Of a DNA stretch of 55,442 nucleotides, positions 1 to 55,442 are shown piece after piece (the first letter of the stretch is position 1; the number at the start of each line of letters is the position of its first letter). The position numbers were made by a program, and so were the translations under genes. Source of the stretch: a virus. The notes beneath the pieces were generated by a model. The model was not told the origin of the DNA. It did no database searches and was given only the letters and a program-made list of their open reading frames with translations. The DNA lies in IMG/VR virus record IMGVR_UViG_3300027859_000018, positions 1-55,442 of that record. The stretch is one strand, 5' to 3'.

Positions 1-1
1 T

Positions 2-181
2 AATACAAGTACGTCAACAACAACAACATATAATACCAGTACAACAACTACAACAACATTTGCAACGACTACCGTGTATACTACAACGTTTAATACAGGC
101 TTTAATACATTAACAACTTGGTACAATCCATCAACTAGAGCTTCACAGCCAGGAGATTCTGTGGTACATCCAAGAAGTTAG
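2..181 (+). CDS. C-terminal end of a Thr-rich surface or tail protein (partial)
   Basis: The reading frame is open from the left edge to a TAG stop at 179-181, so only the last 59 residues are present. They are dominated by Thr, Asn, Ser and Tyr, with recurring short units such as YNTST and FNTG, and end in a Pro/Ser-containing tail. Such low-complexity beta-rich tails occur in phage fibres and appendages. The position just before the packaging and structural genes fits a virion surface protein, but no domain is recognisable in this fragment. Confidence 0.6.
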   Translation, partial: NTSTSTTTTYNTSTTTTTTFATTTVYTTTFNTGFNTLTTWYNPSTRASQPGDSVVHPRS

Positions 182-233
182 TATTATATAAAAGCATGTA
201 ATTAATATAATATGTCAAATTAAATCAAATTTT

Positions 234-1133
234 ATGGAAATGTTTAACAAAAAAGAGCTCGATAAGAGGATTGGGCACTTAAAAAAAGATAGAAAGCTAT
301 ATAACCTTGAAGATGTTGAAGGTTATGTGCTTAGAAAATGTAGCGAAGTAGGGCTAAAAGCTAGTTATGATGTATTAGCAGATGAAATGCCTTATTTCAA
401 AACAATGGCATATACAGAATATGCTGGATGTTTTTATTTACAACCATTAAACTTTTTAATGAGAAATACTCAGTTGAGCGATGCATGGCATGATACAAGT
501 AAACAAAAAATAAATGATTATGCTTCGTGGTTTGTAAAAAGAGTTGTAGATAATAAGTCTAATAAATATGAGGATAGGGACGAAAGTTCTATAAATACTT
601 ATAAACCTAAAGATTATTTGGTAGTTTTACCAGGTTCTAATAAAGTAAGAGAAAACGTATGTTTAAATAGATTAAAACATATTGCTCATTTACATGGTGA
701 TAATGTATATTTTAAACCTCACCCAATAACAACACATCAAATTATTGGTGAATTAAAAGATTTTTTTGGTGAACATAATGTATTACCAAGAGATATAAAT
801 ATGTATTATTATATGCAAAAAGCTAAAGGTGTATATACAACGCATATAAGTGAAAGTTGTATATATTCTATTGTTTTAGGTAAAGATACTTCACCTATAG
901 ACGTATGGAATAATATACAAAGAGGATCTTTTTATACTATAAATAATTATTTATTTTATCATCAAAAAAATGCAAAAGACTTTATAAACAAATCTTTTTC
1001 AAATTATAAATCAGGTATTATAAATCCTGAGCTTGATAAAAACTGGAAAGAAAAAGTTGACAAGTACTTTCAATATATAATGTGGAAAAGAGAACAATAT
1101 AAGGGTTGGTTTGTAGAACAACCACCAAAATAA
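234..1133 (+). CDS. Glycosyltransferase-like protein (GT-B / capsule-synthesis type)
   Basis: This is a 299-residue protein. The most telling feature is a KPHP motif at residues 161-164, followed about 50 residues later by a segment reading TTHISESCIYSIVLGK. This is the arrangement of KPHP and 'S-x-E-x-x-hydrophobic-GK' found in the C-terminal nucleotide-binding half of GT-B enzymes of the capsule polysaccharide, KDO-transferase and CDP-glycerol transferase type. A strand VVLPGS at about residues 130-135 would begin that domain. The start at 234 was chosen because no ATG lies further upstream in the clear part of the frame; an in-frame ATG at 240 is an alternative. A role in glycosylating virion or host surface polymers is inferred. 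The substrate cannot be told. Confidence 0.6.
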   Translation: MEMFNKKELDKRIGHLKKDRKLYNLEDVEGYVLRKCSEVGLKASYDVLADEMPYFKTMAYTEYAGCFYLQPLNFLMRNTQLSDAWHDTSKQKINDYASWFVKRVVDNKSNKYEDRDESSINTYKPKDYLVVLPGSNKVRENVCLNRLKHIAHLHGDNVYFKPHPITTHQIIGELKDFFGEHNVLPRDINMYYYMQKAKGVYTTHISESCIYSIVLGKDTSPIDVWNNIQRGSFYTINNYLFYHQKNAKDFINKSFSNYKSGIINPELDKNWKEKVDKYFQYIMWKREQYKGWFVEQPPK

Positions 1134-1151
1134 TAAATTAAATTAAATATC

Positions 1152-1421
1152 ATGGGAAAAACTTATAAAAAATCAGCACCTAAAGCTAAAGTAGCAACTG
1201 AATTAACTAAAGAAGAATTAGAAATTTTACAAACTATAATTCAAAAGTTAAACAATGGATCAGCACAAATAGGTAGCTTAGAAATACAAAAAGCCAGTTT
1301 ATTAAATAGCGTTAGATTAGTTCAACAAGATTTAGCTAATTTTCAAGACGGTATGAAAGAAAAGTATGGAAATGTAAAAATTAATATGCAAACTGGAAAA
1401 TTTGAATCAAATATAGAATAA
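1152..1421 (+). CDS. Small coiled-coil protein of unknown function
   Basis: An 89-residue protein with a basic N-terminus (many Lys in the first 15 residues), then a long heptad-like helical region (about residues 18-75) containing EELEILQTIIQKLN and QIGSLEIQKASLL. The short tail YGNVKINMQTG looks like a beta strand pair. The shape resembles a small prefoldin-like hairpin. I know similar short proteins in marine phage genomes only as hypotheticals. It is tightly packed between the glycosyltransferase and the next small gene. Confidence 0.7.
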   Translation: MGKTYKKSAPKAKVATELTKEELEILQTIIQKLNNGSAQIGSLEIQKASLLNSVRLVQQDLANFQDGMKEKYGNVKINMQTGKFESNIE

Positions 1422-1423
1422 TC

Positions 1424-1645
1424 ATGTCGTCTCTAGTAAGAAAAATAAGTATAGGAAGAGATTATAAAAATGATGCAATGCACTATGCTGTAGGCCAAGA
1501 AGTTTATGGAAATCATATAATACATAGTATTATAGAGTCTGAAGATAAATTTTCAATATTTATTAAAAAAAATAGTGAAGTATTACCTTGGAAAGATTTT
1601 AATAAAAATATGGCTATAGCTGTTGAATATAATTTAGAATATTAA
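1424..1645 (+). CDS. Hypothetical 73-residue protein
   Basis: No family recognised. The 73-residue sequence begins with a basic segment (SLVRKISIGRDYK) and continues as alternating short strands, so it is probably a small alpha/beta protein. It starts 2 bases after the previous stop, and its last base is the first base of the next start codon (TAATG), which indicates translational coupling inside the packaging-region operon. Confidence 0.65.
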   Translation: MSSLVRKISIGRDYKNDAMHYAVGQEVYGNHIIHSIIESEDKFSIFIKKNSEVLPWKDFNKNMAIAVEYNLEY

Positions 1646-2235
1646 TGCAAAGTATATATAATTTTATAATTAAACCTAAGAATAAAAGATATAATAATAC
1701 AAAAAAAATTGGTGATAAAGAATTATTAGTTAATTCTGAAATATCTGATCACAGATATATAAGCCGTAATGGTATAGTTTTATCTAAACCTATATTAGAG
1801 CATGGAGAAATACAAAAGGGAGATGAAGTTATTGTTCATCATAATGTATTTAGGAGATGGTATGATATTAGGGGCAATGAACAAAATAGTAAAAGCTATT
1901 ATAAAGATAATAAATATTTTATAACGCTAGATCAAATATTTTTATATAAAAGAAATAATAAATGGCATGCGCCAAAAGGTTATTGTTTTGTTAAACCTAT
2001 AAAATCTAATGATATATTATTAAATGAAAAAGAAATACCGTTAAGAGGTATTATAAAATATGTTGATAAACAACTTGATAATATTAATAAAGAAGATTTA
2101 GTAGGTTTTACACCTGATAGCGAATATGAATTTATTGTTGATGGTGAAAGATTATATAGAGTACCAACTAATTCAATATCTATTAAATATGAACGTCAAG
2201 GAAACGAAGAAGAATATAATCCAAGCTGGGCATGA
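1645..2235 (+). CDS. GroES-like (Cpn10-fold) protein next to terminase
   Basis: A 196-residue protein with two segments that look like Cpn10 barrel strands. The first is GIVLSKP followed by GEIQKGDEVIVHHNVFRRW at about residues 45-72; the 'G..KGDEV' turn is typical of GroES. The second is RGIIKY...DLVGFTPDSEYEFIVDGERLYRV near the C-terminus. It is about twice the length of bacterial GroES, so it may be a duplicated or elaborated barrel. A separate, more orthodox GroES lies at 53572-53829. The gene overlaps the following terminase-side gene. The co-chaperonin role is inferred from pattern only; it could instead be a structural protein with a similar barrel. Confidence 0.5.
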   Translation: MQSIYNFIIKPKNKRYNNTKKIGDKELLVNSEISDHRYISRNGIVLSKPILEHGEIQKGDEVIVHHNVFRRWYDIRGNEQNSKSYYKDNKYFITLDQIFLYKRNNKWHAPKGYCFVKPIKSNDILLNEKEIPLRGIIKYVDKQLDNINKEDLVGFTPDSEYEFIVDGERLYRVPTNSISIKYERQGNEEEYNPSWA

Positions 2236-2461
2236 TGCAGTTAAAGAACTTATCAAAGTTGCTAAAGAGCCTATAGTTGAAACTGAAGATGATATATCAG
2301 CAGATAGATTAAAAAATGCAGCGGCTACAAAAAAGCTAGCTATATTTGATGCTTTTGAAATATTAAATCGTATTGAAGAAGAAAAAGCATTATTAGAAAA
2401 TAAACCATTAGAACAAAAAGAAAATGTTTTTAAAGGTTTTGCTGAAAAAAGATCTAAATAA
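2189..2461 (+). CDS. Candidate small terminase subunit
   Basis: A 90-residue, mostly helical, acidic protein directly before the large terminase; its stop shares a base with the terminase start (TAATG). The frame stays open upstream to 2126, but that extension would lie inside the end of the previous gene and begins with an unlikely hydrophobic run. The ATG at 2189 gives a compact protein starting MNVKETKK. The helical middle (SADRLKNAAATKKLAIFDAF) could form an oligomeric DNA-binding ring. Assignment as TerS rests on position and size; no HTH signature is obvious. Confidence 0.5.
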   Translation: MNVKETKKNIIQAGHDAVKELIKVAKEPIVETEDDISADRLKNAAATKKLAIFDAFEILNRIEEEKALLENKPLEQKENVFKGFAEKRSK

Positions 2462-4671
2462 TGTATAAGCAAACTTTATATAAGGTTATAGAGCCTATAA
2501 AAATAAATACAATTAAAAGATTAAATAAATCTAAAAAGTGGGAATATGGATATAATAAAGAACACGATATTATCATTATATCAAAAACTGGTCAAATTGG
2601 CGAAATATATGAAATCCAAAATTTACGTATTGCTTTACCTAAACCCAAAAGCATATGTAAAAAGCATAATAAGTGGATTGCAAAAGAGTACCCAAAAGAA
2701 CTTCAAAAAGTAAAAACTATATTTGATTGGAAAGAGTTGCCACAAGATTTTAAAAATAAATGGCACGAATATATTGAAGATGAGTTTACTAAAAGAGAAC
2801 AAGGTTATTGGTTCTGCAATAAAGGTGTTGATACTTACATTACTGGTACTCACTACATGTACTTGCAGTGGACTAAAATTGACGTTGGCAAACCAGAGTT
2901 TAGGGAAGCAAACAGACTTTTCTTCATTTTCTGGGAAGCTTGCAAAGCTGACGATAGATCCTACGGAATGTGTTACCTCAAAAATAGGCGTTCTGGATTT
3001 TCATTTATGGCATCCAGCGAGGCAGTTAATTTGGCAACAATATCCTCTGACTCTAGGTACGGTATATTATCAAAGTCCGGTGCTGATGCTAAAAAGATGT
3101 TCACAGATAAAGTGGTACCCATATCGGTCAATTACCCCTTCTTTTTTAAACCAATACAAGACGGTATGGATCGTCCCAAAACCGAGTTGGCCTATCGTGT
3201 ACCAGCAAGTAAATTTACCAGACGTAAGATACTCGCGAACGAAAGGACCGAGGAGCTCGAAGGTTTGGACACCACAATCGACTGGAAAAATACCGGAGAT
3301 AACTCGTATGACGGGGAGAAATTATCCCTCCTTGTCCACGATGAAGCAGGAAAGTGGGAGAGGCCAGACAATATCCTCAACAACTGGAGGGTCACGAAAA
3401 CCACGTTAAGATTAGGGTCTAGAGTTATTGGTAAATGTATGATGGGTTCAACAAGTAACTCATTAGATAAAGGTGGCGAAAACTTTAAAAAACTATATGA
3501 TGATTCAGACGTTACAAAAAGAAACCGCAATGGACAGACTCGCTCGGGATTATATAGTTTGTTCATACCTATGGAATGGAACTACGAAGGATTCATTGAT
3601 TCTTATGGAATACCTGTATTCGACAGCCCGAAAGAAAAGACAGAAGATGTACATGGAACACTTATTGATGTCGGGGTCATTGCCCATTGGGAAAACGAAG
3701 TTGAAGGTTTAAAGGGAGACGCTGACGCTTTAAATGAATTTTATAGACAGTTCCCGCGTACTGAAGAACATGCTTTCAGAGACGAAACTAAAAATAGTAT
3801 ATTTAATCTAGCTAAAATATATGAACAAGTTGATTTTAATGAAGAAATAAAATTAACTTCAAATTATAGCACAGGTGATTTTCAATGGGAAAATGGTATT
3901 AAAGATACAAAAGTAAAATTTGTACCAAACCCCAAAGGAAGATTTAATATAAGCTGGGTACCTTCTGTAGAATTACAAAATAAATATATAACAAAAAATG
4001 GTATTAAACATCCAGGTAATGAACATATTGGAGCTTTTGGCTGTGATAGTTATGATATATCCGGAACTACAGATGGACAAGGGTCTAAAGGGGCTTTACA
4101 CGGTCTTACAAAATTTAGCATGGAAGATGCGCCGGCTAATAAGTTTTTTTTAGAATATATAGCTAGGCCTCAAACAGCTGAAATATTTTTTGAAGATATA
4201 TTAATGGCATTACATTTTTATGGTATGCCAATACTTGCAGAAAATAATAAACCAAGATTATTATATTATTTAAAAAGAAGAGGGTATAGAAAATACTCTA
4301 TGAATAGACCAGATAAAATCTGGAATAAATTATCTATAGCAGAAAAAGAAATAGGTGGAATACCTAATTCAAGCGAAGATATAAAACAAGCTCATGCAGC
4401 TGCAATTGAAAGTTATATAAATACATACGTGGGACAATTACCGTCAGGAGATTATGGAGACATGTATTTTAATAATACTTTAAATGATTGGGCAAAGTTT
4501 GACATAAATAAAAGAACTAAATTTGATGCAGCAATTAGTTCTGGTTTAGCTATAATGGCGTGTAACAGACATTTATATGCGCCAAGAATTAAAAAAGAAT
4601 ATAACAGTACAGTTAATTTTAGTTTTGCTAAATATAACAACAAAGGAAACATTTCAAAAATAATACAATAA
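2461..4671 (+). CDS. terL: Terminase large subunit
   Basis: A 736-residue packaging motor. The ATPase half has a non-canonical Walker A region (YLKNRRSGFSFMASSEA, about residues 171-187), a Walker B ending in HDEAGKWE (Asp294, Glu295), and a coupling-motif-like stretch GKCMMGSTSN about 40 residues later. The C-terminal RNase-H-like nuclease half begins with a strand ending GCDSYD (Asp529 as the likely first metal ligand). The protein would cut concatemeric DNA and drive it through the portal encoded immediately downstream; the TAA is followed directly by the portal ATG. Codon use between about 2860 and 3780 is visibly richer in G+C and in codons such as AGG, CTC and TCC than the flanking parts of the same gene. 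Confidence 0.93.
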   Translation: MYKQTLYKVIEPIKINTIKRLNKSKKWEYGYNKEHDIIIISKTGQIGEIYEIQNLRIALPKPKSICKKHNKWIAKEYPKELQKVKTIFDWKELPQDFKNKWHEYIEDEFTKREQGYWFCNKGVDTYITGTHYMYLQWTKIDVGKPEFREANRLFFIFWEACKADDRSYGMCYLKNRRSGFSFMASSEAVNLATISSDSRYGILSKSGADAKKMFTDKVVPISVNYPFFFKPIQDGMDRPKTELAYRVPASKFTRRKILANERTEELEGLDTTIDWKNTGDNSYDGEKLSLLVHDEAGKWERPDNILNNWRVTKTTLRLGSRVIGKCMMGSTSNSLDKGGENFKKLYDDSDVTKRNRNGQTRSGLYSLFIPMEWNYEGFIDSYGIPVFDSPKEKTEDVHGTLIDVGVIAHWENEVEGLKGDADALNEFYRQFPRTEEHAFRDETKNSIFNLAKIYEQVDFNEEIKLTSNYSTGDFQWENGIKDTKVKFVPNPKGRFNISWVPSVELQNKYITKNGIKHPGNEHIGAFGCDSYDISGTTDGQGSKGALHGLTKFSMEDAPANKFFLEYIARPQTAEIFFEDILMALHFYGMPILAENNKPRLLYYLKRRGYRKYSMNRPDKIWNKLSIAEKEIGGIPNSSEDIKQAHAAAIESYINTYVGQLPSGDYGDMYFNNTLNDWAKFDINKRTKFDAAISSGLAIMACNRHLYAPRIKKEYNSTVNFSFAKYNNKGNISKIIQ

Positions 4672-7092
4672 ATGAAAGTAGCAACTAAAGGTATTTTTCC
4701 AAGTCAGGCAGTGCCAGACATTGAGAAAGCAGATCCTAAGTATGGATTACAAGTTGGTAAAGCTATAGAGGACGAATGGTTTAAAAAAGACTCAGGAAGT
4801 ACCCGTTACTTTGCAAACAGAGACCAATTCCATAGATTAAAACTATATGCAAGAGGCGAACAAAGTGTTCAAAAATATAAAAATGAATTATCAATTAATG
4901 GTGATTTATCATATCTTAATTTAGATTGGAAGCCTGTACCTATTATACCTAAGTTTGTAGATATAGTTGTTAATGGTATTGCAGAAAGAGCTTATGATTT
5001 AAAAGCATATTCTATAGATAAAACAGCTAATGAAAAAAGAACCAAGTATATGGAGGATATACTAAGGGATATGCGTACAAAAGAATTTAATGAACAAGCT
5101 AAACAATTATTAGGCGTAGATACTAGAGTTACAAAAATTGAAACTAAAGATCTTCCTGAAAATAATGACGAGCTAGCTTTGCATATGCAATTAAACTATA
5201 AACAGGCTGTTGAAATAGCTGAAGAAGAGGCTATAAGTAATGTATTTGATGTAAATAATTATGATTTATTAAAGAAAAGATTAGATTATGATATTGTAAC
5301 GTTAGGTATGGCTTGTGTTAAAAATAGTTTTAATACAGCAGAAGGAATAAAATTAGATTATGTTGATCCTTCTGATTTAGTATATTCATATACAGAGTCA
5401 CCATATTTTGATGATATATATTATGTAGGTGAAGTAAGAAAAGTTAGTATAACTCAATTAAAAAAAGAGTTTCCTCAGTTAACAAAAGAGGATATAAAAA
5501 AGCTGGAGGATTACGGCACTAATCATAAAATGTATAATAGAGCTTATGTTAATTCAGATTCTAATGATAAAAGCATGGTTCATATATTATATTTTGAATA
5601 TAAAACTTTTGAAAATCAGGTTTATAAAGTAAAACGAACTGCATCAGGAGCTGAAAAATCTATAGAAAAAACGGATGAGTTCAATCCGCCTAAAGATTCT
5701 AGAGCTAGATTTGAAAAAGTACAAAGATCTATAGAGTGTTTATATTGTGGTGTTAAAATAGTTGGACAAGATAAAATTTTAAAATGGAGTAAAGCTGTTA
5801 ATATGACTCGACCTAAGTCTGATATTACTAAGGTTAAAATGAGTTATAATATAGTAGCACCAAGAATATATAAAGGTAAGCCAGAATCTTTAGTTAGCAG
5901 AATGACATCATTCGCAGACATGATTCAAATAACGCATTTAAAATTACAGCAAGTTCTTTCAAGAATGGTACCAGACGGCGTATTCTTAGATGCGGACGGC
6001 ATTGCGGAAGTAGATTTAGGTAATGGAACAAATTATAATCCACAAGAGGCATTAAATATGTACTTCCAAACCGGTAGTGTTATTGGTAGATCAATGACAC
6101 AAGACGGTGATTTTAATAACGCTAAAGTGCCTATACAAGAATTAAGAGCGGGTAGTGGCAGCGGTAAACTATCAAGCTTAATACAGTCTTATAATTATTA
6201 TTTACAAATGATGAGAGATGTTACTGGGCTTAATGAAGCAAGAGATGGTAGTATGCCTGATGGGCAAGCTTTAGTAGGTTTACAAAAACTTGCAGCTGCA
6301 AATAGCAACACCGCAACAAGACATATATTGCAAGCTGGTTTATATTTAACTTTAAAAACAGCTGAATGTATATCACTAAGAATATCTGATGTTTTAGAAT
6401 ATTCTAATACATCAAATGCTTTATTTGAAACTTTAGGTAAATTTAACGCAGGTACCTTAAAAGAATTACATTCTTTACATTTACATGACTTTGGTATATT
6501 TTTAGAATTAGCACCTGACGATACTGAAAAACAATTATTAGAAAATAATATACAAATGGCATTGCAACAAAAGCAAATTGAGCTAGACGATGCTATCGAT
6601 ATTAGAGAAATTAAAAATTTAAAATTAGCAAATCAATTGTTAAAGCTAAGAAGAAAGAAAAAGTTTCAGCAAGATAGACAAATTCAATTACAAAATATTC
6701 AAGCAAATTCTCAGTCTAATGCACAAGCTGCACAAGTAGCTGCACAAGCTGAAATGCAAAAACAACAAGGATTAGCACAAACTAAAGTACAAATTGCTGA
6801 AGCGCAAAACCAATTTGATATAGCAAAAATGGAAAGAGAAGCTGCAATTAAGAAAGAATTAATGGAACATGAATTTATGTTAAATATGCGACTTAAAGAA
6901 GTTGAATCAAATGTAATTAATAATAAAGAAAAGTATAAAGAAGATCGTAAAGATAAAAGAACAAAAATACAAGCTACTCAACAAAGTGAGTTGATTGACC
7001 AGAGAAAATCTGGTAAACCACCAAAAAACTTTGAATCTGCAGGATTTGATAACTTAGGTGGATTTGGTTTAGAACAATTTGAACCAAGATAA
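4672..7092 (+). CDS. Portal protein
   Basis: An 806-residue protein following terL with no gap. Order, length and composition fit a podovirus portal. The N-terminal region contains SYLNLDWKPVPIIPKFVDIVV. The central part is mixed alpha/beta. The region around residues 480-560 includes a stem-like helix segment and DVTGLNEARDGSMPDGQALVGLQKLA, a stretch characteristic of these portals. From about residue 660 the protein becomes a long Gln/Ala/Lys-rich coiled coil (repeated Q-A-Q and EAQ units), probably the barrel or crown extension. It would form the dodecameric vertex for packaging, connector attachment and ejection. Confidence 0.88.
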   Translation: MKVATKGIFPSQAVPDIEKADPKYGLQVGKAIEDEWFKKDSGSTRYFANRDQFHRLKLYARGEQSVQKYKNELSINGDLSYLNLDWKPVPIIPKFVDIVVNGIAERAYDLKAYSIDKTANEKRTKYMEDILRDMRTKEFNEQAKQLLGVDTRVTKIETKDLPENNDELALHMQLNYKQAVEIAEEEAISNVFDVNNYDLLKKRLDYDIVTLGMACVKNSFNTAEGIKLDYVDPSDLVYSYTESPYFDDIYYVGEVRKVSITQLKKEFPQLTKEDIKKLEDYGTNHKMYNRAYVNSDSNDKSMVHILYFEYKTFENQVYKVKRTASGAEKSIEKTDEFNPPKDSRARFEKVQRSIECLYCGVKIVGQDKILKWSKAVNMTRPKSDITKVKMSYNIVAPRIYKGKPESLVSRMTSFADMIQITHLKLQQVLSRMVPDGVFLDADGIAEVDLGNGTNYNPQEALNMYFQTGSVIGRSMTQDGDFNNAKVPIQELRAGSGSGKLSSLIQSYNYYLQMMRDVTGLNEARDGSMPDGQALVGLQKLAAANSNTATRHILQAGLYLTLKTAECISLRISDVLEYSNTSNALFETLGKFNAGTLKELHSLHLHDFGIFLELAPDDTEKQLLENNIQMALQQKQIELDDAIDIREIKNLKLANQLLKLRRKKKFQQDRQIQLQNIQANSQSNAQAAQVAAQAEMQKQQGLAQTKVQIAEAQNQFDIAKMEREAAIKKELMEHEFMLNMRLKEVESNVINNKEKYKEDRKDKRTKIQATQQSELIDQRKSGKPPKNFESAGFDNLGGFGLEQFEPR

Positions 7093-7122
7093 CATTTTTT
7101 AACAATTATATAATATTATATT

Positions 7123-8379
7123 ATGGCAGAAGAATTAAAAGCACAAGCTGTAGAAGCGGAAGAACCGAAGTCTGTAGCTGAGCAAGAAAAAGAGGTATTA
7201 CAAAACGCCGGTGTAACCGTTGAAGAAGACGGTATGTACAAAGTAAATGTAGACGAAGTTAACAAATCAAAACAAGAACAAGATGCCGTTCAAGAACAAG
7301 AAACAGAGGATGGCGTGCTACGCGGAAGCAGCGAGAATGAAGAAACTGGGGAAGAAGCCGAAGTGGAACTGCAAGGAGTACGCGAAGAAGAAAAAATAGA
7401 AGAATTACCGATAATAGAAGAAATAACCGATGAAACCAATGAAACAAATACAACTGACGAGGCAGGAGTGGATGGAGGCCCTGAAGCTACCGACACCGCA
7501 TCGGAACAAGAAGAAGTATTATCGGAAGAAGAAACACAGGAATCTAAATTAGATTTACCAGAAAACGTAGAAGATCTGGTAAAATTTATGAATGAAACTG
7601 GTGGGACATTAGAAGATTATGTAAGATTAAATGCAGATTATTCTGATGTTGATGATAATACACTACTTATAGAGTATTATAAGCAAACAAAACCTCATCT
7701 ATCTTATGATGAAATACAATTTTTATTAGAAGATAAATTTTCAATTGATGAAGATTTAGACGATGAGAGAACACAAAAAAGAAAAAATTTAGCTCTGAAA
7801 GAAGAGGTTGCAGGTGCAAAAAGCTTTTTGGAAAACCTGAAAAAGGATTATTATAAAGAAGTCAAGTTGGGTTCTAATTTACTTCCTGATCAGCAAAAAG
7901 CAATTGAATTTTTCAACCGCTACAATGATGAGCAAAAATCGGCAGAACAATTACTGGCTAAGCAAACATCACATTTTACTAAAGAAACAAATAACGTTTT
8001 TAACAAAGATTTTAAAGGTTTTAATTTCAATGTTGACGATAAAAAATATCGTTTCAATATAAAAGATGTAAATAAAGAAAAAGAATCGCAAACTTTATCA
8101 AATGTTTTTGATAAATACGTTGATAAGAATAATCTTCTTAAAAACTCAGGTGATTTTCATAAAGCTTTATTTGCGGCTAAAAATCCTGACGCAATAGCTA
8201 ACCACTTTTACCAACAAGGTAAATCTGACGCAATCAAACAATTATCTAAAGAGGCTAAGAACATTAATATGGATCCTAGAAAAACTGCAGATGGTTATGT
8301 TGAAAGCGGTGGTTTAAAAGTTAGAGCAATAACAGGAGATAGTAATTCTAAGCTAAAACTAAAACTTAAAAATTACTAA
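7123..8379 (+). CDS. Probable capsid scaffolding protein
   Basis: A 418-residue acidic protein between portal and major capsid genes, the standard scaffold position. Residues 1-150 are extremely Glu-rich and low in complexity. The rest is helical with charged heptads, and the C-terminus turns basic (KLKLKLKNY), which fits the usual C-terminal capsid-binding helix of scaffolds. No protease domain is visible. The N-terminal coding stretch (about 7200-7540) uses more G+C-rich codons than the remainder. A role as an internal virion protein is a less likely alternative. Confidence 0.7.
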   Translation: MAEELKAQAVEAEEPKSVAEQEKEVLQNAGVTVEEDGMYKVNVDEVNKSKQEQDAVQEQETEDGVLRGSSENEETGEEAEVELQGVREEEKIEELPIIEEITDETNETNTTDEAGVDGGPEATDTASEQEEVLSEEETQESKLDLPENVEDLVKFMNETGGTLEDYVRLNADYSDVDDNTLLIEYYKQTKPHLSYDEIQFLLEDKFSIDEDLDDERTQKRKNLALKEEVAGAKSFLENLKKDYYKEVKLGSNLLPDQQKAIEFFNRYNDEQKSAEQLLAKQTSHFTKETNNVFNKDFKGFNFNVDDKKYRFNIKDVNKEKESQTLSNVFDKYVDKNNLLKNSGDFHKALFAAKNPDAIANHFYQQGKSDAIKQLSKEAKNINMDPRKTADGYVESGGLKVRAITGDSNSKLKLKLKNY

Positions 8380-8398
8380 ACTTTAAAATTTAAAAATT

Positions 8399-9850
8399 AT
8401 GGCAAACGCAACTTTTAGTTCGTTACCTACTGATATTACTCCTAATGCGAGTAAAGCAGTATTAGCGGACAATTATTTGAACTTCCATGGTTCAGGTGGT
8501 GCAAACTGGTCACAGCAGTATTTACCTGAATTATATGCTCAAGAAGTTGAAAGATACGGAAACCGTTCAGTTTCTTCTTTCTTGAGAATGGTAGGTGCAG
8601 AAATGCCTATGGCTTCTGATCAAGTTATTTGGTCTGAGCAAGGTAGATTGCATTTAGCATACGAAAACGCAGAAGTAGTTAATGATGGTACTATTACTGT
8701 ATCAGCGGGACACGCTGTTAGAGTAGGACAAACAATTGTACTATCTGACTTACAAACTTCACCAACTATTATTAAATGTTATGTATCAGAAGTAGGTTCT
8801 TCTACTACATTAAAAGTATTACCTTATGTAGGTGGTGCTTCAGTTGGTGCAGTTTCAGGATTTGACACAAAAGATGATAACTCGGCTAACAAGTGTTCAT
8901 TCTTTGTTTATGGTTCTGAATTTATTAAAGGATCAGGCCCTATGGCAGGATCAGTTACTCCAAACTTTTCAGTATTATCTAACAAACCAATTATCTTAAA
9001 AGACAGATTTGAAATCTCTGGTTCTGACACAGCTCAGATCGGATGGGTTGAAGTATCTGGTGAAACAGGTGTTGGCGGTTACTTATGGTACTTAAAAGCT
9101 GAAGGTGACACGAGAATGAGATTTGAAGATTATTTAGAAATGTCTATGATTGAAGCTGTTAAAGGAGACTCTAACAACGCTATTGATGAAGCTGCGGCTT
9201 ATGTCAGTGTAACAGGTCATGGTATTGCTAATGGCGACGCTATTGGATCTGAAGGTCTTTTCTCAGCTATTGAATCAAGAGGTATCGTAGCAGCTGACGC
9301 ATTTGACGCAGCAGGCGACGTTATTTCTGACTTTGACTTAATTCTAAAAAATCTAGATAAGCAAGGTGCTATTGAAGAAAATATGTTATTCTTAAATAGA
9401 GATGCTAATCTAATTTTAGATGATGGTCTTGCAAATGTATCTGCTGGTTCAGCTGGTGGTACTGCATTTGGAGTATTTGAAAATTCTGAAGACATGGCGT
9501 TAAACCTTGGATTTAGAGGATTCAGAAGAGGATCTTATGATTTCTATAAGACTGACTGGAAATATATGAACAACCCATCAGCTAGAGGATTATTCAGTGA
9601 TATTAAAGGGGTATTAGTACCTGCTGGAACATCATCTGTATACGATCAGCAATTAGGGCAAAACATTAGAAGACCTTTCTTACACGTAAGATATAGAGCT
9701 TCTCAGGCAGACGATAGAAGAATGAAATCTTGGATTACTGGCTCAGTCGGTGGGGCAACAGCATCAGGAGATGACGTAATGCAAATTAATTACTTATCAG
9801 AAAGATGTTTAGTTGTACAAGCGGCTAACAACTTTGTATTATTTAAATAA
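8399..9850 (+). CDS. Major capsid protein
   Basis: A 483-residue protein just after the scaffold. The N-terminal arm is followed by SQQYLPELYAQEVERYGNRSV and a strand/turn pattern typical of HK97-fold capsid proteins. The Gly/Ser/Val-rich stretch around residues 95-160 could be an insertion domain. The C-terminal part contains HVRYRASQADDRRMKSW and ends in strands LVVQAANNFVLFK. Codon use is less A+T biased (GGT, AAC and GCT frequent), as expected for the most highly expressed virion gene. A strong hairpin follows the stop. Confidence 0.88.
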   Translation: MANATFSSLPTDITPNASKAVLADNYLNFHGSGGANWSQQYLPELYAQEVERYGNRSVSSFLRMVGAEMPMASDQVIWSEQGRLHLAYENAEVVNDGTITVSAGHAVRVGQTIVLSDLQTSPTIIKCYVSEVGSSTTLKVLPYVGGASVGAVSGFDTKDDNSANKCSFFVYGSEFIKGSGPMAGSVTPNFSVLSNKPIILKDRFEISGSDTAQIGWVEVSGETGVGGYLWYLKAEGDTRMRFEDYLEMSMIEAVKGDSNNAIDEAAAYVSVTGHGIANGDAIGSEGLFSAIESRGIVAADAFDAAGDVISDFDLILKNLDKQGAIEENMLFLNRDANLILDDGLANVSAGSAGGTAFGVFENSEDMALNLGFRGFRRGSYDFYKTDWKYMNNPSARGLFSDIKGVLVPAGTSSVYDQQLGQNIRRPFLHVRYRASQADDRRMKSWITGSVGGATASGDDVMQINYLSERCLVVQAANNFVLFK

Positions 9851-9863
9851 TAGTACATAATAT

Positions 9864-9901
9864 TATAAGGTAACGGGTGCTTCGGCACCCAGACCCTTAT
9901 A
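9864..9901 (+). terminator. Two-tier hairpin after the capsid gene
   Basis: An inner perfect stem GGGTGC (9875-9880) pairs with GCACCC (9885-9890) around a UUCG tetraloop. An outer arm TATAAGG (9864-9870) pairs with CCTTATA (9895-9901). There is no long U-tract, so partial termination or mRNA 3'-end stabilisation of the capsid transcript is more likely than full termination. Confidence 0.75.
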
Positions 9902-9930
9902 TTAGTTTAAAATTTTTATTATATTATATC

Positions 9931-10695
9931 ATGGAAAAAACAAAAAAAGAAAAACCTGTTGTGGCTAAAGCGCCAAAATGGGAATATAAAGATAGACAAT
10001 ATTTTTTAAAAGGCGATAAAGAGCCTGTTGTATATATACTTAAATCAAAAAACATTATGTGGTTTGATGAAGAACTTGGTTATGAAAGAGCTATAACATA
10101 TACAACAAATCAAAAAACACCTTTTGTAGATGAATTCAAAGGTGAAGCAAGATTAGAACACATTATATTTTATGATGGCGTTTTAAATGTACCTAAGGAA
10201 AAACCTGTATTACAACAAATATTATCAGTATATCATAAAGATAAAGATAATGTGTATGAAGAGTTTAATCCTGAAGCAGTTGCTAAAGATGAATTAGAAC
10301 AAATAAATGTAGAGTTTGAAGCTATGCAAGCAGCTATGTCAATGGATATAGACCAAGTTGAAGCTATAGTTAGAACAGAAAGAGGTTCTACGGTGTCTAA
10401 GATGAGCACTAAGGAGTTAAAAAGAGATTTATTCTTAATGGCTAAGGAACAACCTGAATTGTTCTTAGAATTAGCGAATGATGACAGCATTAACATAAGA
10501 AACTTAGGTATAAAAGCTGTAGAAATGGGTATATTAGGATTATCTCCTGATCAAAGAACATTTACTGCAGGTAAAAACAAAAGAAAACTATTTACTGTAC
10601 CGTTTGATGAAAACCCATATTCTGCTTTGGTGGCATGGTTTAAAACAGACGAAGGTATTGAAGTTTATAAAACAGTAGAGAAAAAACTTAAATAG
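9931..10695 (+). CDS. Conserved virion-region protein of unknown function
   Basis: A 254-residue protein, basic at the N-terminus (MEKTKKEKPVV), then alpha/beta with EYKDRQYFLKGDKEPVVYIL and a helical acidic middle (EQINVEFEAMQAAMSMDIDQVEAIV). The frame is open upstream through a GTG at 9877, but that would place the capsid hairpin inside the gene, so the ATG at 9931 is the sensible start. It sits between the capsid and connector genes and is closed by another strong hairpin. A head-completion or internal head role is possible, but no family is recognised. Confidence 0.65.
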   Translation: MEKTKKEKPVVAKAPKWEYKDRQYFLKGDKEPVVYILKSKNIMWFDEELGYERAITYTTNQKTPFVDEFKGEARLEHIIFYDGVLNVPKEKPVLQQILSVYHKDKDNVYEEFNPEAVAKDELEQINVEFEAMQAAMSMDIDQVEAIVRTERGSTVSKMSTKELKRDLFLMAKEQPELFLELANDDSINIRNLGIKAVEMGILGLSPDQRTFTAGKNKRKLFTVPFDENPYSALVAWFKTDEGIEVYKTVEKKLK

Positions 10696-10701
10696 TTTGT
10701 T

Positions 10702-10740
10702 TATAGTGGTTAGGCCGCTATAAGCGGCTTAATCATTATA
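10702..10740 (+). terminator. Long 17-bp hairpin in the capsid-connector gap
   Basis: Bases 10702-10718 pair with 10724-10740 around the loop TATAA (10719-10723). The core GCCGC/GCGGC is Watson-Crick, and the rest is A-T with a few G-T wobbles. It is followed by A/T-rich sequence and then the next start codon at 10753. Because the arms are symmetrical it could act on either strand as a terminator or RNA processing site. Confidence 0.75.
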
Positions 10741-10752
10741 TAAATAAATATT

Positions 10753-11466
10753 ATGGCAATATCAGTTGATAAAGTATATAAAACAGTATTATCAATACTA
10801 AATAAAGAATCAAGAGGATTCTTAACGCCTGACGAATTTGAAAAAATTGGCATTCAGGTTCAACTTGATATACTAGAAAAAAACTTTCACGATTATAACC
10901 GTGCTGTTGTAAAACACCATAGAGGCATGGCTGTGAATGATTATGGTAATATACCAGAAAAAATTGAACAAAAAATAGATCCGTTTTTTAAACAAGCAGA
11001 TATTACATTAACAAATGGTATCGGAACATTACCAACAGATTTATTTAAAACAATAAATATTAGTATAACTAATAGAACTATTCAGCTAGAAAAAGTTGAA
11101 AAAAGTAAATTATCGTATTTACTATCTTCCCCTTTAACTAAACCAACAAAATCTTTTCCTGTGTATTATCAGAGAGCAACAGATATTATTGTTGAACCAG
11201 CATTATCAGACGGTAGTTGGACATTAGGTAATTTACTTATTGAATATATAAAAATACCTGATGAAATAAATTGGAACCACACTGTAAACCCTACAACAGG
11301 AGCATTAACGGCTAATGATCCTATGACAGATTTTACATTACATGAATCAGATAGAGTTGATTTAGTATTAGGTATATTAAAATATGCAGGAGTAATAATA
11401 TCTGATCCATCAGTAGTTCAAGCAGTAAGTGCAGAAGAAGGAAAACAAATACAATTAGAAAATTAA
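10753..11466 (+). CDS. Putative head-tail connector protein
   Basis: A 237-residue protein with a helical N-terminus (ISVDKVYKTVLSILNKES, then RGFLTPDEFEKIGIQVQLDILEKNF) followed by a beta-rich middle of alternating short strands. Its place after the capsid and before the adaptor/nozzle genes suggests a connector or adaptor component. No catalytic motif is seen. The name is inferred from gene order only. Confidence 0.55.
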   Translation: MAISVDKVYKTVLSILNKESRGFLTPDEFEKIGIQVQLDILEKNFHDYNRAVVKHHRGMAVNDYGNIPEKIEQKIDPFFKQADITLTNGIGTLPTDLFKTINISITNRTIQLEKVEKSKLSYLLSSPLTKPTKSFPVYYQRATDIIVEPALSDGSWTLGNLLIEYIKIPDEINWNHTVNPTTGALTANDPMTDFTLHESDRVDLVLGILKYAGVIISDPSVVQAVSAEEGKQIQLEN

Positions 11467-11471
11467 TATAA

Positions 11472-12569
11472 ATGGGACTTATAACACAAACACATTTTCA
11501 GTACTATAATAATAGTCAACAGTTTATAGCTACATCAAATCAAACAGCTTTTACTGTAAATTTTGATCCTCTGCCTACAGCAGAATCTGAATTTATTGTG
11601 TTAGTTAATGGGCAAGAAGTTGATGATAATCTATATACATATAGTAGCCCAACTGTAACATTTAGTAGCGGAAGAACAGCAGGTGATGTTGTTTTAGTAA
11701 CTCTTACAAAAAGAAAACACGGTAATTATAGGTATATATCTTTGATTGATATAATTAATAACTATATGATGATATATGTTGGAGATGGAAAGTTAATACC
11801 TACATGTAAAAGAACAGAAGTATTATTTCACGCTAAAAGAGGAATACAAGAATTTGCTTATGATATATCAAGAATTGAAAAAATACAAGAAATTGAAGTA
11901 AATCCTTCTTTAAGTGTGCCAATGCCACAAGACTATGTTCACTATGTTAGATTATCTAGCATAGACGCGGCAGGTGTAGAGCACATTATATATCCTGCTA
12001 AATATACATCAGTTCCTTCTCAATCAATATTACAAGATGATGATTATAATTATCTTTATGATGACGATAACACATTATTAACGGGATTTCCTGTAACACA
12101 AGATAAATTTAATTCATTTGATCACACTAATTTGTCAGGCGACTTAGCTGATCAAAACCTTAATTATAATGCAGATAGATCTGCTGAAAGAATATTTAAT
12201 TATGGTGAAAGATTCGGCTTAGATCCTGAGCTATCACAAAAAAATGGAGTATTTATTGTTGATGAATTAAATGGTAAATTTACATTTAGCAGCGAGTTAT
12301 CTGGTAAACTTATTACTATAAAATATATATCTGATGGCTTAGGAACAGATGATGAAATGAAAGTTCATAAGTATGCAGAAGACGCAATATATAAATATAT
12401 AACTTATGCTTTAGCAAGCGGAAGAGCAAACTTTCCTGAATATATTATAAATAGATTTAGAAAAGAAAGAAGAGCGGCTATGAGAAATGCTAAAATAAGA
12501 TTGTCTAGTTACAAAATAGGTGAGCTAGAACAAGTTATGAGAGGCAAGTCTAAACGAATTAAAAATTAA
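11472..12569 (+). CDS. Tail adaptor protein (T7 gp11-like role)
   Basis: A 365-residue protein in two parts. Residues 10-80 form a beta domain containing QTAFTVNFDPLP, FIVLVNGQEVDD and YTYSSPTVTFSSG, like the small domain at the front of many podovirus fibre and adaptor proteins. The second part is helical and contains EVLFHAKRGIQEFAYDISRI, then MPQDYVHYVRLSSID and a C-terminal basic helix bundle. The 'RGIQEFAYD...VPMPQDYV' arrangement is typical of tail tubular A/adaptor proteins that form the ring below the portal. It lies directly before the large nozzle gene. Confidence 0.6.
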   Translation: MGLITQTHFQYYNNSQQFIATSNQTAFTVNFDPLPTAESEFIVLVNGQEVDDNLYTYSSPTVTFSSGRTAGDVVLVTLTKRKHGNYRYISLIDIINNYMMIYVGDGKLIPTCKRTEVLFHAKRGIQEFAYDISRIEKIQEIEVNPSLSVPMPQDYVHYVRLSSIDAAGVEHIIYPAKYTSVPSQSILQDDDYNYLYDDDNTLLTGFPVTQDKFNSFDHTNLSGDLADQNLNYNADRSAERIFNYGERFGLDPELSQKNGVFIVDELNGKFTFSSELSGKLITIKYISDGLGTDDEMKVHKYAEDAIYKYITYALASGRANFPEYIINRFRKERRAAMRNAKIRLSSYKIGELEQVMRGKSKRIKN

Positions 12570-12572
12570 TAA

Positions 12573-15500
12573 ATGCCAGAAATAAAAAGTAGTTTTCTTC
12601 AAGGTAAAATGAATAAAGACCTTGATGATAGAATATTACCTAAAGGACAATATAGAGACGCAGAAAATATTAAAATAGCAAAGTCTGATAGTAGCAATGT
12701 TGGAGCAGCTCAAAATATTAAAGGCAACACTATACAATATACTACTTCTTTAGGCTTACCAACAAGCGCAATTGTAAATTTAAACGATGAAGTATTTCCG
12801 CTATGGGACACTATAGGGTATTATGCAAATTCACAAACAGGTGATGTATTTTGGTTTGTTACTTCATTTGCTGGCCCAGCTAGTGATAATGTTTTAGATC
12901 ATAAAGCTGCTACAGATGTTGTTGTGGGAACTAATGATGTAACTCATGATGATGATACAACAGGGCATAGATTAGTTGAAATAGCTAATGCTTCAAATCA
13001 TGATATACAAGTTGGTATGCAAGTAACTGGAACAGGTGTTGCATCAAATAGTTATGTACAATCAATATCTACAACTAGTAATGTATCAACAATAAGATTA
13101 AATAAAGCTCAATCTGCACAAACAGTATTAGATGGTGTTGCATTAACCTTTTCTCACACTTGTAGAATATATAAAATAAACACTATAGAAGGCACCAGTC
13201 CTACTGCAATTATTGATAATAAAAAATTAAACTTTTCTAAAAATCATCATATACATCATGTTAATCAGTTAAGTAATTTATTATTTTGGACTGATAATTA
13301 TAATCAGCCTAGAAGAATAAATATTGAAACAACATCATATCCTGATGATGATTTCTTTGAAGATAGAATTAGTGTAGCTCAGGTAGCACCGTATGCAGCG
13401 CCGAAAGTAAGAATGACAAAAGTATCTGCATCTACAGTTCCTAGCTTACACATAAGAGATAAGTTTGTTAAATTTGGTTATAGATATGTATATGCTAATA
13501 ATGAAGTTTCTTTAATATCACCTTTTACACAAACATGTTTTTTACCTGGAAAAAATAAAAATATAAATAACGGTAGCTTTAAAGACGGAGACGCGGGTAT
13601 TCTTAGCTTAACCGAGCGTGCACAAGTTCAAAAAACTACAGTAGTTGATATGATGCAGAATATGGTAAACAGAGTTCGTTTATTTATAGATTTACCAACT
13701 GATCAATCAAAAGATAATGTAGCTTCAGCTGATGCTGGTAATACCGGTACTGTAGCGGTAGATGCTCATTTAGTTGGCGCTGCACAATCAAATCAAACTA
13801 TAAATTCTATATCTGCGCCATCAGGTAGTGCGGCAGGCGTAATTGATAACACAACAACACTGCTTACTGAAAGAGGTGATAAATATACTGTTCATTCTAT
13901 AACTGAAAACAGTAACTTAGCATTAGATTCAACCATTAAATTTAATGAAGAAATACCTGCTGAACATGCAATACTTCATGGTGAAAAACTATACTTTTTT
14001 AAAAGCATTTCTAATTATACAAATCCATTAAATATAAAAAGAGTTGAAATAGTATATGCAGAATCAAACAGCCCAGCTGTTAAAGTTGTAGAAACTATAA
14101 AAATACCTACAGGAACAGCTTCTTTAAATGCAATAATAAAACATAGAGTTGATCCAGGAACAGATACAAAAGGTAAATTAAGATATGGTATAGAATATGT
14201 ATATGACTCATCAAAGCCTATTAAAACATTACCAGAACAAGATATAACAAGAGTTTCAGATATAGTTCCTTTAAAAGCAAAAGCGCAAGAAGTTTCTGGT
14301 AATAGAATTATATATGGTAATTTTAAAATAAATAGACCTATAACAAATCTTGTAAATAACAAAGATGAAATTAGTGTAACTAATAGAGATCAAACCAGGT
14401 ATAATACACAATATTTATTACATTCTGTCAAACAAGCTAGAGAATATTCTGCAGGATTAGTATTGTCTGATAAATACGGAAGACAATCTACAGTGTTTTT
14501 ACCTACATCAAATACAACTTTTGTAACACCTAAAGGTGGAACAGCTATAACACCATTTACAGGCGGTGCATATAATAATGCTAACAGGTGGAACGGAACA
14601 GCTTTAAATATAGATTTTGGCGCTACAATTACTGATGTGTATGACTCGGCTACTAATCCTTATGGTTGGTATTCATATAAAGTTGTTGTAAAACAAGCTC
14701 AACAAGAATATGACAATGTTTATGTTCCGTCTTTAATAGATGATTTTCCAACAAGCGATAAAAGTTCATGGGTTACTTTATTTGGAGATAATGTTAACAA
14801 AGTGCCTAGAGATATATTAGACGATAGTTTAGATAATACTATTGCAAGTTCTAAAACAAAATTATTACCTAAAATATTAAATGTTGATGCTACTGGTATT
14901 GCAACTGGTTTATTAGGCAATGGTCATAAACAACAAAATACAACTGATTTTGTTGAAATAATTGCAATAGGAGAGGCTCAGCAGTTTGGTACAGGTACTG
15001 GAACAGTTGCAGAAAACAGTGCGCTTGTTAATAAAGATAGAAACCCTATAGTTGCAGAATTACCAGACGGTTTTGGTGGCGGATCAGGACCTAGCACGTC
15101 TAAATTATGTGTATTAGAAACTGACCCTTTTATTTCTGCTTTAGATATATACTTTGAAACATCTACAGCAGGATTAATAAGTGATTTAAATGAAAACATA
15201 CAAGCTTCATTAGGTTCAACACCTAATAATATAAGTTTAACCGCAAATACATTTGCTGAAAATATTGCAGCAAATACTAATATAGCAACATTAGGTTATA
15301 CAGATACAAATAATAATTCACCATCAGGCGAAACATACACATTAGAATCTGTAGAAGACGGAGGTAACGTTGATAGAATTAATGAATTTCAATTAGTTGG
15401 AGATGTATTAAAAACAGCGTCAGGTTCTGCTCACGTAGGCCATGAGTTTAGGAATAGACCAGAAGACACGTTTACGTTTGAATTTAAAGTAACTGACAGT

Positions 15501-16130
15501 GGGGGAAATTCTATTACACAATTTAAAACTATAACATTAACAAATGTTGCGCCAACAATAATACCAACTACAATAAACGTAGATGTTCCAGATAATACAA
15601 CAACTGGTAATTTAATAACAACATTTACAGGTAGCAATGGTTGCGGTAAAACAGGTTCAGCATTACAAAACGGACTATCATTTAGTATAGTAAGCGGTAA
15701 TGGCCAAGGCGATTTTGGTATTACTAGTAGTACAGGTGAAGTTCATGCAACAGAAGATAGTTGGACAGCTGGGGCAACATACTCATTAGGTATTAGAGTT
15801 ACGGACGCGGGTGGATTATCGGCAGATGCAACTTTAAATATTACAATTACAGCTTCTACTGTAACAAGATTTTACAGATCACCTGGTAATACATCTCAGT
15901 CCGGCGCATGTAGTGATGCAGCACAACAACAAGCTTATCACGATGGTTTAGGAGATTTACCAAGTAACGGTGATAAAGTATATACTAATAATACAGGTAC
16001 AACATTATTTAACGGACAAAACGCATATTATGTTGCAAGTACAGATCCTGCAATGGCTGGCGAAGCTGGGTATAATATAAGAATTAATTCAAGCGGTGTA
16101 GTAAGTAATCCTACATTGTGTTCCGAATAA
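12573..16130 (+). CDS. Tail nozzle/stabilisation protein with cadherin-like C-terminal domains
   Basis: An 1185-residue virion protein. The N-terminus (FLQGKMNKDLDDRILPKGQYRDA) matches the start of beta-propeller-type nozzle or stabilisation proteins of podoviruses that infect Bacteroidota. The central 700 residues are repeating strands. Near residues 880-1090 there are two cadherin-like immunoglobulin-fold units, recognisable by FEFKVTDSGGNS and GIRVTDAGGLSADATLNITI. A small Cys-bracketed module (about residues 1095-1185, SGACSDAA... ending LCSE) closes the protein and could be a receptor-binding tip. The next gene seems to encode the partner half of the same tail structure. Confidence 0.65.
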   Translation: MPEIKSSFLQGKMNKDLDDRILPKGQYRDAENIKIAKSDSSNVGAAQNIKGNTIQYTTSLGLPTSAIVNLNDEVFPLWDTIGYYANSQTGDVFWFVTSFAGPASDNVLDHKAATDVVVGTNDVTHDDDTTGHRLVEIANASNHDIQVGMQVTGTGVASNSYVQSISTTSNVSTIRLNKAQSAQTVLDGVALTFSHTCRIYKINTIEGTSPTAIIDNKKLNFSKNHHIHHVNQLSNLLFWTDNYNQPRRINIETTSYPDDDFFEDRISVAQVAPYAAPKVRMTKVSASTVPSLHIRDKFVKFGYRYVYANNEVSLISPFTQTCFLPGKNKNINNGSFKDGDAGILSLTERAQVQKTTVVDMMQNMVNRVRLFIDLPTDQSKDNVASADAGNTGTVAVDAHLVGAAQSNQTINSISAPSGSAAGVIDNTTTLLTERGDKYTVHSITENSNLALDSTIKFNEEIPAEHAILHGEKLYFFKSISNYTNPLNIKRVEIVYAESNSPAVKVVETIKIPTGTASLNAIIKHRVDPGTDTKGKLRYGIEYVYDSSKPIKTLPEQDITRVSDIVPLKAKAQEVSGNRIIYGNFKINRPITNLVNNKDEISVTNRDQTRYNTQYLLHSVKQAREYSAGLVLSDKYGRQSTVFLPTSNTTFVTPKGGTAITPFTGGAYNNANRWNGTALNIDFGATITDVYDSATNPYGWYSYKVVVKQAQQEYDNVYVPSLIDDFPTSDKSSWVTLFGDNVNKVPRDILDDSLDNTIASSKTKLLPKILNVDATGIATGLLGNGHKQQNTTDFVEIIAIGEAQQFGTGTGTVAENSALVNKDRNPIVAELPDGFGGGSGPSTSKLCVLETDPFISALDIYFETSTAGLISDLNENIQASLGSTPNNISLTANTFAENIAANTNIATLGYTDTNNNSPSGETYTLESVEDGGNVDRINEFQLVGDVLKTASGSAHVGHEFRNRPEDTFTFEFKVTDSGGNSITQFKTITLTNVAPTIIPTTINVDVPDNTTTGNLITTFTGSNGCGKTGSALQNGLSFSIVSGNGQGDFGITSSTGEVHATEDSWTAGATYSLGIRVTDAGGLSADATLNITITASTVTRFYRSPGNTSQSGACSDAAQQQAYHDGLGDLPSNGDKVYTNNTGTTLFNGQNAYYVASTDPAMAGEAGYNIRINSSGVVSNPTLCSE

Positions 16131-16148
16131 AACACGTAATAATAAAAT

Positions 16149-17393
16149 ATGGCAGATTATTCTTTAAAAGTAGATTTTTTTAACACTTTTATACTTAGAT
16201 TTGAAGATGAAAATGAATTATTTGTTGAAGAATCAAGAATAAAAGGAGGGTTTAATGAACCTTTTGTTAGCAATGGGCCAAAAGCACATTTAGTTGATGA
16301 AAACTATGCTGAAAACAGAAGAGAAAACGCTTTAATATATTCTGGTATATATAATTCACGAACAGATGTAAATCAAACAAATGTATTTAATGCTGCAGAA
16401 AAAATAACAAGAGCTATTGATCCACAAAATGGAAGTATACAAAAGCTACATGCTGAAGACACTAATTTAAATATATTTCAAGAAGATAAAGTAAGCTATG
16501 CCCTTATAGATAAAGATGCAATATTTACAGCTGAAGGTGGAAGATTAACAGCTTCAGGTGCGCAAGTTATTGGCCAAATAGTTCCTTATAGCGGGAAATA
16601 TGGTATAAGTAAAAACCCCGAAAGTTTTGCTTTTAAAGGTAATAGAAAATATTTTGCAGATAAAAATAGAGGGGCAATATTAAGGCTATCAAGAGATGGT
16701 ATTACAGAAATATCTGCAGCTGGTATGCGTGATTATTTTAAAGATAATTTAAAACTAGCTAGCAAAGTTGTAGGTTCTTATGATGATAGCTGTGATCAAT
16801 ATTCAATATCTTTGCAGGGTGACAGTTTGTCAGGGGGGTATGACACATTGACATTTGATGAAATGTCAAAAGGTTGGCCAAGCTTCTATTCATATAAGCC
16901 AGATTTTGGATTTAGTATGAATAAAGAGTATTATACATTAAATAATAATGATATATGGAAACATTATAGCAATACTGCATATAATAGTTTTTATGGAGTA
17001 CCATATAGCTCAACTATTAAATTTTTAGCAAACGATAATCCTTCTTTAGTTAAAAACTTTTTAGCTATAAATTATGAAGGCGATGCTAATTGGAAAATGA
17101 AATCAGCCACAACTGATTTAAACATGGAAGCTTTTAGAGTATATGGTAATAATGATAATACAGATGTTGCAGGAGTTAGCCTAACAGGAGATATACTGCC
17201 TAAATTTATTAAAAAAGAAAACAAATATTATGCACAACTAATGAATAAAAATCCAGGTACTGGTGAAGGGCAAGTTATAGGCGTTGCAATATCAGGTATA
17301 ACAGGATTTTTTAGCACAGTTGAAATGACAAATGGTTCTGATTTAGAAATAGAATTATTTAATGTATCGCATACTATTGCAAAATCAAGTTAA
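16149..17393 (+). CDS. Second nozzle/stabilisation protein
   Basis: A 414-residue protein with hallmarks of the phage stabilisation/muzzle family: ENRRENALIYSGIYNS, GSIQKLHAEDTNLNIFQEDKVS, PYSGKYGISKNPESFAFKG and RLSRDGITEIS. In related phages these motifs belong to one large protein. Here they form a separate gene after the propeller-like protein, so the assembly may be built from two chains. A propeller-like segment YDDSCDQYSISL precedes TLTFDEMSKGWPSFYSY. It is expected to be part of the tail tube distal to the portal. Confidence 0.65.
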   Translation: MADYSLKVDFFNTFILRFEDENELFVEESRIKGGFNEPFVSNGPKAHLVDENYAENRRENALIYSGIYNSRTDVNQTNVFNAAEKITRAIDPQNGSIQKLHAEDTNLNIFQEDKVSYALIDKDAIFTAEGGRLTASGAQVIGQIVPYSGKYGISKNPESFAFKGNRKYFADKNRGAILRLSRDGITEISAAGMRDYFKDNLKLASKVVGSYDDSCDQYSISLQGDSLSGGYDTLTFDEMSKGWPSFYSYKPDFGFSMNKEYYTLNNNDIWKHYSNTAYNSFYGVPYSSTIKFLANDNPSLVKNFLAINYEGDANWKMKSATTDLNMEAFRVYGNNDNTDVAGVSLTGDILPKFIKKENKYYAQLMNKNPGTGEGQVIGVAISGITGFFSTVEMTNGSDLEIELFNVSHTIAKSS

Positions 17394-17394
17394 A

Positions 17395-17793
17395 ATGGAA
17401 TTTAATATACGCAGACTCGATAAAGAGTTAGATTATGAAATGCTATCACAATGGTGGAAAGCATGGAAATGGCCTCCGGTAGCAAAAGATTTTTTGCCAG
17501 ACACGGGGTTTATAGTTGAAAAAAACGATATAAGTATAGTTGCTGGATTTGTTTATATGACGAATTCTAAGGCAGCTTTATTTGAATGGGTTATATCTAA
17601 CCCAGAATATAGAGAAAGTGACAGAAAAGACGCGATAGAGCTGTTAATTCAAGCCGTAGAGCGCGTTTTAAAAGACCAAGGAATAAAATACGTATTTTCA
17701 ATAGGTAGAACTAGAAGTTTAATAGAAACACATAAAAAATTAGGATGGAATGTTGATGAAAAACCATCACACGAATTAGTAAAAAATTTATAA
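17395..17793 (+). CDS. GNAT-like acetyltransferase-fold protein
   Basis: A 132-residue protein. Its order of elements fits a small N-acetyltransferase fold: FNIRRLDKELDYEML, a WWKAWKWPP segment, strands GFIVE and SIVAGFVYMTN, then RESDRKDAIELLIQAVERVL and a C-terminal IETHKKLGW helix-turn. The pattern 'R-x-x-D...LL...A' would supply the acetyl-CoA loop, but a classic Q/RxxGxG/A loop is not clear. An upstream in-frame ATG at 17362 overlaps the previous gene, so 17395 is preferred. Similar small GNAT-like genes sit among structural genes of other marine phages. The substrate is unknown. Confidence 0.6.
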   Translation: MEFNIRRLDKELDYEMLSQWWKAWKWPPVAKDFLPDTGFIVEKNDISIVAGFVYMTNSKAALFEWVISNPEYRESDRKDAIELLIQAVERVLKDQGIKYVFSIGRTRSLIETHKKLGWNVDEKPSHELVKNL

Positions 17794-17796
17794 AAT

Positions 17797-18456
17797 ATGG
17801 CAATAGCAACAGCAACAGCAATTATAGGCGGTATAGGTTTAGCTGCACAAGGAATTGGCGCAATTAGTGCAGGCAAAAGAAGAAGAGATGCTAGAGACGC
17901 AGCTACTAGAGCCCAAAATAGAGTAGCTGCAGAAGAAAGAAAAAGGCAAACAATTACAAACCCTTTTGCTGGTGTACAAGATTTGTCAGGTATGATTAAT
18001 AATCCATTTTCTAATTTACAGGTTTCTACCCAAGCCGCAGAAATGCAAGCAGATGAGGCTGATGTATCTTTAGCTAATACATTAGATACATTAAGAGCAA
18101 CAGGAGCTGGATCTGCAGGTGCAACAGCTTTAGCGCAAGCAGCTTTAAGAAGTAAACAGGGTGTATCTGCAACAATAGGACAACAAGAAGCAGCTAATTC
18201 AAGATTAAGAGCACAAGGCGAACAAAGAGCCCAACAAATGAGAATGGCTGAAGCGCAAAGATTACAACAAGCTGACGTACAAGGGCGACAATTTATGTTC
18301 CAAACAAGAGAAAATAGAGAAATGCAAAAGCTAAATAGATTAGCTGGTTTAGCTACACAAGCACAAGTTAATGCGCAATCAGCTGCAGCACAAGAAACCG
18401 CAGCATTTGGTGCTTTAGGGGGAAGTTTAATGGGCTTAGCCGGCGAATTAGCATAA
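17797..18456 (+). CDS. Internal virion protein, small (T7 gp14-like role)
   Basis: A 219-residue protein. It begins with a Gly/Ala-rich hydrophobic helix (residues 2-26), then a basic stretch KRRRDARDAATRAQNR, then long Ala/Gln/Arg-rich amphipathic helices. A second hydrophobic segment closes the chain (AAFGALGGSLMGLAGELA). This composition and position, first of three genes after the nozzle proteins, match the small ejection protein of podoviruses that opens the outer membrane during infection. Confidence 0.65.
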   Translation: MAIATATAIIGGIGLAAQGIGAISAGKRRRDARDAATRAQNRVAAEERKRQTITNPFAGVQDLSGMINNPFSNLQVSTQAAEMQADEADVSLANTLDTLRATGAGSAGATALAQAALRSKQGVSATIGQQEAANSRLRAQGEQRAQQMRMAEAQRLQQADVQGRQFMFQTRENREMQKLNRLAGLATQAQVNAQSAAAQETAAFGALGGSLMGLAGELA

Positions 18457-18469
18457 TAATAAAATAACT

Positions 18470-20392
18470 ATGGGAGCATACGATAATCCAAAAATAATAC
18501 AACCACCTAACTATGTAGAGATATTTATGAAGAGCTTTGCTACCAGCCAAGCTTTAGTTAAAAGTGGATTTTCAGAAAAAAGAAAAAAAGAAAAAGAAAA
18601 AGAAGGGAAACTAGATAAAGCATATGATGATACTTCAAAATTTAGACGACTAGGAGGATCTATAAATGCTGGTGATTTAACAGTTAATGTTAGAAGACAA
18701 GCAAATGAATTAGCAGATGGCTTCAACGCTAATGAGCTTGCTTATATAGATGAAAAAATTGATAGAGCTACTTATAATGCTAATAAAGATAATTACTATG
18801 GTAAATTACAATCTATGGTTGATATTGGAGGTGAATTAAGTAAAATTGATATTGAAAAAATAGATGTTAGCCGCTATCAACCTGATGGAGGTAAAACATT
18901 AGGACTAGTTGAGGCTTGGAATAATCAAGCTATTGATGTAGATTTTAATGGTGAAGTGCCTATTTTATTTTATTCAGACCCTCAGGATAACAGGGTTAAT
19001 GTAACATTAGGTGCACTAAAAGATTTAAAGCCAGATGATCTTGGTATAAATACAGTTTTTAAAATTGAAAAAGAAGATAAAAAAGCTTTTGTAGACACTA
19101 CATCACATGTTGATATAAAAGGTAATTTTAATGGCGCTACATACACTTTACCTGATGGTGAAGGTAGAACAGTGCAAATAAAAGCATATGAACAAGGTAA
19201 TTATGCAAATGCGGACGAAGTTAGAGCAGCAAATAGAGTATATGAAGAAAACGCATTAAATGGAGTAAAAATTAACGTAAATCAATTTTATGAAGGACTT
19301 GATAATGATCAAAAAGGTTCATTATTTTCAGATTTAGCATGGGCAAGTTTTACTGAAGGTAAATCAACGGGTAATAAATTTAGACCCGGAATGAAAGAAA
19401 GATTTGATGAATTATTAAATAACCCTGACTTAGGCTTAAGTGATGAAGATAAAAAATATATAGAAAAACAAATTTTAGAAGGAACATATAGTGGCTCAGA
19501 TGAACAAATATCTGGTATGGATGTACTTTCTCAAAATGTGTTATCTAATCAAGCATTTGATAATAACTTTGTAAAAGTGCCACAAGAAGGTGTTAAACAG
19601 CTAAGTCAAGATGAAATGGATAGACAAAGAATACGAGATGAAGCAGCTGAAACAAGTTTAAAAATAAATAAAGAAAAATTAGAGGATGAAGGCGACGGCG
19701 AAGCAACGGATCTTCTTGATTATTTTTCACAAGATACAGGTTCATTAGGATTTGGTAGTAAAGATACAAAAGCTAAAAATGCTACTAGAGTTGTAAATAG
19801 TATGGTAAACAATGGCTTCTTTAATGCTAATGGTAACTTTAAAACTACAGGTGAAATTATTAGAACTATAAGAGAAACTCAAGACCAATCTGTTTTTGGA
19901 TATGATGTTACTGATGAACGACAATTTAAAAACTTTAGAACAGCAGGTGAAATTAATGATATAATACCTGTAATGAAAAAAGCTGTTGAAAGCACAAAAG
20001 GTGGAGAGCCATTAACTGATCAGGATATGTCAGCTTTAAATGATTTTGGTTTTAGTCAAACTGATTTTAATAATATTCAGTCTAGAAAAAATATGGCTAA
20101 ATTTGTAAAACATTTTGAAAAATTTGGAATTGATGGAACAAACGCTCTATTTAATAAGCCTGATGTAAATTCATATTTTGAATTTGATGAAGCAAATAGA
20201 GGAGGATTTACAACTAATAACACTCCTGGAAAAGATGATTATTATAAAGATGGCGGAAATGCATCAACTACAGCTATTTTACAAGCTTTACCACTTACAA
20301 TTACCAGCAATTTATCAAGAGAAACAGTTGGTGAAATAGTTAAAGAAGCTTATAGTAAAACAGGTTTATACAAATATTTAAAATTTAATTAA
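18470..20392 (+). CDS. Internal virion (ejection) protein, middle
   Basis: A 640-residue protein, helical and highly charged, with no membrane segment. It starts GAYDNPKIIQPPNYVEIFMKSF and quickly enters a Lys/Glu run. Later stretches such as DEIDRA-type charged helices and repeated TxDE turns suggest an extended multi-helix chain. Its place between the small and giant ejection proteins corresponds to T7 gp15. No enzyme motif is visible. The start ATG at 18470 lies 13 bases after the previous stop. Confidence 0.55.
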   Translation: MGAYDNPKIIQPPNYVEIFMKSFATSQALVKSGFSEKRKKEKEKEGKLDKAYDDTSKFRRLGGSINAGDLTVNVRRQANELADGFNANELAYIDEKIDRATYNANKDNYYGKLQSMVDIGGELSKIDIEKIDVSRYQPDGGKTLGLVEAWNNQAIDVDFNGEVPILFYSDPQDNRVNVTLGALKDLKPDDLGINTVFKIEKEDKKAFVDTTSHVDIKGNFNGATYTLPDGEGRTVQIKAYEQGNYANADEVRAANRVYEENALNGVKINVNQFYEGLDNDQKGSLFSDLAWASFTEGKSTGNKFRPGMKERFDELLNNPDLGLSDEDKKYIEKQILEGTYSGSDEQISGMDVLSQNVLSNQAFDNNFVKVPQEGVKQLSQDEMDRQRIRDEAAETSLKINKEKLEDEGDGEATDLLDYFSQDTGSLGFGSKDTKAKNATRVVNSMVNNGFFNANGNFKTTGEIIRTIRETQDQSVFGYDVTDERQFKNFRTAGEINDIIPVMKKAVESTKGGEPLTDQDMSALNDFGFSQTDFNNIQSRKNMAKFVKHFEKFGIDGTNALFNKPDVNSYFEFDEANRGGFTTNNTPGKDDYYKDGGNASTTAILQALPLTITSNLSRETVGEIVKEAYSKTGLYKYLKFN

Positions 20393-20394
20393 TA

Positions 20395-23300
20395 ATGGAA
20401 GTATTTATTTACTCTATTGACGGGGAAGAAGTCAAAGTATCAAAAGCTGGTCAGGACGCTTTTCTTAACAAATATCCTGACGCAGTACTTGTAAGAACAG
20501 AACAGCCTGAAGATACAAATTTTCAGCCAGGCACCACGAATGTGGGTGTAACGGAGGTGCCTGCACAAATTCGAACACCCGATACGGGATTCAGGCCGGC
20601 AGATATTTCTTCGGAATCACAAGAAGATAAATATGCGTTTGAAGAACCTTTTCAAGGTACATTTTTTGGCGATGTAGTATTAGACTTTTTTGGCGATATA
20701 GGTAGAGCAGTTGAATCAGGTGCAGCAGCAGGTATGAGTGTTGACGAAGCATTTGATATATATAGACAAGGCGCTAGCGTATCTGACGAACAATTAGAGG
20801 CTTTTATTGCAGCTGACAAACGTATACAATCTAAAGGCATGTCAGATGAAATGTTGCAATATCAAAAAGAATATGAAAAAGCAGGCGGTGGTATATTAGG
20901 TTTTTTAATTGCAAATGCAAAAACAAGAGGGCAAGTATTACCTCAAATTATAGCTAGTTCTATAGCAACAATGGCAACATCTTTAGAATCAGGCGAGGTT
21001 AGAACAGCAGCAGCGGCTGGAGCAGGAACAGGTGCTTTAATTGGTAGTGCAGCAACACCTATAGGTACTGTTACAGGTGCAGTAGGTGGCGGTGTAGCCG
21101 GTTTAGTTGGCGCAATGGAAACTAGCTTAACTCTTTCAGAGCTATTAAAAGAACAATTAGGTGATCAAGAGTTTAATAAAGAAAATATTAGAAAAATATT
21201 AGAAGACCCTGAAAAACTTCGTGATTTAAAAAATAAATCAGTTGGTAGAGGTATTGCTATTGGCGCAGTTGAAGGTATAACATTAGGCATATCAAGAGGT
21301 ATGGCAACTTCTGCTATAAAAGCAGGTACAAGTACTAGCGCAATTGCAAGAAGAGCCGCTCTTATTGAAGGTGTGGGGGGCTCAACTGGTGAAGTAGCAG
21401 GTAGAATTGCAGCTGGTCAAGAAATGGACACATCTGATATATTATTTGAAGGTGTTGCAGAATTAAAAGGTGTAGTTAATATATCTGATATTGTAAATCA
21501 AAAAAGTTATAAAATAAATGGCGAAGTAAGAAAGAAAAAAGAAGTATTAGATTTTCTTTCAACAGCAAAACCTGAAGAAATAGCAGGAGCTGATATTGAT
21601 GTAACAAATGATGCAAATTTGAAGGCAGTAGTTGACGCTAAACAAACTAATGTTAGCATGTTAGCTAAATTTCAAAAAGCAGGAGTTACCGACGCTGGTG
21701 ATAGAATGAAATTAGTAGGTTTAGAAAAGCAAAGATTACAATATGTAGGAGCAAGTACTAAAACCGAAAAAAATATGTTATCAGATATTGATGCTGATAT
21801 AAATGAAATAACTAGTAAATATACCAAAAGAGGTCCTAAAACAGCTGAAACAAAAGCAAATATTGCAGAGGCTGAAGCAGTTGAAAAAGCGGCAGGTGAA
21901 AGAAGTGTTAAGAAAACAATAAGATTTGCTGAAACAGAAGGTAAAAGAGTTGGATTAGAAACTAAAGTTGCTGATGATAGCACATCATTCCAAGCTTTAC
22001 TCAAAAAAGATGGCATAAAACTGTCTAATGCTGATATTAAAAGTATAGATAGAGTTGGTGGATATATAAAAGATAATAAAATATATATAAATAAAGAAGC
22101 TGCTGCTAAAACGGGTCAAGTTAATGTTGGTGGACACGAAGTATTACATGGTATCATTGCTTCTGCTGATATTAAAAACATAAACAAGTTAGTTGTAGAT
22201 TTTAAAAATACACTAGATGCTGATACCTTAGCGCAGTTAGAAAATAACATGCGTAACAGACAATATGGTTATAATGAAAAAGGCGAGTTAATTGACCAAG
22301 ATACTTATGATCAAGAGTATTTAACTAATTTTTCTGATATGATCGAAGATGGTAGCATTAAATTTAATGAAAATATATTTACTAAATTACAAGATGCTAT
22401 TGTTGACTTTTTAAAGATTTTTGGATATGAAAATATAAACTTTAAAGATGGCAAAGGAGTTTATAATTTTATGAAAGAATATTCAAAAAATATAAAAGAA
22501 GGTAAACTATCTAAAGCTGTATTAAGTCAAGTTAAAGGAGACACTAAAGTAGAAGGTGCAATGTCTGTTTCACCTACAGCTGTAGCTAAAATAAATGAAA
22601 TATATCAAAATGCTACAAATAAAGAACAAGCTGGTTATGATATAGCATTTGACAATGAAGAAATAAACTATAGAGGTATGGCTGAAAACTATTTAAACGA
22701 GTTTTTAGCTAATCCAAATTTATCCAAAGAACAAAAAGCTATAATAACAAGAAATAGACCTGATATTGTAGCTCAAATGTTATATGATAAAATACCATCA
22801 CAACTAAAAGGATCAAAGTTAAGAAACGTAGTAGGTATGGTATTAGACTTTGAATCTAAAAAACAAAAATATAATAATTTAGCTGCATATATAAATACAT
22901 TTTTTAAGAAAAGAGGATTAGAATCTATTAATTATTATTTAAAAGATGCTGGTTTAAAAAATATTGAAACTGAAGATGGTAGTTTAAGAAAAGATATAAA
23001 AAATATTACATCAGATGTATTAAATGAATCTGGGCCAAGACAAGGGCAAAATATAAGAAAGAAAAAAGACAGAGAAGATAAGCCTTTTGAAAGAAAAATA
23101 AATTTAACTGAATTAGCAAACGATATATTAAAAGAACCAGAGGTAGTATTACAAAAAATAACAGAAACTATTGTTAAAGAATTAAAATTAACAGCAAAGA
23201 AAACTGGTATTAAAAAAGGATTTGCAACAGTTGTTAAAGTAAAGAAAGATGGTACAAAAATTACAGCTTTAGACGTATTTGTAGAAAAACAATTAAGACC

Positions 23301-26300
23301 TTTAGTTGTAGAAGCTTTAGGCAAAATAACATCTGAAAAAATACCAGGCGAAACAAAAAGAAGAGCTGTAATACCTGCATCATATTCAACAATTATTGAA
23401 ACTAAATTTAATGAAATAGCAGATGCTATGTCTTTATCTGATATAAAGAAAAGATATAATAAATTATTTAAGGTAACTGAAATAGGTAGAGAAAAAACTG
23501 CCGAAGGTAATCCTGTATTTACTATAGGTAAACCAGTTAAAGCTGAGTTTATAAAATATTTTACTGATACTAATGTGGCTATGACTACTTTAGTTGAAAG
23601 ACAAAAAATGTTAGGTGAAATAATAGTAAAAGCTATAGCATCGAAAACGTTAAAAGAATATAATTCAACTGATAGTTTAATTGAACTTGCTAAAATAGCT
23701 AATTTAAATCCTGCAGAAGGAGCAAAAGCAATAACAGAATTACAATTAGAAAATGAAATTAATGATGTAGCTAAACAATTAAACACATATGAAGGTGAAA
23801 AAATGTTACAAGATACTAGATTGTTTTCAATTGCACCTACAGCAACAGAAAAAGTAAATATTACTAAAGCTTATGCGGCGTTACAAAAAGCAAATGGAGA
23901 TATAACTAATAAAAACTATTTAGAAGTTATAAATAATTTACCCGTAGTTGTGCAAGAATTTGTTGAAGATTTGTACGAAAAAAGAGGTAAAATTAAAGGC
24001 GATAGAATAGGCGGGCCTATATACGAATCAATATTAGCAGATTTAGTAAAAAAAGAAAGTAATATAGAAGTTACTGCTGAAGGCGGCTTTACATCTGGTC
24101 CTGATTTACAATTAAAAGTTCCAGGCGCAATAATACCTATTGAAATAAAAGCTGACCCTACAGCTGATTTTGGTAGTGTATCAGCTGCTTATAATACAGA
24201 AAGCGGAGAATTTACTTTTGTAAAAAATAAAGAAACAATTAAATTAAAAGATTTACCTGACGGTGAAATATTAAAAAAAGTTTTTAAAGATAATTTACCT
24301 TGGCTTGAAAAAAGAATAGCTGCTGCAGAAGAATCATTAGGAATTGAAATAAAAAACTTTCCTGAAGACTTTAATAAAGCAATGACAGATGAATTTGGCT
24401 CAGTTTCATCAAAAAATACAGTAGCAGAAAATAAAAAAATTAAAGACGCTAAAAAAGCATGGGTTAAAGAAAATTGGAAATCCATGGGAGAATTAAGTCT
24501 TCCCGGTCCAAAAAATCAAAACAATGCGGCTGTTATAAAATTTTATAATGATAAAAATGTACATTATATACAAATAGGAGGTAAAGGTTTATATAAATTA
24601 GGTAAAGATAAATATAAATTAGGGGCGAGTGAATTAAAAGCTACATTTAGATACCCTGTAAGATTAAAGCCTAACGGCAGAATGGGATTCAATTGGCAGG
24701 TAGCACCTAAAATGGAGGAAGTTAGTAAAGTTCCGAATTCTGATATAAGTTTAGAAAATACTAAAGATATAAAAGTTATAGAACAAAATCTAAACAAAAA
24801 TAAAGGTTTTTTAAGTAGAGCTGCAAAAATTGATAAAACAGGTAAAACAACATTAGATAAGGCGTTTAACGATATACTTGAAGAAAAAACAGGTATTGCA
24901 TCGGATAAAGTGTATAGCAAAGAAAGAGCTAGAGTAGCAGGTAAGAAAAATAAAAAGATGAGTTTTTATATTCCGCCAAGCGCTGAAGATTTTACAGGGT
25001 TAATGTATAAATTATTATCTAAAGGTAAATTAGGCAATGCGCAAATGGCGTGGATTAAAAAACATATATTAAATCCTTATGCTAAAGCAATGGATCAAAT
25101 AGCTAGCGAAAGAGTTGAGTTATTTGAAAGATTTAGAGCACTAAAAAAAGAAATATCAGCAGTACCTAAAAAATTAAAGAAAAAACTACCAGGAACAGAC
25201 GATACATATGAAACAGCGGTTAGAGTTTATATGTGGGATAAGCAAGGTATGGAAATACCAGGCTTAACTAAAAAAGAAATAAAAGAATTTGTTAGCATAG
25301 TAAAAAAAGACAAAGAGTTAAAAGCGTTTGGAGATGAACTTATAACTATATTTCCTGGTGCTTATCCACAAGCTCAAAATTTTTGGCTATCAGGCAATAT
25401 AACTACAGATTTTTTAAATGGTTTAAATACAACTAGAAGAGCTGAAATATTATCTGAATGGCAAGCAAATGTAGATGAAATATTTTCTGAAAAGAATTTA
25501 AATAAATTAGAATCACAGTTTGGTGATAACTATAGAAGTGCTTTAGAAAATATATTGGGCAGAATGAAAACAGGTACGAATAGACCTATAACTGATAATA
25601 AAAACTTAAATAGATTTTATGATTGGGTTAATGGTTCAGTTGGTGTTGTAATGTTCTTAAACATGCGTTCTGCTGTACTACAAACCATATCTATGGTTAA
25701 CTATATAAACTGGAATGATAATAATATATTAGCAGCTGCAGGTGCTTTTGCTAATCAAAAACAATATTGGGCAGATTTTAAAACTATTTGGAATTCTGAT
25801 TTTTTAAGAAATAGACGAGGGCAGTTACAGTTAAATGTAAGTGAAACAGAAATAGCTGACATGGCTGATAAAGGCGGCGTAAGAGGTGTTGTAAATTATT
25901 TATTAAAATTAGGATATACGCCAACAAGAGTAGCAGATAGTTTTGCAATTGCATCAGGTGGTGCGTCTATGTATAGAAATAGAATGAAAAGCTATATGAA
26001 AGAAGGTTTTTCACAAGAAGAAGCAGAAATACAAGCTTTCAGAGATTTTCAAGAATTAACAGAAGAAGCACAGCAATCATCAAGACCTGATAGAATATCA
26101 AAACAACAAGCAAGCACAACAGGTAGATTATTTTTAGCATGGGCTAATACCCCTATGCAGTACGGTAGATTAATAAAAAGAGCTGCACAAGATTTAATAG
26201 CTGGTAGAGGAGATAGAAATACTAATATATCTAAAATTGCACACTATAGCTTTTTACAAAATATAGTATTTAACTTTATGCAAAAAGGTGCGTTTGCGCT

Positions 26301-26847
26301 AGCATTTGCACAAGAAGAAGATGACGAAAAGAAAAGAGATAAATATGGGCAAGTAGGTGAAAGTATGGTTGACAGTATAGTAAGAGGGTCAGGTGTACAA
26401 GGAACATTACTTATAGCTGCTAAATCACTTATAAAAGACGTTGTAAAAGAAAGTAAAAAAGGCAGACCTGACTACGAAGGAAGCTTATGGAAACTATTAG
26501 AAGGAATGCCGCCATTAGATGCTAAAATGGATAGAGCTAGAGATATTGCATATGCTTTCCAATATGAAAAAGAAGAAATGATAGAAGAAGGATTAACATT
26601 AGGTAGCCCAGGTTTAGAGGCTATAGCAAGTGGAATATCTTTCGCAACTAACGTGCCTGTTGATAGAGGTTTGAGAAAAATGGAAAATATACAAGCAGCT
26701 TTAGATGAACAAACAGATACTTGGGCTAGAATAGCTTTATTGTTAGGTTGGAATGAATGGTCTTTAGGGTTAATAGAGGATGAAACAGCGCCAACAAAAG
26801 GCAGAAAGCCAATAAAGAAAAGAAAAGCAATACCAAAAAGAAAATAA
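20395..26847 (+). CDS. Giant internal virion protein with HExxH and PD-(D/E)xK motifs
   Basis: A 2150-residue ejection or polyvalent protein. Visible parts in order: an N-terminal charged region; a Gly/Ala-rich hydrophobic segment near residues 200-245; a zinc-protease-type motif GGHEVLHG (His581, Glu582, His585); long helical stretches; a segment GPDLQL (Pro1236, Asp1237) with IEIKAD (Glu1250, Lys1252), i.e. a PD-x12-ExK nuclease-like signature with a possible upstream Glu1211; and from about residue 1740 a helical C-terminal domain (VMFLNMRSAVLQTISMVNY). That last domain resembles the large polyvalent-protein-associated domains of phage and mobile-element proteins. Injected with the DNA, such a protein could degrade host targets and form the ejection channel. 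The enzymatic roles are inferred. Confidence 0.7.
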   Translation: MEVFIYSIDGEEVKVSKAGQDAFLNKYPDAVLVRTEQPEDTNFQPGTTNVGVTEVPAQIRTPDTGFRPADISSESQEDKYAFEEPFQGTFFGDVVLDFFGDIGRAVESGAAAGMSVDEAFDIYRQGASVSDEQLEAFIAADKRIQSKGMSDEMLQYQKEYEKAGGGILGFLIANAKTRGQVLPQIIASSIATMATSLESGEVRTAAAAGAGTGALIGSAATPIGTVTGAVGGGVAGLVGAMETSLTLSELLKEQLGDQEFNKENIRKILEDPEKLRDLKNKSVGRGIAIGAVEGITLGISRGMATSAIKAGTSTSAIARRAALIEGVGGSTGEVAGRIAAGQEMDTSDILFEGVAELKGVVNISDIVNQKSYKINGEVRKKKEVLDFLSTAKPEEIAGADIDVTNDANLKAVVDAKQTNVSMLAKFQKAGVTDAGDRMKLVGLEKQRLQYVGASTKTEKNMLSDIDADINEITSKYTKRGPKTAETKANIAEAEAVEKAAGERSVKKTIRFAETEGKRVGLETKVADDSTSFQALLKKDGIKLSNADIKSIDRVGGYIKDNKIYINKEAAAKTGQVNVGGHEVLHGIIASADIKNINKLVVDFKNTLDADTLAQLENNMRNRQYGYNEKGELIDQDTYDQEYLTNFSDMIEDGSIKFNENIFTKLQDAIVDFLKIFGYENINFKDGKGVYNFMKEYSKNIKEGKLSKAVLSQVKGDTKVEGAMSVSPTAVAKINEIYQNATNKEQAGYDIAFDNEEINYRGMAENYLNEFLANPNLSKEQKAIITRNRPDIVAQMLYDKIPSQLKGSKLRNVVGMVLDFESKKQKYNNLAAYINTFFKKRGLESINYYLKDAGLKNIETEDGSLRKDIKNITSDVLNESGPRQGQNIRKKKDREDKPFERKINLTELANDILKEPEVVLQKITETIVKELKLTAKKTGIKKGFATVVKVKKDGTKITALDVFVEKQLRPLVVEALGKITSEKIPGETKRRAVIPASYSTIIETKFNEIADAMSLSDIKKRYNKLFKVTEIGREKTAEGNPVFTIGKPVKAEFIKYFTDTNVAMTTLVERQKMLGEIIVKAIASKTLKEYNSTDSLIELAKIANLNPAEGAKAITELQLENEINDVAKQLNTYEGEKMLQDTRLFSIAPTATEKVNITKAYAALQKANGDITNKNYLEVINNLPVVVQEFVEDLYEKRGKIKGDRIGGPIYESILADLVKKESNIEVTAEGGFTSGPDLQLKVPGAIIPIEIKADPTADFGSVSAAYNTESGEFTFVKNKETIKLKDLPDGEILKKVFKDNLPWLEKRIAAAEESLGIEIKNFPEDFNKAMTDEFGSVSSKNTVAENKKIKDAKKAWVKENWKSMGELSLPGPKNQNNAAVIKFYNDKNVHYIQIGGKGLYKLGKDKYKLGASELKATFRYPVRLKPNGRMGFNWQVAPKMEEVSKVPNSDISLENTKDIKVIEQNLNKNKGFLSRAAKIDKTGKTTLDKAFNDILEEKTGIASDKVYSKERARVAGKKNKKMSFYIPPSAEDFTGLMYKLLSKGKLGNAQMAWIKKHILNPYAKAMDQIASERVELFERFRALKKEISAVPKKLKKKLPGTDDTYETAVRVYMWDKQGMEIPGLTKKEIKEFVSIVKKDKELKAFGDELITIFPGAYPQAQNFWLSGNITTDFLNGLNTTRRAEILSEWQANVDEIFSEKNLNKLESQFGDNYRSALENILGRMKTGTNRPITDNKNLNRFYDWVNGSVGVVMFLNMRSAVLQTISMVNYINWNDNNILAAAGAFANQKQYWADFKTIWNSDFLRNRRGQLQLNVSETEIADMADKGGVRGVVNYLLKLGYTPTRVADSFAIASGGASMYRNRMKSYMKEGFSQEEAEIQAFRDFQELTEEAQQSSRPDRISKQQASTTGRLFLAWANTPMQYGRLIKRAAQDLIAGRGDRNTNISKIAHYSFLQNIVFNFMQKGAFALAFAQEEDDEKKRDKYGQVGESMVDSIVRGSGVQGTLLIAAKSLIKDVVKESKKGRPDYEGSLWKLLEGMPPLDAKMDRARDIAYAFQYEKEEMIEEGLTLGSPGLEAIASGISFATNVPVDRGLRKMENIQAALDEQTDTWARIALLLGWNEWSLGLIEDETAPTKGRKPIKKRKAIPKRK

Positions 26848-26849
26848 TT

Positions 26850-26951
26850 ATGCCATATGTAAGTGCAGCTCAACGTAAAGCAGTTTGGGCATCAAAAAAC
26901 GAACAAAAAGAAAAAGCAAAAAGAAAAAGAAAACGTAAAAAAAGAAAATAG
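26850..26951 (+). CDS. Tiny Lys/Arg-rich protein, 33 residues
   Basis: ATG at 26850 (2 bases after the previous stop), TAG at 26949-26951. The N-terminus PYVSAAQRKAVWAS is a motif I know from many short phage proteins of unknown function; the second half is almost entirely Lys and Arg. It begins a run of four tiny basic genes. It could bind nucleic acid or be packaged with the DNA, but that is inference. Confidence 0.65.
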   Translation: MPYVSAAQRKAVWASKNEQKEKAKRKRKRKKRK

Positions 26952-26953
26952 GT

Positions 26954-27091
26954 ATGGGCAAAAAAGACGCATGTTATTATAAAGTAAAATCAAGATATAA
27001 AGTGTTTCCTTCTGCATACGCTAGCGGAGCGTTATCAAAGTGCAGGAAGGTTGGCGCTAAAAACTGGGGTAATAAATCATCAAAAAAATAA
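26954..27091 (+). CDS. Tiny basic protein with the KDACYxKVKxxYxVFPSAYAS motif
   Basis: A 45-residue protein starting MGKKDACYYKVKSRYKVFP and ending in Lys/Ser. Two cysteines (residues 7 and 30) flank a conserved aromatic core, VFPSAYASGALSKCRK. This motif recurs in short proteins of many aquatic phages. The function is unknown; a metal- or nucleic-acid-binding knuckle is conceivable. It starts 2 bases after the previous gene and is followed 3 bases later by the next. Confidence 0.7.
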   Translation: MGKKDACYYKVKSRYKVFPSAYASGALSKCRKVGAKNWGNKSSKK

Positions 27092-27094
27092 AAA

Positions 27095-27262
27095 ATGGAA
27101 CACAATAAAAAAGAAGAAAAAGAGTTTAAGCCACATATGATGTATTGTGGTGAAAAAGGAAAGCCTTTTAAAGCAAATACATATAAAGAGCATTTAGCTT
27201 TAAAGAAAAAAGGATGTGGGCATAGTAAGAAAGAAGTTCTTAAAATGTCTCATAAAAAATAA
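27095..27262 (+). CDS. Tiny Lys-rich protein with Cys/His residues, 55 residues
   Basis: The sequence begins MEHNKKEEKEFKPHMMYC and contains MMYCGEKGKPFKANTYKEH followed by KKKGCGHSKKE. The spacing C18, H33, C41, H43 could hold a metal, but no named zinc finger fits. It is packed in the tiny-gene run: 3 bases from the previous stop and 2 bases before the next start. Confidence 0.65.
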   Translation: MEHNKKEEKEFKPHMMYCGEKGKPFKANTYKEHLALKKKGCGHSKKEVLKMSHKK

Positions 27263-27264
27263 TA

Positions 27265-27543
27265 ATGGCGGTAAGAAAAACTAAAAAAGGTTTACAGCTT
27301 AAGCGTTGGTTTAAAGAAAAATGGGTTGATGTAAGAACTGGCAAACCTTGCGGTAGACGTAAAGGTGAAAAAAGAGGTACGCCTTATTGTAGACCAAGTA
27401 AAAGAGTATCAAGTAAAACACCAAAAACAGCAAGTGAAATGTCTGCGTCTGAAAAAGCAGCTAAGATAAGAGAGAAGAAAAGGCTTGGACAACCAGCAGG
27501 TAAGCCAAGAAGAGTAAAAAATGTTAAAAGAAGAAAAAAATAG
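27265..27543 (+). CDS. Basic protein with a WVDVRTGKPCGRRKGEKRG motif
   Basis: A 92-residue protein, about one third Lys/Arg. It carries KEKWVDVRTGKPCGRRKG, then PYCRPSKRVSSKTPKTASEM and ASEKAAKIREKKRLGQPAG. I associate this pattern with a family of small phage and large-virus proteins, DUF5872-like as I recall it, found alone or as tails of bigger proteins. The two Cys residues could bind metal. Its proximity to virion genes suggests a late, perhaps packaged, DNA-binding protein. Confidence 0.7.
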   Translation: MAVRKTKKGLQLKRWFKEKWVDVRTGKPCGRRKGEKRGTPYCRPSKRVSSKTPKTASEMSASEKAAKIREKKRLGQPAGKPRRVKNVKRRKK

Positions 27544-27562
27544 GTAATTAATTATAGTATAT

Positions 27563-27865
27563 ATGGCAACAGAAATCTCAGAAAATACTCAATTAAAATT
27601 AGACCTCAAAACGATAGGAATTATTGTGTTTGGAGCAATATCGCTCGCGAGCATGTATTTTGTTATGGCTGCTGATATAGAAGAGGCTAAACAATTACCA
27701 AAAGCGCCTGTTAGCGAAGTTGAATTCAAATATAAAGACGAAATGATTCGTAAAACAATTGAATTAACTCAGAAAGACGTAGAGGCAATAAAATCTGATG
27801 TAGAGTCTATGAAAATAACATTAGAAAAATTAGATGAAAGACTTTACGAAATATCTCGTAACTAA
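27563..27865 (+). CDS. Membrane-anchored coiled-coil protein (holin-like, copy 1)
   Basis: A 100-residue protein with a polar N-terminus (ATEISENTQLKLDLK), one transmembrane helix at about residues 17-36 (TIGIIVFGAISLASMYFVM), then a charged coiled coil to the end. A clear paralogue lies at 29523-29828 with the same N-terminus, helix and coil. Position before an endolysin and the single N-terminal helix suggest a holin or lysis-membrane role, but a structural membrane anchor is equally possible. Its stop shares a base with the next start (TAATG). Confidence 0.65.
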   Translation: MATEISENTQLKLDLKTIGIIVFGAISLASMYFVMAADIEEAKQLPKAPVSEVEFKYKDEMIRKTIELTQKDVEAIKSDVESMKITLEKLDERLYEISRN

Positions 27866-28251
27866 TGAAAAAGAAACAAATCGGACCTATTAAAAAAACG
27901 CTAGGTTTAATAGATATTATATTACTTATTTTTATGATGATTATTGTAAGTCAAGTTACATATTCTCAATATAAAGATGGTATATCAGTTGTACAATTTA
28001 GCGCAGACTTTGTAAAACAAAATGAAATATCATTAAAACAATTTGATGATCATAATACTCATTTGTTTTATTTAAGTAAACACAGCGAACATTTTACAAA
28101 AGAAGAAATAATATATATACCAACAGTTATATTATTTCATAATGGTGAGCAAATATTAAAAATTGAATCAGGTGTTACGTTAAAGCTACCTGAAAACACT
28201 ACAGATAAAATAGAAAACGCTATTGACGAAATTTTAGAAAACACATTTTAA
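27865..28251 (+). CDS. Membrane-anchored thioredoxin-fold protein without cysteines
   Basis: A 128-residue protein. Residues 13-35 form a transmembrane anchor (LGLIDIILLIFMMIIVSQV). The rest follows the thioredoxin layout: strand ISVVQFSADF, then helix, then YIPTVILFHNG with the cis-Pro turn, then a C-terminal helix. The place where WCxxC should be reads ADFVKQNE, and the protein has no cysteine, so it cannot be a disulfide oxidoreductase. A periplasmic binding or chaperone role is inferred. It is coupled to the preceding coiled-coil protein, and the same two-gene pairing recurs at 29523-30157. Confidence 0.6.
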   Translation: MKKKQIGPIKKTLGLIDIILLIFMMIIVSQVTYSQYKDGISVVQFSADFVKQNEISLKQFDDHNTHLFYLSKHSEHFTKEEIIYIPTVILFHNGEQILKIESGVTLKLPENTTDKIENAIDEILENTF

Positions 28252-28252
28252 C

Positions 28253-29518
28253 ATGAAAAAACTATTATTAGCACTTTGTTTATTAATTTCATTTAACTTA
28301 AACTCACAAGTTATTAGCAACGATACTATATTAGAAAATAAACTTGTAAAAAAATATAAAACAAAAAACTTTTTTAAAGAGTTATATAAAGACTTTTTAA
28401 AATATGGTACATTTTATGTAGCAGGTGATGCAGCAAATGCTTATGAACAAACATATAAAGATTACTTTGTAGAAAGACCAGCAGATGGTGACTTATATAG
28501 TATACCAAGAGTAATTGATGTAACTAACTATTATCCAATGGATTACAGAGTTGGTTTAGGGTTTAGAAAATTAGCTAGATTTGGTTATGAAGTAAAAGCT
28601 AAAGATTATTATGACGGTACAGAAAATAATAAAGCTTTATCTGCGCCAACTGCAGCTGTAAAAGGATTAGAATATTTATTACATTACGAAAAAGAACGTG
28701 AACGAGGAGAAGAGTTTTTTAATTCTAGATTCTTTATAAGACATACAGGTAAATATCATATTGTAAAGTTAGAACAAAGAGAACAAGGTAATGTTAATTT
28801 TAAATATCAATCAGCTGAAGTAAGAGCAAGATTACCTATAGGAAAAAAATTTAGTATATCTGCGGGAGCGATATACCGTACACATGAACAACCATATGGT
28901 TATAATCCAATTGAAATATGGTTAAATGAAATTGAAGAGTGGACTAATCCTCAAACAGGTGAGGTTATAGAATATCCTGCTAATCCATGGTATAGTCTTG
29001 GATATGTATATGGATATAGTGATCATTATACAAGTTATACAAACATTGAAACAGGCGAGGTAATGTATGATTGGATATGGAAAAATGCTAACGACCAAAT
29101 AGTTGCATATAGTGATTTAGACTTTCGTAATAGTATATTTGGCGGTTTAATGAATTTATATAACCAAGAACAATGGGCTTTAATAGATGCTTTTGGCGAA
29201 GTAGCGCCTATAGTTGGATTTGATTTTTATCACTATAGAAAGAATTTTTGGTTACATGCTTATGGTAATTACATTTTGCCTTTCCACGAATACGTACAAG
29301 GCGACGTAAATGTAAGCTACCTTAACAGAAACAACTGGGGTAAAGGAGGATTAAGAAAAGATTCAGAGTTACAACAGTGGGACGATTACCAGGCTGGTAT
29401 AATATTTGGCTGGAAATTAAGCAAAACAATAGGAATATTTGCTGAAGCAGAATATACTAAATTTTGGGATTCTGAAATTTATAATTCTTCAGTAGGCATA
29501 AACTTTACATTTAGATAA
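28253..29518 (+). CDS. Secreted, outer-membrane beta-barrel-like protein
   Basis: A 421-residue protein starting with a signal peptide (MKKLLLALCLLISFNLNSQ); cleavage before Gln is the flavobacterial style. The mature chain alternates aromatic-polar strands throughout (YGYSDHYTSYTNIE, FWLHAYGNYILPF, IGIFAEAEYTKFW) and ends VGINFTFR, close to the terminal aromatic signature recognised by the outer-membrane BAM machinery. This points to a barrel in the host outer membrane. A phage might use it for superinfection exclusion or outer-membrane disruption at lysis. It lies between the two membrane-protein/thioredoxin pairs. Confidence 0.6.
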   Translation: MKKLLLALCLLISFNLNSQVISNDTILENKLVKKYKTKNFFKELYKDFLKYGTFYVAGDAANAYEQTYKDYFVERPADGDLYSIPRVIDVTNYYPMDYRVGLGFRKLARFGYEVKAKDYYDGTENNKALSAPTAAVKGLEYLLHYEKERERGEEFFNSRFFIRHTGKYHIVKLEQREQGNVNFKYQSAEVRARLPIGKKFSISAGAIYRTHEQPYGYNPIEIWLNEIEEWTNPQTGEVIEYPANPWYSLGYVYGYSDHYTSYTNIETGEVMYDWIWKNANDQIVAYSDLDFRNSIFGGLMNLYNQEQWALIDAFGEVAPIVGFDFYHYRKNFWLHAYGNYILPFHEYVQGDVNVSYLNRNNWGKGGLRKDSELQQWDDYQAGIIFGWKLSKTIGIFAEAEYTKFWDSEIYNSSVGINFTFR

Positions 29519-29522
29519 AAAT

Positions 29523-29828
29523 ATGGCAACACAAATCGGAGAAGATACTCAAGTGCAACTTGACCTTAAAACGATCGGGATGATCGTTGGCGGAGTTATA
29601 GCTTTAGCAAGTATGTGGTTTACTTTACAGGGTGATATTAAAGAATTACAAAATCAACAAAACCCTGAAGAATTTGTTAAAAAGATGGAATTTCAACTAA
29701 AAGACGAATTAATTCGTACGACAATTATACAAATTGAAAAGTCTACTACTGACCTAAAAGAAGATATACAAGAAAACAAAGAACAAATAGAAAAAAACAC
29801 AGATAAAATTTACGAACTATCAAGATGA
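29523..29828 (+). CDS. Membrane-anchored coiled-coil protein (holin-like, copy 2)
   Basis: A 101-residue paralogue of the protein at 27563-27865: the N-terminus ATQIGEDTQVQLDLKTIGM corresponds to ATEISENTQLKLDLKTIGI, the transmembrane helix (residues 17-35) is alike, and the coils match (KDELIR versus KDEMIR). The coil ends in KIYELSR. The ATGA overlap with the next gene shows coupling. Two diverged copies in one lysis region could give a holin and an antagonist, which is inference. Confidence 0.65.
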   Translation: MATQIGEDTQVQLDLKTIGMIVGGVIALASMWFTLQGDIKELQNQQNPEEFVKKMEFQLKDELIRTTIIQIEKSTTDLKEDIQENKEQIEKNTDKIYELSR

Positions 29829-30157
29829 AAAATTTAATTACAATTATATTATTAATGTTTGCGTTTATATCAAACGCACAAGATATAACTTTACTTCATA
29901 TTAACGCAAAATGGAATACCTCTAATGATTATAATTTAAGAGGCATTCGTCACGCAAAAGTATTAATGGTTAATTTAGAAGATCAAAGTGCAGAATTAAA
30001 ATCACAAATTAAAGCAGTACCTACTATAGTAATAATAGGTAAAGATGGTAAACCTAAAGGCCAATGGCAAGCGGATTTATCATTTAAGTTAACCGTACCA
30101 AAAGAAGAAATACAAGATAGAATCAATATACTTCTTTTTGGTGATAGTAAAAATTAA
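29825..30157 (+). CDS. Secreted thioredoxin-fold protein without cysteines
   Basis: A 110-residue protein with signal peptide MKNLITIILLMFAFISNAQ, predicted cleavage before or after Gln19. The mature part has the thioredoxin order: strand ITLLHINAKW, helix, strand AKVLMVNLED, cis-Pro turn VPTIVIIGKDG, final helix. The active-site position reads KWNTSNDY instead of WCxxC, and the protein has no Cys. It forms the second copy of the coiled-coil plus thioredoxin-like pair. Confidence 0.6.
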   Translation: MKNLITIILLMFAFISNAQDITLLHINAKWNTSNDYNLRGIRHAKVLMVNLEDQSAELKSQIKAVPTIVIIGKDGKPKGQWQADLSFKLTVPKEEIQDRINILLFGDSKN

Positions 30158-30168
30158 AATATAAAATT

Positions 30169-30204
30169 ATGTGCCCATTTTGTCCAATTTGCATTTGTAA
30201 ATGA
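30169..30204 (+). CDS. Possible 11-residue Cys-rich peptide
   Basis: An ATG at 30169 opens an 11-codon frame, MCPFCPICICK, whose TGA overlaps the endolysin start in an ATGA arrangement. Four of eleven residues are Cys in two CxxC units. The overlap and position suggest a translated leader or micro-peptide, but the frame is so short that chance is a real alternative. Confidence 0.3.
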   Translation: MCPFCPICICK

Positions 30205-30662
30205 AAAAAATAAGTAAACACGTTAGCTATAAAGAAGGTGTGTATAGCAATACAGCGACGAGATTAGGTTTAGAAAATAAACCTACTGACGAACATTTAG
30301 CTAATATGGAATTATTAGCAGAAAAGATTTTTGAACCATTACGTCAATACGTTAATGGACCAATAAAAATAAACTCATTTTATCGTGGACCTGAATTAAA
30401 TAAAGCGATCGGTGGATCAAGTAAATCACAACATTGTAATGGCCAAGCTATTGATATTGATGATACCTATGGCTATGCTTCTAATGCAGCAATGTATGAT
30501 TATGTTAAAGCTAATTTAAATTTTGATCAGATGATATGGGAATTCGGTACGGATCAAAACCCAGATTGGGTTCATATATCGTATGTAAATGAAGAAGCTA
30601 ATAGAAACAGATGTCTAAAAGCATATCGTGAAGACGGTAAAACTAAATATAAAGTAATATAG
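30201..30662 (+). CDS. Endolysin, M15-type peptidase
   Basis: A 153-residue protein with the M15 (D-Ala-D-Ala carboxypeptidase / L-Ala-D-Glu endopeptidase) zinc site: SKSQHCNGQAIDID (His78, Asp85) and WVHISY (His125), with Glu114 in WEFG as catalytic base. Residues 57-66 (INSFYRGPEL) match the usual region before the first ligand. There is no signal peptide, so export would need a holin. It would cleave peptide bridges in peptidoglycan. It is the last plus-strand gene of the module; the minus-strand genes converge on it within 2 bases. Confidence 0.85.
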   Translation: MKKISKHVSYKEGVYSNTATRLGLENKPTDEHLANMELLAEKIFEPLRQYVNGPIKINSFYRGPELNKAIGGSSKSQHCNGQAIDIDDTYGYASNAAMYDYVKANLNFDQMIWEFGTDQNPDWVHISYVNEEANRNRCLKAYREDGKTKYKVI

Positions 30663-30663
30663 T

Positions 30664-31470
30664 TTATTGTTGAGATCTTGGTACAATAGTTGACTTAGGA
30701 TTAAATTTAGGCGCAGTAACTACTATAGTTTCACCTTTCATCCATCCCGTGTATTTAATATTTTCTTTTTTTAAGTTACTTAGCAAATGCCATTTAACTA
30801 ATCCTCTTCTTTGTAAAAAAGAAACATAATTCATTTCAAGCTCAGAATCATGAGCAGATTTATCCCAAACATATACAGGCAAATGCCAGCTATGCGGTCT
30901 ACAATTACTAGCTACTTTCTTTTTACTTATAGAATTAGCGTTTAATTGTTTATTAAAAAAATCAAAACCTATTAAGTCAATACTTTTATAGGTTTTTATT
31001 TTATCTATAAACCAAATTAAAGTTATAAAACCTGCGCTTGGTCTTTCAGTAGAAGTGTCTAATATATCTTTACCAAATTCTTTCCAAATTCGTATTAATT
31101 CTTCATCAGAATACATTTGAGTATATTCAGGAAAATCTTTTGGCAATCTATCTTCTAATATCCAATCTTTTAATTTTATATTACCTCTGCTTCTATTGAC
31201 TAATATTTTAGTATTTTTAAACTTACCTGTTTTAAATTCTTTTTTTAAACTATTAAATGATGGTGCTCTAAATTGGCCTGTAACCCAAATATCACATTTA
31301 GTACCAATAGATTTTTCTTGCAAAGGATTAGCTTTAATAGCTCTTCCAAATCTAACTACAATATCATAGCTATCTATAAAATCACCTTTTTGGTGTTCCA
31401 TTATTTCAACAGAGTTACCTATAAATATAATTCTTTTATCTTTTACAAACTCTCGTATACTTTCCACCAT
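30664..31470 (-). CDS. GT29 (sialyltransferase-like) glycosyltransferase
   Basis: A 268-residue protein with the two hallmark sialyl motifs: an L-motif-like segment at residues 14-44 (IIFIGNS at the start, then GDFIDSYDIVVRFGRA) and an S-motif-like segment RPSAGFITLIWFID with DLIGFDFF (about residues 143-172). A later His-rich part (HDSELE) fits the VS motif. Family 29 enzymes transfer sialic acid or related sugars from CMP donors. The actual donor here is unknown; a phage would act on host surface glycans or virion proteins. The start overlaps the upstream gene by 28 bases. Confidence 0.7.
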   Translation of the reverse strand: MVESIREFVKDKRIIFIGNSVEIMEHQKGDFIDSYDIVVRFGRAIKANPLQEKSIGTKCDIWVTGQFRAPSFNSLKKEFKTGKFKNTKILVNRSRGNIKLKDWILEDRLPKDFPEYTQMYSDEELIRIWKEFGKDILDTSTERPSAGFITLIWFIDKIKTYKSIDLIGFDFFNKQLNANSISKKKVASNCRPHSWHLPVYVWDKSAHDSELEMNYVSFLQRRGLVKWHLLSNLKKENIKYTGWMKGETIVVTAPKFNPKSTIVPRSQQ

Positions 31471-32084
31471 GCTATTGAATCTTCAGAATTTTTATATTTA
31501 TCAAACCAAGGCCCTCCATTTGTATAATGTAAAGCTCTTGCATTATTACATTTGTAATGCCCTACTAAACAATTATATTCCATAGGTATTTCACCTATAC
31601 TATAAGCCCATCGTAATTCATGTAACAATGAAGGTGTCGCTTTATCTAAATAAGCTTTTTCTAAATGTTGTAATTTATTACAATTAAATATCATAAGAGA
31701 GCTCCAGTTTTTTCTTGGATATGTTTTATTTTCAACACCATCCATTTTATTACCTGTTGCTTTATATGTAGGGTGTTTAACAACAGCCACATCATTATCA
31801 CCTAAATAATCTAATAATTCTAATGGATTACATCTCCATAAAAAATCATTATCACAGAACATAGCTATACCTTTATAGTTGCATAGTAAAGGTACATAAA
31901 ACCTAGTAAATGAAAATTCTGTAGATTCACCTGGTATATCTTCTCTACCGTATATACCTTGCTCCTTTAATTTAAATTTATCTAAATAGTTTATATTTAA
32001 TTTACTATTAAAATTTAACATAGATTGTTTGCAAACTTCTGTAGCTTGCGGATATTTACTATCGTGTCCTATAAATATTCTCAT
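31443..32084 (-). CDS. GT-A fold glycosyltransferase
   Basis: A 213-residue protein beginning MRIFIGHDSKYPQATEVC, the nucleotide-sugar-binding start of GT8-like enzymes. A DxD-type metal site is seen in MFCDNDFLW (about residue 78) followed by NPLELLDYLG. The C-terminal part includes YNCLVGHY and ALHYTNGGPWF; 'HYTNGGPWF' is typical of the acceptor/active-site loop. Together with the neighbouring GT29 and cupin genes it forms a sugar-modification cassette. The substrate is unknown. Confidence 0.7.
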   Translation of the reverse strand: MRIFIGHDSKYPQATEVCKQSMLNFNSKLNINYLDKFKLKEQGIYGREDIPGESTEFSFTRFYVPLLCNYKGIAMFCDNDFLWRCNPLELLDYLGDNDVAVVKHPTYKATGNKMDGVENKTYPRKNWSSLMIFNCNKLQHLEKAYLDKATPSLLHELRWAYSIGEIPMEYNCLVGHYKCNNARALHYTNGGPWFDKYKNSEDSIAWWKVYESL

Positions 32085-32425
32085 ACTTTCTTACCTGATG
32101 TTCTTCTATTAATATCGTCGTGATTAAATTCAGCCCAGTATAATTCAAACGCAACGCCATCTTCTAATCCTTCAAACTGATGGAATTTACCAGGTTTAAC
32201 CATAGTAAAATCACCGGCTTCAAGTATTGTCTCGTCAATTAAACCTTGGTCGTCTTGCCAAACTCTTATTATCATCTTACCAGACTCAACAAAAAATCCG
32301 TTCCATTTAAATTTATGTTCATGTTCTGAACATTTAAATCCTTTATTATATTCTATTCTATGAAATTCTAATACACCATTTTTGTGTACCATTTCTGTTT
32401 TACCCCAAATTTTTCCTGCTTTCAT
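32081..32425 (-). CDS. Cupin-domain protein
   Basis: A 114-residue single cupin. The first motif is HEHKFKWNGFFVESGKM (His-x-His and downstream Glu); the second is PGKFHQFEGLEDG with its His. The fold could be a sugar isomerase/epimerase relative or a small dioxygenase. The gene overlaps both neighbours by a few bases (ATGA-type coupling), so it likely serves the same pathway as the flanking glycosyltransferase and JmjC-like protein. Confidence 0.7.
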   Translation of the reverse strand: MKAGKIWGKTEMVHKNGVLEFHRIEYNKGFKCSEHEHKFKWNGFFVESGKMIIRVWQDDQGLIDETILEAGDFTMVKPGKFHQFEGLEDGVAFELYWAEFNHDDINRRTSGKKV

Positions 32426-33225
32426 TATTTACTTTCTTTAAAATACGGTTTAGACCAAGTTTTCTTTTGCATTTTTCTATGCGGTCTTATTTTAGGTTCA
32501 GGTAAAGCATCTGGAACCCAGTTATAGTTTTTTCTTCTTTTATTTTCTTTATCAGAAGTTATTTTAAAATTATCTAATGTTTGATTTTTCTTATTATAAA
32601 AATGCGCACTTATAAGCATTCTTGGCCCTATAGTTTCAACTTTATGATATTGATATGTAGGTATATATAATAAATCGCCTTCATCTAAAACAAATTCATC
32701 TAATATAGTTTTAGGTTCCATAGGTTTAAACTCTTTATACATAGTCCATTTAGTTCTTCCTTCTGTGTGAAATAAAAAGTTTTCTGTACTATCTGCATGA
32801 ACAGGAAATGATTTTGAGTTTGCTTGCGGTGAAGCATATACATTACAACAACCATTACCAAAATATTTTTCTAATGCAAAACAAACATCAACTAATTCTT
32901 GTTTTTCATATTCCATCAAAGCTAACACAAATGTTTTACCATCTTTCCATAACTTATATATTTCGTCTTTAGTTAGCATAGGTAATCTTAATGTACCTTT
33001 TTTAACCTTATCTAAACACCATCTTGTGTTTTTATTATCATAGTTTAATATTTGTAAACTTTTTACATCAGGTACTCTATTTAAATAATTATTTAAATCT
33101 TTAAATGTATATAAATTATTAAATTTATTTCTACGTATTACTAAATGTTTTTTGCCCCAATACTCTTTAAAAAATGTATTTACATCTATAGGGCTTAGTA
33201 TTTCTTTTAATGTTATTTTATCCAT
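32425..33225 (-). CDS. JmjC / YcfD-like Fe(II)/2-oxoglutarate oxygenase
   Basis: A 266-residue protein. The N-terminal YWGKKHLVIRR is the usual entry of ribosomal-oxygenase-type JmjC proteins. The iron ligands are visible as HAD (His143, Asp145) in FPVHADSTENFLFHTEGRTK and His194 in IPTYQYHKVE, spaced as in the family. Cellular relatives hydroxylate ribosomal proteins (for example L16 Arg) or other proteins. Here the target is unknown: ribosome modification during infection or modification of a virion or glycan partner are both possible. It overlaps nrdA by 8 bases. Confidence 0.75.
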   Translation of the reverse strand: MDKITLKEILSPIDVNTFFKEYWGKKHLVIRRNKFNNLYTFKDLNNYLNRVPDVKSLQILNYDNKNTRWCLDKVKKGTLRLPMLTKDEIYKLWKDGKTFVLALMEYEKQELVDVCFALEKYFGNGCCNVYASPQANSKSFPVHADSTENFLFHTEGRTKWTMYKEFKPMEPKTILDEFVLDEGDLLYIPTYQYHKVETIGPRMLISAHFYNKKNQTLDNFKITSDKENKRRKNYNWVPDALPEPKIRPHRKMQKKTWSKPYFKESK

Positions 33226-34939
33226 CGCATGCTAAACAATTTTCATCCATAGCTTGATCAGCAATATCGCCTCTAAGTACAGATTCGGTTCTCATATAAT
33301 ATAATGTTTTAATTCCTTTTTTCCAAGCAGCCATATGAACTTTATTAAGCCATTTAGGTGTAGCTTCACTTGGAAAAGCTAAGTTTAATGAAACAGATTG
33401 ATCGATATATTGTTGACGTATTCCTGCTTGATTAACTAATTCTAATTGATTTATTTCCTTAAAAGTTTTAAATATTTCTTTTACGGATATATCGTGAGGT
33501 CCATGCGTAACGTTGTCTAATTGTTTTAAACCTTGTATAGAACCTCCGTCTTTTAATATTTGATTCCATATTCTTTCGTTGTCTATCTTATTTTTTCTTA
33601 AGATTTTTTTAAGAGTCGGATTTTTACGGATGAAAGTACCTTTTGCACTTTGCTCTGTGAATACATTAGCTGCCCACGGCTCAATACCTGGGCTAACGTT
33701 TCCACTAAGCTTAGAGTTAGAGACAGTAGGAGCAATAGCGCGTAAGTGGGTATTACGTAAACCAGTACCGACACACCAAAGAGGTTCTCCAAAAATTTCA
33801 GCCATAGCTCGTGAAGCTCGTTCAGACTCGATTTTAATTTGTGAAAATATTTTTCTTGTTTCATATGTTGCTAATAATCCTTCAAATGGTAAACCTTTTT
33901 CCTGCAAATATGTATGCCAGCCAAGCACACCTAATCCTAATGCTCTACCTTTTTCAGCAGATCTAACAGAATTATGGAAGCCAACTTTACCTTTTGACTT
34001 TTGTATAAATTCTTCTAACACGCCATCTAAAAACCAAGTGGCGTCATATATTAAGTTTGTTCCTTTCCATTCATCGTACTTGGCTAAGTTTAACGATGAT
34101 AAACAACAAACAAACGAATGTGATTCATCAGTGTGTAATGTAATCTCACTACATATGTTTGTCATATGCACTTTTAATCCGTGCTTTTTGTAAGCTGTTG
34201 GGTTACTCTTGTTTGTATTTCCCTTAAATAAGATATAAGGTTCTCCAGTTGCTTTACGTTTTTGAAGTAGCTTACCCCATAGCCTCCTTGCTTCTTGATC
34301 TCCGTTATCAAGTCTTCGCATGAACTTGTCGCCGACCACAGCGCACTGGTGTAAGTTGAGCGATTGACGATTAATGTCTCCTTTAGGTTCACGTATTTCC
34401 AACCACTCTTCAAAGTCGGGGTGATCAATATTAATATTAACGCTTGCTGCTCCTCTTCGGACAGATCCTTGATTCGTGGCAAGTATAGTGCTATCGTAGA
34501 TTTTACAAAACGGCACAGTTCCATCAGATGTTCCATTTCCAGTTATGTTTGCACCAGCGGGTCTAATCATATTAAGTCCGATACCAACTCCACCGCCGTG
34601 CTTAGCGAGTAGCATCATCTCCAAGTTCTTCATACCAATATCGTATATGCTGTCTGCAACATCGATACCAAAGCATGATATAGGCAATCCTCGATCTGTG
34701 CCTGTATTAGATAGCACAGGAGAAGCTAAACATAACCAACCCTTCCATATGTATTCAAAAAAAGTTTCAGTTAGTTCTGGGCGATTTAAACGCTTCGCTA
34801 CAGTTGTGCATACACGCATATAAGCATCTTTTGGTGATTCACCATTAACTAAATAGCCTCCAGCTATTGTTTTCTTATATACATCTGTATCACCCCATGA
34901 AGGATAATCAATATTTTTTTTCCAATCGTTATTCCACAT
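33218..34939 (-). CDS. nrdA: Ribonucleotide reductase, class I large subunit
   Basis: A 573-residue catalytic subunit, shorter than typical cellular NrdA; no N-terminal ATP-cone is seen. Active-site elements are present: Cys89 in ISCFG, the N-x-C-x-E triad Asn261-Cys263-Glu265, and the partner Cys279 in FVCCLSSLNL. The C-terminal CLACDG pair (Cys568, Cys571) is the swinging-arm dithiol for re-reduction. It converts ribonucleotides to deoxyribonucleotides with NrdB. Loss of the ATP-cone would free it from dATP inhibition, a common phage trait. It shares the operon with nrdB, with a small membrane-protein gene between them. Confidence 0.93.
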   Translation of the reverse strand: MWNNDWKKNIDYPSWGDTDVYKKTIAGGYLVNGESPKDAYMRVCTTVAKRLNRPELTETFFEYIWKGWLCLASPVLSNTGTDRGLPISCFGIDVADSIYDIGMKNLEMMLLAKHGGGVGIGLNMIRPAGANITGNGTSDGTVPFCKIYDSTILATNQGSVRRGAASVNINIDHPDFEEWLEIREPKGDINRQSLNLHQCAVVGDKFMRRLDNGDQEARRLWGKLLQKRKATGEPYILFKGNTNKSNPTAYKKHGLKVHMTNICSEITLHTDESHSFVCCLSSLNLAKYDEWKGTNLIYDATWFLDGVLEEFIQKSKGKVGFHNSVRSAEKGRALGLGVLGWHTYLQEKGLPFEGLLATYETRKIFSQIKIESERASRAMAEIFGEPLWCVGTGLRNTHLRAIAPTVSNSKLSGNVSPGIEPWAANVFTEQSAKGTFIRKNPTLKKILRKNKIDNERIWNQILKDGGSIQGLKQLDNVTHGPHDISVKEIFKTFKEINQLELVNQAGIRQQYIDQSVSLNLAFPSEATPKWLNKVHMAAWKKGIKTLYYMRTESVLRGDIADQAMDENCLACDG

Positions 34940-35196
34940 TATAAACTACTTATTAAATGTTTTATCCACGCAAATAAACCGTTAAGGTTTAATGCTACTA
35001 AGTTCCATTGTTTTCTTGACCCTGTTTGTATCATTACACAAATAAAGCCTATTATGTATAACCAAGGTTCTAGTGTCCATTGAGCGGCAACTAAAAGTCC
35101 GGCACCCATATATCCAATACGGGTAGCCATTCTTTCAAATGGTCCAAGTTGTCTTCTTCTTTCAACAAGAAACCTTTTATATTTATTTATTACCAT
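34939..35196 (-). CDS. Small membrane protein between nrdB and nrdA
   Basis: An 85-residue protein with a basic N-terminus (KYKRFLVERRRQ), two probable transmembrane helices at about residues 28-58 (IGYMGAGLLVAAQW and LYIIGFICVMIQ), and a tail RKQWNLVALNLNGLFAWI. The tail recalls the WN/LN pattern of PnuC-like or YgjV-like membrane proteins, but the chain is too short to be a full transporter. It overlaps nrdB by 7 bases and nrdA by 1, so all three are co-translated. Confidence 0.65.
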   Translation of the reverse strand: MVINKYKRFLVERRRQLGPFERMATRIGYMGAGLLVAAQWTLEPWLYIIGFICVMIQTGSRKQWNLVALNLNGLFAWIKHLISSL

Positions 35197-36176
35197 ATGT
35201 CTTCAAAGTCTTCTCCTTCGTTTGCTTTACTATAATCAGTTGGCCTAACCGCGAAAAAATCAGTATGGGTATGGCCCCCGGTAAGATGATCAAACCAAGA
35301 CATATTTTCAATACATTTGGGGTCGTAAAACGTGAAGTCCCATTGTTTATACTTTTTAGTTGTGTAACCCAACTCCGCAAGTTTGTCACCAACTCTTTTC
35401 TTAATAAAGTGTACCAAGTCATATTTTTTCATTCCATCTATATCACCCATCTCAAATATCTTATTAATATAAGACATTTCAGCATTGTGCATTGTTAAAG
35501 CTGCTTCAAATATATGTGGTTCACATTCCTTTTTTAATCCTGGTATTTGCGAACACATATGTCTAAACAGTTGGCAGCCCATCTTACTGTGTAGACTTTC
35601 ATCTCTTACAGACCATTTCATCTGCTGCCCGATACCCTTAAGTAGATTCCGCATTTGAAAAGAATAAAGAACTGCAAAAGCACTATATAAAGATACTCCT
35701 TCTGCGAAAGCAGAGAAAACAGCCAATGACTTTCCAATACCCACGGGATCGTTGCCATCATATGCAACGAGATTGTCAAAACGAGCAGCCGTAGCTGGTT
35801 CATGTAAGAACGCCTCGTAATCCTCCAGTCCAAGTGTTTCATTTAAATAACTATAAGCTACAGCATGTATTGTTTCTTGTGAGCCGAACATCATAGCCAT
35901 TTGCTGTATCTCATGTTTAGGAAACCATGACACGACTTTCTGTGTCCAATAATCAGACACTGCACATTCTGTTTGTGCAAAACCTAATAGTATATTACCT
36001 ACTAAGTTTTTTTCCTCTGGAGTTAATTTTTCATTCCAGTCTTTTACATCACCACTCATTGGTATTTCAGTATGTAACCAAAATGCTTGAGCTTGTTTTA
36101 ACCAACCCTCAGTATAATACTCAGGGTATTCAAAAGGTTTATAAGGTATTCTTTCTGTAAATATAGGTGCTTTCAT
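35190..36176 (-). CDS. nrdB: Ribonucleotide reductase, class I small (radical) subunit
   Basis: A 328-residue ferritin-fold protein. Putative metal ligands: Glu70 (QTECAV), Glu101 and His104 (QETIHAVAY), Glu159 (FAEGVS), Glu193 and His196 (RDESLH). The radical tyrosine is Tyr108, four residues after His104, as in E. coli R2. Counting from that anchor, the first ligand is Glu where E. coli has Asp84; Glu at this place is known from class Ic enzymes, which however lack the Tyr. The C-terminus ends in acidic residues and W (EGEDFEDIW), as needed to dock on NrdA. Confidence 0.93.
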   Translation of the reverse strand: MKAPIFTERIPYKPFEYPEYYTEGWLKQAQAFWLHTEIPMSGDVKDWNEKLTPEEKNLVGNILLGFAQTECAVSDYWTQKVVSWFPKHEIQQMAMMFGSQETIHAVAYSYLNETLGLEDYEAFLHEPATAARFDNLVAYDGNDPVGIGKSLAVFSAFAEGVSLYSAFAVLYSFQMRNLLKGIGQQMKWSVRDESLHSKMGCQLFRHMCSQIPGLKKECEPHIFEAALTMHNAEMSYINKIFEMGDIDGMKKYDLVHFIKKRVGDKLAELGYTTKKYKQWDFTFYDPKCIENMSWFDHLTGGHTHTDFFAVRPTDYSKANEGEDFEDIW

Positions 36177-36177
36177 A

Positions 36178-36336
36178 TTAATTTTTCCATTCTATGGCAA
36201 GGTCGAAAAAAGGTATATAAAATACCACTTGTGACCAAACAGGTCCTTCATATGTTCTTACACCGAATAATAATCCAGGGTACATACCAAGTGCCATTGA
36301 CCAACTATCTTCCTTGTCCTTTGTATTTTTTGACAT
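36178..36336 (-). CDS. Hypothetical 52-residue protein upstream of nrdB
   Basis: ATG at 36336, stop at 36178, directly before nrdB. After a charged start (SKNTKDKEDSW) come MALGMYPGLLFGVRTYE and SQVVFYIPFFDLAIEW, an aromatic, partly hydrophobic chain that may sit at a membrane. No family is known to me. It overlaps the preceding small gene by 32 bases. Confidence 0.55.
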   Translation of the reverse strand: MSKNTKDKEDSWSMALGMYPGLLFGVRTYEGPVWSQVVFYIPFFDLAIEWKN

Positions 36337-36442
36337 AATTTTTACTTGATTTTACATTACTTGATTTTGACTTAGCATGAATGCCAGGTCTTTTCTTTTT
36401 TGCTTTTCTTATATATTGATATATATTTATTTTTTTAGCCAT
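36305..36442 (-). CDS. Tiny basic protein with a KRPGxHxKxKSSxxKSSKNY motif
   Basis: A 45-residue protein starting MAKKINIYQYIRKAKKKRP and continuing GIHAKSKSSNVKSSKNYVK, ending KYKGQGR. The RPG-H-K-SS-KSSKNY-GQGR pattern is highly conserved in short proteins near replication and nucleotide genes of many phages; its function is unknown. It is very basic, so nucleic-acid binding is likely. Confidence 0.7.
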   Translation of the reverse strand: MAKKINIYQYIRKAKKKRPGIHAKSKSSNVKSSKNYVKKYKGQGR

Positions 36443-36608
36443 AACACTTTACATTATATTTATCATGTATATATTCTAAGTCCTTCCACTTTAAATACCC
36501 ACGTGTACTAATGCTCCATTTTATAAACGTATCAATTTTACGTTCTTTATACTTTCGTCTAGCTAAATGCTTGGCTGACTCTCTAGTATTTCTATTACCT
36601 TGTCGCAT
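36435..36608 (-). CDS. Hypothetical 57-residue basic protein
   Basis: ATG at 36608, TAA at 36435. The protein is rich in Lys/Arg (ARRKYKERKIDTFIKW) and ends YNVKCYG. It overlaps the C-terminal coding part of the upstream nuclease gene by 46 bases and the start of the next gene by 8 bases. The end overlap is of the coupled type, which supports it being real, but the long upstream overlap lowers confidence. Confidence 0.45.
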   Translation of the reverse strand: MRQGNRNTRESAKHLARRKYKERKIDTFIKWSISTRGYLKWKDLEYIHDKYNVKCYG

Positions 36609-37024
36609 TCTTTTTGATTTTGTGGTTTAAATAAAGTATAGTTTGGAAACTGTTGTGTTACCAATCTTTTAAATAATTTCCATCTCATTGGAAATGATTC
36701 ATTAGGTCTACCTTTTGTTTCTATAATAAAGTCTTTGCCAATAAAATCTGGCGTATACTTTATAGGTAATACTCTTTTACTACCTCTATTTTTGAATAAG
36801 CCTTTGCTGTTGGCTTGTCTTTCATAAGCTTCATTGTCAAAATGAAAACCATTTAATAACACAAATGTTTCACCCTCGTATTTAGCTTTTATACCTGCTT
36901 TTTTTAAAGCACAATACATATACTTTTCTAATCCAGAAGCAAAAGTGATACCATCGTATTCAACTTTTTTTGAAACAACAGGTCCTCTTTTTTTTCTTCT
37001 ATAATATCTCTTCTTCATTAACAT
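36563..37024 (-). CDS. PD-(D/E)xK nuclease (T7 endonuclease I / DUF1064-like)
   Basis: A 153-residue protein with a very basic N-terminus. The nuclease core shows Glu33 in SGLEKY, then YTPDFIGKDFIIETKGR (Pro92-Asp93 and Glu102-x-Lys104), a textbook PD-x8-ExK site. Compact phage enzymes of this type act as Holliday-junction resolvases or packaging/replication nucleases. The ATG at 37024 overlaps the upstream gene by 26 bases; the ATG at 37018 is an alternative start. Confidence 0.75.
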   Translation of the reverse strand: MLMKKRYYRRKKRGPVVSKKVEYDGITFASGLEKYMYCALKKAGIKAKYEGETFVLLNGFHFDNEAYERQANSKGLFKNRGSKRVLPIKYTPDFIGKDFIIETKGRPNESFPMRWKLFKRLVTQQFPNYTLFKPQNQKECDKVIEILESQPSI

Positions 37025-37283
37025 CGATGTTAGATATATTATTATTGAATTCTTCTTCGCTGACCATATATCTTTTTAGCATAGCTTCTTCTATCTCATC
37101 AGATAAAACAGCTTTAACTTTTTCAATATAATTTACAGCATCCATTAATTCTTCTTGTATATGTGTTAGCCATTTATCTAATGACTGTTCATCGTCGTGT
37201 AACGTTACGCCATACTTTTTATAGCCTACGTCTGAGCGTTGCTTAATCTTATTAATAACTCGCTCGATTATTTTATCTCTCAT
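36999..37283 (-). CDS. MazG-like all-alpha NTP pyrophosphohydrolase
   Basis: A 94-residue protein with QRSDVGYKKYGVTLHDDEQ followed by WLTHIQEELMDAVNYIEK (Glu44/Glu45 and Asp48), the characteristic start of small phage MazG-like hydrolases. These split dNTPs or related nucleotides to monophosphates. The usual second ExxD half is less clear (DEIEEAM), so it may work as an oligomer or be a specialised form. It overlaps the next gene upstream by 11 bases; that gene also carries a MazG domain. Confidence 0.65.
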   Translation of the reverse strand: MRDKIIERVINKIKQRSDVGYKKYGVTLHDDEQSLDKWLTHIQEELMDAVNYIEKVKAVLSDEIEEAMLKRYMVSEEEFNNNISNIDVNEEEIL

Positions 37284-38046
37284 CTTTTACAAATGTTCCG
37301 TTAATCATTTTACCTTGTCTGTCTGATATTTGATTATATGCAGACGCAATACATGTTTCAACTTTAACGTTACGTTGTTCTGCTAAATTAGTTAATACAA
37401 CTATCATATCACCTATAGCATCAACAATCTCAGCTTGGTCATCTTTTAATAATGCCTTTGCTAATTCTCCAGATTCTTCCTGAAGTTTTACGTATTGAGT
37501 TTTTACATCACCGTTCTCATATATACCTCGTACTTGAGCCCAGTTTCTAATTGAATCGAATATACTTTGTTGAGACTCTATGTGTTTTACTAAACTTTCT
37601 AAGCTATTAGCATTATTGAAAAATTCAATCATTGCTTTATTATACACATAACATCTATTTTTGTTATACATTGATTCATGAGCATTATCTACAATCCAAT
37701 GAGCTAACTCCATATCTAATGATACTTTGCCAAACTCAGTTTTCCAGTTCATTCCTAGACTATCCATTAGTCTACCTTTTAATTTATTAAGAGGTACCGG
37801 AAATGTTGTAGTTTGCTCGGTTACGTTTATTTTCATTTTAAATAAATTTTTATATAATTTGTTATCTTGCTTATATCCATAAGACTTTTGAAGTTCTAGT
37901 TCCTTCTCAGATATATAATCAATATCTTCAGAAGATTCTAAAACTTCATATTCACCAGGTTTATAACCCTGCGTTTGCGTAACCCTTTTATTAAGATTAC
38001 GTGTAACACCAATTTTTTTACCCGGAATGTGATATAAATGATACAT
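37273..38046 (-). CDS. Fusion protein: GIY-YIG-like domain plus MazG-like domain
   Basis: A 257-residue protein. Residues 1-70 look like a GIY-YIG nuclease-type module: HLYHIPGKKIGVTRNLNKR with the 'KIGVTxNLxxR' core, and a candidate catalytic Glu at 49-51 in EKELELQK. Residues 150-250 contain a MazG pyrophosphatase pattern: QEESGELAKALL (Glu190, Glu191, Glu194) and EIVDAIGDMIVVL (Glu206, Asp209, Asp213). The chain ends ISDRQGKMINGTFVK, a typical tail of phage MazG proteins. Its partner genes thyA-like, nrdA and nrdB point to nucleotide-pool control. The combination with GIY-YIG is unusual. Confidence 0.65.
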   Translation of the reverse strand: MYHLYHIPGKKIGVTRNLNKRVTQTQGYKPGEYEVLESSEDIDYISEKELELQKSYGYKQDNKLYKNLFKMKINVTEQTTTFPVPLNKLKGRLMDSLGMNWKTEFGKVSLDMELAHWIVDNAHESMYNKNRCYVYNKAMIEFFNNANSLESLVKHIESQQSIFDSIRNWAQVRGIYENGDVKTQYVKLQEESGELAKALLKDDQAEIVDAIGDMIVVLTNLAEQRNVKVETCIASAYNQISDRQGKMINGTFVKDER

Positions 38047-38915
38047 TATTTTCCAACATTTAATTTTGCCTTAATAGCAGGCAAAGGGTTATAATTAATT
38101 AATTCAAATTGTTTTTTCTTAGGTATTTCTAATCCAGGATTACTTCTGTGACCGCCTTTAAATATAATACCATCTCCATGTATTTTTAGCTTTGGTAATT
38201 CTATATGATCTGTTTTTCTATAAACATAAGTACTTGCGGCATCTAAATGATTTAAATATAAATGACAATCTCCAAGCTGACCTATTAATTTACCTGGTGT
38301 ATATTCAGTGTTAACACATAGTAATTCTAGTAATATACCGTACATTGCAATATCATATGGTAAACCTAAAAACACATCAGCTGAACGTTGAATCCACATT
38401 AAGTCCATTGTATTATTAGTATTAACATTAACTTGTACTGCATAATGACACGGTGGTAATACCATATTTTTTAATTTATCAGCTCTCCACGCATTTATAA
38501 TATGCCTCCTTGAATAAGGATCAATAATTACGCCGTAAATTAAATTCATTAATTGGTCATAACCATTAAAGTCGCGCCATTGTGCACCATATACTGGTCC
38601 TAGCTTTCCGTCTTTACGACCTGACCTTTTGTAATCATCATCCCAATAATGAACACCATTCTCGTGTAAATAACCTAAGTCTGTTCTACCATTTAATATC
38701 CACAATAATTCAGTAATAGCATGATTAAAATACATCTTCTTACCAACTAATAATGGAAATCCTAAAGACATATCGTGTTCAATTTGTCTACCAAATAAAG
38801 ACTTAGTGCCTATACCTGTTCTATCTTTTTTCTCAGGAGCAGACTGCAATAGGTTTGCTAATAAAGCTCTATAACTATTTTCTATATTTGTCATAATAAT
38901 ATTTTTGATATTCAC
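38046..38915 (-). CDS. Thymidylate-synthase family enzyme, predicted dCMP-type
   Basis: A 289-residue ThyA-fold enzyme. Conserved elements: catalytic Cys156 (LPPCHY), phosphate-binding DPYSRRHI and Arg177 (QRSADVFLG), Glu69 (TELLWILNG), Trp91, and GDCHLYLNH. At the pyrimidine-reading position, where thymidylate synthases have Asn in LGLPFN, this protein has Asp188 (LGLPYD). From known mutants and from dCMP hydroxymethylases, Asp at this place favours dCMP over dUMP. It may therefore make 5-hydroxymethyl-dCMP or 5-methyl-dCMP and not dTMP. An alternative start is ATG 38894. The neighbours are nucleotide-pool genes. Confidence 0.8.
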   Translation of the reverse strand: MNIKNIIMTNIENSYRALLANLLQSAPEKKDRTGIGTKSLFGRQIEHDMSLGFPLLVGKKMYFNHAITELLWILNGRTDLGYLHENGVHYWDDDYKRSGRKDGKLGPVYGAQWRDFNGYDQLMNLIYGVIIDPYSRRHIINAWRADKLKNMVLPPCHYAVQVNVNTNNTMDLMWIQRSADVFLGLPYDIAMYGILLELLCVNTEYTPGKLIGQLGDCHLYLNHLDAASTYVYRKTDHIELPKLKIHGDGIIFKGGHRSNPGLEIPKKKQFELINYNPLPAIKAKLNVGK

Positions 38916-39147
38916 TTATTTTTTTCCATATTTCGCCAGGACCAAATGGCTCTGGACTTGTACCTAATTTTTTTCTATTAGGATATACCCCTTGTTCTAT
39001 ATCTATATACCATAAGCTTTCACCCCATTTAGCTTGCCTAGGAGTTATTATCATATTATTTGCTATACACCAACGTAAAGCTTCATCATCACCTGTATTA
39101 CGATGATAGCTACCCATATGATTTTTACTTTTTTTATATCTAGGCAT
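38875..39147 (-). CDS. Hypothetical 90-residue protein downstream of primase
   Basis: The ATG at 39147 overlaps the primase-helicase stop (TAATG); the frame continues 12 bases further upstream to another possible start, but this one is coupled and better. The chain begins MPRYKKSKNHMGSYHRN and contains DDEALRWCIANNMIITPRQ and WGESLWYIDIEQG. The pattern looks conserved and globular, but I know no function. It overlaps the start of the thyA-like gene by 41 bases. Confidence 0.6.
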   Translation of the reverse strand: MPRYKKSKNHMGSYHRNTGDDEALRWCIANNMIITPRQAKWGESLWYIDIEQGVYPNRKKLGTSPEPFGPGEIWKKISEYQKYYYDKYRK

Positions 39148-40874
39148 TACGCTTCCCAAGGCATTGGTTCATCTTCACCCACAGCGGCAACATAATGCGG
39201 TATAAAACAACCTGAGCGTGGTTCCCACGTAAAGTGTGCTTCAGCGCCATTTTCACCAAGATTTTGAAACTTAACTTTTAAAACTTTTGCTTTAACCGTT
39301 TTGTTTTCATAATCTCTATGAACTAATATACCGTGATAACTTGCATCATACCATTCGCCGCCACCCTTTATGTTATACATATTAGGCTCTTCAATTTTAC
39401 CATCGCTGCCTTTATACATTTTAGTTGGATGCGCAACTATAAATACTAATACATCAAACTTCTTTGCAAACGTTTCAATCTTAGTAAGATATTCCATTGT
39501 ATATCTATTTACATCTTCAGTCTTAGCATCTATATCTCTAATCTTATTAAATGGGTCTATAACTAAGCATTTGATACCTTTACGTTTAACTAATTCTGCA
39601 CCTTTACGTAATACTGTTTCAAGAGTATAACGTTCCATGTCAATAAAGAAAAAGTTATCGTTAACGTGTTCTGCTACCTGTTTCCATTTAGCTGTACCAA
39701 TATCTGATTTACTTGGCATATCCTGCCATACTTTACGCATTAACTTATGAGCGTGTAAAAATGTAGGAGCATTTTCAGGTGAAGCAAATGCTGTTTTCCA
39801 ACCGTAATTACTATTATAGCCTACAACCATTTGATCAACAAAATCAGACTTACCGCTACTAGGTATGCCAGTAACAGTGATGAACTGACCAGTGTATGTA
39901 CTGAATATGTTGTCAAAATTTTCGAGACCGACTTGAAAACCTTTTTTGAAACCGTGTTGTACAAAGTCTGTAACTTCATGTTCTATGTCTTTAAAAGTTG
40001 TAACATTTTCAAGAGGAACAGGTCTACATTCTTTTATTGTATTAATTAACGCATCTTTACCATATTTAAGTAAATACTCATTAGCGTCTTTACAATCTAC
40101 AAAATTAGTTAAGTAACAAACTTCTGCTCCTAGCCTTCGTATTAATTCATTTTGTAATGCAACACCAGCATCATCTTGATCAACTGCTAATATTATTTTT
40201 TCTTTATCTTCAAAATAATCTATACAGTTATCTAAATAATCTAAATTGTTATGATTTAATGTAGCTCCGTTTGGTACAGATATTACATTAGTTATTCCAG
40301 CTTCATGATATGCTAACGCATCCATTTCACCTTCAACAATAACACATGTATCATAACCTACAATGCTATTGATATTATAAAAGACTTTCTCAGCACCTTT
40401 ATATAATTTAAAGTTCTTTCGTCCGTCTCTGTATTTAATATTGATAAGCTCATCACCTATCATATAGTTGAACTTAATTGTATTTTCAACCTTGCCAGTT
40501 TGTGGCATGAATTCTGGTCCTTCTGATACATTCATTTCTTCTAATGTATCTTTGAAGATGCCTCGCTGTTCAAACCATTCAATTACTTTACTACCTATTG
40601 CTTTATGTGTTTTAGTAGAAAAATCTGGTTTAACGTATTCTCTATCTCCGCCGCCTTTGCGTTGATAAGTATGTAATTGAAATGTTGAGTCACAGTTGTG
40701 GCAAGTACCAAGACCACGATCCCAATCATAGCTAGCGCATTTTGCTTTTCTATTTTCAGGTTTACGGTTATGTGAACACAGGGGACAAATCCCCTGCGTT
40801 GCACCAACCTTCAAATCGTGCTGGTTAAACTGGTCGATTAAAAATCCATTAATCTCCGTATTGTTTACTTGCAT
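39147..40874 (-). CDS. Bifunctional DNA primase-helicase (T7 gp4-like)
   Basis: A 575-residue protein with three modules. A zinc-binding motif is near the N-terminus (Cys30, Cys33, Cys58, Cys61, with further Cys46). The TOPRIM primase core follows, with CVIVEGEMDALAYHEAGI and ILAVDQDDAG. A RecA-type helicase domain carries Walker A GIPSSGKS (336-343), Walker B CLVIDPFNKI and VLVFIVAHPTK. This is the T7 gp4 layout: it unwinds DNA ahead of the polymerase and lays down lagging-strand primers. The ssDNA-binding protein gene lies just upstream; no DNA polymerase gene is seen in the window. Confidence 0.92.
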   Translation of the reverse strand: MQVNNTEINGFLIDQFNQHDLKVGATQGICPLCSHNRKPENRKAKCASYDWDRGLGTCHNCDSTFQLHTYQRKGGGDREYVKPDFSTKTHKAIGSKVIEWFEQRGIFKDTLEEMNVSEGPEFMPQTGKVENTIKFNYMIGDELINIKYRDGRKNFKLYKGAEKVFYNINSIVGYDTCVIVEGEMDALAYHEAGITNVISVPNGATLNHNNLDYLDNCIDYFEDKEKIILAVDQDDAGVALQNELIRRLGAEVCYLTNFVDCKDANEYLLKYGKDALINTIKECRPVPLENVTTFKDIEHEVTDFVQHGFKKGFQVGLENFDNIFSTYTGQFITVTGIPSSGKSDFVDQMVVGYNSNYGWKTAFASPENAPTFLHAHKLMRKVWQDMPSKSDIGTAKWKQVAEHVNDNFFFIDMERYTLETVLRKGAELVKRKGIKCLVIDPFNKIRDIDAKTEDVNRYTMEYLTKIETFAKKFDVLVFIVAHPTKMYKGSDGKIEEPNMYNIKGGGEWYDASYHGILVHRDYENKTVKAKVLKVKFQNLGENGAEAHFTWEPRSGCFIPHYVAAVGEDEPMPWEA

Positions 40875-40884
40875 TGATTTCTAT

Positions 40885-41199
40885 TTAAAATGGTAAATCA
40901 TCAACTGGTTGAACCGCTGCAGGCTGTGCTGCTACGGCTGGTTGATCTTCTCTCGGAGCAACGTTAACGTTATCTCCATTAGTCCATACAACTTGAACAT
41001 TACCTAAATAAACTTTAGCAGTTTTAGAATCTCTTTCCTCTTTTGTTTGTGAAACAACAACAGGACCTTGATTACCAAACTGATCAACTTCATCATTTAA
41101 TGTTAAAGTTATCGGTAAGTATTTACCTTTCTTACCTTCGATAATTTTATCTTTAGGTATCATGTTAAGGTTAATACTAGTTTTAATAATACTTGCCAT
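40885..41199 (-). CDS. Single-stranded-DNA-binding protein
   Basis: A 104-residue protein with an N-terminal beta-rich part (SIIKTSINLNMIPKDKIIEG, LPITLTLNDEVDQFGNQ) that fits an OB fold, then a Pro/Ala/Gln linker and a C-terminal acidic tip DDLPF (residues 100-104). That tip is the protein-docking signature of phage and bacterial SSBs. It lies between the recombination genes and the primase-helicase, as expected for replication. Confidence 0.8.
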   Translation of the reverse strand: MASIIKTSINLNMIPKDKIIEGKKGKYLPITLTLNDEVDQFGNQGPVVVSQTKEERDSKTAKVYLGNVQVVWTNGDNVNVAPREDQPAVAAQPAAVQPVDDLPF

Positions 41200-41200
41200 A

Positions 41201-41368
41201 TTAATATGTTTGTAATTGATTAAACATTCTAGTCAACTGAGTTTTATTAGCACCCGTTGCTCTTCTCAAGTTATCTACAGCTTTTACATGTGATTGATTA
41301 CCGTAAAAGTTGTTAGTACTTGTTGTCATTCCTGTAATTGTACAGGTTCTTGTTCTTGTTCTTGCCAT
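41201..41368 (-). CDS. Hypothetical 55-residue protein before ssb
   Basis: ATG at 41368, TAA at 41201, with the ssb start 2 bases further on. It begins MARTRTRTCTITGMTTSTN and has a helical second half VKAVDNLRRATGANKTQLTRMF. No family is recognised. The amphipathic C-terminal helix and the location suggest a replication accessory, but this is only context. Confidence 0.6.
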   Translation of the reverse strand: MARTRTRTCTITGMTTSTNNFYGNQSHVKAVDNLRRATGANKTQLTRMFNQLQTY

Positions 41369-41375
41369 AATAAAA

Positions 41376-42107
41376 TTAAAGTGTTAAATTAATAAAATAT
41401 TGCGAAGGTTCGAAACCTTCAGTTTTGTAGAATAAATCGTAAGCTTCTACTGCTCTTTTAACCTTGTCTTTACCTGACTCATAAAAATCAGGCGAACAAT
41501 CTACAACTGCTATTTGATGAGTATTTTTATCAATAGCAATAAATACAAATTCATAACCAAATAATTTACTATAAATATATGCTTGAGAATCGTAATTCCA
41601 ACGGTACGCAGATCGCTTGAAAGAATTAATATCTGAGGTAGTCTTCAAGTCAATCACAAGTTTATCATCGTGATTTACTATATCAGCTTTACCTTTCCAC
41701 ATTGTTCCTTCAAGCTCTGCAATACCTGGCTTCTCATACTCAACATCAATGCCGCGAATAAGTTCACGACATATATCATTTTTTAATAATTTATCAGTCA
41801 TCAATTCTATCTGGTCAACTTCATGTTGTAATAAACATAGTTCACCACCAGACATTTCTTTATAAGCCTTAGTGTTCCTAGTTGACGAAGGTATTACTCG
41901 GTATTTCTTCAACTTATTTGGTTCAAGTATAGCGGTGTGAAAATATCCGCCAACAAGAAACGCTGGGCTAGGCTTAGATTGTTCTCCAAGCGCTAAAGGG
42001 TTGGTTAGCAAAGTTTTTATGTCGCTATTACTAAGATATTGTTTACCAAAGTCTCCGTAATAGTGCTCATCATTTCTAAGCTTTTCAATAACCTTTTCTT
42101 TTTTCAT
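41376..42107 (-). CDS. PD-(D/E)xK exonuclease, RecE/RecB-nuclease-like
   Basis: A 243-residue protein with the full exonuclease set: His57 (GGYFHTAIL), Asp142 (KGKADIV), Asp153-x-Lys155 (VIDLKTT) and the RecB-type motif Gln175-x3-Tyr179 (DSQAYIY). It would resect double-stranded ends to single strands for the annealing protein encoded just upstream. The start codon lies inside a copy of the repeated 32-bp promoter motif (site A): the ATG is the end of GGATAATG. This makes the mRNA leader nearly absent if transcription starts at that GG. Confidence 0.85.
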   Translation of the reverse strand: MKKEKVIEKLRNDEHYYGDFGKQYLSNSDIKTLLTNPLALGEQSKPSPAFLVGGYFHTAILEPNKLKKYRVIPSSTRNTKAYKEMSGGELCLLQHEVDQIELMTDKLLKNDICRELIRGIDVEYEKPGIAELEGTMWKGKADIVNHDDKLVIDLKTTSDINSFKRSAYRWNYDSQAYIYSKLFGYEFVFIAIDKNTHQIAVVDCSPDFYESGKDKVKRAVEAYDLFYKTEGFEPSQYFINLTL

Positions 42108-42137
42108 TATCCGTATTGGTTCGTATTAGGCTTGTAA
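42106..42137 (-). promoter_or_regulatory. Repeated early-promoter motif, site A
   Basis: A 32-bp copy of TTAC-N8-nACGnn-N7-GGATAAT, read on the minus strand as TTACAAGCCTAA, TACGAA, seven bases, GGATAAT. It abuts and overlaps the exonuclease ATG and lies between it and the ERF gene stop. It would drive the exonuclease, ssb, primase and downstream genes. Confidence 0.75.
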
Positions 42138-42668
42138 TAATTTATCTTCTTGTGCAGAAGTCAAATCATATTTAGCTTTGATAGCTTCTATTTTACCACC
42201 TGCTTTTATATAATCAATTGCTTTTTGAACGTCAGCAAGTTTTTGTTTTGAAACAACTTTACTTACTGATGCCTTACCATGATTATTTGTAGCGTCGCTA
42301 TCTTGTGTATCATCTATTAATAATAGATTGCCTAACGCATATTTCTTAGCATAGCTCGACGCACTACCAAACTGTTGTGGTGTTTGCATACCTTTTTGAT
42401 TAAGGTCTACACCCACTATTGCGACAGCAGATATTTCCATACCTTTTTCATCAATCAACTTTGCAGTTGTTTTAATTATAGGCATAGGGTCAGTAGCAAT
42501 TAATTTTTCATTAATTGTAACCGCAACTCCAATCTCTAATAGATAGGGTTTAATTGCTTCGAGAATGTCTTCGGCACTGCGAAAGTAATATTTGCCGAAT
42601 GAATTAAATCTACTCTTCTTCGATTTAAATTTTGTTTGAATGGTTGCTAACTTCTGGTTTATGGTCAT
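42126..42668 (-). CDS. erf: ERF-family single-strand annealing protein
   Basis: A 180-residue recombinase. The core FGKYYFRSAEDILEAIKPYL, ISAVAIVGVDLNQKGMQTPQQ and the signature FGSASSYAKKYAL followed by LLIDDTQDSDA are those of the ERF superfamily. It anneals complementary single strands and works with the RecE-like nuclease encoded next. The C-terminal part (about residues 130-180) is a small helical tail, KQKLADVQKAIDYIKAGG. The stop lies inside the promoter motif of the following gene. Confidence 0.88.
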   Translation of the reverse strand: MTINQKLATIQTKFKSKKSRFNSFGKYYFRSAEDILEAIKPYLLEIGVAVTINEKLIATDPMPIIKTTAKLIDEKGMEISAVAIVGVDLNQKGMQTPQQFGSASSYAKKYALGNLLLIDDTQDSDATNNHGKASVSKVVSKQKLADVQKAIDYIKAGGKIEAIKAKYDLTSAQEDKLLQA

Positions 42669-42702
42669 AATAATATAATTACATATTTTTAATTAAACTT
42701 AA

Positions 42703-42719
42703 ACGGTTATATTCACCGT
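42703..42719 (-). terminator. Small hairpin between sigma-like and erf genes
   Basis: ACGGT (42703-42707) pairs with ACCGT (42715-42719) around a 7-base loop, within a 54-base gap and flanked by direct AACTTAAA repeats. It is too weak to be a certain terminator; it could be a processing or attenuation site. Confidence 0.3.
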
Positions 42720-42722
42720 AAC

Positions 42723-43487
42723 TTAAAGGTAATCAAGCACTTGCGAGCTATCTACATTGTCTATTAATACTTGTATTGCATCACGTTTTATCTGTGAAAT
42801 ACGTACGTGAGCAGTGTTAACATTAATATCTAATTTAGCCGCAACTTCATTAGCCGAATGCTTATCACAGTCAAGTCCAAAGCTTAACCTAAGCACTTCA
42901 TATTGTTGTATGTTTAAATACTTTTTCATTAACTGTAATAAATAAGCATTTAATAAACCTATATTATATGGTTCTGACTTATCTACAACTTGATAAGCCA
43001 TATTTTCATTTTGATTAGGGTTAGCATCAATACTAGAAAATACACTATTAAAAAACATTGCAACCATTTTTTCATCTTTTGGATTGCGTCTTATTTCATT
43101 TAGCTTATGTTCTGGTATGCGTATGTCGCCTCTGTTAATATCTACGGCTCTACGTATCGCGCCCTTTATTCTTTTTGATATAAATGATTTTAAAGTTTTT
43201 TCTTGGTCATCAGACTTCTTTAATGTGTCTCGGTCTAATTTATTAACAGCAGCACATAATCCTAAATTACCTTCCTGTAATAAATCATTTATACTTAATA
43301 CACCTGACGCTTGGTCTGAGGTGGATTGTTTTCTCGCTAGTGTTTCAACAAGCGGTAAAAAGTTAATAGTTATTTCTTCGTCATTTAAAAATGTATAATC
43401 TCCATCAACTGGTTTTCTAACTTTTTCCAGTTTAGCTTTTACATCTTCTTTATATCTAACGTAGTTAGCTATGTTATACTTTCTCAT
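42723..43487 (-). CDS. Phage RNA polymerase sigma-70-like factor
   Basis: A 254-residue protein. A region-2-like segment spans about residues 60-125 (INDLLQEGNLGLCAAVNKLD, then LKSFISKRIKGAIRRAVD and GDIRIPEHKLNEI), where region 2 would contact the -10 element and core polymerase. A region-4-like helix-turn-helix follows near residues 195-240 (YEVLRLSFGLDCDKHSANE and AAKLDINVNTAHVRISQIKR). It would redirect host RNA polymerase to phage promoters, and it is one candidate reader of the nine-copy motif. It overlaps the upstream HTH gene by 14 bases. Confidence 0.85.
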   Translation of the reverse strand: MRKYNIANYVRYKEDVKAKLEKVRKPVDGDYTFLNDEEITINFLPLVETLARKQSTSDQASGVLSINDLLQEGNLGLCAAVNKLDRDTLKKSDDQEKTLKSFISKRIKGAIRRAVDINRGDIRIPEHKLNEIRRNPKDEKMVAMFFNSVFSSIDANPNQNENMAYQVVDKSEPYNIGLLNAYLLQLMKKYLNIQQYEVLRLSFGLDCDKHSANEVAAKLDINVNTAHVRISQIKRDAIQVLIDNVDSSQVLDYL

Positions 43488-44094
43488 TTAGTATTTGTTT
43501 TTCTTTTTTTAAATCTACACACATATTTCTATGCACTGTTCGTGTAGTGCAGTTCAATGCTAAAGCAATATTACTTATAGTAATCTTATTACCCCAATTA
43601 TTTATATCAAGCATTGCACCGTAAATAGCTTCTTTAGTAATTTTTTTTCCTCTTCCTATTAATTTGCCTACAATACTTAGCTTTTCACTTAAAGTTAAAT
43701 GCCATGATTTAGGTTTAAATATAACTTTACGTATTCTATTACGAGGTGGAGTATCACCAACACCTAATACTTCTTTTATCATGCTGTGCAACACTTTACT
43801 TTTAATAAAGAAAGTTACAAAGCCATTATCTTTATCAGCTAAGAAATGACATATAGCTGCAAATTCTACGTCTAGTAAATTATCATTTAAATATCTTAAA
43901 ACTAACATGTGCCATTTAAGAGATTTATATGTAGTAATCTTTGCTTTACTTCTAAATAAACTATAACATTCATATGTACCTTCTGCGTAGTAATCATATA
44001 GATCAGTACTTTCGGTTGGCACATCTGTGATAGGATTTCTAGCATATATAACTCTTCTATCATGCAGCCACTTTAAATTTCTTTCTTGTGACAT
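43474..44094 (-). CDS. Putative DNA-binding protein with C-terminal HTH
   Basis: A 206-residue basic protein. The last 50 residues contain ITISNIALALNCTTRTVHRN, a clear helix-turn-helix, preceded by KKITKEAIYGAMLDINNWG. The N-terminal half is rich in aromatic and basic residues and has no known domain. Direct coupling with the sigma-like gene suggests a transcription regulator, possibly a co-factor of that sigma or a control of early genes. Confidence 0.6.
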   Translation of the reverse strand: MSQERNLKWLHDRRVIYARNPITDVPTESTDLYDYYAEGTYECYSLFRSKAKITTYKSLKWHMLVLRYLNDNLLDVEFAAICHFLADKDNGFVTFFIKSKVLHSMIKEVLGVGDTPPRNRIRKVIFKPKSWHLTLSEKLSIVGKLIGRGKKITKEAIYGAMLDINNWGNKITISNIALALNCTTRTVHRNMCVDLKKEKQILNEKV

Positions 44095-44111
44095 TTGCTT
44101 ATTACTAAATA

Positions 44112-44222
44112 TTATTTTTTAGCTTTTGTCGCTCTTCGCTTTCTAAGCTTATTTATTTTATCTCTTAAACCAAACAGGTTCACCTGTATTTGATGCTTTA
44201 TATGTTTTCTTATTTTGCTCAT
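44112..44222 (-). CDS. Tiny basic protein, 36 residues
   Basis: ATG at 44222, TAA at 44112. The sequence starts MSKIRKHIKHQIQVNLFG and ends in a Lys/Arg-rich tail (RKRRATKAKK). It starts one base after the upstream stop, so it fits the operon. The function is unknown; nucleic-acid binding is likely from charge. Confidence 0.5.
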   Translation of the reverse strand: MSKIRKHIKHQIQVNLFGLRDKINKLRKRRATKAKK

Positions 44223-44223
44223 A

Positions 44224-44439
44224 TTAAGGTCCTTCTATTATCATATCAATTTCTGTGCCGGAATAACAATCTTTTTCAGGCCAATTCAGCCATCTATTAG
44301 TTATTTCAATATGTTCATCAGTCGGTAAGCCTACCGCCCATATCATAGTAGCTATAGAGCTAGTGCACGCTACGGTAGCCAGAATAATACCGGTCCATAA
44401 CATCTGTCGGAACTGTTTTAAAAGTGTATGGTATTTCAT
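44224..44439 (-). CDS. Small single-pass membrane protein, 71 residues
   Basis: A transmembrane helix WTGIILATVACTSSIATMIW follows a basic amphipathic start (MKYHTLLKQFRQ); the C-terminal 35 residues are acidic and end MIIEGP. The frame is open further upstream to 44499, but the ATG at 44439 gives a normal membrane-protein start. Even so it overlaps the preceding gene by 80 bases, so the ATG at 44403 (59 residues) is possible. Confidence 0.5.
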   Translation of the reverse strand: MKYHTLLKQFRQMLWTGIILATVACTSSIATMIWAVGLPTDEHIEITNRWLNWPEKDCYSGTEIDMIIEGP

Positions 44440-44875
44440 TTTTATTACAAATTTTTCGTTTATCAATAATATAATATCGCCAATAACCGTGTATAGCATT
44501 AGACCGTTTGAACTCGTCTGGCATACACTGCGGCGGTTGTTTATATTCTATAGTTGGCATACCCTCAGGGTGCCTCATCAATGGCTCAGCACATTTAGTA
44601 ATTGTTAAATGTATTTTGCCATATCGTTTAGTATATTCATTACCTAAAGCTAACATATGTTCGTATAGCCAATAGTAATGGTGTGTATTTTCTCTAACCC
44701 AAATACTTGACGGATGATTTAAATGTGCAGTCTTATAAGGGACATTTTCATTTCCATAATATCTATGCGCAGTACAAAGCATCTGAGCTGATTCTAAAAT
44801 CATTTTTACTTTATGCTTATCGTATACATAGCTAGCTGCTAAGTGTGGGTCTTCGTGTAAATAAAATATATTCAT
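44360..44875 (-). CDS. Conserved phage protein with DKHxxKMxLESAQML motif
   Basis: A 171-residue protein. Its N-terminus is MNIFYLHEDPHLAASYVYD, then DKHKVKMILESAQMLCTAHR, then NHPSSIWVRENTHHYYWLYEH. This string of conserved residues is shared by many uncharacterised phage proteins. The chain is helical and rich in His, Tyr and Trp, and could be a nucleic-acid enzyme, but the function is not established. The ATGA overlap with the upstream 29-residue protein shows tight coupling. Confidence 0.7.
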   Translation of the reverse strand: MNIFYLHEDPHLAASYVYDKHKVKMILESAQMLCTAHRYYGNENVPYKTAHLNHPSSIWVRENTHHYYWLYEHMLALGNEYTKRYGKIHLTITKCAEPLMRHPEGMPTIEYKQPPQCMPDEFKRSNAIHGYWRYYIIDKRKICNKNEIPYTFKTVPTDVMDRYYSGYRSVH

Positions 44876-44961
44876 TCTTCGTTAATTAAATAAGTTGCCA
44901 TTAATAACATAATTAATGCAAATACTGCTAATACTATTGTAGCTTCTAATTCTACACTCAT
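44872..44961 (-). CDS. 29-residue single-transmembrane micro-protein
   Basis: ATG at 44961, TGA at 44872. Residues 5-24 are a continuous hydrophobic helix (ELEATIVLAVFALIMLLMAT) with acidic ends. It overlaps the genes on both sides by four bases (ATGA), which strongly supports translation. Such early micro-proteins often target host membrane complexes; no specific role can be assigned. Confidence 0.6.
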   Translation of the reverse strand: MSVELEATIVLAVFALIMLLMATYLINEE

Positions 44962-45239
44962 AATTTCTTTTTTAAATAATCAATTCTTTTTTTAATTACT
45001 CCAGCATGTTCATACTCTTCAGTTTCTTCATACTTTTTCATTACTATTTCTAATTGCTTTATTTCATCTCTTATTACATCTGTAGATGAAGTAAAAGTTA
45101 AATGTGAAAATCTATCTTCTTTAACTTCCTTTTGTCGCAAGACATCAGCTCCGTAAGTAGCTGTTTCAGGATTAATAAATTCGTCATATAAATCTTCTTT
45201 TATACGATTATACAACGCTTGATATTCTTCTTCACTCAT
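44958..45239 (-). CDS. Protein with a UVR-like C-terminal motif
   Basis: A 93-residue helical protein. The last 35 residues (QLEIVMKKYEETEEYEHAG, then VIKKRIDYLKKKL) match the helical-hairpin UVR motif of UvrB/UvrC, where it mediates protein contacts. The frame extends to an ATG at 45254, but that ATG sits inside promoter site B, so ATG 45239 (nine bases after GGATAAT) is taken as the start. It might interfere with or imitate excision-repair contacts. Confidence 0.6.
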   Translation of the reverse strand: MSEEEYQALYNRIKEDLYDEFINPETATYGADVLRQKEVKEDRFSHLTFTSSTDVIRDEIKQLEIVMKKYEETEEYEHAGVIKKRIDYLKKKL

Positions 45240-45245
45240 ATTTAT

Positions 45246-45277
45246 ATTATCCATATTGATTCGTATTTAGCTTGTAA
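45246..45277 (-). promoter_or_regulatory. Repeated early-promoter motif, site B
   Basis: A 32-bp copy: TTACAAGCTAAA, TACGAA, seven bases, GGATAAT on the minus strand. It overlaps the end of the upstream gene's coding region and lies directly before the UVR-motif gene at 44958-45239. Confidence 0.78.
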
Positions 45278-45737
45278 AATTAGGGTCTTCACATTTCATT
45301 AATCTAGTTTTACCATTAGCAAAGTCTGTATAATCCATATCTTCTGTGTACTTTTCAAGTATTTGCTCGGGTGTCATAACAAATACACACTGCTCTGTAT
45401 ATCTGTCGTGACAAGCAATCATAGTTTTATCTCTATCACCAGCCCATATAATATATGTATATTGATGGTCTATATTGTCTACGTCTGCATATAAATAGCA
45501 ACTGTCGTAGTAATGGTCGTGCACTAGCTTAGCCGCCATTGCTGAACCATCTTGTCTGTTATTTACTTTTAACCAGTTTGCTAATTGTACTGCTTGCCAT
45601 TCCGGATAACCATCATGGTGTAAATACATATGCACATAACTGTGTTTAGTAACGTCTTCAGGTGATATAGATAATCCTTTGCCTTCACCTCTTGCATGTC
45701 GTCTATCAACGACCATTGTTAAGTTTCTTGTTGCCAT
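45267..45737 (-). CDS. Conserved early protein with HxxHDGYPEW-type motif
   Basis: A 156-residue protein. MATRNLTMVVDRRHARGEG is followed by YVHMYLHHDGYPEWQAVQLA. This pattern, a short basic strand then a 'DGYP' loop, recurs in phage proteins of unknown function. The chain continues with conserved aromatic strands (QYTYIIWAGDRD, QCVFVMTPEQIL). An ATG 30 bases upstream overlaps the previous gene; ATG 45737 is preferred. Its end lies inside promoter site B. Confidence 0.6.
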   Translation of the reverse strand: MATRNLTMVVDRRHARGEGKGLSISPEDVTKHSYVHMYLHHDGYPEWQAVQLANWLKVNNRQDGSAMAAKLVHDHYYDSCYLYADVDNIDHQYTYIIWAGDRDKTMIACHDRYTEQCVFVMTPEQILEKYTEDMDYTDFANGKTRLMKCEDPNFTS

Positions 45738-45738
45738 A

Positions 45739-46191
45739 TTATTCTTCGTATTCGTGACCGTCGTCAACTAATTCATCAATTTTATCTTGATGTAAATCGT
45801 CATATACATCAGACCACCATTGTTCTAATTCAAGGGTGAAGTCATGTTCCATATCATCCCATAGATGAGGTTCAATCCATATATTTCCACCCTGTATCAT
45901 ATGTTCAACAGCTTGCTCAGACCATGCTTGATAGTCTTCATAATAATAACCGTCTTGACATACGTAAGGTTTTTCATCTTGAGTACACCAGTATATATCG
46001 TAACCATCACATGTTGATTCACTATATATTTTTAAGTCATGCTTGTTATCAAGCCAATCACTGGTGTTATCCATATGACCACCATATTCTGAGCCAATAT
46101 ATTCTATAATCCAGTTGGCGTCTGGTTCTTGCATAATGCCGTCTTCGTTTAGTTTTTCAACGACATCATCGTAATTTAATTTTTCACTCAT
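45739..46191 (-). CDS. Acidic hypothetical protein, 150 residues
   Basis: The protein is very acidic, with many Asp, Glu, Trp and Tyr residues (QWWSDVYDDLHQDKIDELVDD at the C-terminus). The N-terminus MSEKLNYDDVVEKLNEDG forms a helix. The overall charge and early position recall anti-restriction or DNA-mimic proteins of phages, but that is speculation. The start overlaps the previous stop (ATGA). Confidence 0.55.
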   Translation of the reverse strand: MSEKLNYDDVVEKLNEDGIMQEPDANWIIEYIGSEYGGHMDNTSDWLDNKHDLKIYSESTCDGYDIYWCTQDEKPYVCQDGYYYEDYQAWSEQAVEHMIQGGNIWIEPHLWDDMEHDFTLELEQWWSDVYDDLHQDKIDELVDDGHEYEE

Positions 46192-46427
46192 AATTTATAA
46201 TTTAATTTAATTCCGTCTTTTTCGATTAAGCTTAATAAATATTTGTAAAGCTCACGCTCTTGTCTACAACCAGCTAACACTTGCTCGTGTAACTCTCTGG
46301 GTATGAAGGGGTTATAGCTTTCATTTTTTAAGTCTAGTTCTTGTTCAGCAATTTTTCTGTCAAGACCTTTAATCGTTGCCCACATTTTTGTGTGTGCTTT
46401 TTCTTTTATTATATCACTTGTTTTCAT
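46188..46427 (-). CDS. Helical early protein, 79 residues
   Basis: The frame reaches back to ATG 46448, but that codon falls inside promoter site C, so the ATG at 46427 (MKTSDIIKEKAHTK) is the likely start. The chain is almost wholly helical and charged (TIKGLDRKIAEQELDLKNES), ending IEKDGIKLNYKL. No family is recognised. Confidence 0.55.
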   Translation of the reverse strand: MKTSDIIKEKAHTKMWATIKGLDRKIAEQELDLKNESYNPFIPRELHEQVLAGCRQERELYKYLLSLIEKDGIKLNYKL

Positions 46428-46434
46428 CAATTCT

Positions 46435-46466
46435 ATTATCCGTTCCATATCGTTTTTAGTCTGTAA
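46435..46466 (-). promoter_or_regulatory. Repeated early-promoter motif, site C
   Basis: A copy with slightly changed centre: TTACAGACTAAA, AACGAT, seven bases, GGATAAT. The 8- and 7-base spacings are unchanged. It lies between the 53-residue gene and the helical 79-residue gene, overlapping the end of the former. Confidence 0.72.
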
Positions 46467-46617
46467 TAATTTCAGGATTATCAGTTGCCATCCATTCTAT
46501 ATTACTAAGTGAATGACCTTGCGAAGAAATGTAATCTTCTTCGTTCATACTTATACTCCTCATGTCGTATCTATAGACTTGGCCGTCTATAAAATCTAAT
46601 ACAAATATATATTTCAT
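46456..46617 (-). CDS. Hypothetical 53-residue early protein
   Basis: The frame is open to 46689, but the extra N-terminus is a translation of the tRNA gene, so the ATG at 46617 (MKYIFVLDFIDGQVYRYDM) is used. It is a small beta-rich acidic protein ending MATDNPEIITD. It lies 14 bases after the tRNA, so it probably shares its transcript. The function is unknown. Confidence 0.6.
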   Translation of the reverse strand: MKYIFVLDFIDGQVYRYDMRSISMNEEDYISSQGHSLSNIEWMATDNPEIITD

Positions 46618-46631
46618 AATTTTAATTTTAG

Positions 46632-46703
<72 letters not shown>

Positions 46704-46709
46704 ATATTT

Positions 46710-46768
46710 AGACCCTGCGGAATTTTACCGCGACCACGTTTGAACCACGTTGCTAAACTTACTGGTCT
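46710..46768 (-). other. tRNA-like or degenerate structured element
   Basis: A 59-nt stretch just before the tRNA. It closes with AGACC/GGTCT ends, contains a T-arm-like hairpin GCGG-TAAAATT-CCGC, and a middle arm around GTTCAAA. It is too short and lacks a proper D arm to be a normal tRNA. It may be a decayed tRNA or part of a structured leader RNA. Base pairing is real by inspection; identity is not. Confidence 0.3.
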
Positions 46769-46793
46769 GTGTAACAAACAAACACAATATTAT

Positions 46794-46996
46794 GAGTGAG
46801 GCGGACAGGACTGGAATGTTAGAGATGCCCCGCGCCTAGCGGGAACGACTTACACTCTTTTATCTGTTTATCCTGTCTTTCTTACCGTCATCGAGCCTCT
46901 CTTTGCAACCCCGTCGGGTACTACACGCCAACGACCACGCATTTGTGGGTACGACGTCGAGCCTTTAATCTGGTCTTCCAACCTTAAACCTCACTC
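46794..46996 (-). ncRNA. Candidate structured non-coding RNA upstream of the tRNA
   Basis: About 200 nt, richer in G+C than the neighbours and without a convincing reading frame. The ends pair: 46794-46801 (GAGTGAGG) with 46989-46996 (CCTCACTC). Inside are 46804-46810 with 46871-46877 (GACAGGA/TCCTGTC), 46829-46833 with 46839-46843 (CCCGC/GCGGG), 46908-46911 with 46916-46919, and 46935-46938 with 46945-46948. Two copies of TCGAGCCT (46891, 46957) lie in the loops. It lies downstream of promoter site D and before the tRNA. The whole gap 46704-47103 contains no gene. Confidence 0.45.
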
Positions 46997-47102
46997 CGCA
47001 ATTCGAGTCGCTCATAGCTTCACGTAACACATCCCACACTCTTTCAGTGGTTCGAAACATACTTCGCTAGCGGTGCGCTTCTATTGCAATTCGTTCATAT
47101 AT

Positions 47103-47134
47103 ATTATCCGTTATACTTCGTATTTAGTTTGTGA
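47103..47134 (-). promoter_or_regulatory. Repeated early-promoter motif, site D
   Basis: Copy: TCACAAACTAAA, TACGAA, seven bases, GGATAAT. It lies in the last codons of the small gene 47104-47298, with no protein gene immediately after it; the next features on the strand are the candidate RNA and the tRNA. This copy would therefore drive RNA expression. Confidence 0.78.
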
Positions 47135-47298
47135 ACAACTCGCTGGCGGATATGATGTATAGCATCGGTGAAATCGTCGCCGTCTAGCTTATCTACAATC
47201 GTATCATCTACCGCCCATGCAATATTGTGGTCTATTAGCTCATCTAATACTTCTACCACACAATCTGCGATATGTTCTAACTCTTTCATTTTACTCAT
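47104..47298 (-). CDS. Hypothetical 64-residue acidic protein
   Basis: A helical acidic chain MSKMKELEHIADCVVEVLD, then AWAVDDTIVDKLDGDDFTD and IRQRVVHKLNTKYNG. The C-terminal codons also make up promoter site D. The start overlaps the previous stop by 8 bases. No function is known. Confidence 0.55.
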   Translation of the reverse strand: MSKMKELEHIADCVVEVLDELIDHNIAWAVDDTIVDKLDGDDFTDAIHHIRQRVVHKLNTKYNG

Positions 47299-47518
47299 CT
47301 TTATTTGTGTATATTGGTTTATTTATTTTTCTTACTATAATTTCCATAGTCCATGACCCATCTTCTTGTATACCAAGTATTTCAAATTTACCTGTATTCA
47401 TTACTTTAGTAATTTTACCTCCAATATCCGATCGAAACGGTATAGTTACAATTTCGCATTCTTCAGTTATTGGCTTTACTAAATCATTTGGGCTTCTCAT
47501 AAATGTAAATGTTCTCAT
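47291..47518 (-). CDS. Hypothetical 75-residue protein, SH3-like beta barrel possible
   Basis: MRTFTFMRSPNDLVKPITE is followed by strands IVTIPFRSDIGG, KITKVMNTGKFEILGI and SWTMEIIVRKINKP, an arrangement like a small SH3-type barrel. An upstream extension exists in frame to 47629, but it would run deep into the previous gene; ATG 47518 forms an ATGA overlap with it. The function is unknown. Confidence 0.55.
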   Translation of the reverse strand: MRTFTFMRSPNDLVKPITEECEIVTIPFRSDIGGKITKVMNTGKFEILGIQEDGSWTMEIIVRKINKPIYTNKDE

Positions 47519-47736
47519 AATGTTTCGTATTCTTTTAATTCGTCTTGTATTGTTAATTTTAATTCTTTCGCAACATAGTTTATATGTTTCGTAGTAGTAA
47601 CAGAAGAGGACATACCGTGTACTCTCCATTTTACTTTATATAATTTATCACCGTCTATTTCGGCTACTAAAGTATCATAGGAATATACATTATTACCTAT
47701 TACTTTTAAATTCATTTTATATCTTTCTAATCTCAT
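47515..47736 (-). CDS. Small conserved phage protein with VTTTKHINYVAKEL motif
   Basis: A 73-residue protein. The core VIGNNVYSYDTLVAEIDGD, a strand pair KLYKVKWRVHG and the motif SSVTTTKHINYVAKELKL recur in short proteins of diverse phages and may bind nucleic acid. A second ATG at 47715 is an alternative start. There is an ATGA overlap with the next gene. Confidence 0.6.
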   Translation of the reverse strand: MRLERYKMNLKVIGNNVYSYDTLVAEIDGDKLYKVKWRVHGMSSSVTTTKHINYVAKELKLTIQDELKEYETL

Positions 47737-47746
47737 AGTATATAGT

Positions 47747-47917
47747 TTAATAGCAAATGTCGCACGGTATATGTACGTTGTTTACTTGTCCAGTTATTAA
47801 TAAAAATAGCATATAACCTATTCCTGTAAATGCCATTGTTCCTAGCGAGATAATAAATGCATGAATCATTACGTTACCTATTTTTGCTAATGTTAAGTGT
47901 TTAAATATTTGTTTCAT
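47747..47917 (-). CDS. Single-pass membrane micro-protein, 56 residues (paralogue 1)
   Basis: ATG at 47917, TAA at 47747. The start MKQIFKHLTLAKIGNVMIH is followed by the hydrophobic helix AFIISLGTMAFTGIGYMLFL and a short tail with two Cys (IPCDICY). The protein at 50450-50620 has the same length and pattern, so the two look like paralogues. It overlaps the upstream gene by 17 bases. Confidence 0.6.
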   Translation of the reverse strand: MKQIFKHLTLAKIGNVMIHAFIISLGTMAFTGIGYMLFLLITGQVNNVHIPCDICY

Positions 47918-48104
47918 CTTTTTCTATTCTTTTTACCAATCCTCTGATTGCGTTAATAAAATCGTCTGCGTTATCTTCTTTTCTTCTTTGATAATTGCTA
48001 TAGTTTAATGTACCGTTAGCTCTCATCTCGGTGAACACAGCTTCACCTTGTTCGTATTGGGTTAAAGCTTGCGCTAGTTCCAGTATTATATTTATTTTTG
48101 TCAT
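47901..48104 (-). CDS. Hypothetical 67-residue protein
   Basis: Mostly helical: MTKINIILELAQALTQYEQ, ending RGLVKRIEKDETNI. The middle is charged (SNYQRRKEDNADDFINAI). No family is recognised. The upstream gene overlaps its start by 4 bases (ATGA). Confidence 0.55.
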   Translation of the reverse strand: MTKINIILELAQALTQYEQGEAVFTEMRANGTLNYSNYQRRKEDNADDFINAIRGLVKRIEKDETNI

Positions 48105-48319
48105 CTTATATTAAATGCTTTATGTGCGTTATATTTAGCGTATTCAGCAACACCCATTCGGAATTGCCATTCTCTTCTTCTATAGTTGATGTCAGTGCAC
48201 CACTTTTTCCAAGCTATAGTTCTGGTTGATTCACCATACTTTTTCTCAAACTCAATTACTTGATTAAGTTTGTCAGCAATTTTTTCTGCTGGATAATCTT
48301 TATATTCTTTATTCATCAT
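48101..48319 (-). CDS. Hypothetical 72-residue basic protein
   Basis: The first ATG of the frame is at 48319; the longer frame would begin at a TTG. The chain is basic and aromatic (RRREWQFRMGVAEYAKYNA) with helical segments KIADKLNQVIEFEKK and RTIAWKKWCTDINYR. It overlaps the upstream zinc-knuckle gene by 11 bases. No function is known. Confidence 0.55.
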   Translation of the reverse strand: MMNKEYKDYPAEKIADKLNQVIEFEKKYGESTRTIAWKKWCTDINYRRREWQFRMGVAEYAKYNAHKAFNIR

Positions 48320-48407
48320 ATTCAAATTCTGTGTGTTCTTTACAATCAGAGCATAGACCTGTGTTATATAGTTCTGTAGCTCCGCAACATTCGCTTACTC
48401 TATTCAT
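48309..48407 (-). CDS. 32-residue zinc-knuckle micro-protein
   Basis: ATG at 48407, TAA at 48309. Four cysteines in the pattern CC...CxxC (MNRVSECCGATELYNTGLC, then SDCKEH), followed by an acidic tail. This 'CCGA...GLCSDCKEH' pattern is found in many tiny phage proteins and resembles a minimal zinc ribbon. It probably binds zinc; the partner is unknown. Confidence 0.65.
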   Translation of the reverse strand: MNRVSECCGATELYNTGLCSDCKEHTEFEYDE

Positions 48408-48630
48408 CTTTTAATATATTAGTTCCATAAAGCATGGAGTTAATACCTAAGTCAGCTTTATTAATATTAGTAAATAATATTAAATCTTTTATAGTTGAAA
48501 TCTTTAATTCAGACCATAATACTTTAGACATTAGTGTGTATTTGATTGTACTTACACTGTCGTATTGTTTAGAGCTTTTATCTAGTTGCTCTTTGATTGT
48601 TGGTTTTAATTGTTCGTAAATGTTTGTCAT
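48400..48630 (-). CDS. Hypothetical 76-residue protein
   Basis: The protein starts MTNIYEQLKPTIKEQLDKSS, and the remainder is helical with few charged patches (SKVLWSELKISTIKDLILF). Promoter site E ends about 17 bases before its ATG. The stop overlaps the start of the zinc-knuckle gene. No family is recognised. Confidence 0.55.
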   Translation of the reverse strand: MTNIYEQLKPTIKEQLDKSSKQYDSVSTIKYTLMSKVLWSELKISTIKDLILFTNINKADLGINSMLYGTNILKDE

Positions 48631-48647
48631 AATTATTATTTTATTTT

Positions 48648-48679
48648 ATTATCCGTTTTAATTCGTATTTAACACGTAA
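48648..48679 (-). promoter_or_regulatory. Repeated early-promoter motif, site E
   Basis: Copy: TTACGTGTTAAA, TACGAA, seven bases, GGATAAT, followed by an A/T-only leader to ATG 48630. It overlaps the last codons of the gene 48658-48843. Confidence 0.78.
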
Positions 48680-48843
48680 AATCGTTTTGTAAATACTTTC
48701 TTTTGAGGTAGCTTATACCTTCTATTCCCCATACCTTTACACTCACCGTATATTTTAAGTACTTCAGTATGTCTGAATCTTCTTTGTTTCTTTTTGTCTT
48801 CTACATATTGCAGAAGCTCTCTCATATTAGTTGGTGCCTTCAT
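48658..48843 (-). CDS. Hypothetical 61-residue basic protein
   Basis: MKAPTNMRELLQYVEDKKKQ is followed by RRFRHTEVLKIYGECKG and a basic C-terminus (KKVFTKRFYVLNTN). The ending residues are encoded inside promoter site E. It overlaps the upstream 45-residue gene by 17 bases. Confidence 0.55.
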   Translation of the reverse strand: MKAPTNMRELLQYVEDKKKQRRFRHTEVLKIYGECKGMGNRRYKLPQKKVFTKRFYVLNTN

Positions 48844-48964
48844 AAAATTCTATCATTTGGTTACACTTTTCAAGTGAATCTATGCTCACCCATTCGTCTA
48901 TATCTTCAACGTATATCATACCGTTGACTACATCGTTTACTAGTTTATATTTATCGTATCTCAT
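48827..48964 (-). CDS. Hypothetical 45-residue acidic protein
   Basis: ATG at 48964, TAA at 48827. MRYDKYKLVNDVVNGMIYV is followed by EDIDEWVSIDSLEKCNQM and a short acidic end. No family is recognised. Packing and overlap with its neighbours fit the early operon style. Confidence 0.5.
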   Translation of the reverse strand: MRYDKYKLVNDVVNGMIYVEDIDEWVSIDSLEKCNQMIEFYEGTN

Positions 48965-48984
48965 AATTATATTTTTTTTATTAG

Positions 48985-49207
48985 TTAAAATGGTAAAATA
49001 GTTTTTTCTATATAGGTTAAACCTTTGAATTTAAACCAGTGACTTTTTCCATATTTATATTGGTCAATGCCATCTTCATCTTTTCCAAGGTGAATTTGTT
49101 TAAAGCCGAAGCTAGGTGGCAAAGTGCCTATAAAATAACCTTGGTAAGTTATATTATTTAGTTTGATTTGATTTGAGTTTTTTAAGGATTTTTATAGTGT
49201 TTGTCAT
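48985..49207 (-). pseudogene. Small early gene interrupted by a one-base frame change
   Basis: From ATG 49207 the frame reads MTNTIKILKK and then stops after 17 codons. Moving forward one base at the A6 run (T6 on the plus strand, 49178-49183) opens a convincing protein of 73 residues in total, with GYFIGTLPPSFGFKQIHLG and YGKSHWFKFKGLTYIEKT, ending LPF. The downstream part has no ATG of its own. Either a single-base indel (natural or sequencing) broke the gene, or the frame is restored by slippage. Confidence 0.6.
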
Positions 49208-49223
49208 AACTTTAATTTATTTT

Positions 49224-49255
49224 ATTATCCATTTAGTTTCGTATTTAGTTTGTAA
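49224..49255 (-). promoter_or_regulatory. Repeated early-promoter motif, site F
   Basis: Copy closest to the consensus: TTACAAACTAAA, TACGAA, seven bases, GGATAAT, followed by an A/T-rich leader to ATG 49207. It lies directly after the stop of the 97-residue gene. Confidence 0.8.
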
Positions 49256-49257
49256 TT

Positions 49258-49551
49258 TTATTCAAAGTAATCTTTATAATTTTCAAGTAAGCTTTCCATA
49301 TATTCTTTATCTTCCATTTCTTCACTACTTAGTTGGTGGCCTTTAATAAACTTTACAACTTTTAGTAATTCCTTTAATAACTCTACACTAGTATATTTTA
49401 ATTTTTCGTCAAACCAATCTTGATTTACTATATTTTTATCTAGTACATAGTCAAATATTTTATTTTCATTATTTATATTTTCTTCAGTTCCCCAATACTC
49501 TACATTAGTATGGTTTTTAATTTCTTCTTTTATTAAGTTTATTATTTTCAT
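49258..49551 (-). CDS. Acidic hypothetical protein, 97 residues
   Basis: A helical chain starting MKIINLIKEEIKNHTNVEY with a C-terminal acidic half (EEMEDKEYMESLLENYKDYFE, in part). The high negative charge and early position are like small inhibitors of host enzymes, but no family is known. It lies 4 bases after the upstream 41-residue gene and just before promoter site F. Confidence 0.55.
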   Translation of the reverse strand: MKIINLIKEEIKNHTNVEYWGTEENINNENKIFDYVLDKNIVNQDWFDEKLKYTSVELLKELLKVVKFIKGHQLSSEEMEDKEYMESLLENYKDYFE

Positions 49552-49555
49552 AGTA

Positions 49556-49681
49556 TTATTTATTAATAGTTATTTTCATTTGAAAGGGATTTGGGTATTC
49601 AATTTCTACATTGAAATCTTCGACTTGAGTATTTAAAGTTTCTAAGTCTTTTAATTGTTGAATTAGTTTTTTAAGTGTCAT
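49556..49681 (-). CDS. Hypothetical 41-residue protein
   Basis: ATG at 49681, TAA at 49556. MTLKKLIQQLKDLETLNTQ forms a leucine-rich helix, then VEIEYPNPFQMKITINK forms two strands. It directly follows promoter site G with a 26-base leader after GGATAAT. Confidence 0.55.
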   Translation of the reverse strand: MTLKKLIQQLKDLETLNTQVEDFNVEIEYPNPFQMKITINK

Positions 49682-49706
49682 TTTATTATTTTTTAATTAC
49701 ACTTAT

Positions 49707-49738
49707 ATTATCCAAATATCTTCGTAATTCGTTTGTAA
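49707..49738 (-). promoter_or_regulatory. Repeated early-promoter motif, site G
   Basis: Copy: TTACAAACGAAT, TACGAA, seven bases, GGATAAT. Downstream identity continues as ATAAGTGTAA, shared with site H and mostly with site I, so the initial transcribed region is also conserved. Confidence 0.78.
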
Positions 49739-49741
49739 ATA

Positions 49742-50087
49742 AAAGTATACACTTTGTTTGTATAGTGAAATTTGTTTAATAGTATTATACTTAAACTTGT
49801 AGTGAGTGAAGTAGTTAGTGTGACATTTACTACATAATATAGTATAATAGGTAGCTTTTGTCACTATATTTACCGACTGTCATTACGTCATGTTAATAAA
49901 TATGTATGACAATACGACATACGGTAAGATTTCCGGCGCAGTTTTTGCTATACGCAATGCTATACATTGCTATACACCGAATCCCTCCGGTGCCGAGTGA
50001 TGCTTTCCGCATATCTTGCCTTTGGGATTGGATCTGAGGGGCTGGGATTCCGGCTTACCAATTTAGTGCGTTCCCTCAGGTTAGACC
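49742..50087. other. Non-coding stretch with nested hairpins
   Basis: About 350 bases without a gene. A symmetrical 56-base structure spans 49871-49926: TACCG/CGGTA outside, GTC/GAC, then GTCAT/ATGAC around an A/T loop. Other hairpins are GCAATG (49954-49959) with CATTGC (49965-49970), and CACCG (49975-49979) with CGGTG (49988-49992). GCTATA occurs three times near 49947-49973. The right half is richer in G+C. It could be a replication origin, a regulatory RNA or a transcript end; nothing decides between these. Confidence 0.5.
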
Positions 50088-50399
50088 TTACTTCTTTTTA
50101 GCAAGGTCGACTCTTTCAATAACACATTCTCTAGTGTTGCTTGGCATGTCAGTTGACTGAGACCAGTAGCCTCTCTTTAGCCAGCAAGGCATGATGTTTA
50201 ACTTAGGTAGCATTATCTTTAATACTTCGTCGTGGTTATAAGTTATCTTTTGATTCTTATTGTTAGTGAAGGTTATTACTTGACCTCTACCATACCATGA
50301 CTTTCTTACTACAAAGTTCTTTCTTGTTATTGGTGGAAAGATTTCTTTTAATTCTTTCTTACTTAGTTTTGCGATTGCTTCTGTTAATTTAGTATTCAT
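50088..50399 (-). CDS. Hypothetical 103-residue basic protein
   Basis: MNTKLTEAIAKLSKKELKE forms a basic helix. The middle has RKSWYGRGQVITFTNNKNQ and a C-terminal strand pair CVIERVDLAKKK. It is likely globular and basic, with no family recognised. Promoter site H ends about 28 bases before its ATG. Confidence 0.55.
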   Translation of the reverse strand: MNTKLTEAIAKLSKKELKEIFPPITRKNFVVRKSWYGRGQVITFTNNKNQKITYNHDEVLKIMLPKLNIMPCWLKRGYWSQSTDMPSNTRECVIERVDLAKKK

Positions 50400-50427
50400 A
50401 TTATTATTATTTATTTGTTACACTTAT

Positions 50428-50459
50428 ATTATCCAACATACTACGTGTTTCATCCGTAA
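50428..50459 (-). promoter_or_regulatory. Repeated early-promoter motif, site H
   Basis: Copy with changed centre: TTACGGATGAAA, CACGTA, seven bases, GGATAAT, followed by ATAAGTGTAAC as at site G. It includes the stop codon of the 56-residue membrane protein. Confidence 0.72.
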
Positions 50460-50620
50460 ATTCCGAACGTTGCATTATCGATTACACTCGGGTCCATGAT
50501 TATCTTACTGATTATACCGACCAGGCCGATGATTGCTAAACCGGTTAGGCTGACAACCCACGCATGCAGGATTAAACTTATTACTTTATCTAGTGTGATG
50601 TGGTTAAATATTCTTTTCAT
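50450..50620 (-). CDS. Single-pass membrane micro-protein, 56 residues (paralogue 2)
   Basis: ATG at 50620, TGA at 50450. The N-terminus MKRIFNHITLDKVISLILH parallels MKQIFKHLTLAKIGNVMIH of the gene at 47747-47917, and the following helix AWVVSLTGLAIIGLVGIISK is in the same place. The C-terminus differs (DPSVIDNATFGIYG). It is the first gene of the leftward early region, downstream of promoter site I. Confidence 0.6.
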   Translation of the reverse strand: MKRIFNHITLDKVISLILHAWVVSLTGLAIIGLVGIISKIIMDPSVIDNATFGIYG

Positions 50621-50944
50621 TGTATCTTATATTTTATTAGTTACTTACACATATATTATCCAGTAGTGGCCGTGTTACGTACGTAAAAGCCAAAACTTTC
50701 TGGATAAAATCCGCAAAAGCAGGGGTCCCCGGGTCAAACCGAAAAAACTTTACAAACGTAATACACCTGTAAAACGGGGGCATAGCCCATTAGTTCTTTA
50801 TTTGTAACAACTTTTTTACGCGCATCATATAATAAATAATGTTATTATTTATTTATATATATATGACATAAGGTATAATTATATAATAGTAAGTAGCTAG
50901 CGTCACATTATTAAAATATTTGATTTCTAAGTAATAATATTAAT
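50621..50944. promoter_or_regulatory. Divergent control region between leftward and rightward genes
   Basis: There is no gene in about 320 bases. It contains promoter site I on the minus strand, the palindrome TTACGTACGTAA (50675-50686), a G+C-rich block near 50720-50732 (GGGGTCCCC), and on the plus strand TTACAAACGTAATAC followed 11 bases later by GGGGGC (50750-50781), partly like the repeated motif and like T7-type promoters. A small hairpin GGGC-ATA-GCCC follows. Several A/T-rich TATAAT-like words precede the plus-strand ATG at 50945. Confidence 0.55.
50655..50686 (-). promoter_or_regulatory. Repeated early-promoter motif, site I
   Basis: The outermost copy: TTACGTACGTAA, CACGGC, seven bases, GGATAAT, then ATATGTGTAAG. 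Its upstream block is a perfect 12-base palindrome. It would start the whole leftward early transcription unit. Confidence 0.72.
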
Positions 50945-51178
50945 ATGGCACAAAAACTAAGTAAAAGAGCAAAAGCCGCTAAAGCAGCGAGAGATAAGAA
51001 ATATGCAATGAGCGCTGATCGTAAAAAGAAAAAAGCTGAAAACCAAAGAAAAAGGCGTGCGGCTAAGAAAAAAGGTAAGAATCTAAAAGGCAAGGACTAT
51101 GATCACAAGACAGGAAGATTCACATCGATAAAGAAAAACAGAGGTAACCGAGGCAAAGGTACTAAAAAAGAAAAATAA
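50945..51178 (+). CDS. Very basic small protein with KDYDHKTGRFTSIKKNRGN motif
   Basis: A 77-residue protein, nearly half Lys/Arg (KRAKAAKAARDKKYAMSAD at the start). The C-terminal block GKDYDHKTGRFTSIKKNRG, with a GKGTK ending, is a conserved motif of short phage proteins. It is the first gene of the rightward unit. It may bind DNA or RNA; the function is unknown. Confidence 0.65.
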   Translation: MAQKLSKRAKAAKAARDKKYAMSADRKKKKAENQRKRRAAKKKGKNLKGKDYDHKTGRFTSIKKNRGNRGKGTKKEK

Positions 51179-51179
51179 T

Positions 51180-51653
51180 ATGGCTAGAATACAAACTTAT
51201 GCTAAAGATAACACTCTTTCTGACAAAGATAAGGTTATAGGATCAAATTTTACCTCTACATTAAACGGTAAAGATCAATTTACTACAAGAAACTTTACAA
51301 TGAAAGAGCTTAGAGGCTTTATAGGCTTCGATGCTAACCTATTAACAGCTACAGAAACTAATAATGTGCACACATGCGACATAAGTTTAGGAAATAACTT
51401 TCAAATTATAGCTAATAACAACCTAACATCTATAACTTTTACAGTAACTAGCTCAGATGTTGGGAAATCGGGCACAATTGTACTAGTAAATCATGCAAAT
51501 GGCACAACATACAACCAATTACCCTCAATTTTCTTAACACCAGATAATTCAAACATTAATTTTGTTACAACTGGTAACGCAATATCAATAATTTCTTATT
51601 TTATTTTTAAAGAAGACAAAATACTTACTAATTACGTAGGTAATTATGCTTAA
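51180..51653 (+). CDS. Putative tail fibre or virion protein, N-terminal-type domain
   Basis: A 157-residue protein. The start MARIQTYAKDNTLSDKDKV is followed by IGSNFTSTLNGKDQFTTRNFTMKEL in two blocks. The pattern 'TYxxDxTLSDxDKVIG...TRNFTMxEL' is the usual anchor at the beginning of fibre proteins of flavobacterial and other marine phages. The rest is beta-rich with GTIVLVNHANGTTYNQLPS, resembling a short receptor-binding or decoration head. It is short for a fibre and may work as an adaptor. Confidence 0.6.
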   Translation: MARIQTYAKDNTLSDKDKVIGSNFTSTLNGKDQFTTRNFTMKELRGFIGFDANLLTATETNNVHTCDISLGNNFQIIANNNLTSITFTVTSSDVGKSGTIVLVNHANGTTYNQLPSIFLTPDNSNINFVTTGNAISIISYFIFKEDKILTNYVGNYA

Positions 51654-51686
51654 AACCACGTAATTATTATAATAACCAAAACCAAT

Positions 51687-51995
51687 ATGACATTTTATTA
51701 CAAAACCTATTCCTGGGCGAATAATAGTAACCAAGGAATATCCGAAGAAACCAAAAAATCATGGGAATTTTTCGCAGACAAAAAAAATTGGAGAATTGTA
51801 CAACTACCAAACGGATTTTACCAAACAGAATGCAAAAACTTAGATGCAAAAGGTAATCCAACCGATACTTGGACAGATATAACCAGAAGAGAAACCATTG
51901 AATCAGCAGAAGCTGCAATCGATGGAAGCATTGAACATTACAATAAAAAGCTAGAATTTTCAAAAGGGCCTAAAGTTGTAAAAACATTTGAATAA
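51687..51995 (+). CDS. Hypothetical 102-residue protein
   Basis: Aromatic start MTFYYKTYSWANNSNQGIS, then KKNWRIVQLPNGFYQTECK, WTDITRRETIESAEAAID and a Lys-rich end. This resembles small uncharacterised phage proteins that lie between fibre and chaperonin genes. No catalytic motif. It is followed 25 bases later by groEL. Confidence 0.6.
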   Translation: MTFYYKTYSWANNSNQGISEETKKSWEFFADKKNWRIVQLPNGFYQTECKNLDAKGNPTDTWTDITRRETIESAEAAIDGSIEHYNKKLEFSKGPKVVKTFE

Positions 51996-52019
51996 TAACC
52001 ACTAAAATAATTTAATATA

Positions 52020-53585
52020 ATGGAATTTAATAATCCAAGTGAGATTGTAAAGAATCTATCTTTTGGGATAGATGCAAGAGAAAAAGTGATGGCTGGCGTA
52101 GAAAAATTAACAAATGCTGTTAAGTCTACGCTTGGCGCATCCGGAAAATGCGTTATATATGAAGACGCAATGGGAAGACCGGTGATAACAAAAGACGGTG
52201 TAACGGTAGCTGAATCCGTAGTCTTATATGATCCGGTCGAAAATATGGGTGCAACCTTAATTAAAGAAGCTGCTAAAAATACAGTAAAAGAAGCGGGTGA
52301 TGGTACAACTACAGCAACAGTAATTGCTCATAGTTTATTAACACTAGCTAATAATAAAAAATATGCAGCTACAATAAGACCCATTAAAGAAGGTATTTTA
52401 TCTGCAAAAGATAAAGTAATTAAATATTTAGATAATGCAGCTATCAAAGTTGAAGGTAGCATGTTAGAAAACGTTAGCGCAATTAGTTGCAATAACGATA
52501 AAGCTCTTGGTAAAATAATATCGCAAGCTTATAGTAAAGTAGGAAAAGATGGGGTAGTCCTAATGGAAGAGTCCGAGACCGCAGATACCCATGTTGATTT
52601 TGTCGAAGGCACACAAATTGAGTGCGGACTTAAATCGCCACATTTTATGACAGACAAGGATAAAAGGAAAGCAGTGCTAGATAATCCGTACGTACTGATA
52701 GTATCTTCGCTTATACCTAATATCCGTAAAATACAAAATGTATTGGAGTTTGTTATTAGAAAGAAAAGGAGTTTACTTATAGTTGCGGGCGTTGAACAAC
52801 AACCTATGGCGGCTTTACTTGCTAATAAAGTAAAAGGTAATATAAAAGTAAATATTATAGACCTGCCGGGTTTTGGCCCAACAAAACAAGACACTGTAGA
52901 AGATCTTGCGATATTAACAGGAGCAAAAGTAATAGACGAAGAGTTAGGAGATGATTTAGATTTAATTGATCCAGATGTATTAGGTGAAGTTAAACAAGCT
53001 GTAACTGATGAAAAAAATACAGTTATACAAGTTATAGAAAGAGGTAATGATTTAGAAGAAAGAATTAAATCTGTAGAAAAGAAAATTAAAAAAGAAAAAA
53101 ATCCTTACTTAAAAAAGAAAATACAACAAAGATTAGCAATATTAAACGGAGAAGTTGCTATTATTAAAGTTGGTGCAGACTCTAAAGTTGAAATGAAAGA
53201 AAAGAAAGATAGGGTCGAAGATGCAATATATGCAACAAAAGCTGCATTACAAGAAGGTATAGTGCCAGGAGGTGGTGTTGCTTTACTAGATGCTTCATAT
53301 GCTATCATTCCTGAAAATGACGGCGAGGCTGTTTTGCTAGAAGCTATCAAAGCACCATATGCAACTATAATTGATAATGCTGCATTAGCACATTATGAAT
53401 CAGGAAAAATTGGTATAGGTATTGATGTTGTAGCTAATCAGCAAGTAAATATGATAGATGCTGGAATTATAGATCCAGTACTTGTAACTAAAACAGCTTT
53501 AAAAAATGCAGTTAGTGTTGTTAATACAATATTTTCTGCAGATTGTGTAATTAATAATGTAAGAGTTCAAAATGAAAGCAATTAA
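52020..53585 (+). CDS. groEL: Phage chaperonin GroEL (Hsp60)
   Basis: A 521-residue Cpn60. ATP-binding elements are clear: TLGASGKCVIYED with VITKDGVTVAESV near residues 37-65, and GDGTTTATVIAHSLL near 87-101. The apical and intermediate domains follow, and VPGGGVALL marks the return of the equatorial domain. The C-terminus ends RVQNESN, without the Gly-Gly-Met tail. It would refold phage proteins, such as capsid, together with the overlapping GroES gene. The gene order groEL-groES is the reverse of the bacterial operon. A part of the gene (about 52540-52780) has more G+C-rich codons than the rest. Confidence 0.95.
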   Translation: MEFNNPSEIVKNLSFGIDAREKVMAGVEKLTNAVKSTLGASGKCVIYEDAMGRPVITKDGVTVAESVVLYDPVENMGATLIKEAAKNTVKEAGDGTTTATVIAHSLLTLANNKKYAATIRPIKEGILSAKDKVIKYLDNAAIKVEGSMLENVSAISCNNDKALGKIISQAYSKVGKDGVVLMEESETADTHVDFVEGTQIECGLKSPHFMTDKDKRKAVLDNPYVLIVSSLIPNIRKIQNVLEFVIRKKRSLLIVAGVEQQPMAALLANKVKGNIKVNIIDLPGFGPTKQDTVEDLAILTGAKVIDEELGDDLDLIDPDVLGEVKQAVTDEKNTVIQVIERGNDLEERIKSVEKKIKKEKNPYLKKKIQQRLAILNGEVAIIKVGADSKVEMKEKKDRVEDAIYATKAALQEGIVPGGGVALLDASYAIIPENDGEAVLLEAIKAPYATIIDNAALAHYESGKIGIGIDVVANQQVNMIDAGIIDPVLVTKTALKNAVSVVNTIFSADCVINNVRVQNESN

Positions 53586-53829
53586 TTACTTTGTTGTTAT
53601 AGAAAAAATAAAAGAAGCGCCGAAGAAAGTAGGTGGCTTAGAGCTTACCGAAGATCAAAATAAAGAACTTAGGTATTTAAAAGCAAAAGTTATTTCTGCC
53701 GGTTCATTAGCAGAAGGTGTAAAAGATGGAGATATAATACATTATGATAAACATGCTGGTCATGGAATTGATTGGAAAGATAAAATGTATTATGTAATAT
53801 CTATTCGAGATGTTGTTTTAGTTGAATGA
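53572..53829 (+). CDS. groES: Phage co-chaperonin GroES
   Basis: An 85-residue Cpn10. MKAINYFVVIEKIKEAPKK opens the barrel. KKVGGLELTEDQNKELRYL corresponds to the mobile loop, although it is shorter than in E. coli. KAKVISAGSLAEGVKDGDI and YVISIRDVVLVE are the typical last strands. It overlaps groEL by 14 bases, so the two subunits are translationally coupled. Confidence 0.88.
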   Translation: MKAINYFVVIEKIKEAPKKVGGLELTEDQNKELRYLKAKVISAGSLAEGVKDGDIIHYDKHAGHGIDWKDKMYYVISIRDVVLVE

Positions 53830-54266
53830 GAATAGAAGCAAACGACATAAGAGAATTAAATTTATTAAAATATTATAGGCTCATTCGTAAATGGGCCTGT
53901 AAAACTTATGGGCTAAAGGATGCTGATTTAGAACTTTTAGTCTATTTAGATTGCAAATCGCGATTTACACGTAATGAATTTATAAGTGGTGCATATACTT
54001 ATTCATGGGATAAAAATAGATGGGAACGTTTAAGAAAAGCCGGATGGATAGATGTATGGCGTCACAGAAATAGAACAACTATAAAATACAGTATATACAA
54101 AACCTCATTTAAATGTAGTCAACTTATATCTCGTATATACAGAATAATGCTCGGTCAAGAAGACTTACCTACAAGCGAGCGTAGTGTATTTTATGGTAAT
54201 AAATCATATACTGATAAAGTTTATAATAAAGCTATAGATGATATGATAAAAGATAAAGATCGATAA
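53826..54266 (+). CDS. Putative winged-helix DNA-binding protein
   Basis: A 146-residue basic protein. The order LKYYRLIRKWACKTYGLKD, ADLELLVYLDCKSRFTRNE and RWERLRKAGWIDVWRHRNRT fits a winged helix, with the wing at the last Arg-rich segment. An ATGA overlap couples it to groES. It could control late genes or take part in packaging; neither can be decided. Confidence 0.55.
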   Translation: MRIEANDIRELNLLKYYRLIRKWACKTYGLKDADLELLVYLDCKSRFTRNEFISGAYTYSWDKNRWERLRKAGWIDVWRHRNRTTIKYSIYKTSFKCSQLISRIYRIMLGQEDLPTSERSVFYGNKSYTDKVYNKAIDDMIKDKDR

Positions 54267-54631
54267 TGGGCTACAAAATGAAAAGCAATATACATTCATT
54301 GTTAGGTATTAACAAAGAGTTATCAACCTATAGCGTGCCTGTTTTTGAAAAAAATTTAGGTGAAACATGGGGAGTAGCTAATAATGATAGAACAATTTTT
54401 GTTAATTCAAAATTATCCAAAGCAAATAAAAAACATGCAGCTGAGCATGAACATTTACATGTTATGCAAATGCGTATGGGGTTGGTTGATTATGATAACG
54501 AAAATGTTTATTTTAGAAATACTTTGTTTGAGCCATTAAAAAAGTATGCTAGAAAAGGTATGCAAGCAGGTAAAACTACTTTACCATGGGAAAAACAAGT
54601 TTATAACATAACTAAAAAATATGCCAAGTAA
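54266..54631 (+). CDS. Small HExxH metallopeptidase-like protein
   Basis: A 121-residue protein with HAAEHEHLHVMQMRMG: His61-Glu62-x-x-His65 forms a zinc-binding HExxH motif, preceded by a strand TIFVNSKL as in zincin folds. A third ligand is not certain. Related uncharacterised proteins with an 'EHExxH...QMxxG' pattern occur in many phages. The start overlaps the previous stop (TAATG). A proteolytic role in virion maturation is possible but unproven. Confidence 0.6.
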   Translation: MGYKMKSNIHSLLGINKELSTYSVPVFEKNLGETWGVANNDRTIFVNSKLSKANKKHAAEHEHLHVMQMRMGLVDYDNENVYFRNTLFEPLKKYARKGMQAGKTTLPWEKQVYNITKKYAK

Positions 54632-54914
54632 AAACGCACCATCAAAGAAAAAATCTCTAGGTTATTACAATCCAGTAAAAAACAAAAAGAAAGAAGGAGC
54701 TGCAGCTGGTGGTGGAATGACCAAAAAAGGTGTAGCTAAATATAGAAGGGATAATCCTGGTAGTAAGCTAAAAACAGCCGTTACTAAATGTGACGTTAAA
54801 GTTGGCACTAAAGCATATAAAAGACAAAAAGCATTCTGCAGTAGATCTAGAAGCTGGAAGGGCGAAAGAGGTAAAGCCGCTAGAAGAAGATGGTGTTGCA
54901 GTAGGCATAGATAA
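54621..54914 (+). CDS. Basic protein with a GGGMTKKGVAKYRRDNPGSK motif
   Basis: A 97-residue protein, rich in Lys, Arg, Gly and Cys. The motif GGGMTKKGVAKYRRDNPGSK, followed by KLKTAVTKCDVKVGTKAYK and FCSRSRSWKGERGKAARRR, belongs to a common short phage protein family that I remember as DUF6321. Four Cys residues cluster toward the end and might hold metal. It overlaps the previous gene by 11 bases. Confidence 0.7.
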   Translation: MPSKNAPSKKKSLGYYNPVKNKKKEGAAAGGGMTKKGVAKYRRDNPGSKLKTAVTKCDVKVGTKAYKRQKAFCSRSRSWKGERGKAARRRWCCSRHR

Positions 54915-54924
54915 ATTTAATATT

Positions 54925-55095
54925 ATGTATAGATCAAATCCAAAGGGTCTAGGAGACTCAATAGAAAATTTTACAACAAAAACCGGAATAAAAAAGATGG
55001 TAGACGTAGTTTCTGAAGGTTTAAATATACCTTGCGGCTGTGAAGGTCGAAGAAAAGCTATGAACGCTTTATTCCCTTACAGAAACAAAAACTAA
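54925..55095 (+). CDS. Small conserved phage protein with a CGCxxR motif, 56 residues
   Basis: ATG at 54925 gives MYRSNPKGLGDSIENFTTK, then TGIKKMVDVVSEGLN, IPCGCEGRRKAMNALFPY. The 'GLGDxIExxTxxTGIKK...CGCxxRxxxLNxLFPY' pattern is widespread in marine phages, with no known function; the CGC unit may be a metal knuckle. The open frame reaches back to 54790, but that part overlaps the previous gene and is not protein-like. Confidence 0.7.
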   Translation: MYRSNPKGLGDSIENFTTKTGIKKMVDVVSEGLNIPCGCEGRRKAMNALFPYRNKN

Positions 55096-55109
55096 AAAAA
55101 ATTAAAAAA

Positions 55110-55442
55110 ATGGCAAAAGTTAATACAAATAAATTAAACCCAGGTCAGAAAAAAATGGTAGAAGCTATAGCAAAAGAACAAGGTGCTCTAGCAATGGCTG
55201 GTAGCAAAGGCATATACAATATGAAACCTGGACACTCAAGTAGCAAACCAATGAGTGAAATTAACATGAGTAATAAAGATGCACTTATGATGAGTGCATT
55301 GCTTCATAAAGCAGATCCACCAGGACACGTACACGGTAGTACTGAAGTACCTACGGTTACTGTCGAAAAATCTTCTTCTTCTACAAATGTTAATGAAAAA
55401 AGTTCAAGCAGTAGTAGTGGTGGTGGAAGTGGTGTAAGTTAT
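55110..55442 (+). CDS. Ser/Gly-rich protein, 5' part only
   Basis: The frame begins at ATG 55110 and runs off the right edge after 111 codons. The N-terminal part KVNTNKLNPGQKKMVEAIA, then KEQGALAMAGSKGIYNM is helical. The visible end is a long Ser-rich then Gly-rich linker (SSSSTNVNEKSSSSSSGGG), so this is probably the start of a long multi-domain virion protein. Confidence 0.6.
   Translation, partial: MAKVNTNKLNPGQKKMVEAIAKEQGALAMAGSKGIYNMKPGHSSSKPMSEINMSNKDALMMSALLHKADPPGHVHGSTEVPTVTVEKSSSSTNVNEKSSSSSSGGGSGVSY

What the first reader, a model, noticed from the sequence alone, without database searches (positions are those of the whole stretch)
42106..50686. Nine-copy 32-bp promoter-like motif with invariant spacing, minus strand only
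Nine sites (starting at 42106, 45246, 46435, 47103, 48648, 49224, 49707, 50428 and 50655) share TTAC, eight bases, a hexamer centred on ACG (usually TACGAA), seven bases, then GGATAAT. ACG and GGATAAT are identical in all nine, TTAC in eight. All point left and eight lie directly before a gene start. This is neither the Bacteroidota -33/-7 promoter nor a standard sigma-70 promoter. I read it as a dedicated phage early or middle promoter.
Basis: partly seen in the sequence, partly recalled or inferred. Interest (0 to 1): 0.9.

Follow-up and report, generated by a model that had tools for sequence, protein, structure and literature searches.

The report
Phage-specific promoter with matching sigma factor
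A large, mostly marine group of phages that probably infect Bacteroidota puts the same unusual DNA start signal in front of its takeover genes, and carries a sigma factor of its own that most likely reads it, so these viruses probably run a private transcription programme inside the host.

Summary
The nine sites are real: exact, fixed spacing, all on the minus strand. A matrix built without window sites scores them at 24-49 bits; the best other place scores 1.0 and the best of 200 shuffles 13.5. The motif is longer than described: TTACAAACTAAATACGAA-N6-TGGATAATATAAAT-R. I collected 466 sites in 67 of the 79 stretches examined (78 IMG/VR contig regions plus the window). They lie on the strand of, and mostly upstream of, a sigma-70-family gene that is absent from INPHARED phages at the sensitivity used. 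Spacing never changes, but sequence varies genome by genome, as expected for a phage-encoded reader. GATAAT behaves as a -10 element: seven bases after it a purine occurs in 99% of sites, and in 102 sites (26 gene families) the ATG begins exactly there, implying leaderless mRNAs. The two sigma residues that specify base -12 in E. coli are replaced by invariant Gly and Arg, and base -12 is G instead of T. Sister phages without the sigma gene lack the motif. Best reading: delayed-early/middle promoters of a phage sigma-holoenzyme, probably helped by the co-encoded helix-turn-helix protein. A new variant of a known kind.

The parts
50655..50686 (-). promoter motif 1; predicted RNA start 50648, ATG at 50620 (leader 28 nt)
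   Evidence: exact match; held-out matrix; start geometry
50428..50459 (-). promoter motif 2; predicted RNA start 50421, ATG at 50399 (leader 22 nt)
49707..49738 (-). promoter motif 3; predicted RNA start 49700, ATG at 49681 (leader 19 nt)
49224..49255 (-). promoter motif 4; predicted RNA start 49217; no ATG-started ORF of 20 aa or more within 90 nt
48648..48679 (-). promoter motif 5; predicted RNA start 48641, ATG at 48630 (leader 11 nt)
47103..47134 (-). promoter motif 6 (TCAC variant); predicted RNA start 47096, leads into a non-coding stretch and tRNA-Met
46435..46466 (-). promoter motif 7; predicted RNA start 46428, ATG at 46427 (leader 1 nt)
45246..45277 (-). promoter motif 8; predicted RNA start 45239 = A of the ATG (leaderless); nearest site upstream of the HTH and sigma genes
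42106..42137 (-). promoter motif 9; overlaps the start codon of the exonuclease gene; predicted RNA start 42099
42723..43487 (-). sigma-70-family protein, 254 aa, proposed reader of the motif
   Evidence: phrog_351 E 1.4e-15; PDB profile hits to SigA/RpoD/FliA; fold match
43474..44094 (-). 206-aa protein with C-terminal helix-turn-helix, overlapping the sigma gene by 14 nt; proposed partner
   Evidence: Pfam HTH_11 in 56 of 58 relatives; synteny
44958..45239 (-). first gene after motif 8 (MSEEEYQ...), predicted leaderless
   Evidence: offset 0 here and in 32 of 38 members of its family
41376..42107 (-). PDDEXK-type exonuclease gene whose start codon overlaps motif 9
   Evidence: phrog_412 5.4e-37; PF12684
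50753..50760 (-). TACGTTTG, only TAnnTTTG match in non-coding DNA at the head of the early region; weak candidate for a host-type first promoter
   Evidence: not clearly conserved in relatives

Best explanation
The motif is the promoter class of a phage-modified host RNA polymerase. Host core RNA polymerase takes the phage-encoded sigma-70-family protein (42723-43487). Its region 2 reads GATAAT (-12 to -7), and RNA starts at the purine seven bases further on. The 18-bp upstream block (-38 to -21) is read by sigma region 4, probably together with the helix-turn-helix protein encoded just before it and overlapping the sigma gene. Because a promoter of the class (45246) lies upstream of both regulator genes, sigma should amplify its own expression. 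After a small first dose (from a host-type promoter, read-through or the virion) it would switch on the leftward block of small takeover and recombination genes as a delayed-early/middle class. Many of the messages would be leaderless or nearly so. Shown by sequence: motif, geometry, start-site signature, clade association, the sigma and HTH genes. Inferred: who binds, temporal order, autoregulation, leaderless translation.
For: Held-out significance. 466 sites in 67 of 79 stretches, on the sense strand of the sigma gene. Purine at +1 in 99%, G at -1 almost never, ATG at exactly +1 in 102 sites from 26 protein families; secondary peaks at 10-12 and 21-23 nt, the latter agreeing with the 23-24 nt leaders of Bacteroidota (PMC7366714, PMC9723704). 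Constant 32-bp geometry but coherent sequence variants per genome, including TCACCnATTAAATAATTT-N7-AGATAAT in L039. The sigma gene is present in most motif contigs; inspected ones without it end before the place where it would lie. Nine sister genomes lack sigma and motif. Invariant G109 and R112 stand where E. coli sigma-70 has Q437 and T440; those residues specify -12 (PMC2613000), and -12 is G in about 100% of sites. Divergence of the -10 block tracks sigma region 2 (partial r 0.29, p 0.027) and not region 4. No RNA polymerase gene found.
Against: No RNA or binding data. The sigma-motif association is essentially one clade event. Partial Mantel signals are weak and not corrected for 24 tests; residue-level covariation did not single out sigma. 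The HTH protein co-occurs with sigma wherever both could be tested, so the two cannot be separated. The upstream block is longer than sigma region 4 normally reads. At 42106 and its counterparts the predicted start falls inside the exonuclease gene. How sigma is first made is unexplained. The two tryptophans next to the -11/-12 contact in sigma-70 are Lys-Arg here.
Confidence: 0.75

Rival explanations
1. The promoters are read by a phage or virion RNA polymerase (single-subunit T7/N4 type or the crAss-like giant virion polymerase), with GG of GGATAAT as the first transcribed bases.
For: Long highly conserved promoters are typical of such enzymes; a starting dose inside the virion would solve the first-expression problem; the muzzle protein is crAss-like; at 42106 a start at GG would keep the exonuclease ATG on the message.
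Against: No PF00940 match in 34 genomes, though the control set also gave none. No large ORF with a plausible DxDGD motif in the window, G041 or the 68.6-kb relative G019. The 2150-aa virion protein has no polymerase match. The first G of GG varies freely between genomes while the purine at motif position 39 does not, and 102 sites place ATG exactly at position 39.
Confidence: 0.1
2. The upstream 18-bp block is a site for the HTH protein alone, acting as an activator that recruits host polymerase with the host sigma to a weak -10 (like T4 MotA, but without phage sigma).
For: Direct repeat TACAAA / TACGAA 11 bp apart inside the block (consensus); the HTH protein is encoded next to sigma and co-occurs with it; its C-terminal domain has the highest partial correlation with the block (0.19, p 0.04).
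Against: Bacteroidota sigma-A reads TAnnTTTG at -12 to -5 (PMC9723704), which these promoters lack while keeping a near-perfect GATAAT; the phage carries a sigma whose -12 residues are changed in step with the -12 base.
Confidence: 0.12
3. The motif is not a promoter but an operator, origin or RNA element that sits at gene starts.
For: A repeated element before most small genes could be an operator; the sister phage MW202828 has a palindrome, GTGTCGTTAACGACAC, in comparable places.
Against: The motif is not palindromic, has fixed strand and fixed distance to a purine, includes a near-perfect -10 element, and positions ATG at +1 in many unrelated genes.
Confidence: 0.03

Closest known systems
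phiEco32-like phage 7-11 sigma gp47 and its late promoters (GTAAtg-16-aCTA), PMC8948821
   Same: Phage-encoded sigma factor redirects host core polymerase to a two-part promoter found on the phage; starts lie 6-9 bp from the element.
   Different: There the promoters serve late genes and the elements are short. Here they serve the early/middle block, the upstream block is 18 bp, -12 is G, many starts are predicted leaderless, and tblastn with this sigma found no relative in any phage record.
phiEco32 sigma gp36 promoters (tAATGTAtA), PMC8948821
   Same: Phage sigma with its own -10-like element, used for middle and late genes.
   Different: Single element only (gp36 lacks region 4); no long upstream block.
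T4 middle promoters (MotA box plus sigma-70 -10)
   Same: An upstream element read by a small phage DNA-binding protein combined with a -10 element (from general knowledge).
   Different: T4 keeps the host sigma; here a phage sigma is present and the upstream block is longer and fixed in spacing.
Bacteroidota primary sigma promoters (TTTG / TAnnTTTG)
   Same: Probable host transcription background; host leader lengths of about 23 nt agree with a secondary peak here.
   Different: No TAnnTTTG in the motif; leaderless or very short leaders are 3.7-5.5% in Bacteroidota (PMC7366714, PMC9723704) against about 22% of sites with ATG exactly at +1 here.
crAss-like phage giant virion RNA polymerase (phi14:2, phi-crAss001; PMC8375218)
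   Same: Bacteroidota hosts, a crAss-like muzzle protein, early operon on one strand.
   Different: No such polymerase found here.

Membership tests
Phage-encoded sigma-70-family factor | Sigma region 2 | tested here: met
   phrog_351 1.4e-15; PDB profile hits to SigA/RpoD at up to 5e-11; Pfam Sigma70_r2 below its cutoff for the single sequence
Phage-encoded sigma-70-family factor | Sigma region 4 helix-turn-helix | tested here: met
   second aligned domain to SigA region 4, weak on its own (11-12 bits); sigma-70 fold match for the whole chain
Phage-encoded sigma-70-family factor | Binds host core polymerase and directs initiation | not testable with these tools
   needs in vitro transcription
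Phage-encoded sigma-70-family factor | Dedicated promoters confined to phages that carry it | tested here: met
   motif and sigma in the same clade, both absent from nine sister genomes; in a Sphingobacteriales MAG the matches cluster on the sigma-bearing contig, with only two three-mismatch matches elsewhere
Standard sigma-70 promoter | TTGACA-17-TATAAT | tested here: not met
   upstream block TTACAA ends about 20 bp before GATAAT, and -12 is G in about 100% of sites
Standard sigma-70 promoter | A at -11, T at -7, purine start about 7 bp downstream | tested here: met
   100%, 98% and 99%
Bacteroidota sigma-A promoter | TAnnTTTG at -12 to -5 | tested here: not met
   consensus GATAATATAAAT; literature consensus PMC9723704
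T7-like single-subunit polymerase promoter | Cognate single-subunit RNA polymerase gene | tested here: inconclusive
   PF00940 0 of 34 but the control genomes also gave none; no candidate among large ORFs
MotA-type activated middle promoter | Small phage DNA-binding activator reading the upstream element | tested here: inconclusive
   HTH protein present; covariation weak

The most novel reading that the evidence does not exclude
Promoter recognition is split between two co-encoded, overlapping proteins: a sigma with altered -12 contacts and an HTH partner reading the -25 region. Together they form an obligate phage holoenzyme that starts RNA precisely on AUG codons, so that a whole phage gene class is made largely as leaderless mRNA in a host phylum where these are rare.
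Probability: 0.35. Interest if true: 0.75.

Novelty: new variant of a known kind. Interest (0 to 1): 0.58.

Why it matters
It supplies a natural sigma/promoter pair in which a change at base -12 matches a change at the two residues known to read it, and it predicts abundant leaderless messages in hosts that rarely use them. A tight phage-only promoter and sigma could also serve as an orthogonal expression tool in Bacteroidota.

Tried and rejected
Residue-by-residue covariation between motif bases and sigma, HTH and four control proteins: control primase columns scored as high, so nothing was concluded. Mantel tests gave only modest signals. Fold search of the HTH protein found nothing. Rfam found only the tRNA. 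A T7-like start at GG was considered and rejected on the purine and ATG positions. A conserved host-type promoter at the head of the early region was sought; one TAnnTTTG match exists but is not clearly conserved. A late-gene promoter class was looked for; only a loose GTAATAATA-ATG resemblance at two starts was seen. The motif was not found in MW202828, elemoF, phi38:1 or phi18:3. Literature searches found no description of this motif, but the library lacks most subscription journals.

Full report
WHAT IS THERE. The window is a 55,442-base linear IMG/VR phage record. Its terminase, portal and muzzle genes place it near Flavobacterium elemo phages (45% terminase identity), the Manatee Spring phage MW202828 (61%) and, more distantly, Cellulophaga phages such as phi38:1. 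Structural genes run rightward; a block of small genes plus recombination, replication and nucleotide genes runs leftward. All nine reported sites are exact and lie in the first 8.6 kb of the leftward block. With a matrix trained only on sites from other contigs they score 24-49 bits against 1.0 for the best other place in the window and at most 13.5 in 200 shuffles.

THE MOTIF IN THE FAMILY. A search with the sigma protein of the window, blind to the motif, gave 38 loci. Most of these carry several copies, on the strand of the sigma gene and mostly within 10 kb upstream of it. In all I collected 466 sites in 67 of 79 stretches, counting the window. The consensus is (A/T)TTACAAACTAAATACGAA-N6-TGGATAATATAAAT-R. 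In the 68.6-kb relative G019 and in G041 the copies are confined to one strand and one region. The 32-bp geometry does not change, yet the sequence does, and it does so coherently within a genome: for example TTTATAAAATAAATACGA...TGGATAAT in L035, ACAAGCCTAACACGAA...TTGATATT in L012, CACAATTTAAATAATA...GGATAAT or AGATAAT in L046 and TCACCnATTAAATAATTT...AGATAAT in L039. Such concerted drift is what a phage-encoded reader would cause; a host factor would be expected to hold the sequence constant (inference).

WHERE RNA SHOULD START. Counting GATAAT as -12 to -7, the base at +1 is A or G in 99% of 452 distinct sites, and -1 is T in 72% and G almost never. In 102 sites the A of the first ATG is exactly at +1; offset +1 has 3 and offset -1 none. 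These 102 sites belong to 26 protein clusters. Other peaks lie at 2-3, 10-12 and 21-23 nt. Bacteroides leaders have a mode of 23 nt with only 3.7% under 10 nt (PMC7366714); Flavobacterium psychrophilum leaders have a median of 24 nt with 5.5% leaderless (PMC9723704). In the window, 45246 is predicted leaderless, 46435 has a 1-nt leader, and four others have 11-28 nt. The exception is 42106, where the predicted start falls 8 nt inside the exonuclease gene; the same overlap recurs in relatives. There the gene may be translated from the upstream message while the promoter serves the genes beyond it (inference).

WHO READS IT. Gene 42723-43487 encodes a sigma-70-family protein (phrog_351 1.4e-15; profile hits to SigA, RpoD and FliA; sigma-70 folds). 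It has no relative in 50,697 phage records at E 1e-5. It is present in most motif-bearing contigs searched (37 of 50 records, of which four were sister phages); inspected contigs without it stop before the place where it would lie. Sister genomes long enough to judge (W01-W04, G067, G071, G072, G077, G083) lack both sigma and motif. This is strong as a clade pattern but may reflect a single gain or loss. The alignment to SigA puts invariant G109 and R112 where E. coli sigma-70 has Q437 and T440. Those residues specify the base at -12 (PMC2613000) and are conserved across phyla (PMC8407463). Here -12 is G, not T, in about 100% of sites. This pairing is the most specific link between the gene and the motif.

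THE PARTNER. Gene 43474-44094 overlaps the sigma gene by 14 nt and has a C-terminal helix-turn-helix (Pfam HTH_11 in 56 of 58 relatives at E up to 0.1; no PDB fold match). It was found beside sigma in every relative where both could be tested, and in no sister genome except one marginal hit in W02. The 18-bp upstream block contains TACAAA and TACGAA 11 bp apart, about one helical turn, and is longer than sigma region 4 normally reads, so a second reader is plausible. Distance correlations fit this division (the -10 block with sigma region 2; the upstream block with sigma 4.2 and the HTH C-terminus) but are weak and uncorrected for multiple testing. Residue-level covariation was inconclusive.

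RIVALS. A phage RNA polymerase is disfavoured: no candidate gene was found (the PF00940 control was uninformative) and the start signature is that of a sigma promoter. Activation of the host sigma by the HTH protein alone is possible but leaves GATAAT and the changed -12 residues unexplained. An operator or origin function does not explain the start geometry.

HOST. Relatives of the sigma gene occur in contigs binned with Saprospiraceae, Sphingobacteriales and Flavobacteriaceae MAGs, but also with Aliivibrio and Ilumatobacteraceae MAGs; bins can be wrong. Together with the Flavobacteriia hosts of the cultured relatives a Bacteroidota host is likely, not proven.

KNOWN OR NEW. Phage sigma factors with private promoters are known (phiEco32, 7-11: PMC8948821). 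New here are the sigma lineage, the long fixed upstream block, G at -12 with matching residue changes, the early-block placement including a site upstream of the regulator genes, and the high share of predicted leaderless starts. I therefore rate it a new variant of a known kind.

Noticed in passing
L166 (MW202828.1 43000-60850), e.g. 1541-1578, 2596-2633, 4653-4690: The sister phage without sigma has at least 11 copies of the palindrome GTGTCGTTAACGACAC, mostly just before early-block genes: a different regulatory element in comparable places.
   Followed up: partly
46704-47096 (-): About 390 nt without a long ORF between motif 6 and tRNA-Met, with mosaic conservation in relatives (91% over 210 nt in L010, 98% over 83 nt in L031); no Rfam match, folding z-score -1.0. 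Possible phage non-coding RNA.
   Followed up: partly
49945-49976: Three tandem TTGCTATACA units in a non-coding stretch; TATAGCA abuts a promoter motif, usually the first, in a minority of relatives.
   Followed up: partly
48988-49217 (-): After motif 4 the ATG-started frame appears to end after about 17 codons while another frame runs on; read by eye, possibly a frame shift at an A run or an assembly error.
   Followed up: no
50750-50767 (+): TTACAAACGTAATACACC, an upstream block without GATAAT, on the opposite strand in the divergent junction; five relatives have a full opposite-strand motif near that junction (L171, L172, L182, L184, L208), several followed by G+C-rich sequence.
   Followed up: partly
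50880-50945 and 16133-16149 (+): First rightward gene and one structural gene are preceded by GTAATAATA a few bases before ATG; in L015 and L023 the first rightward gene has GATAAT about 6 nt before ATG. Possibly leaderless late promoters.
   Followed up: partly
52020-53829 (+): Phage GroEL and GroES-like genes, shared with several related Flavobacteriia phages.
   Followed up: no
L209-L212: Contigs with this phage's sigma gene are binned in Aliivibrio and Ilumatobacteraceae MAGs, probably misplaced phage contigs.
   Followed up: no
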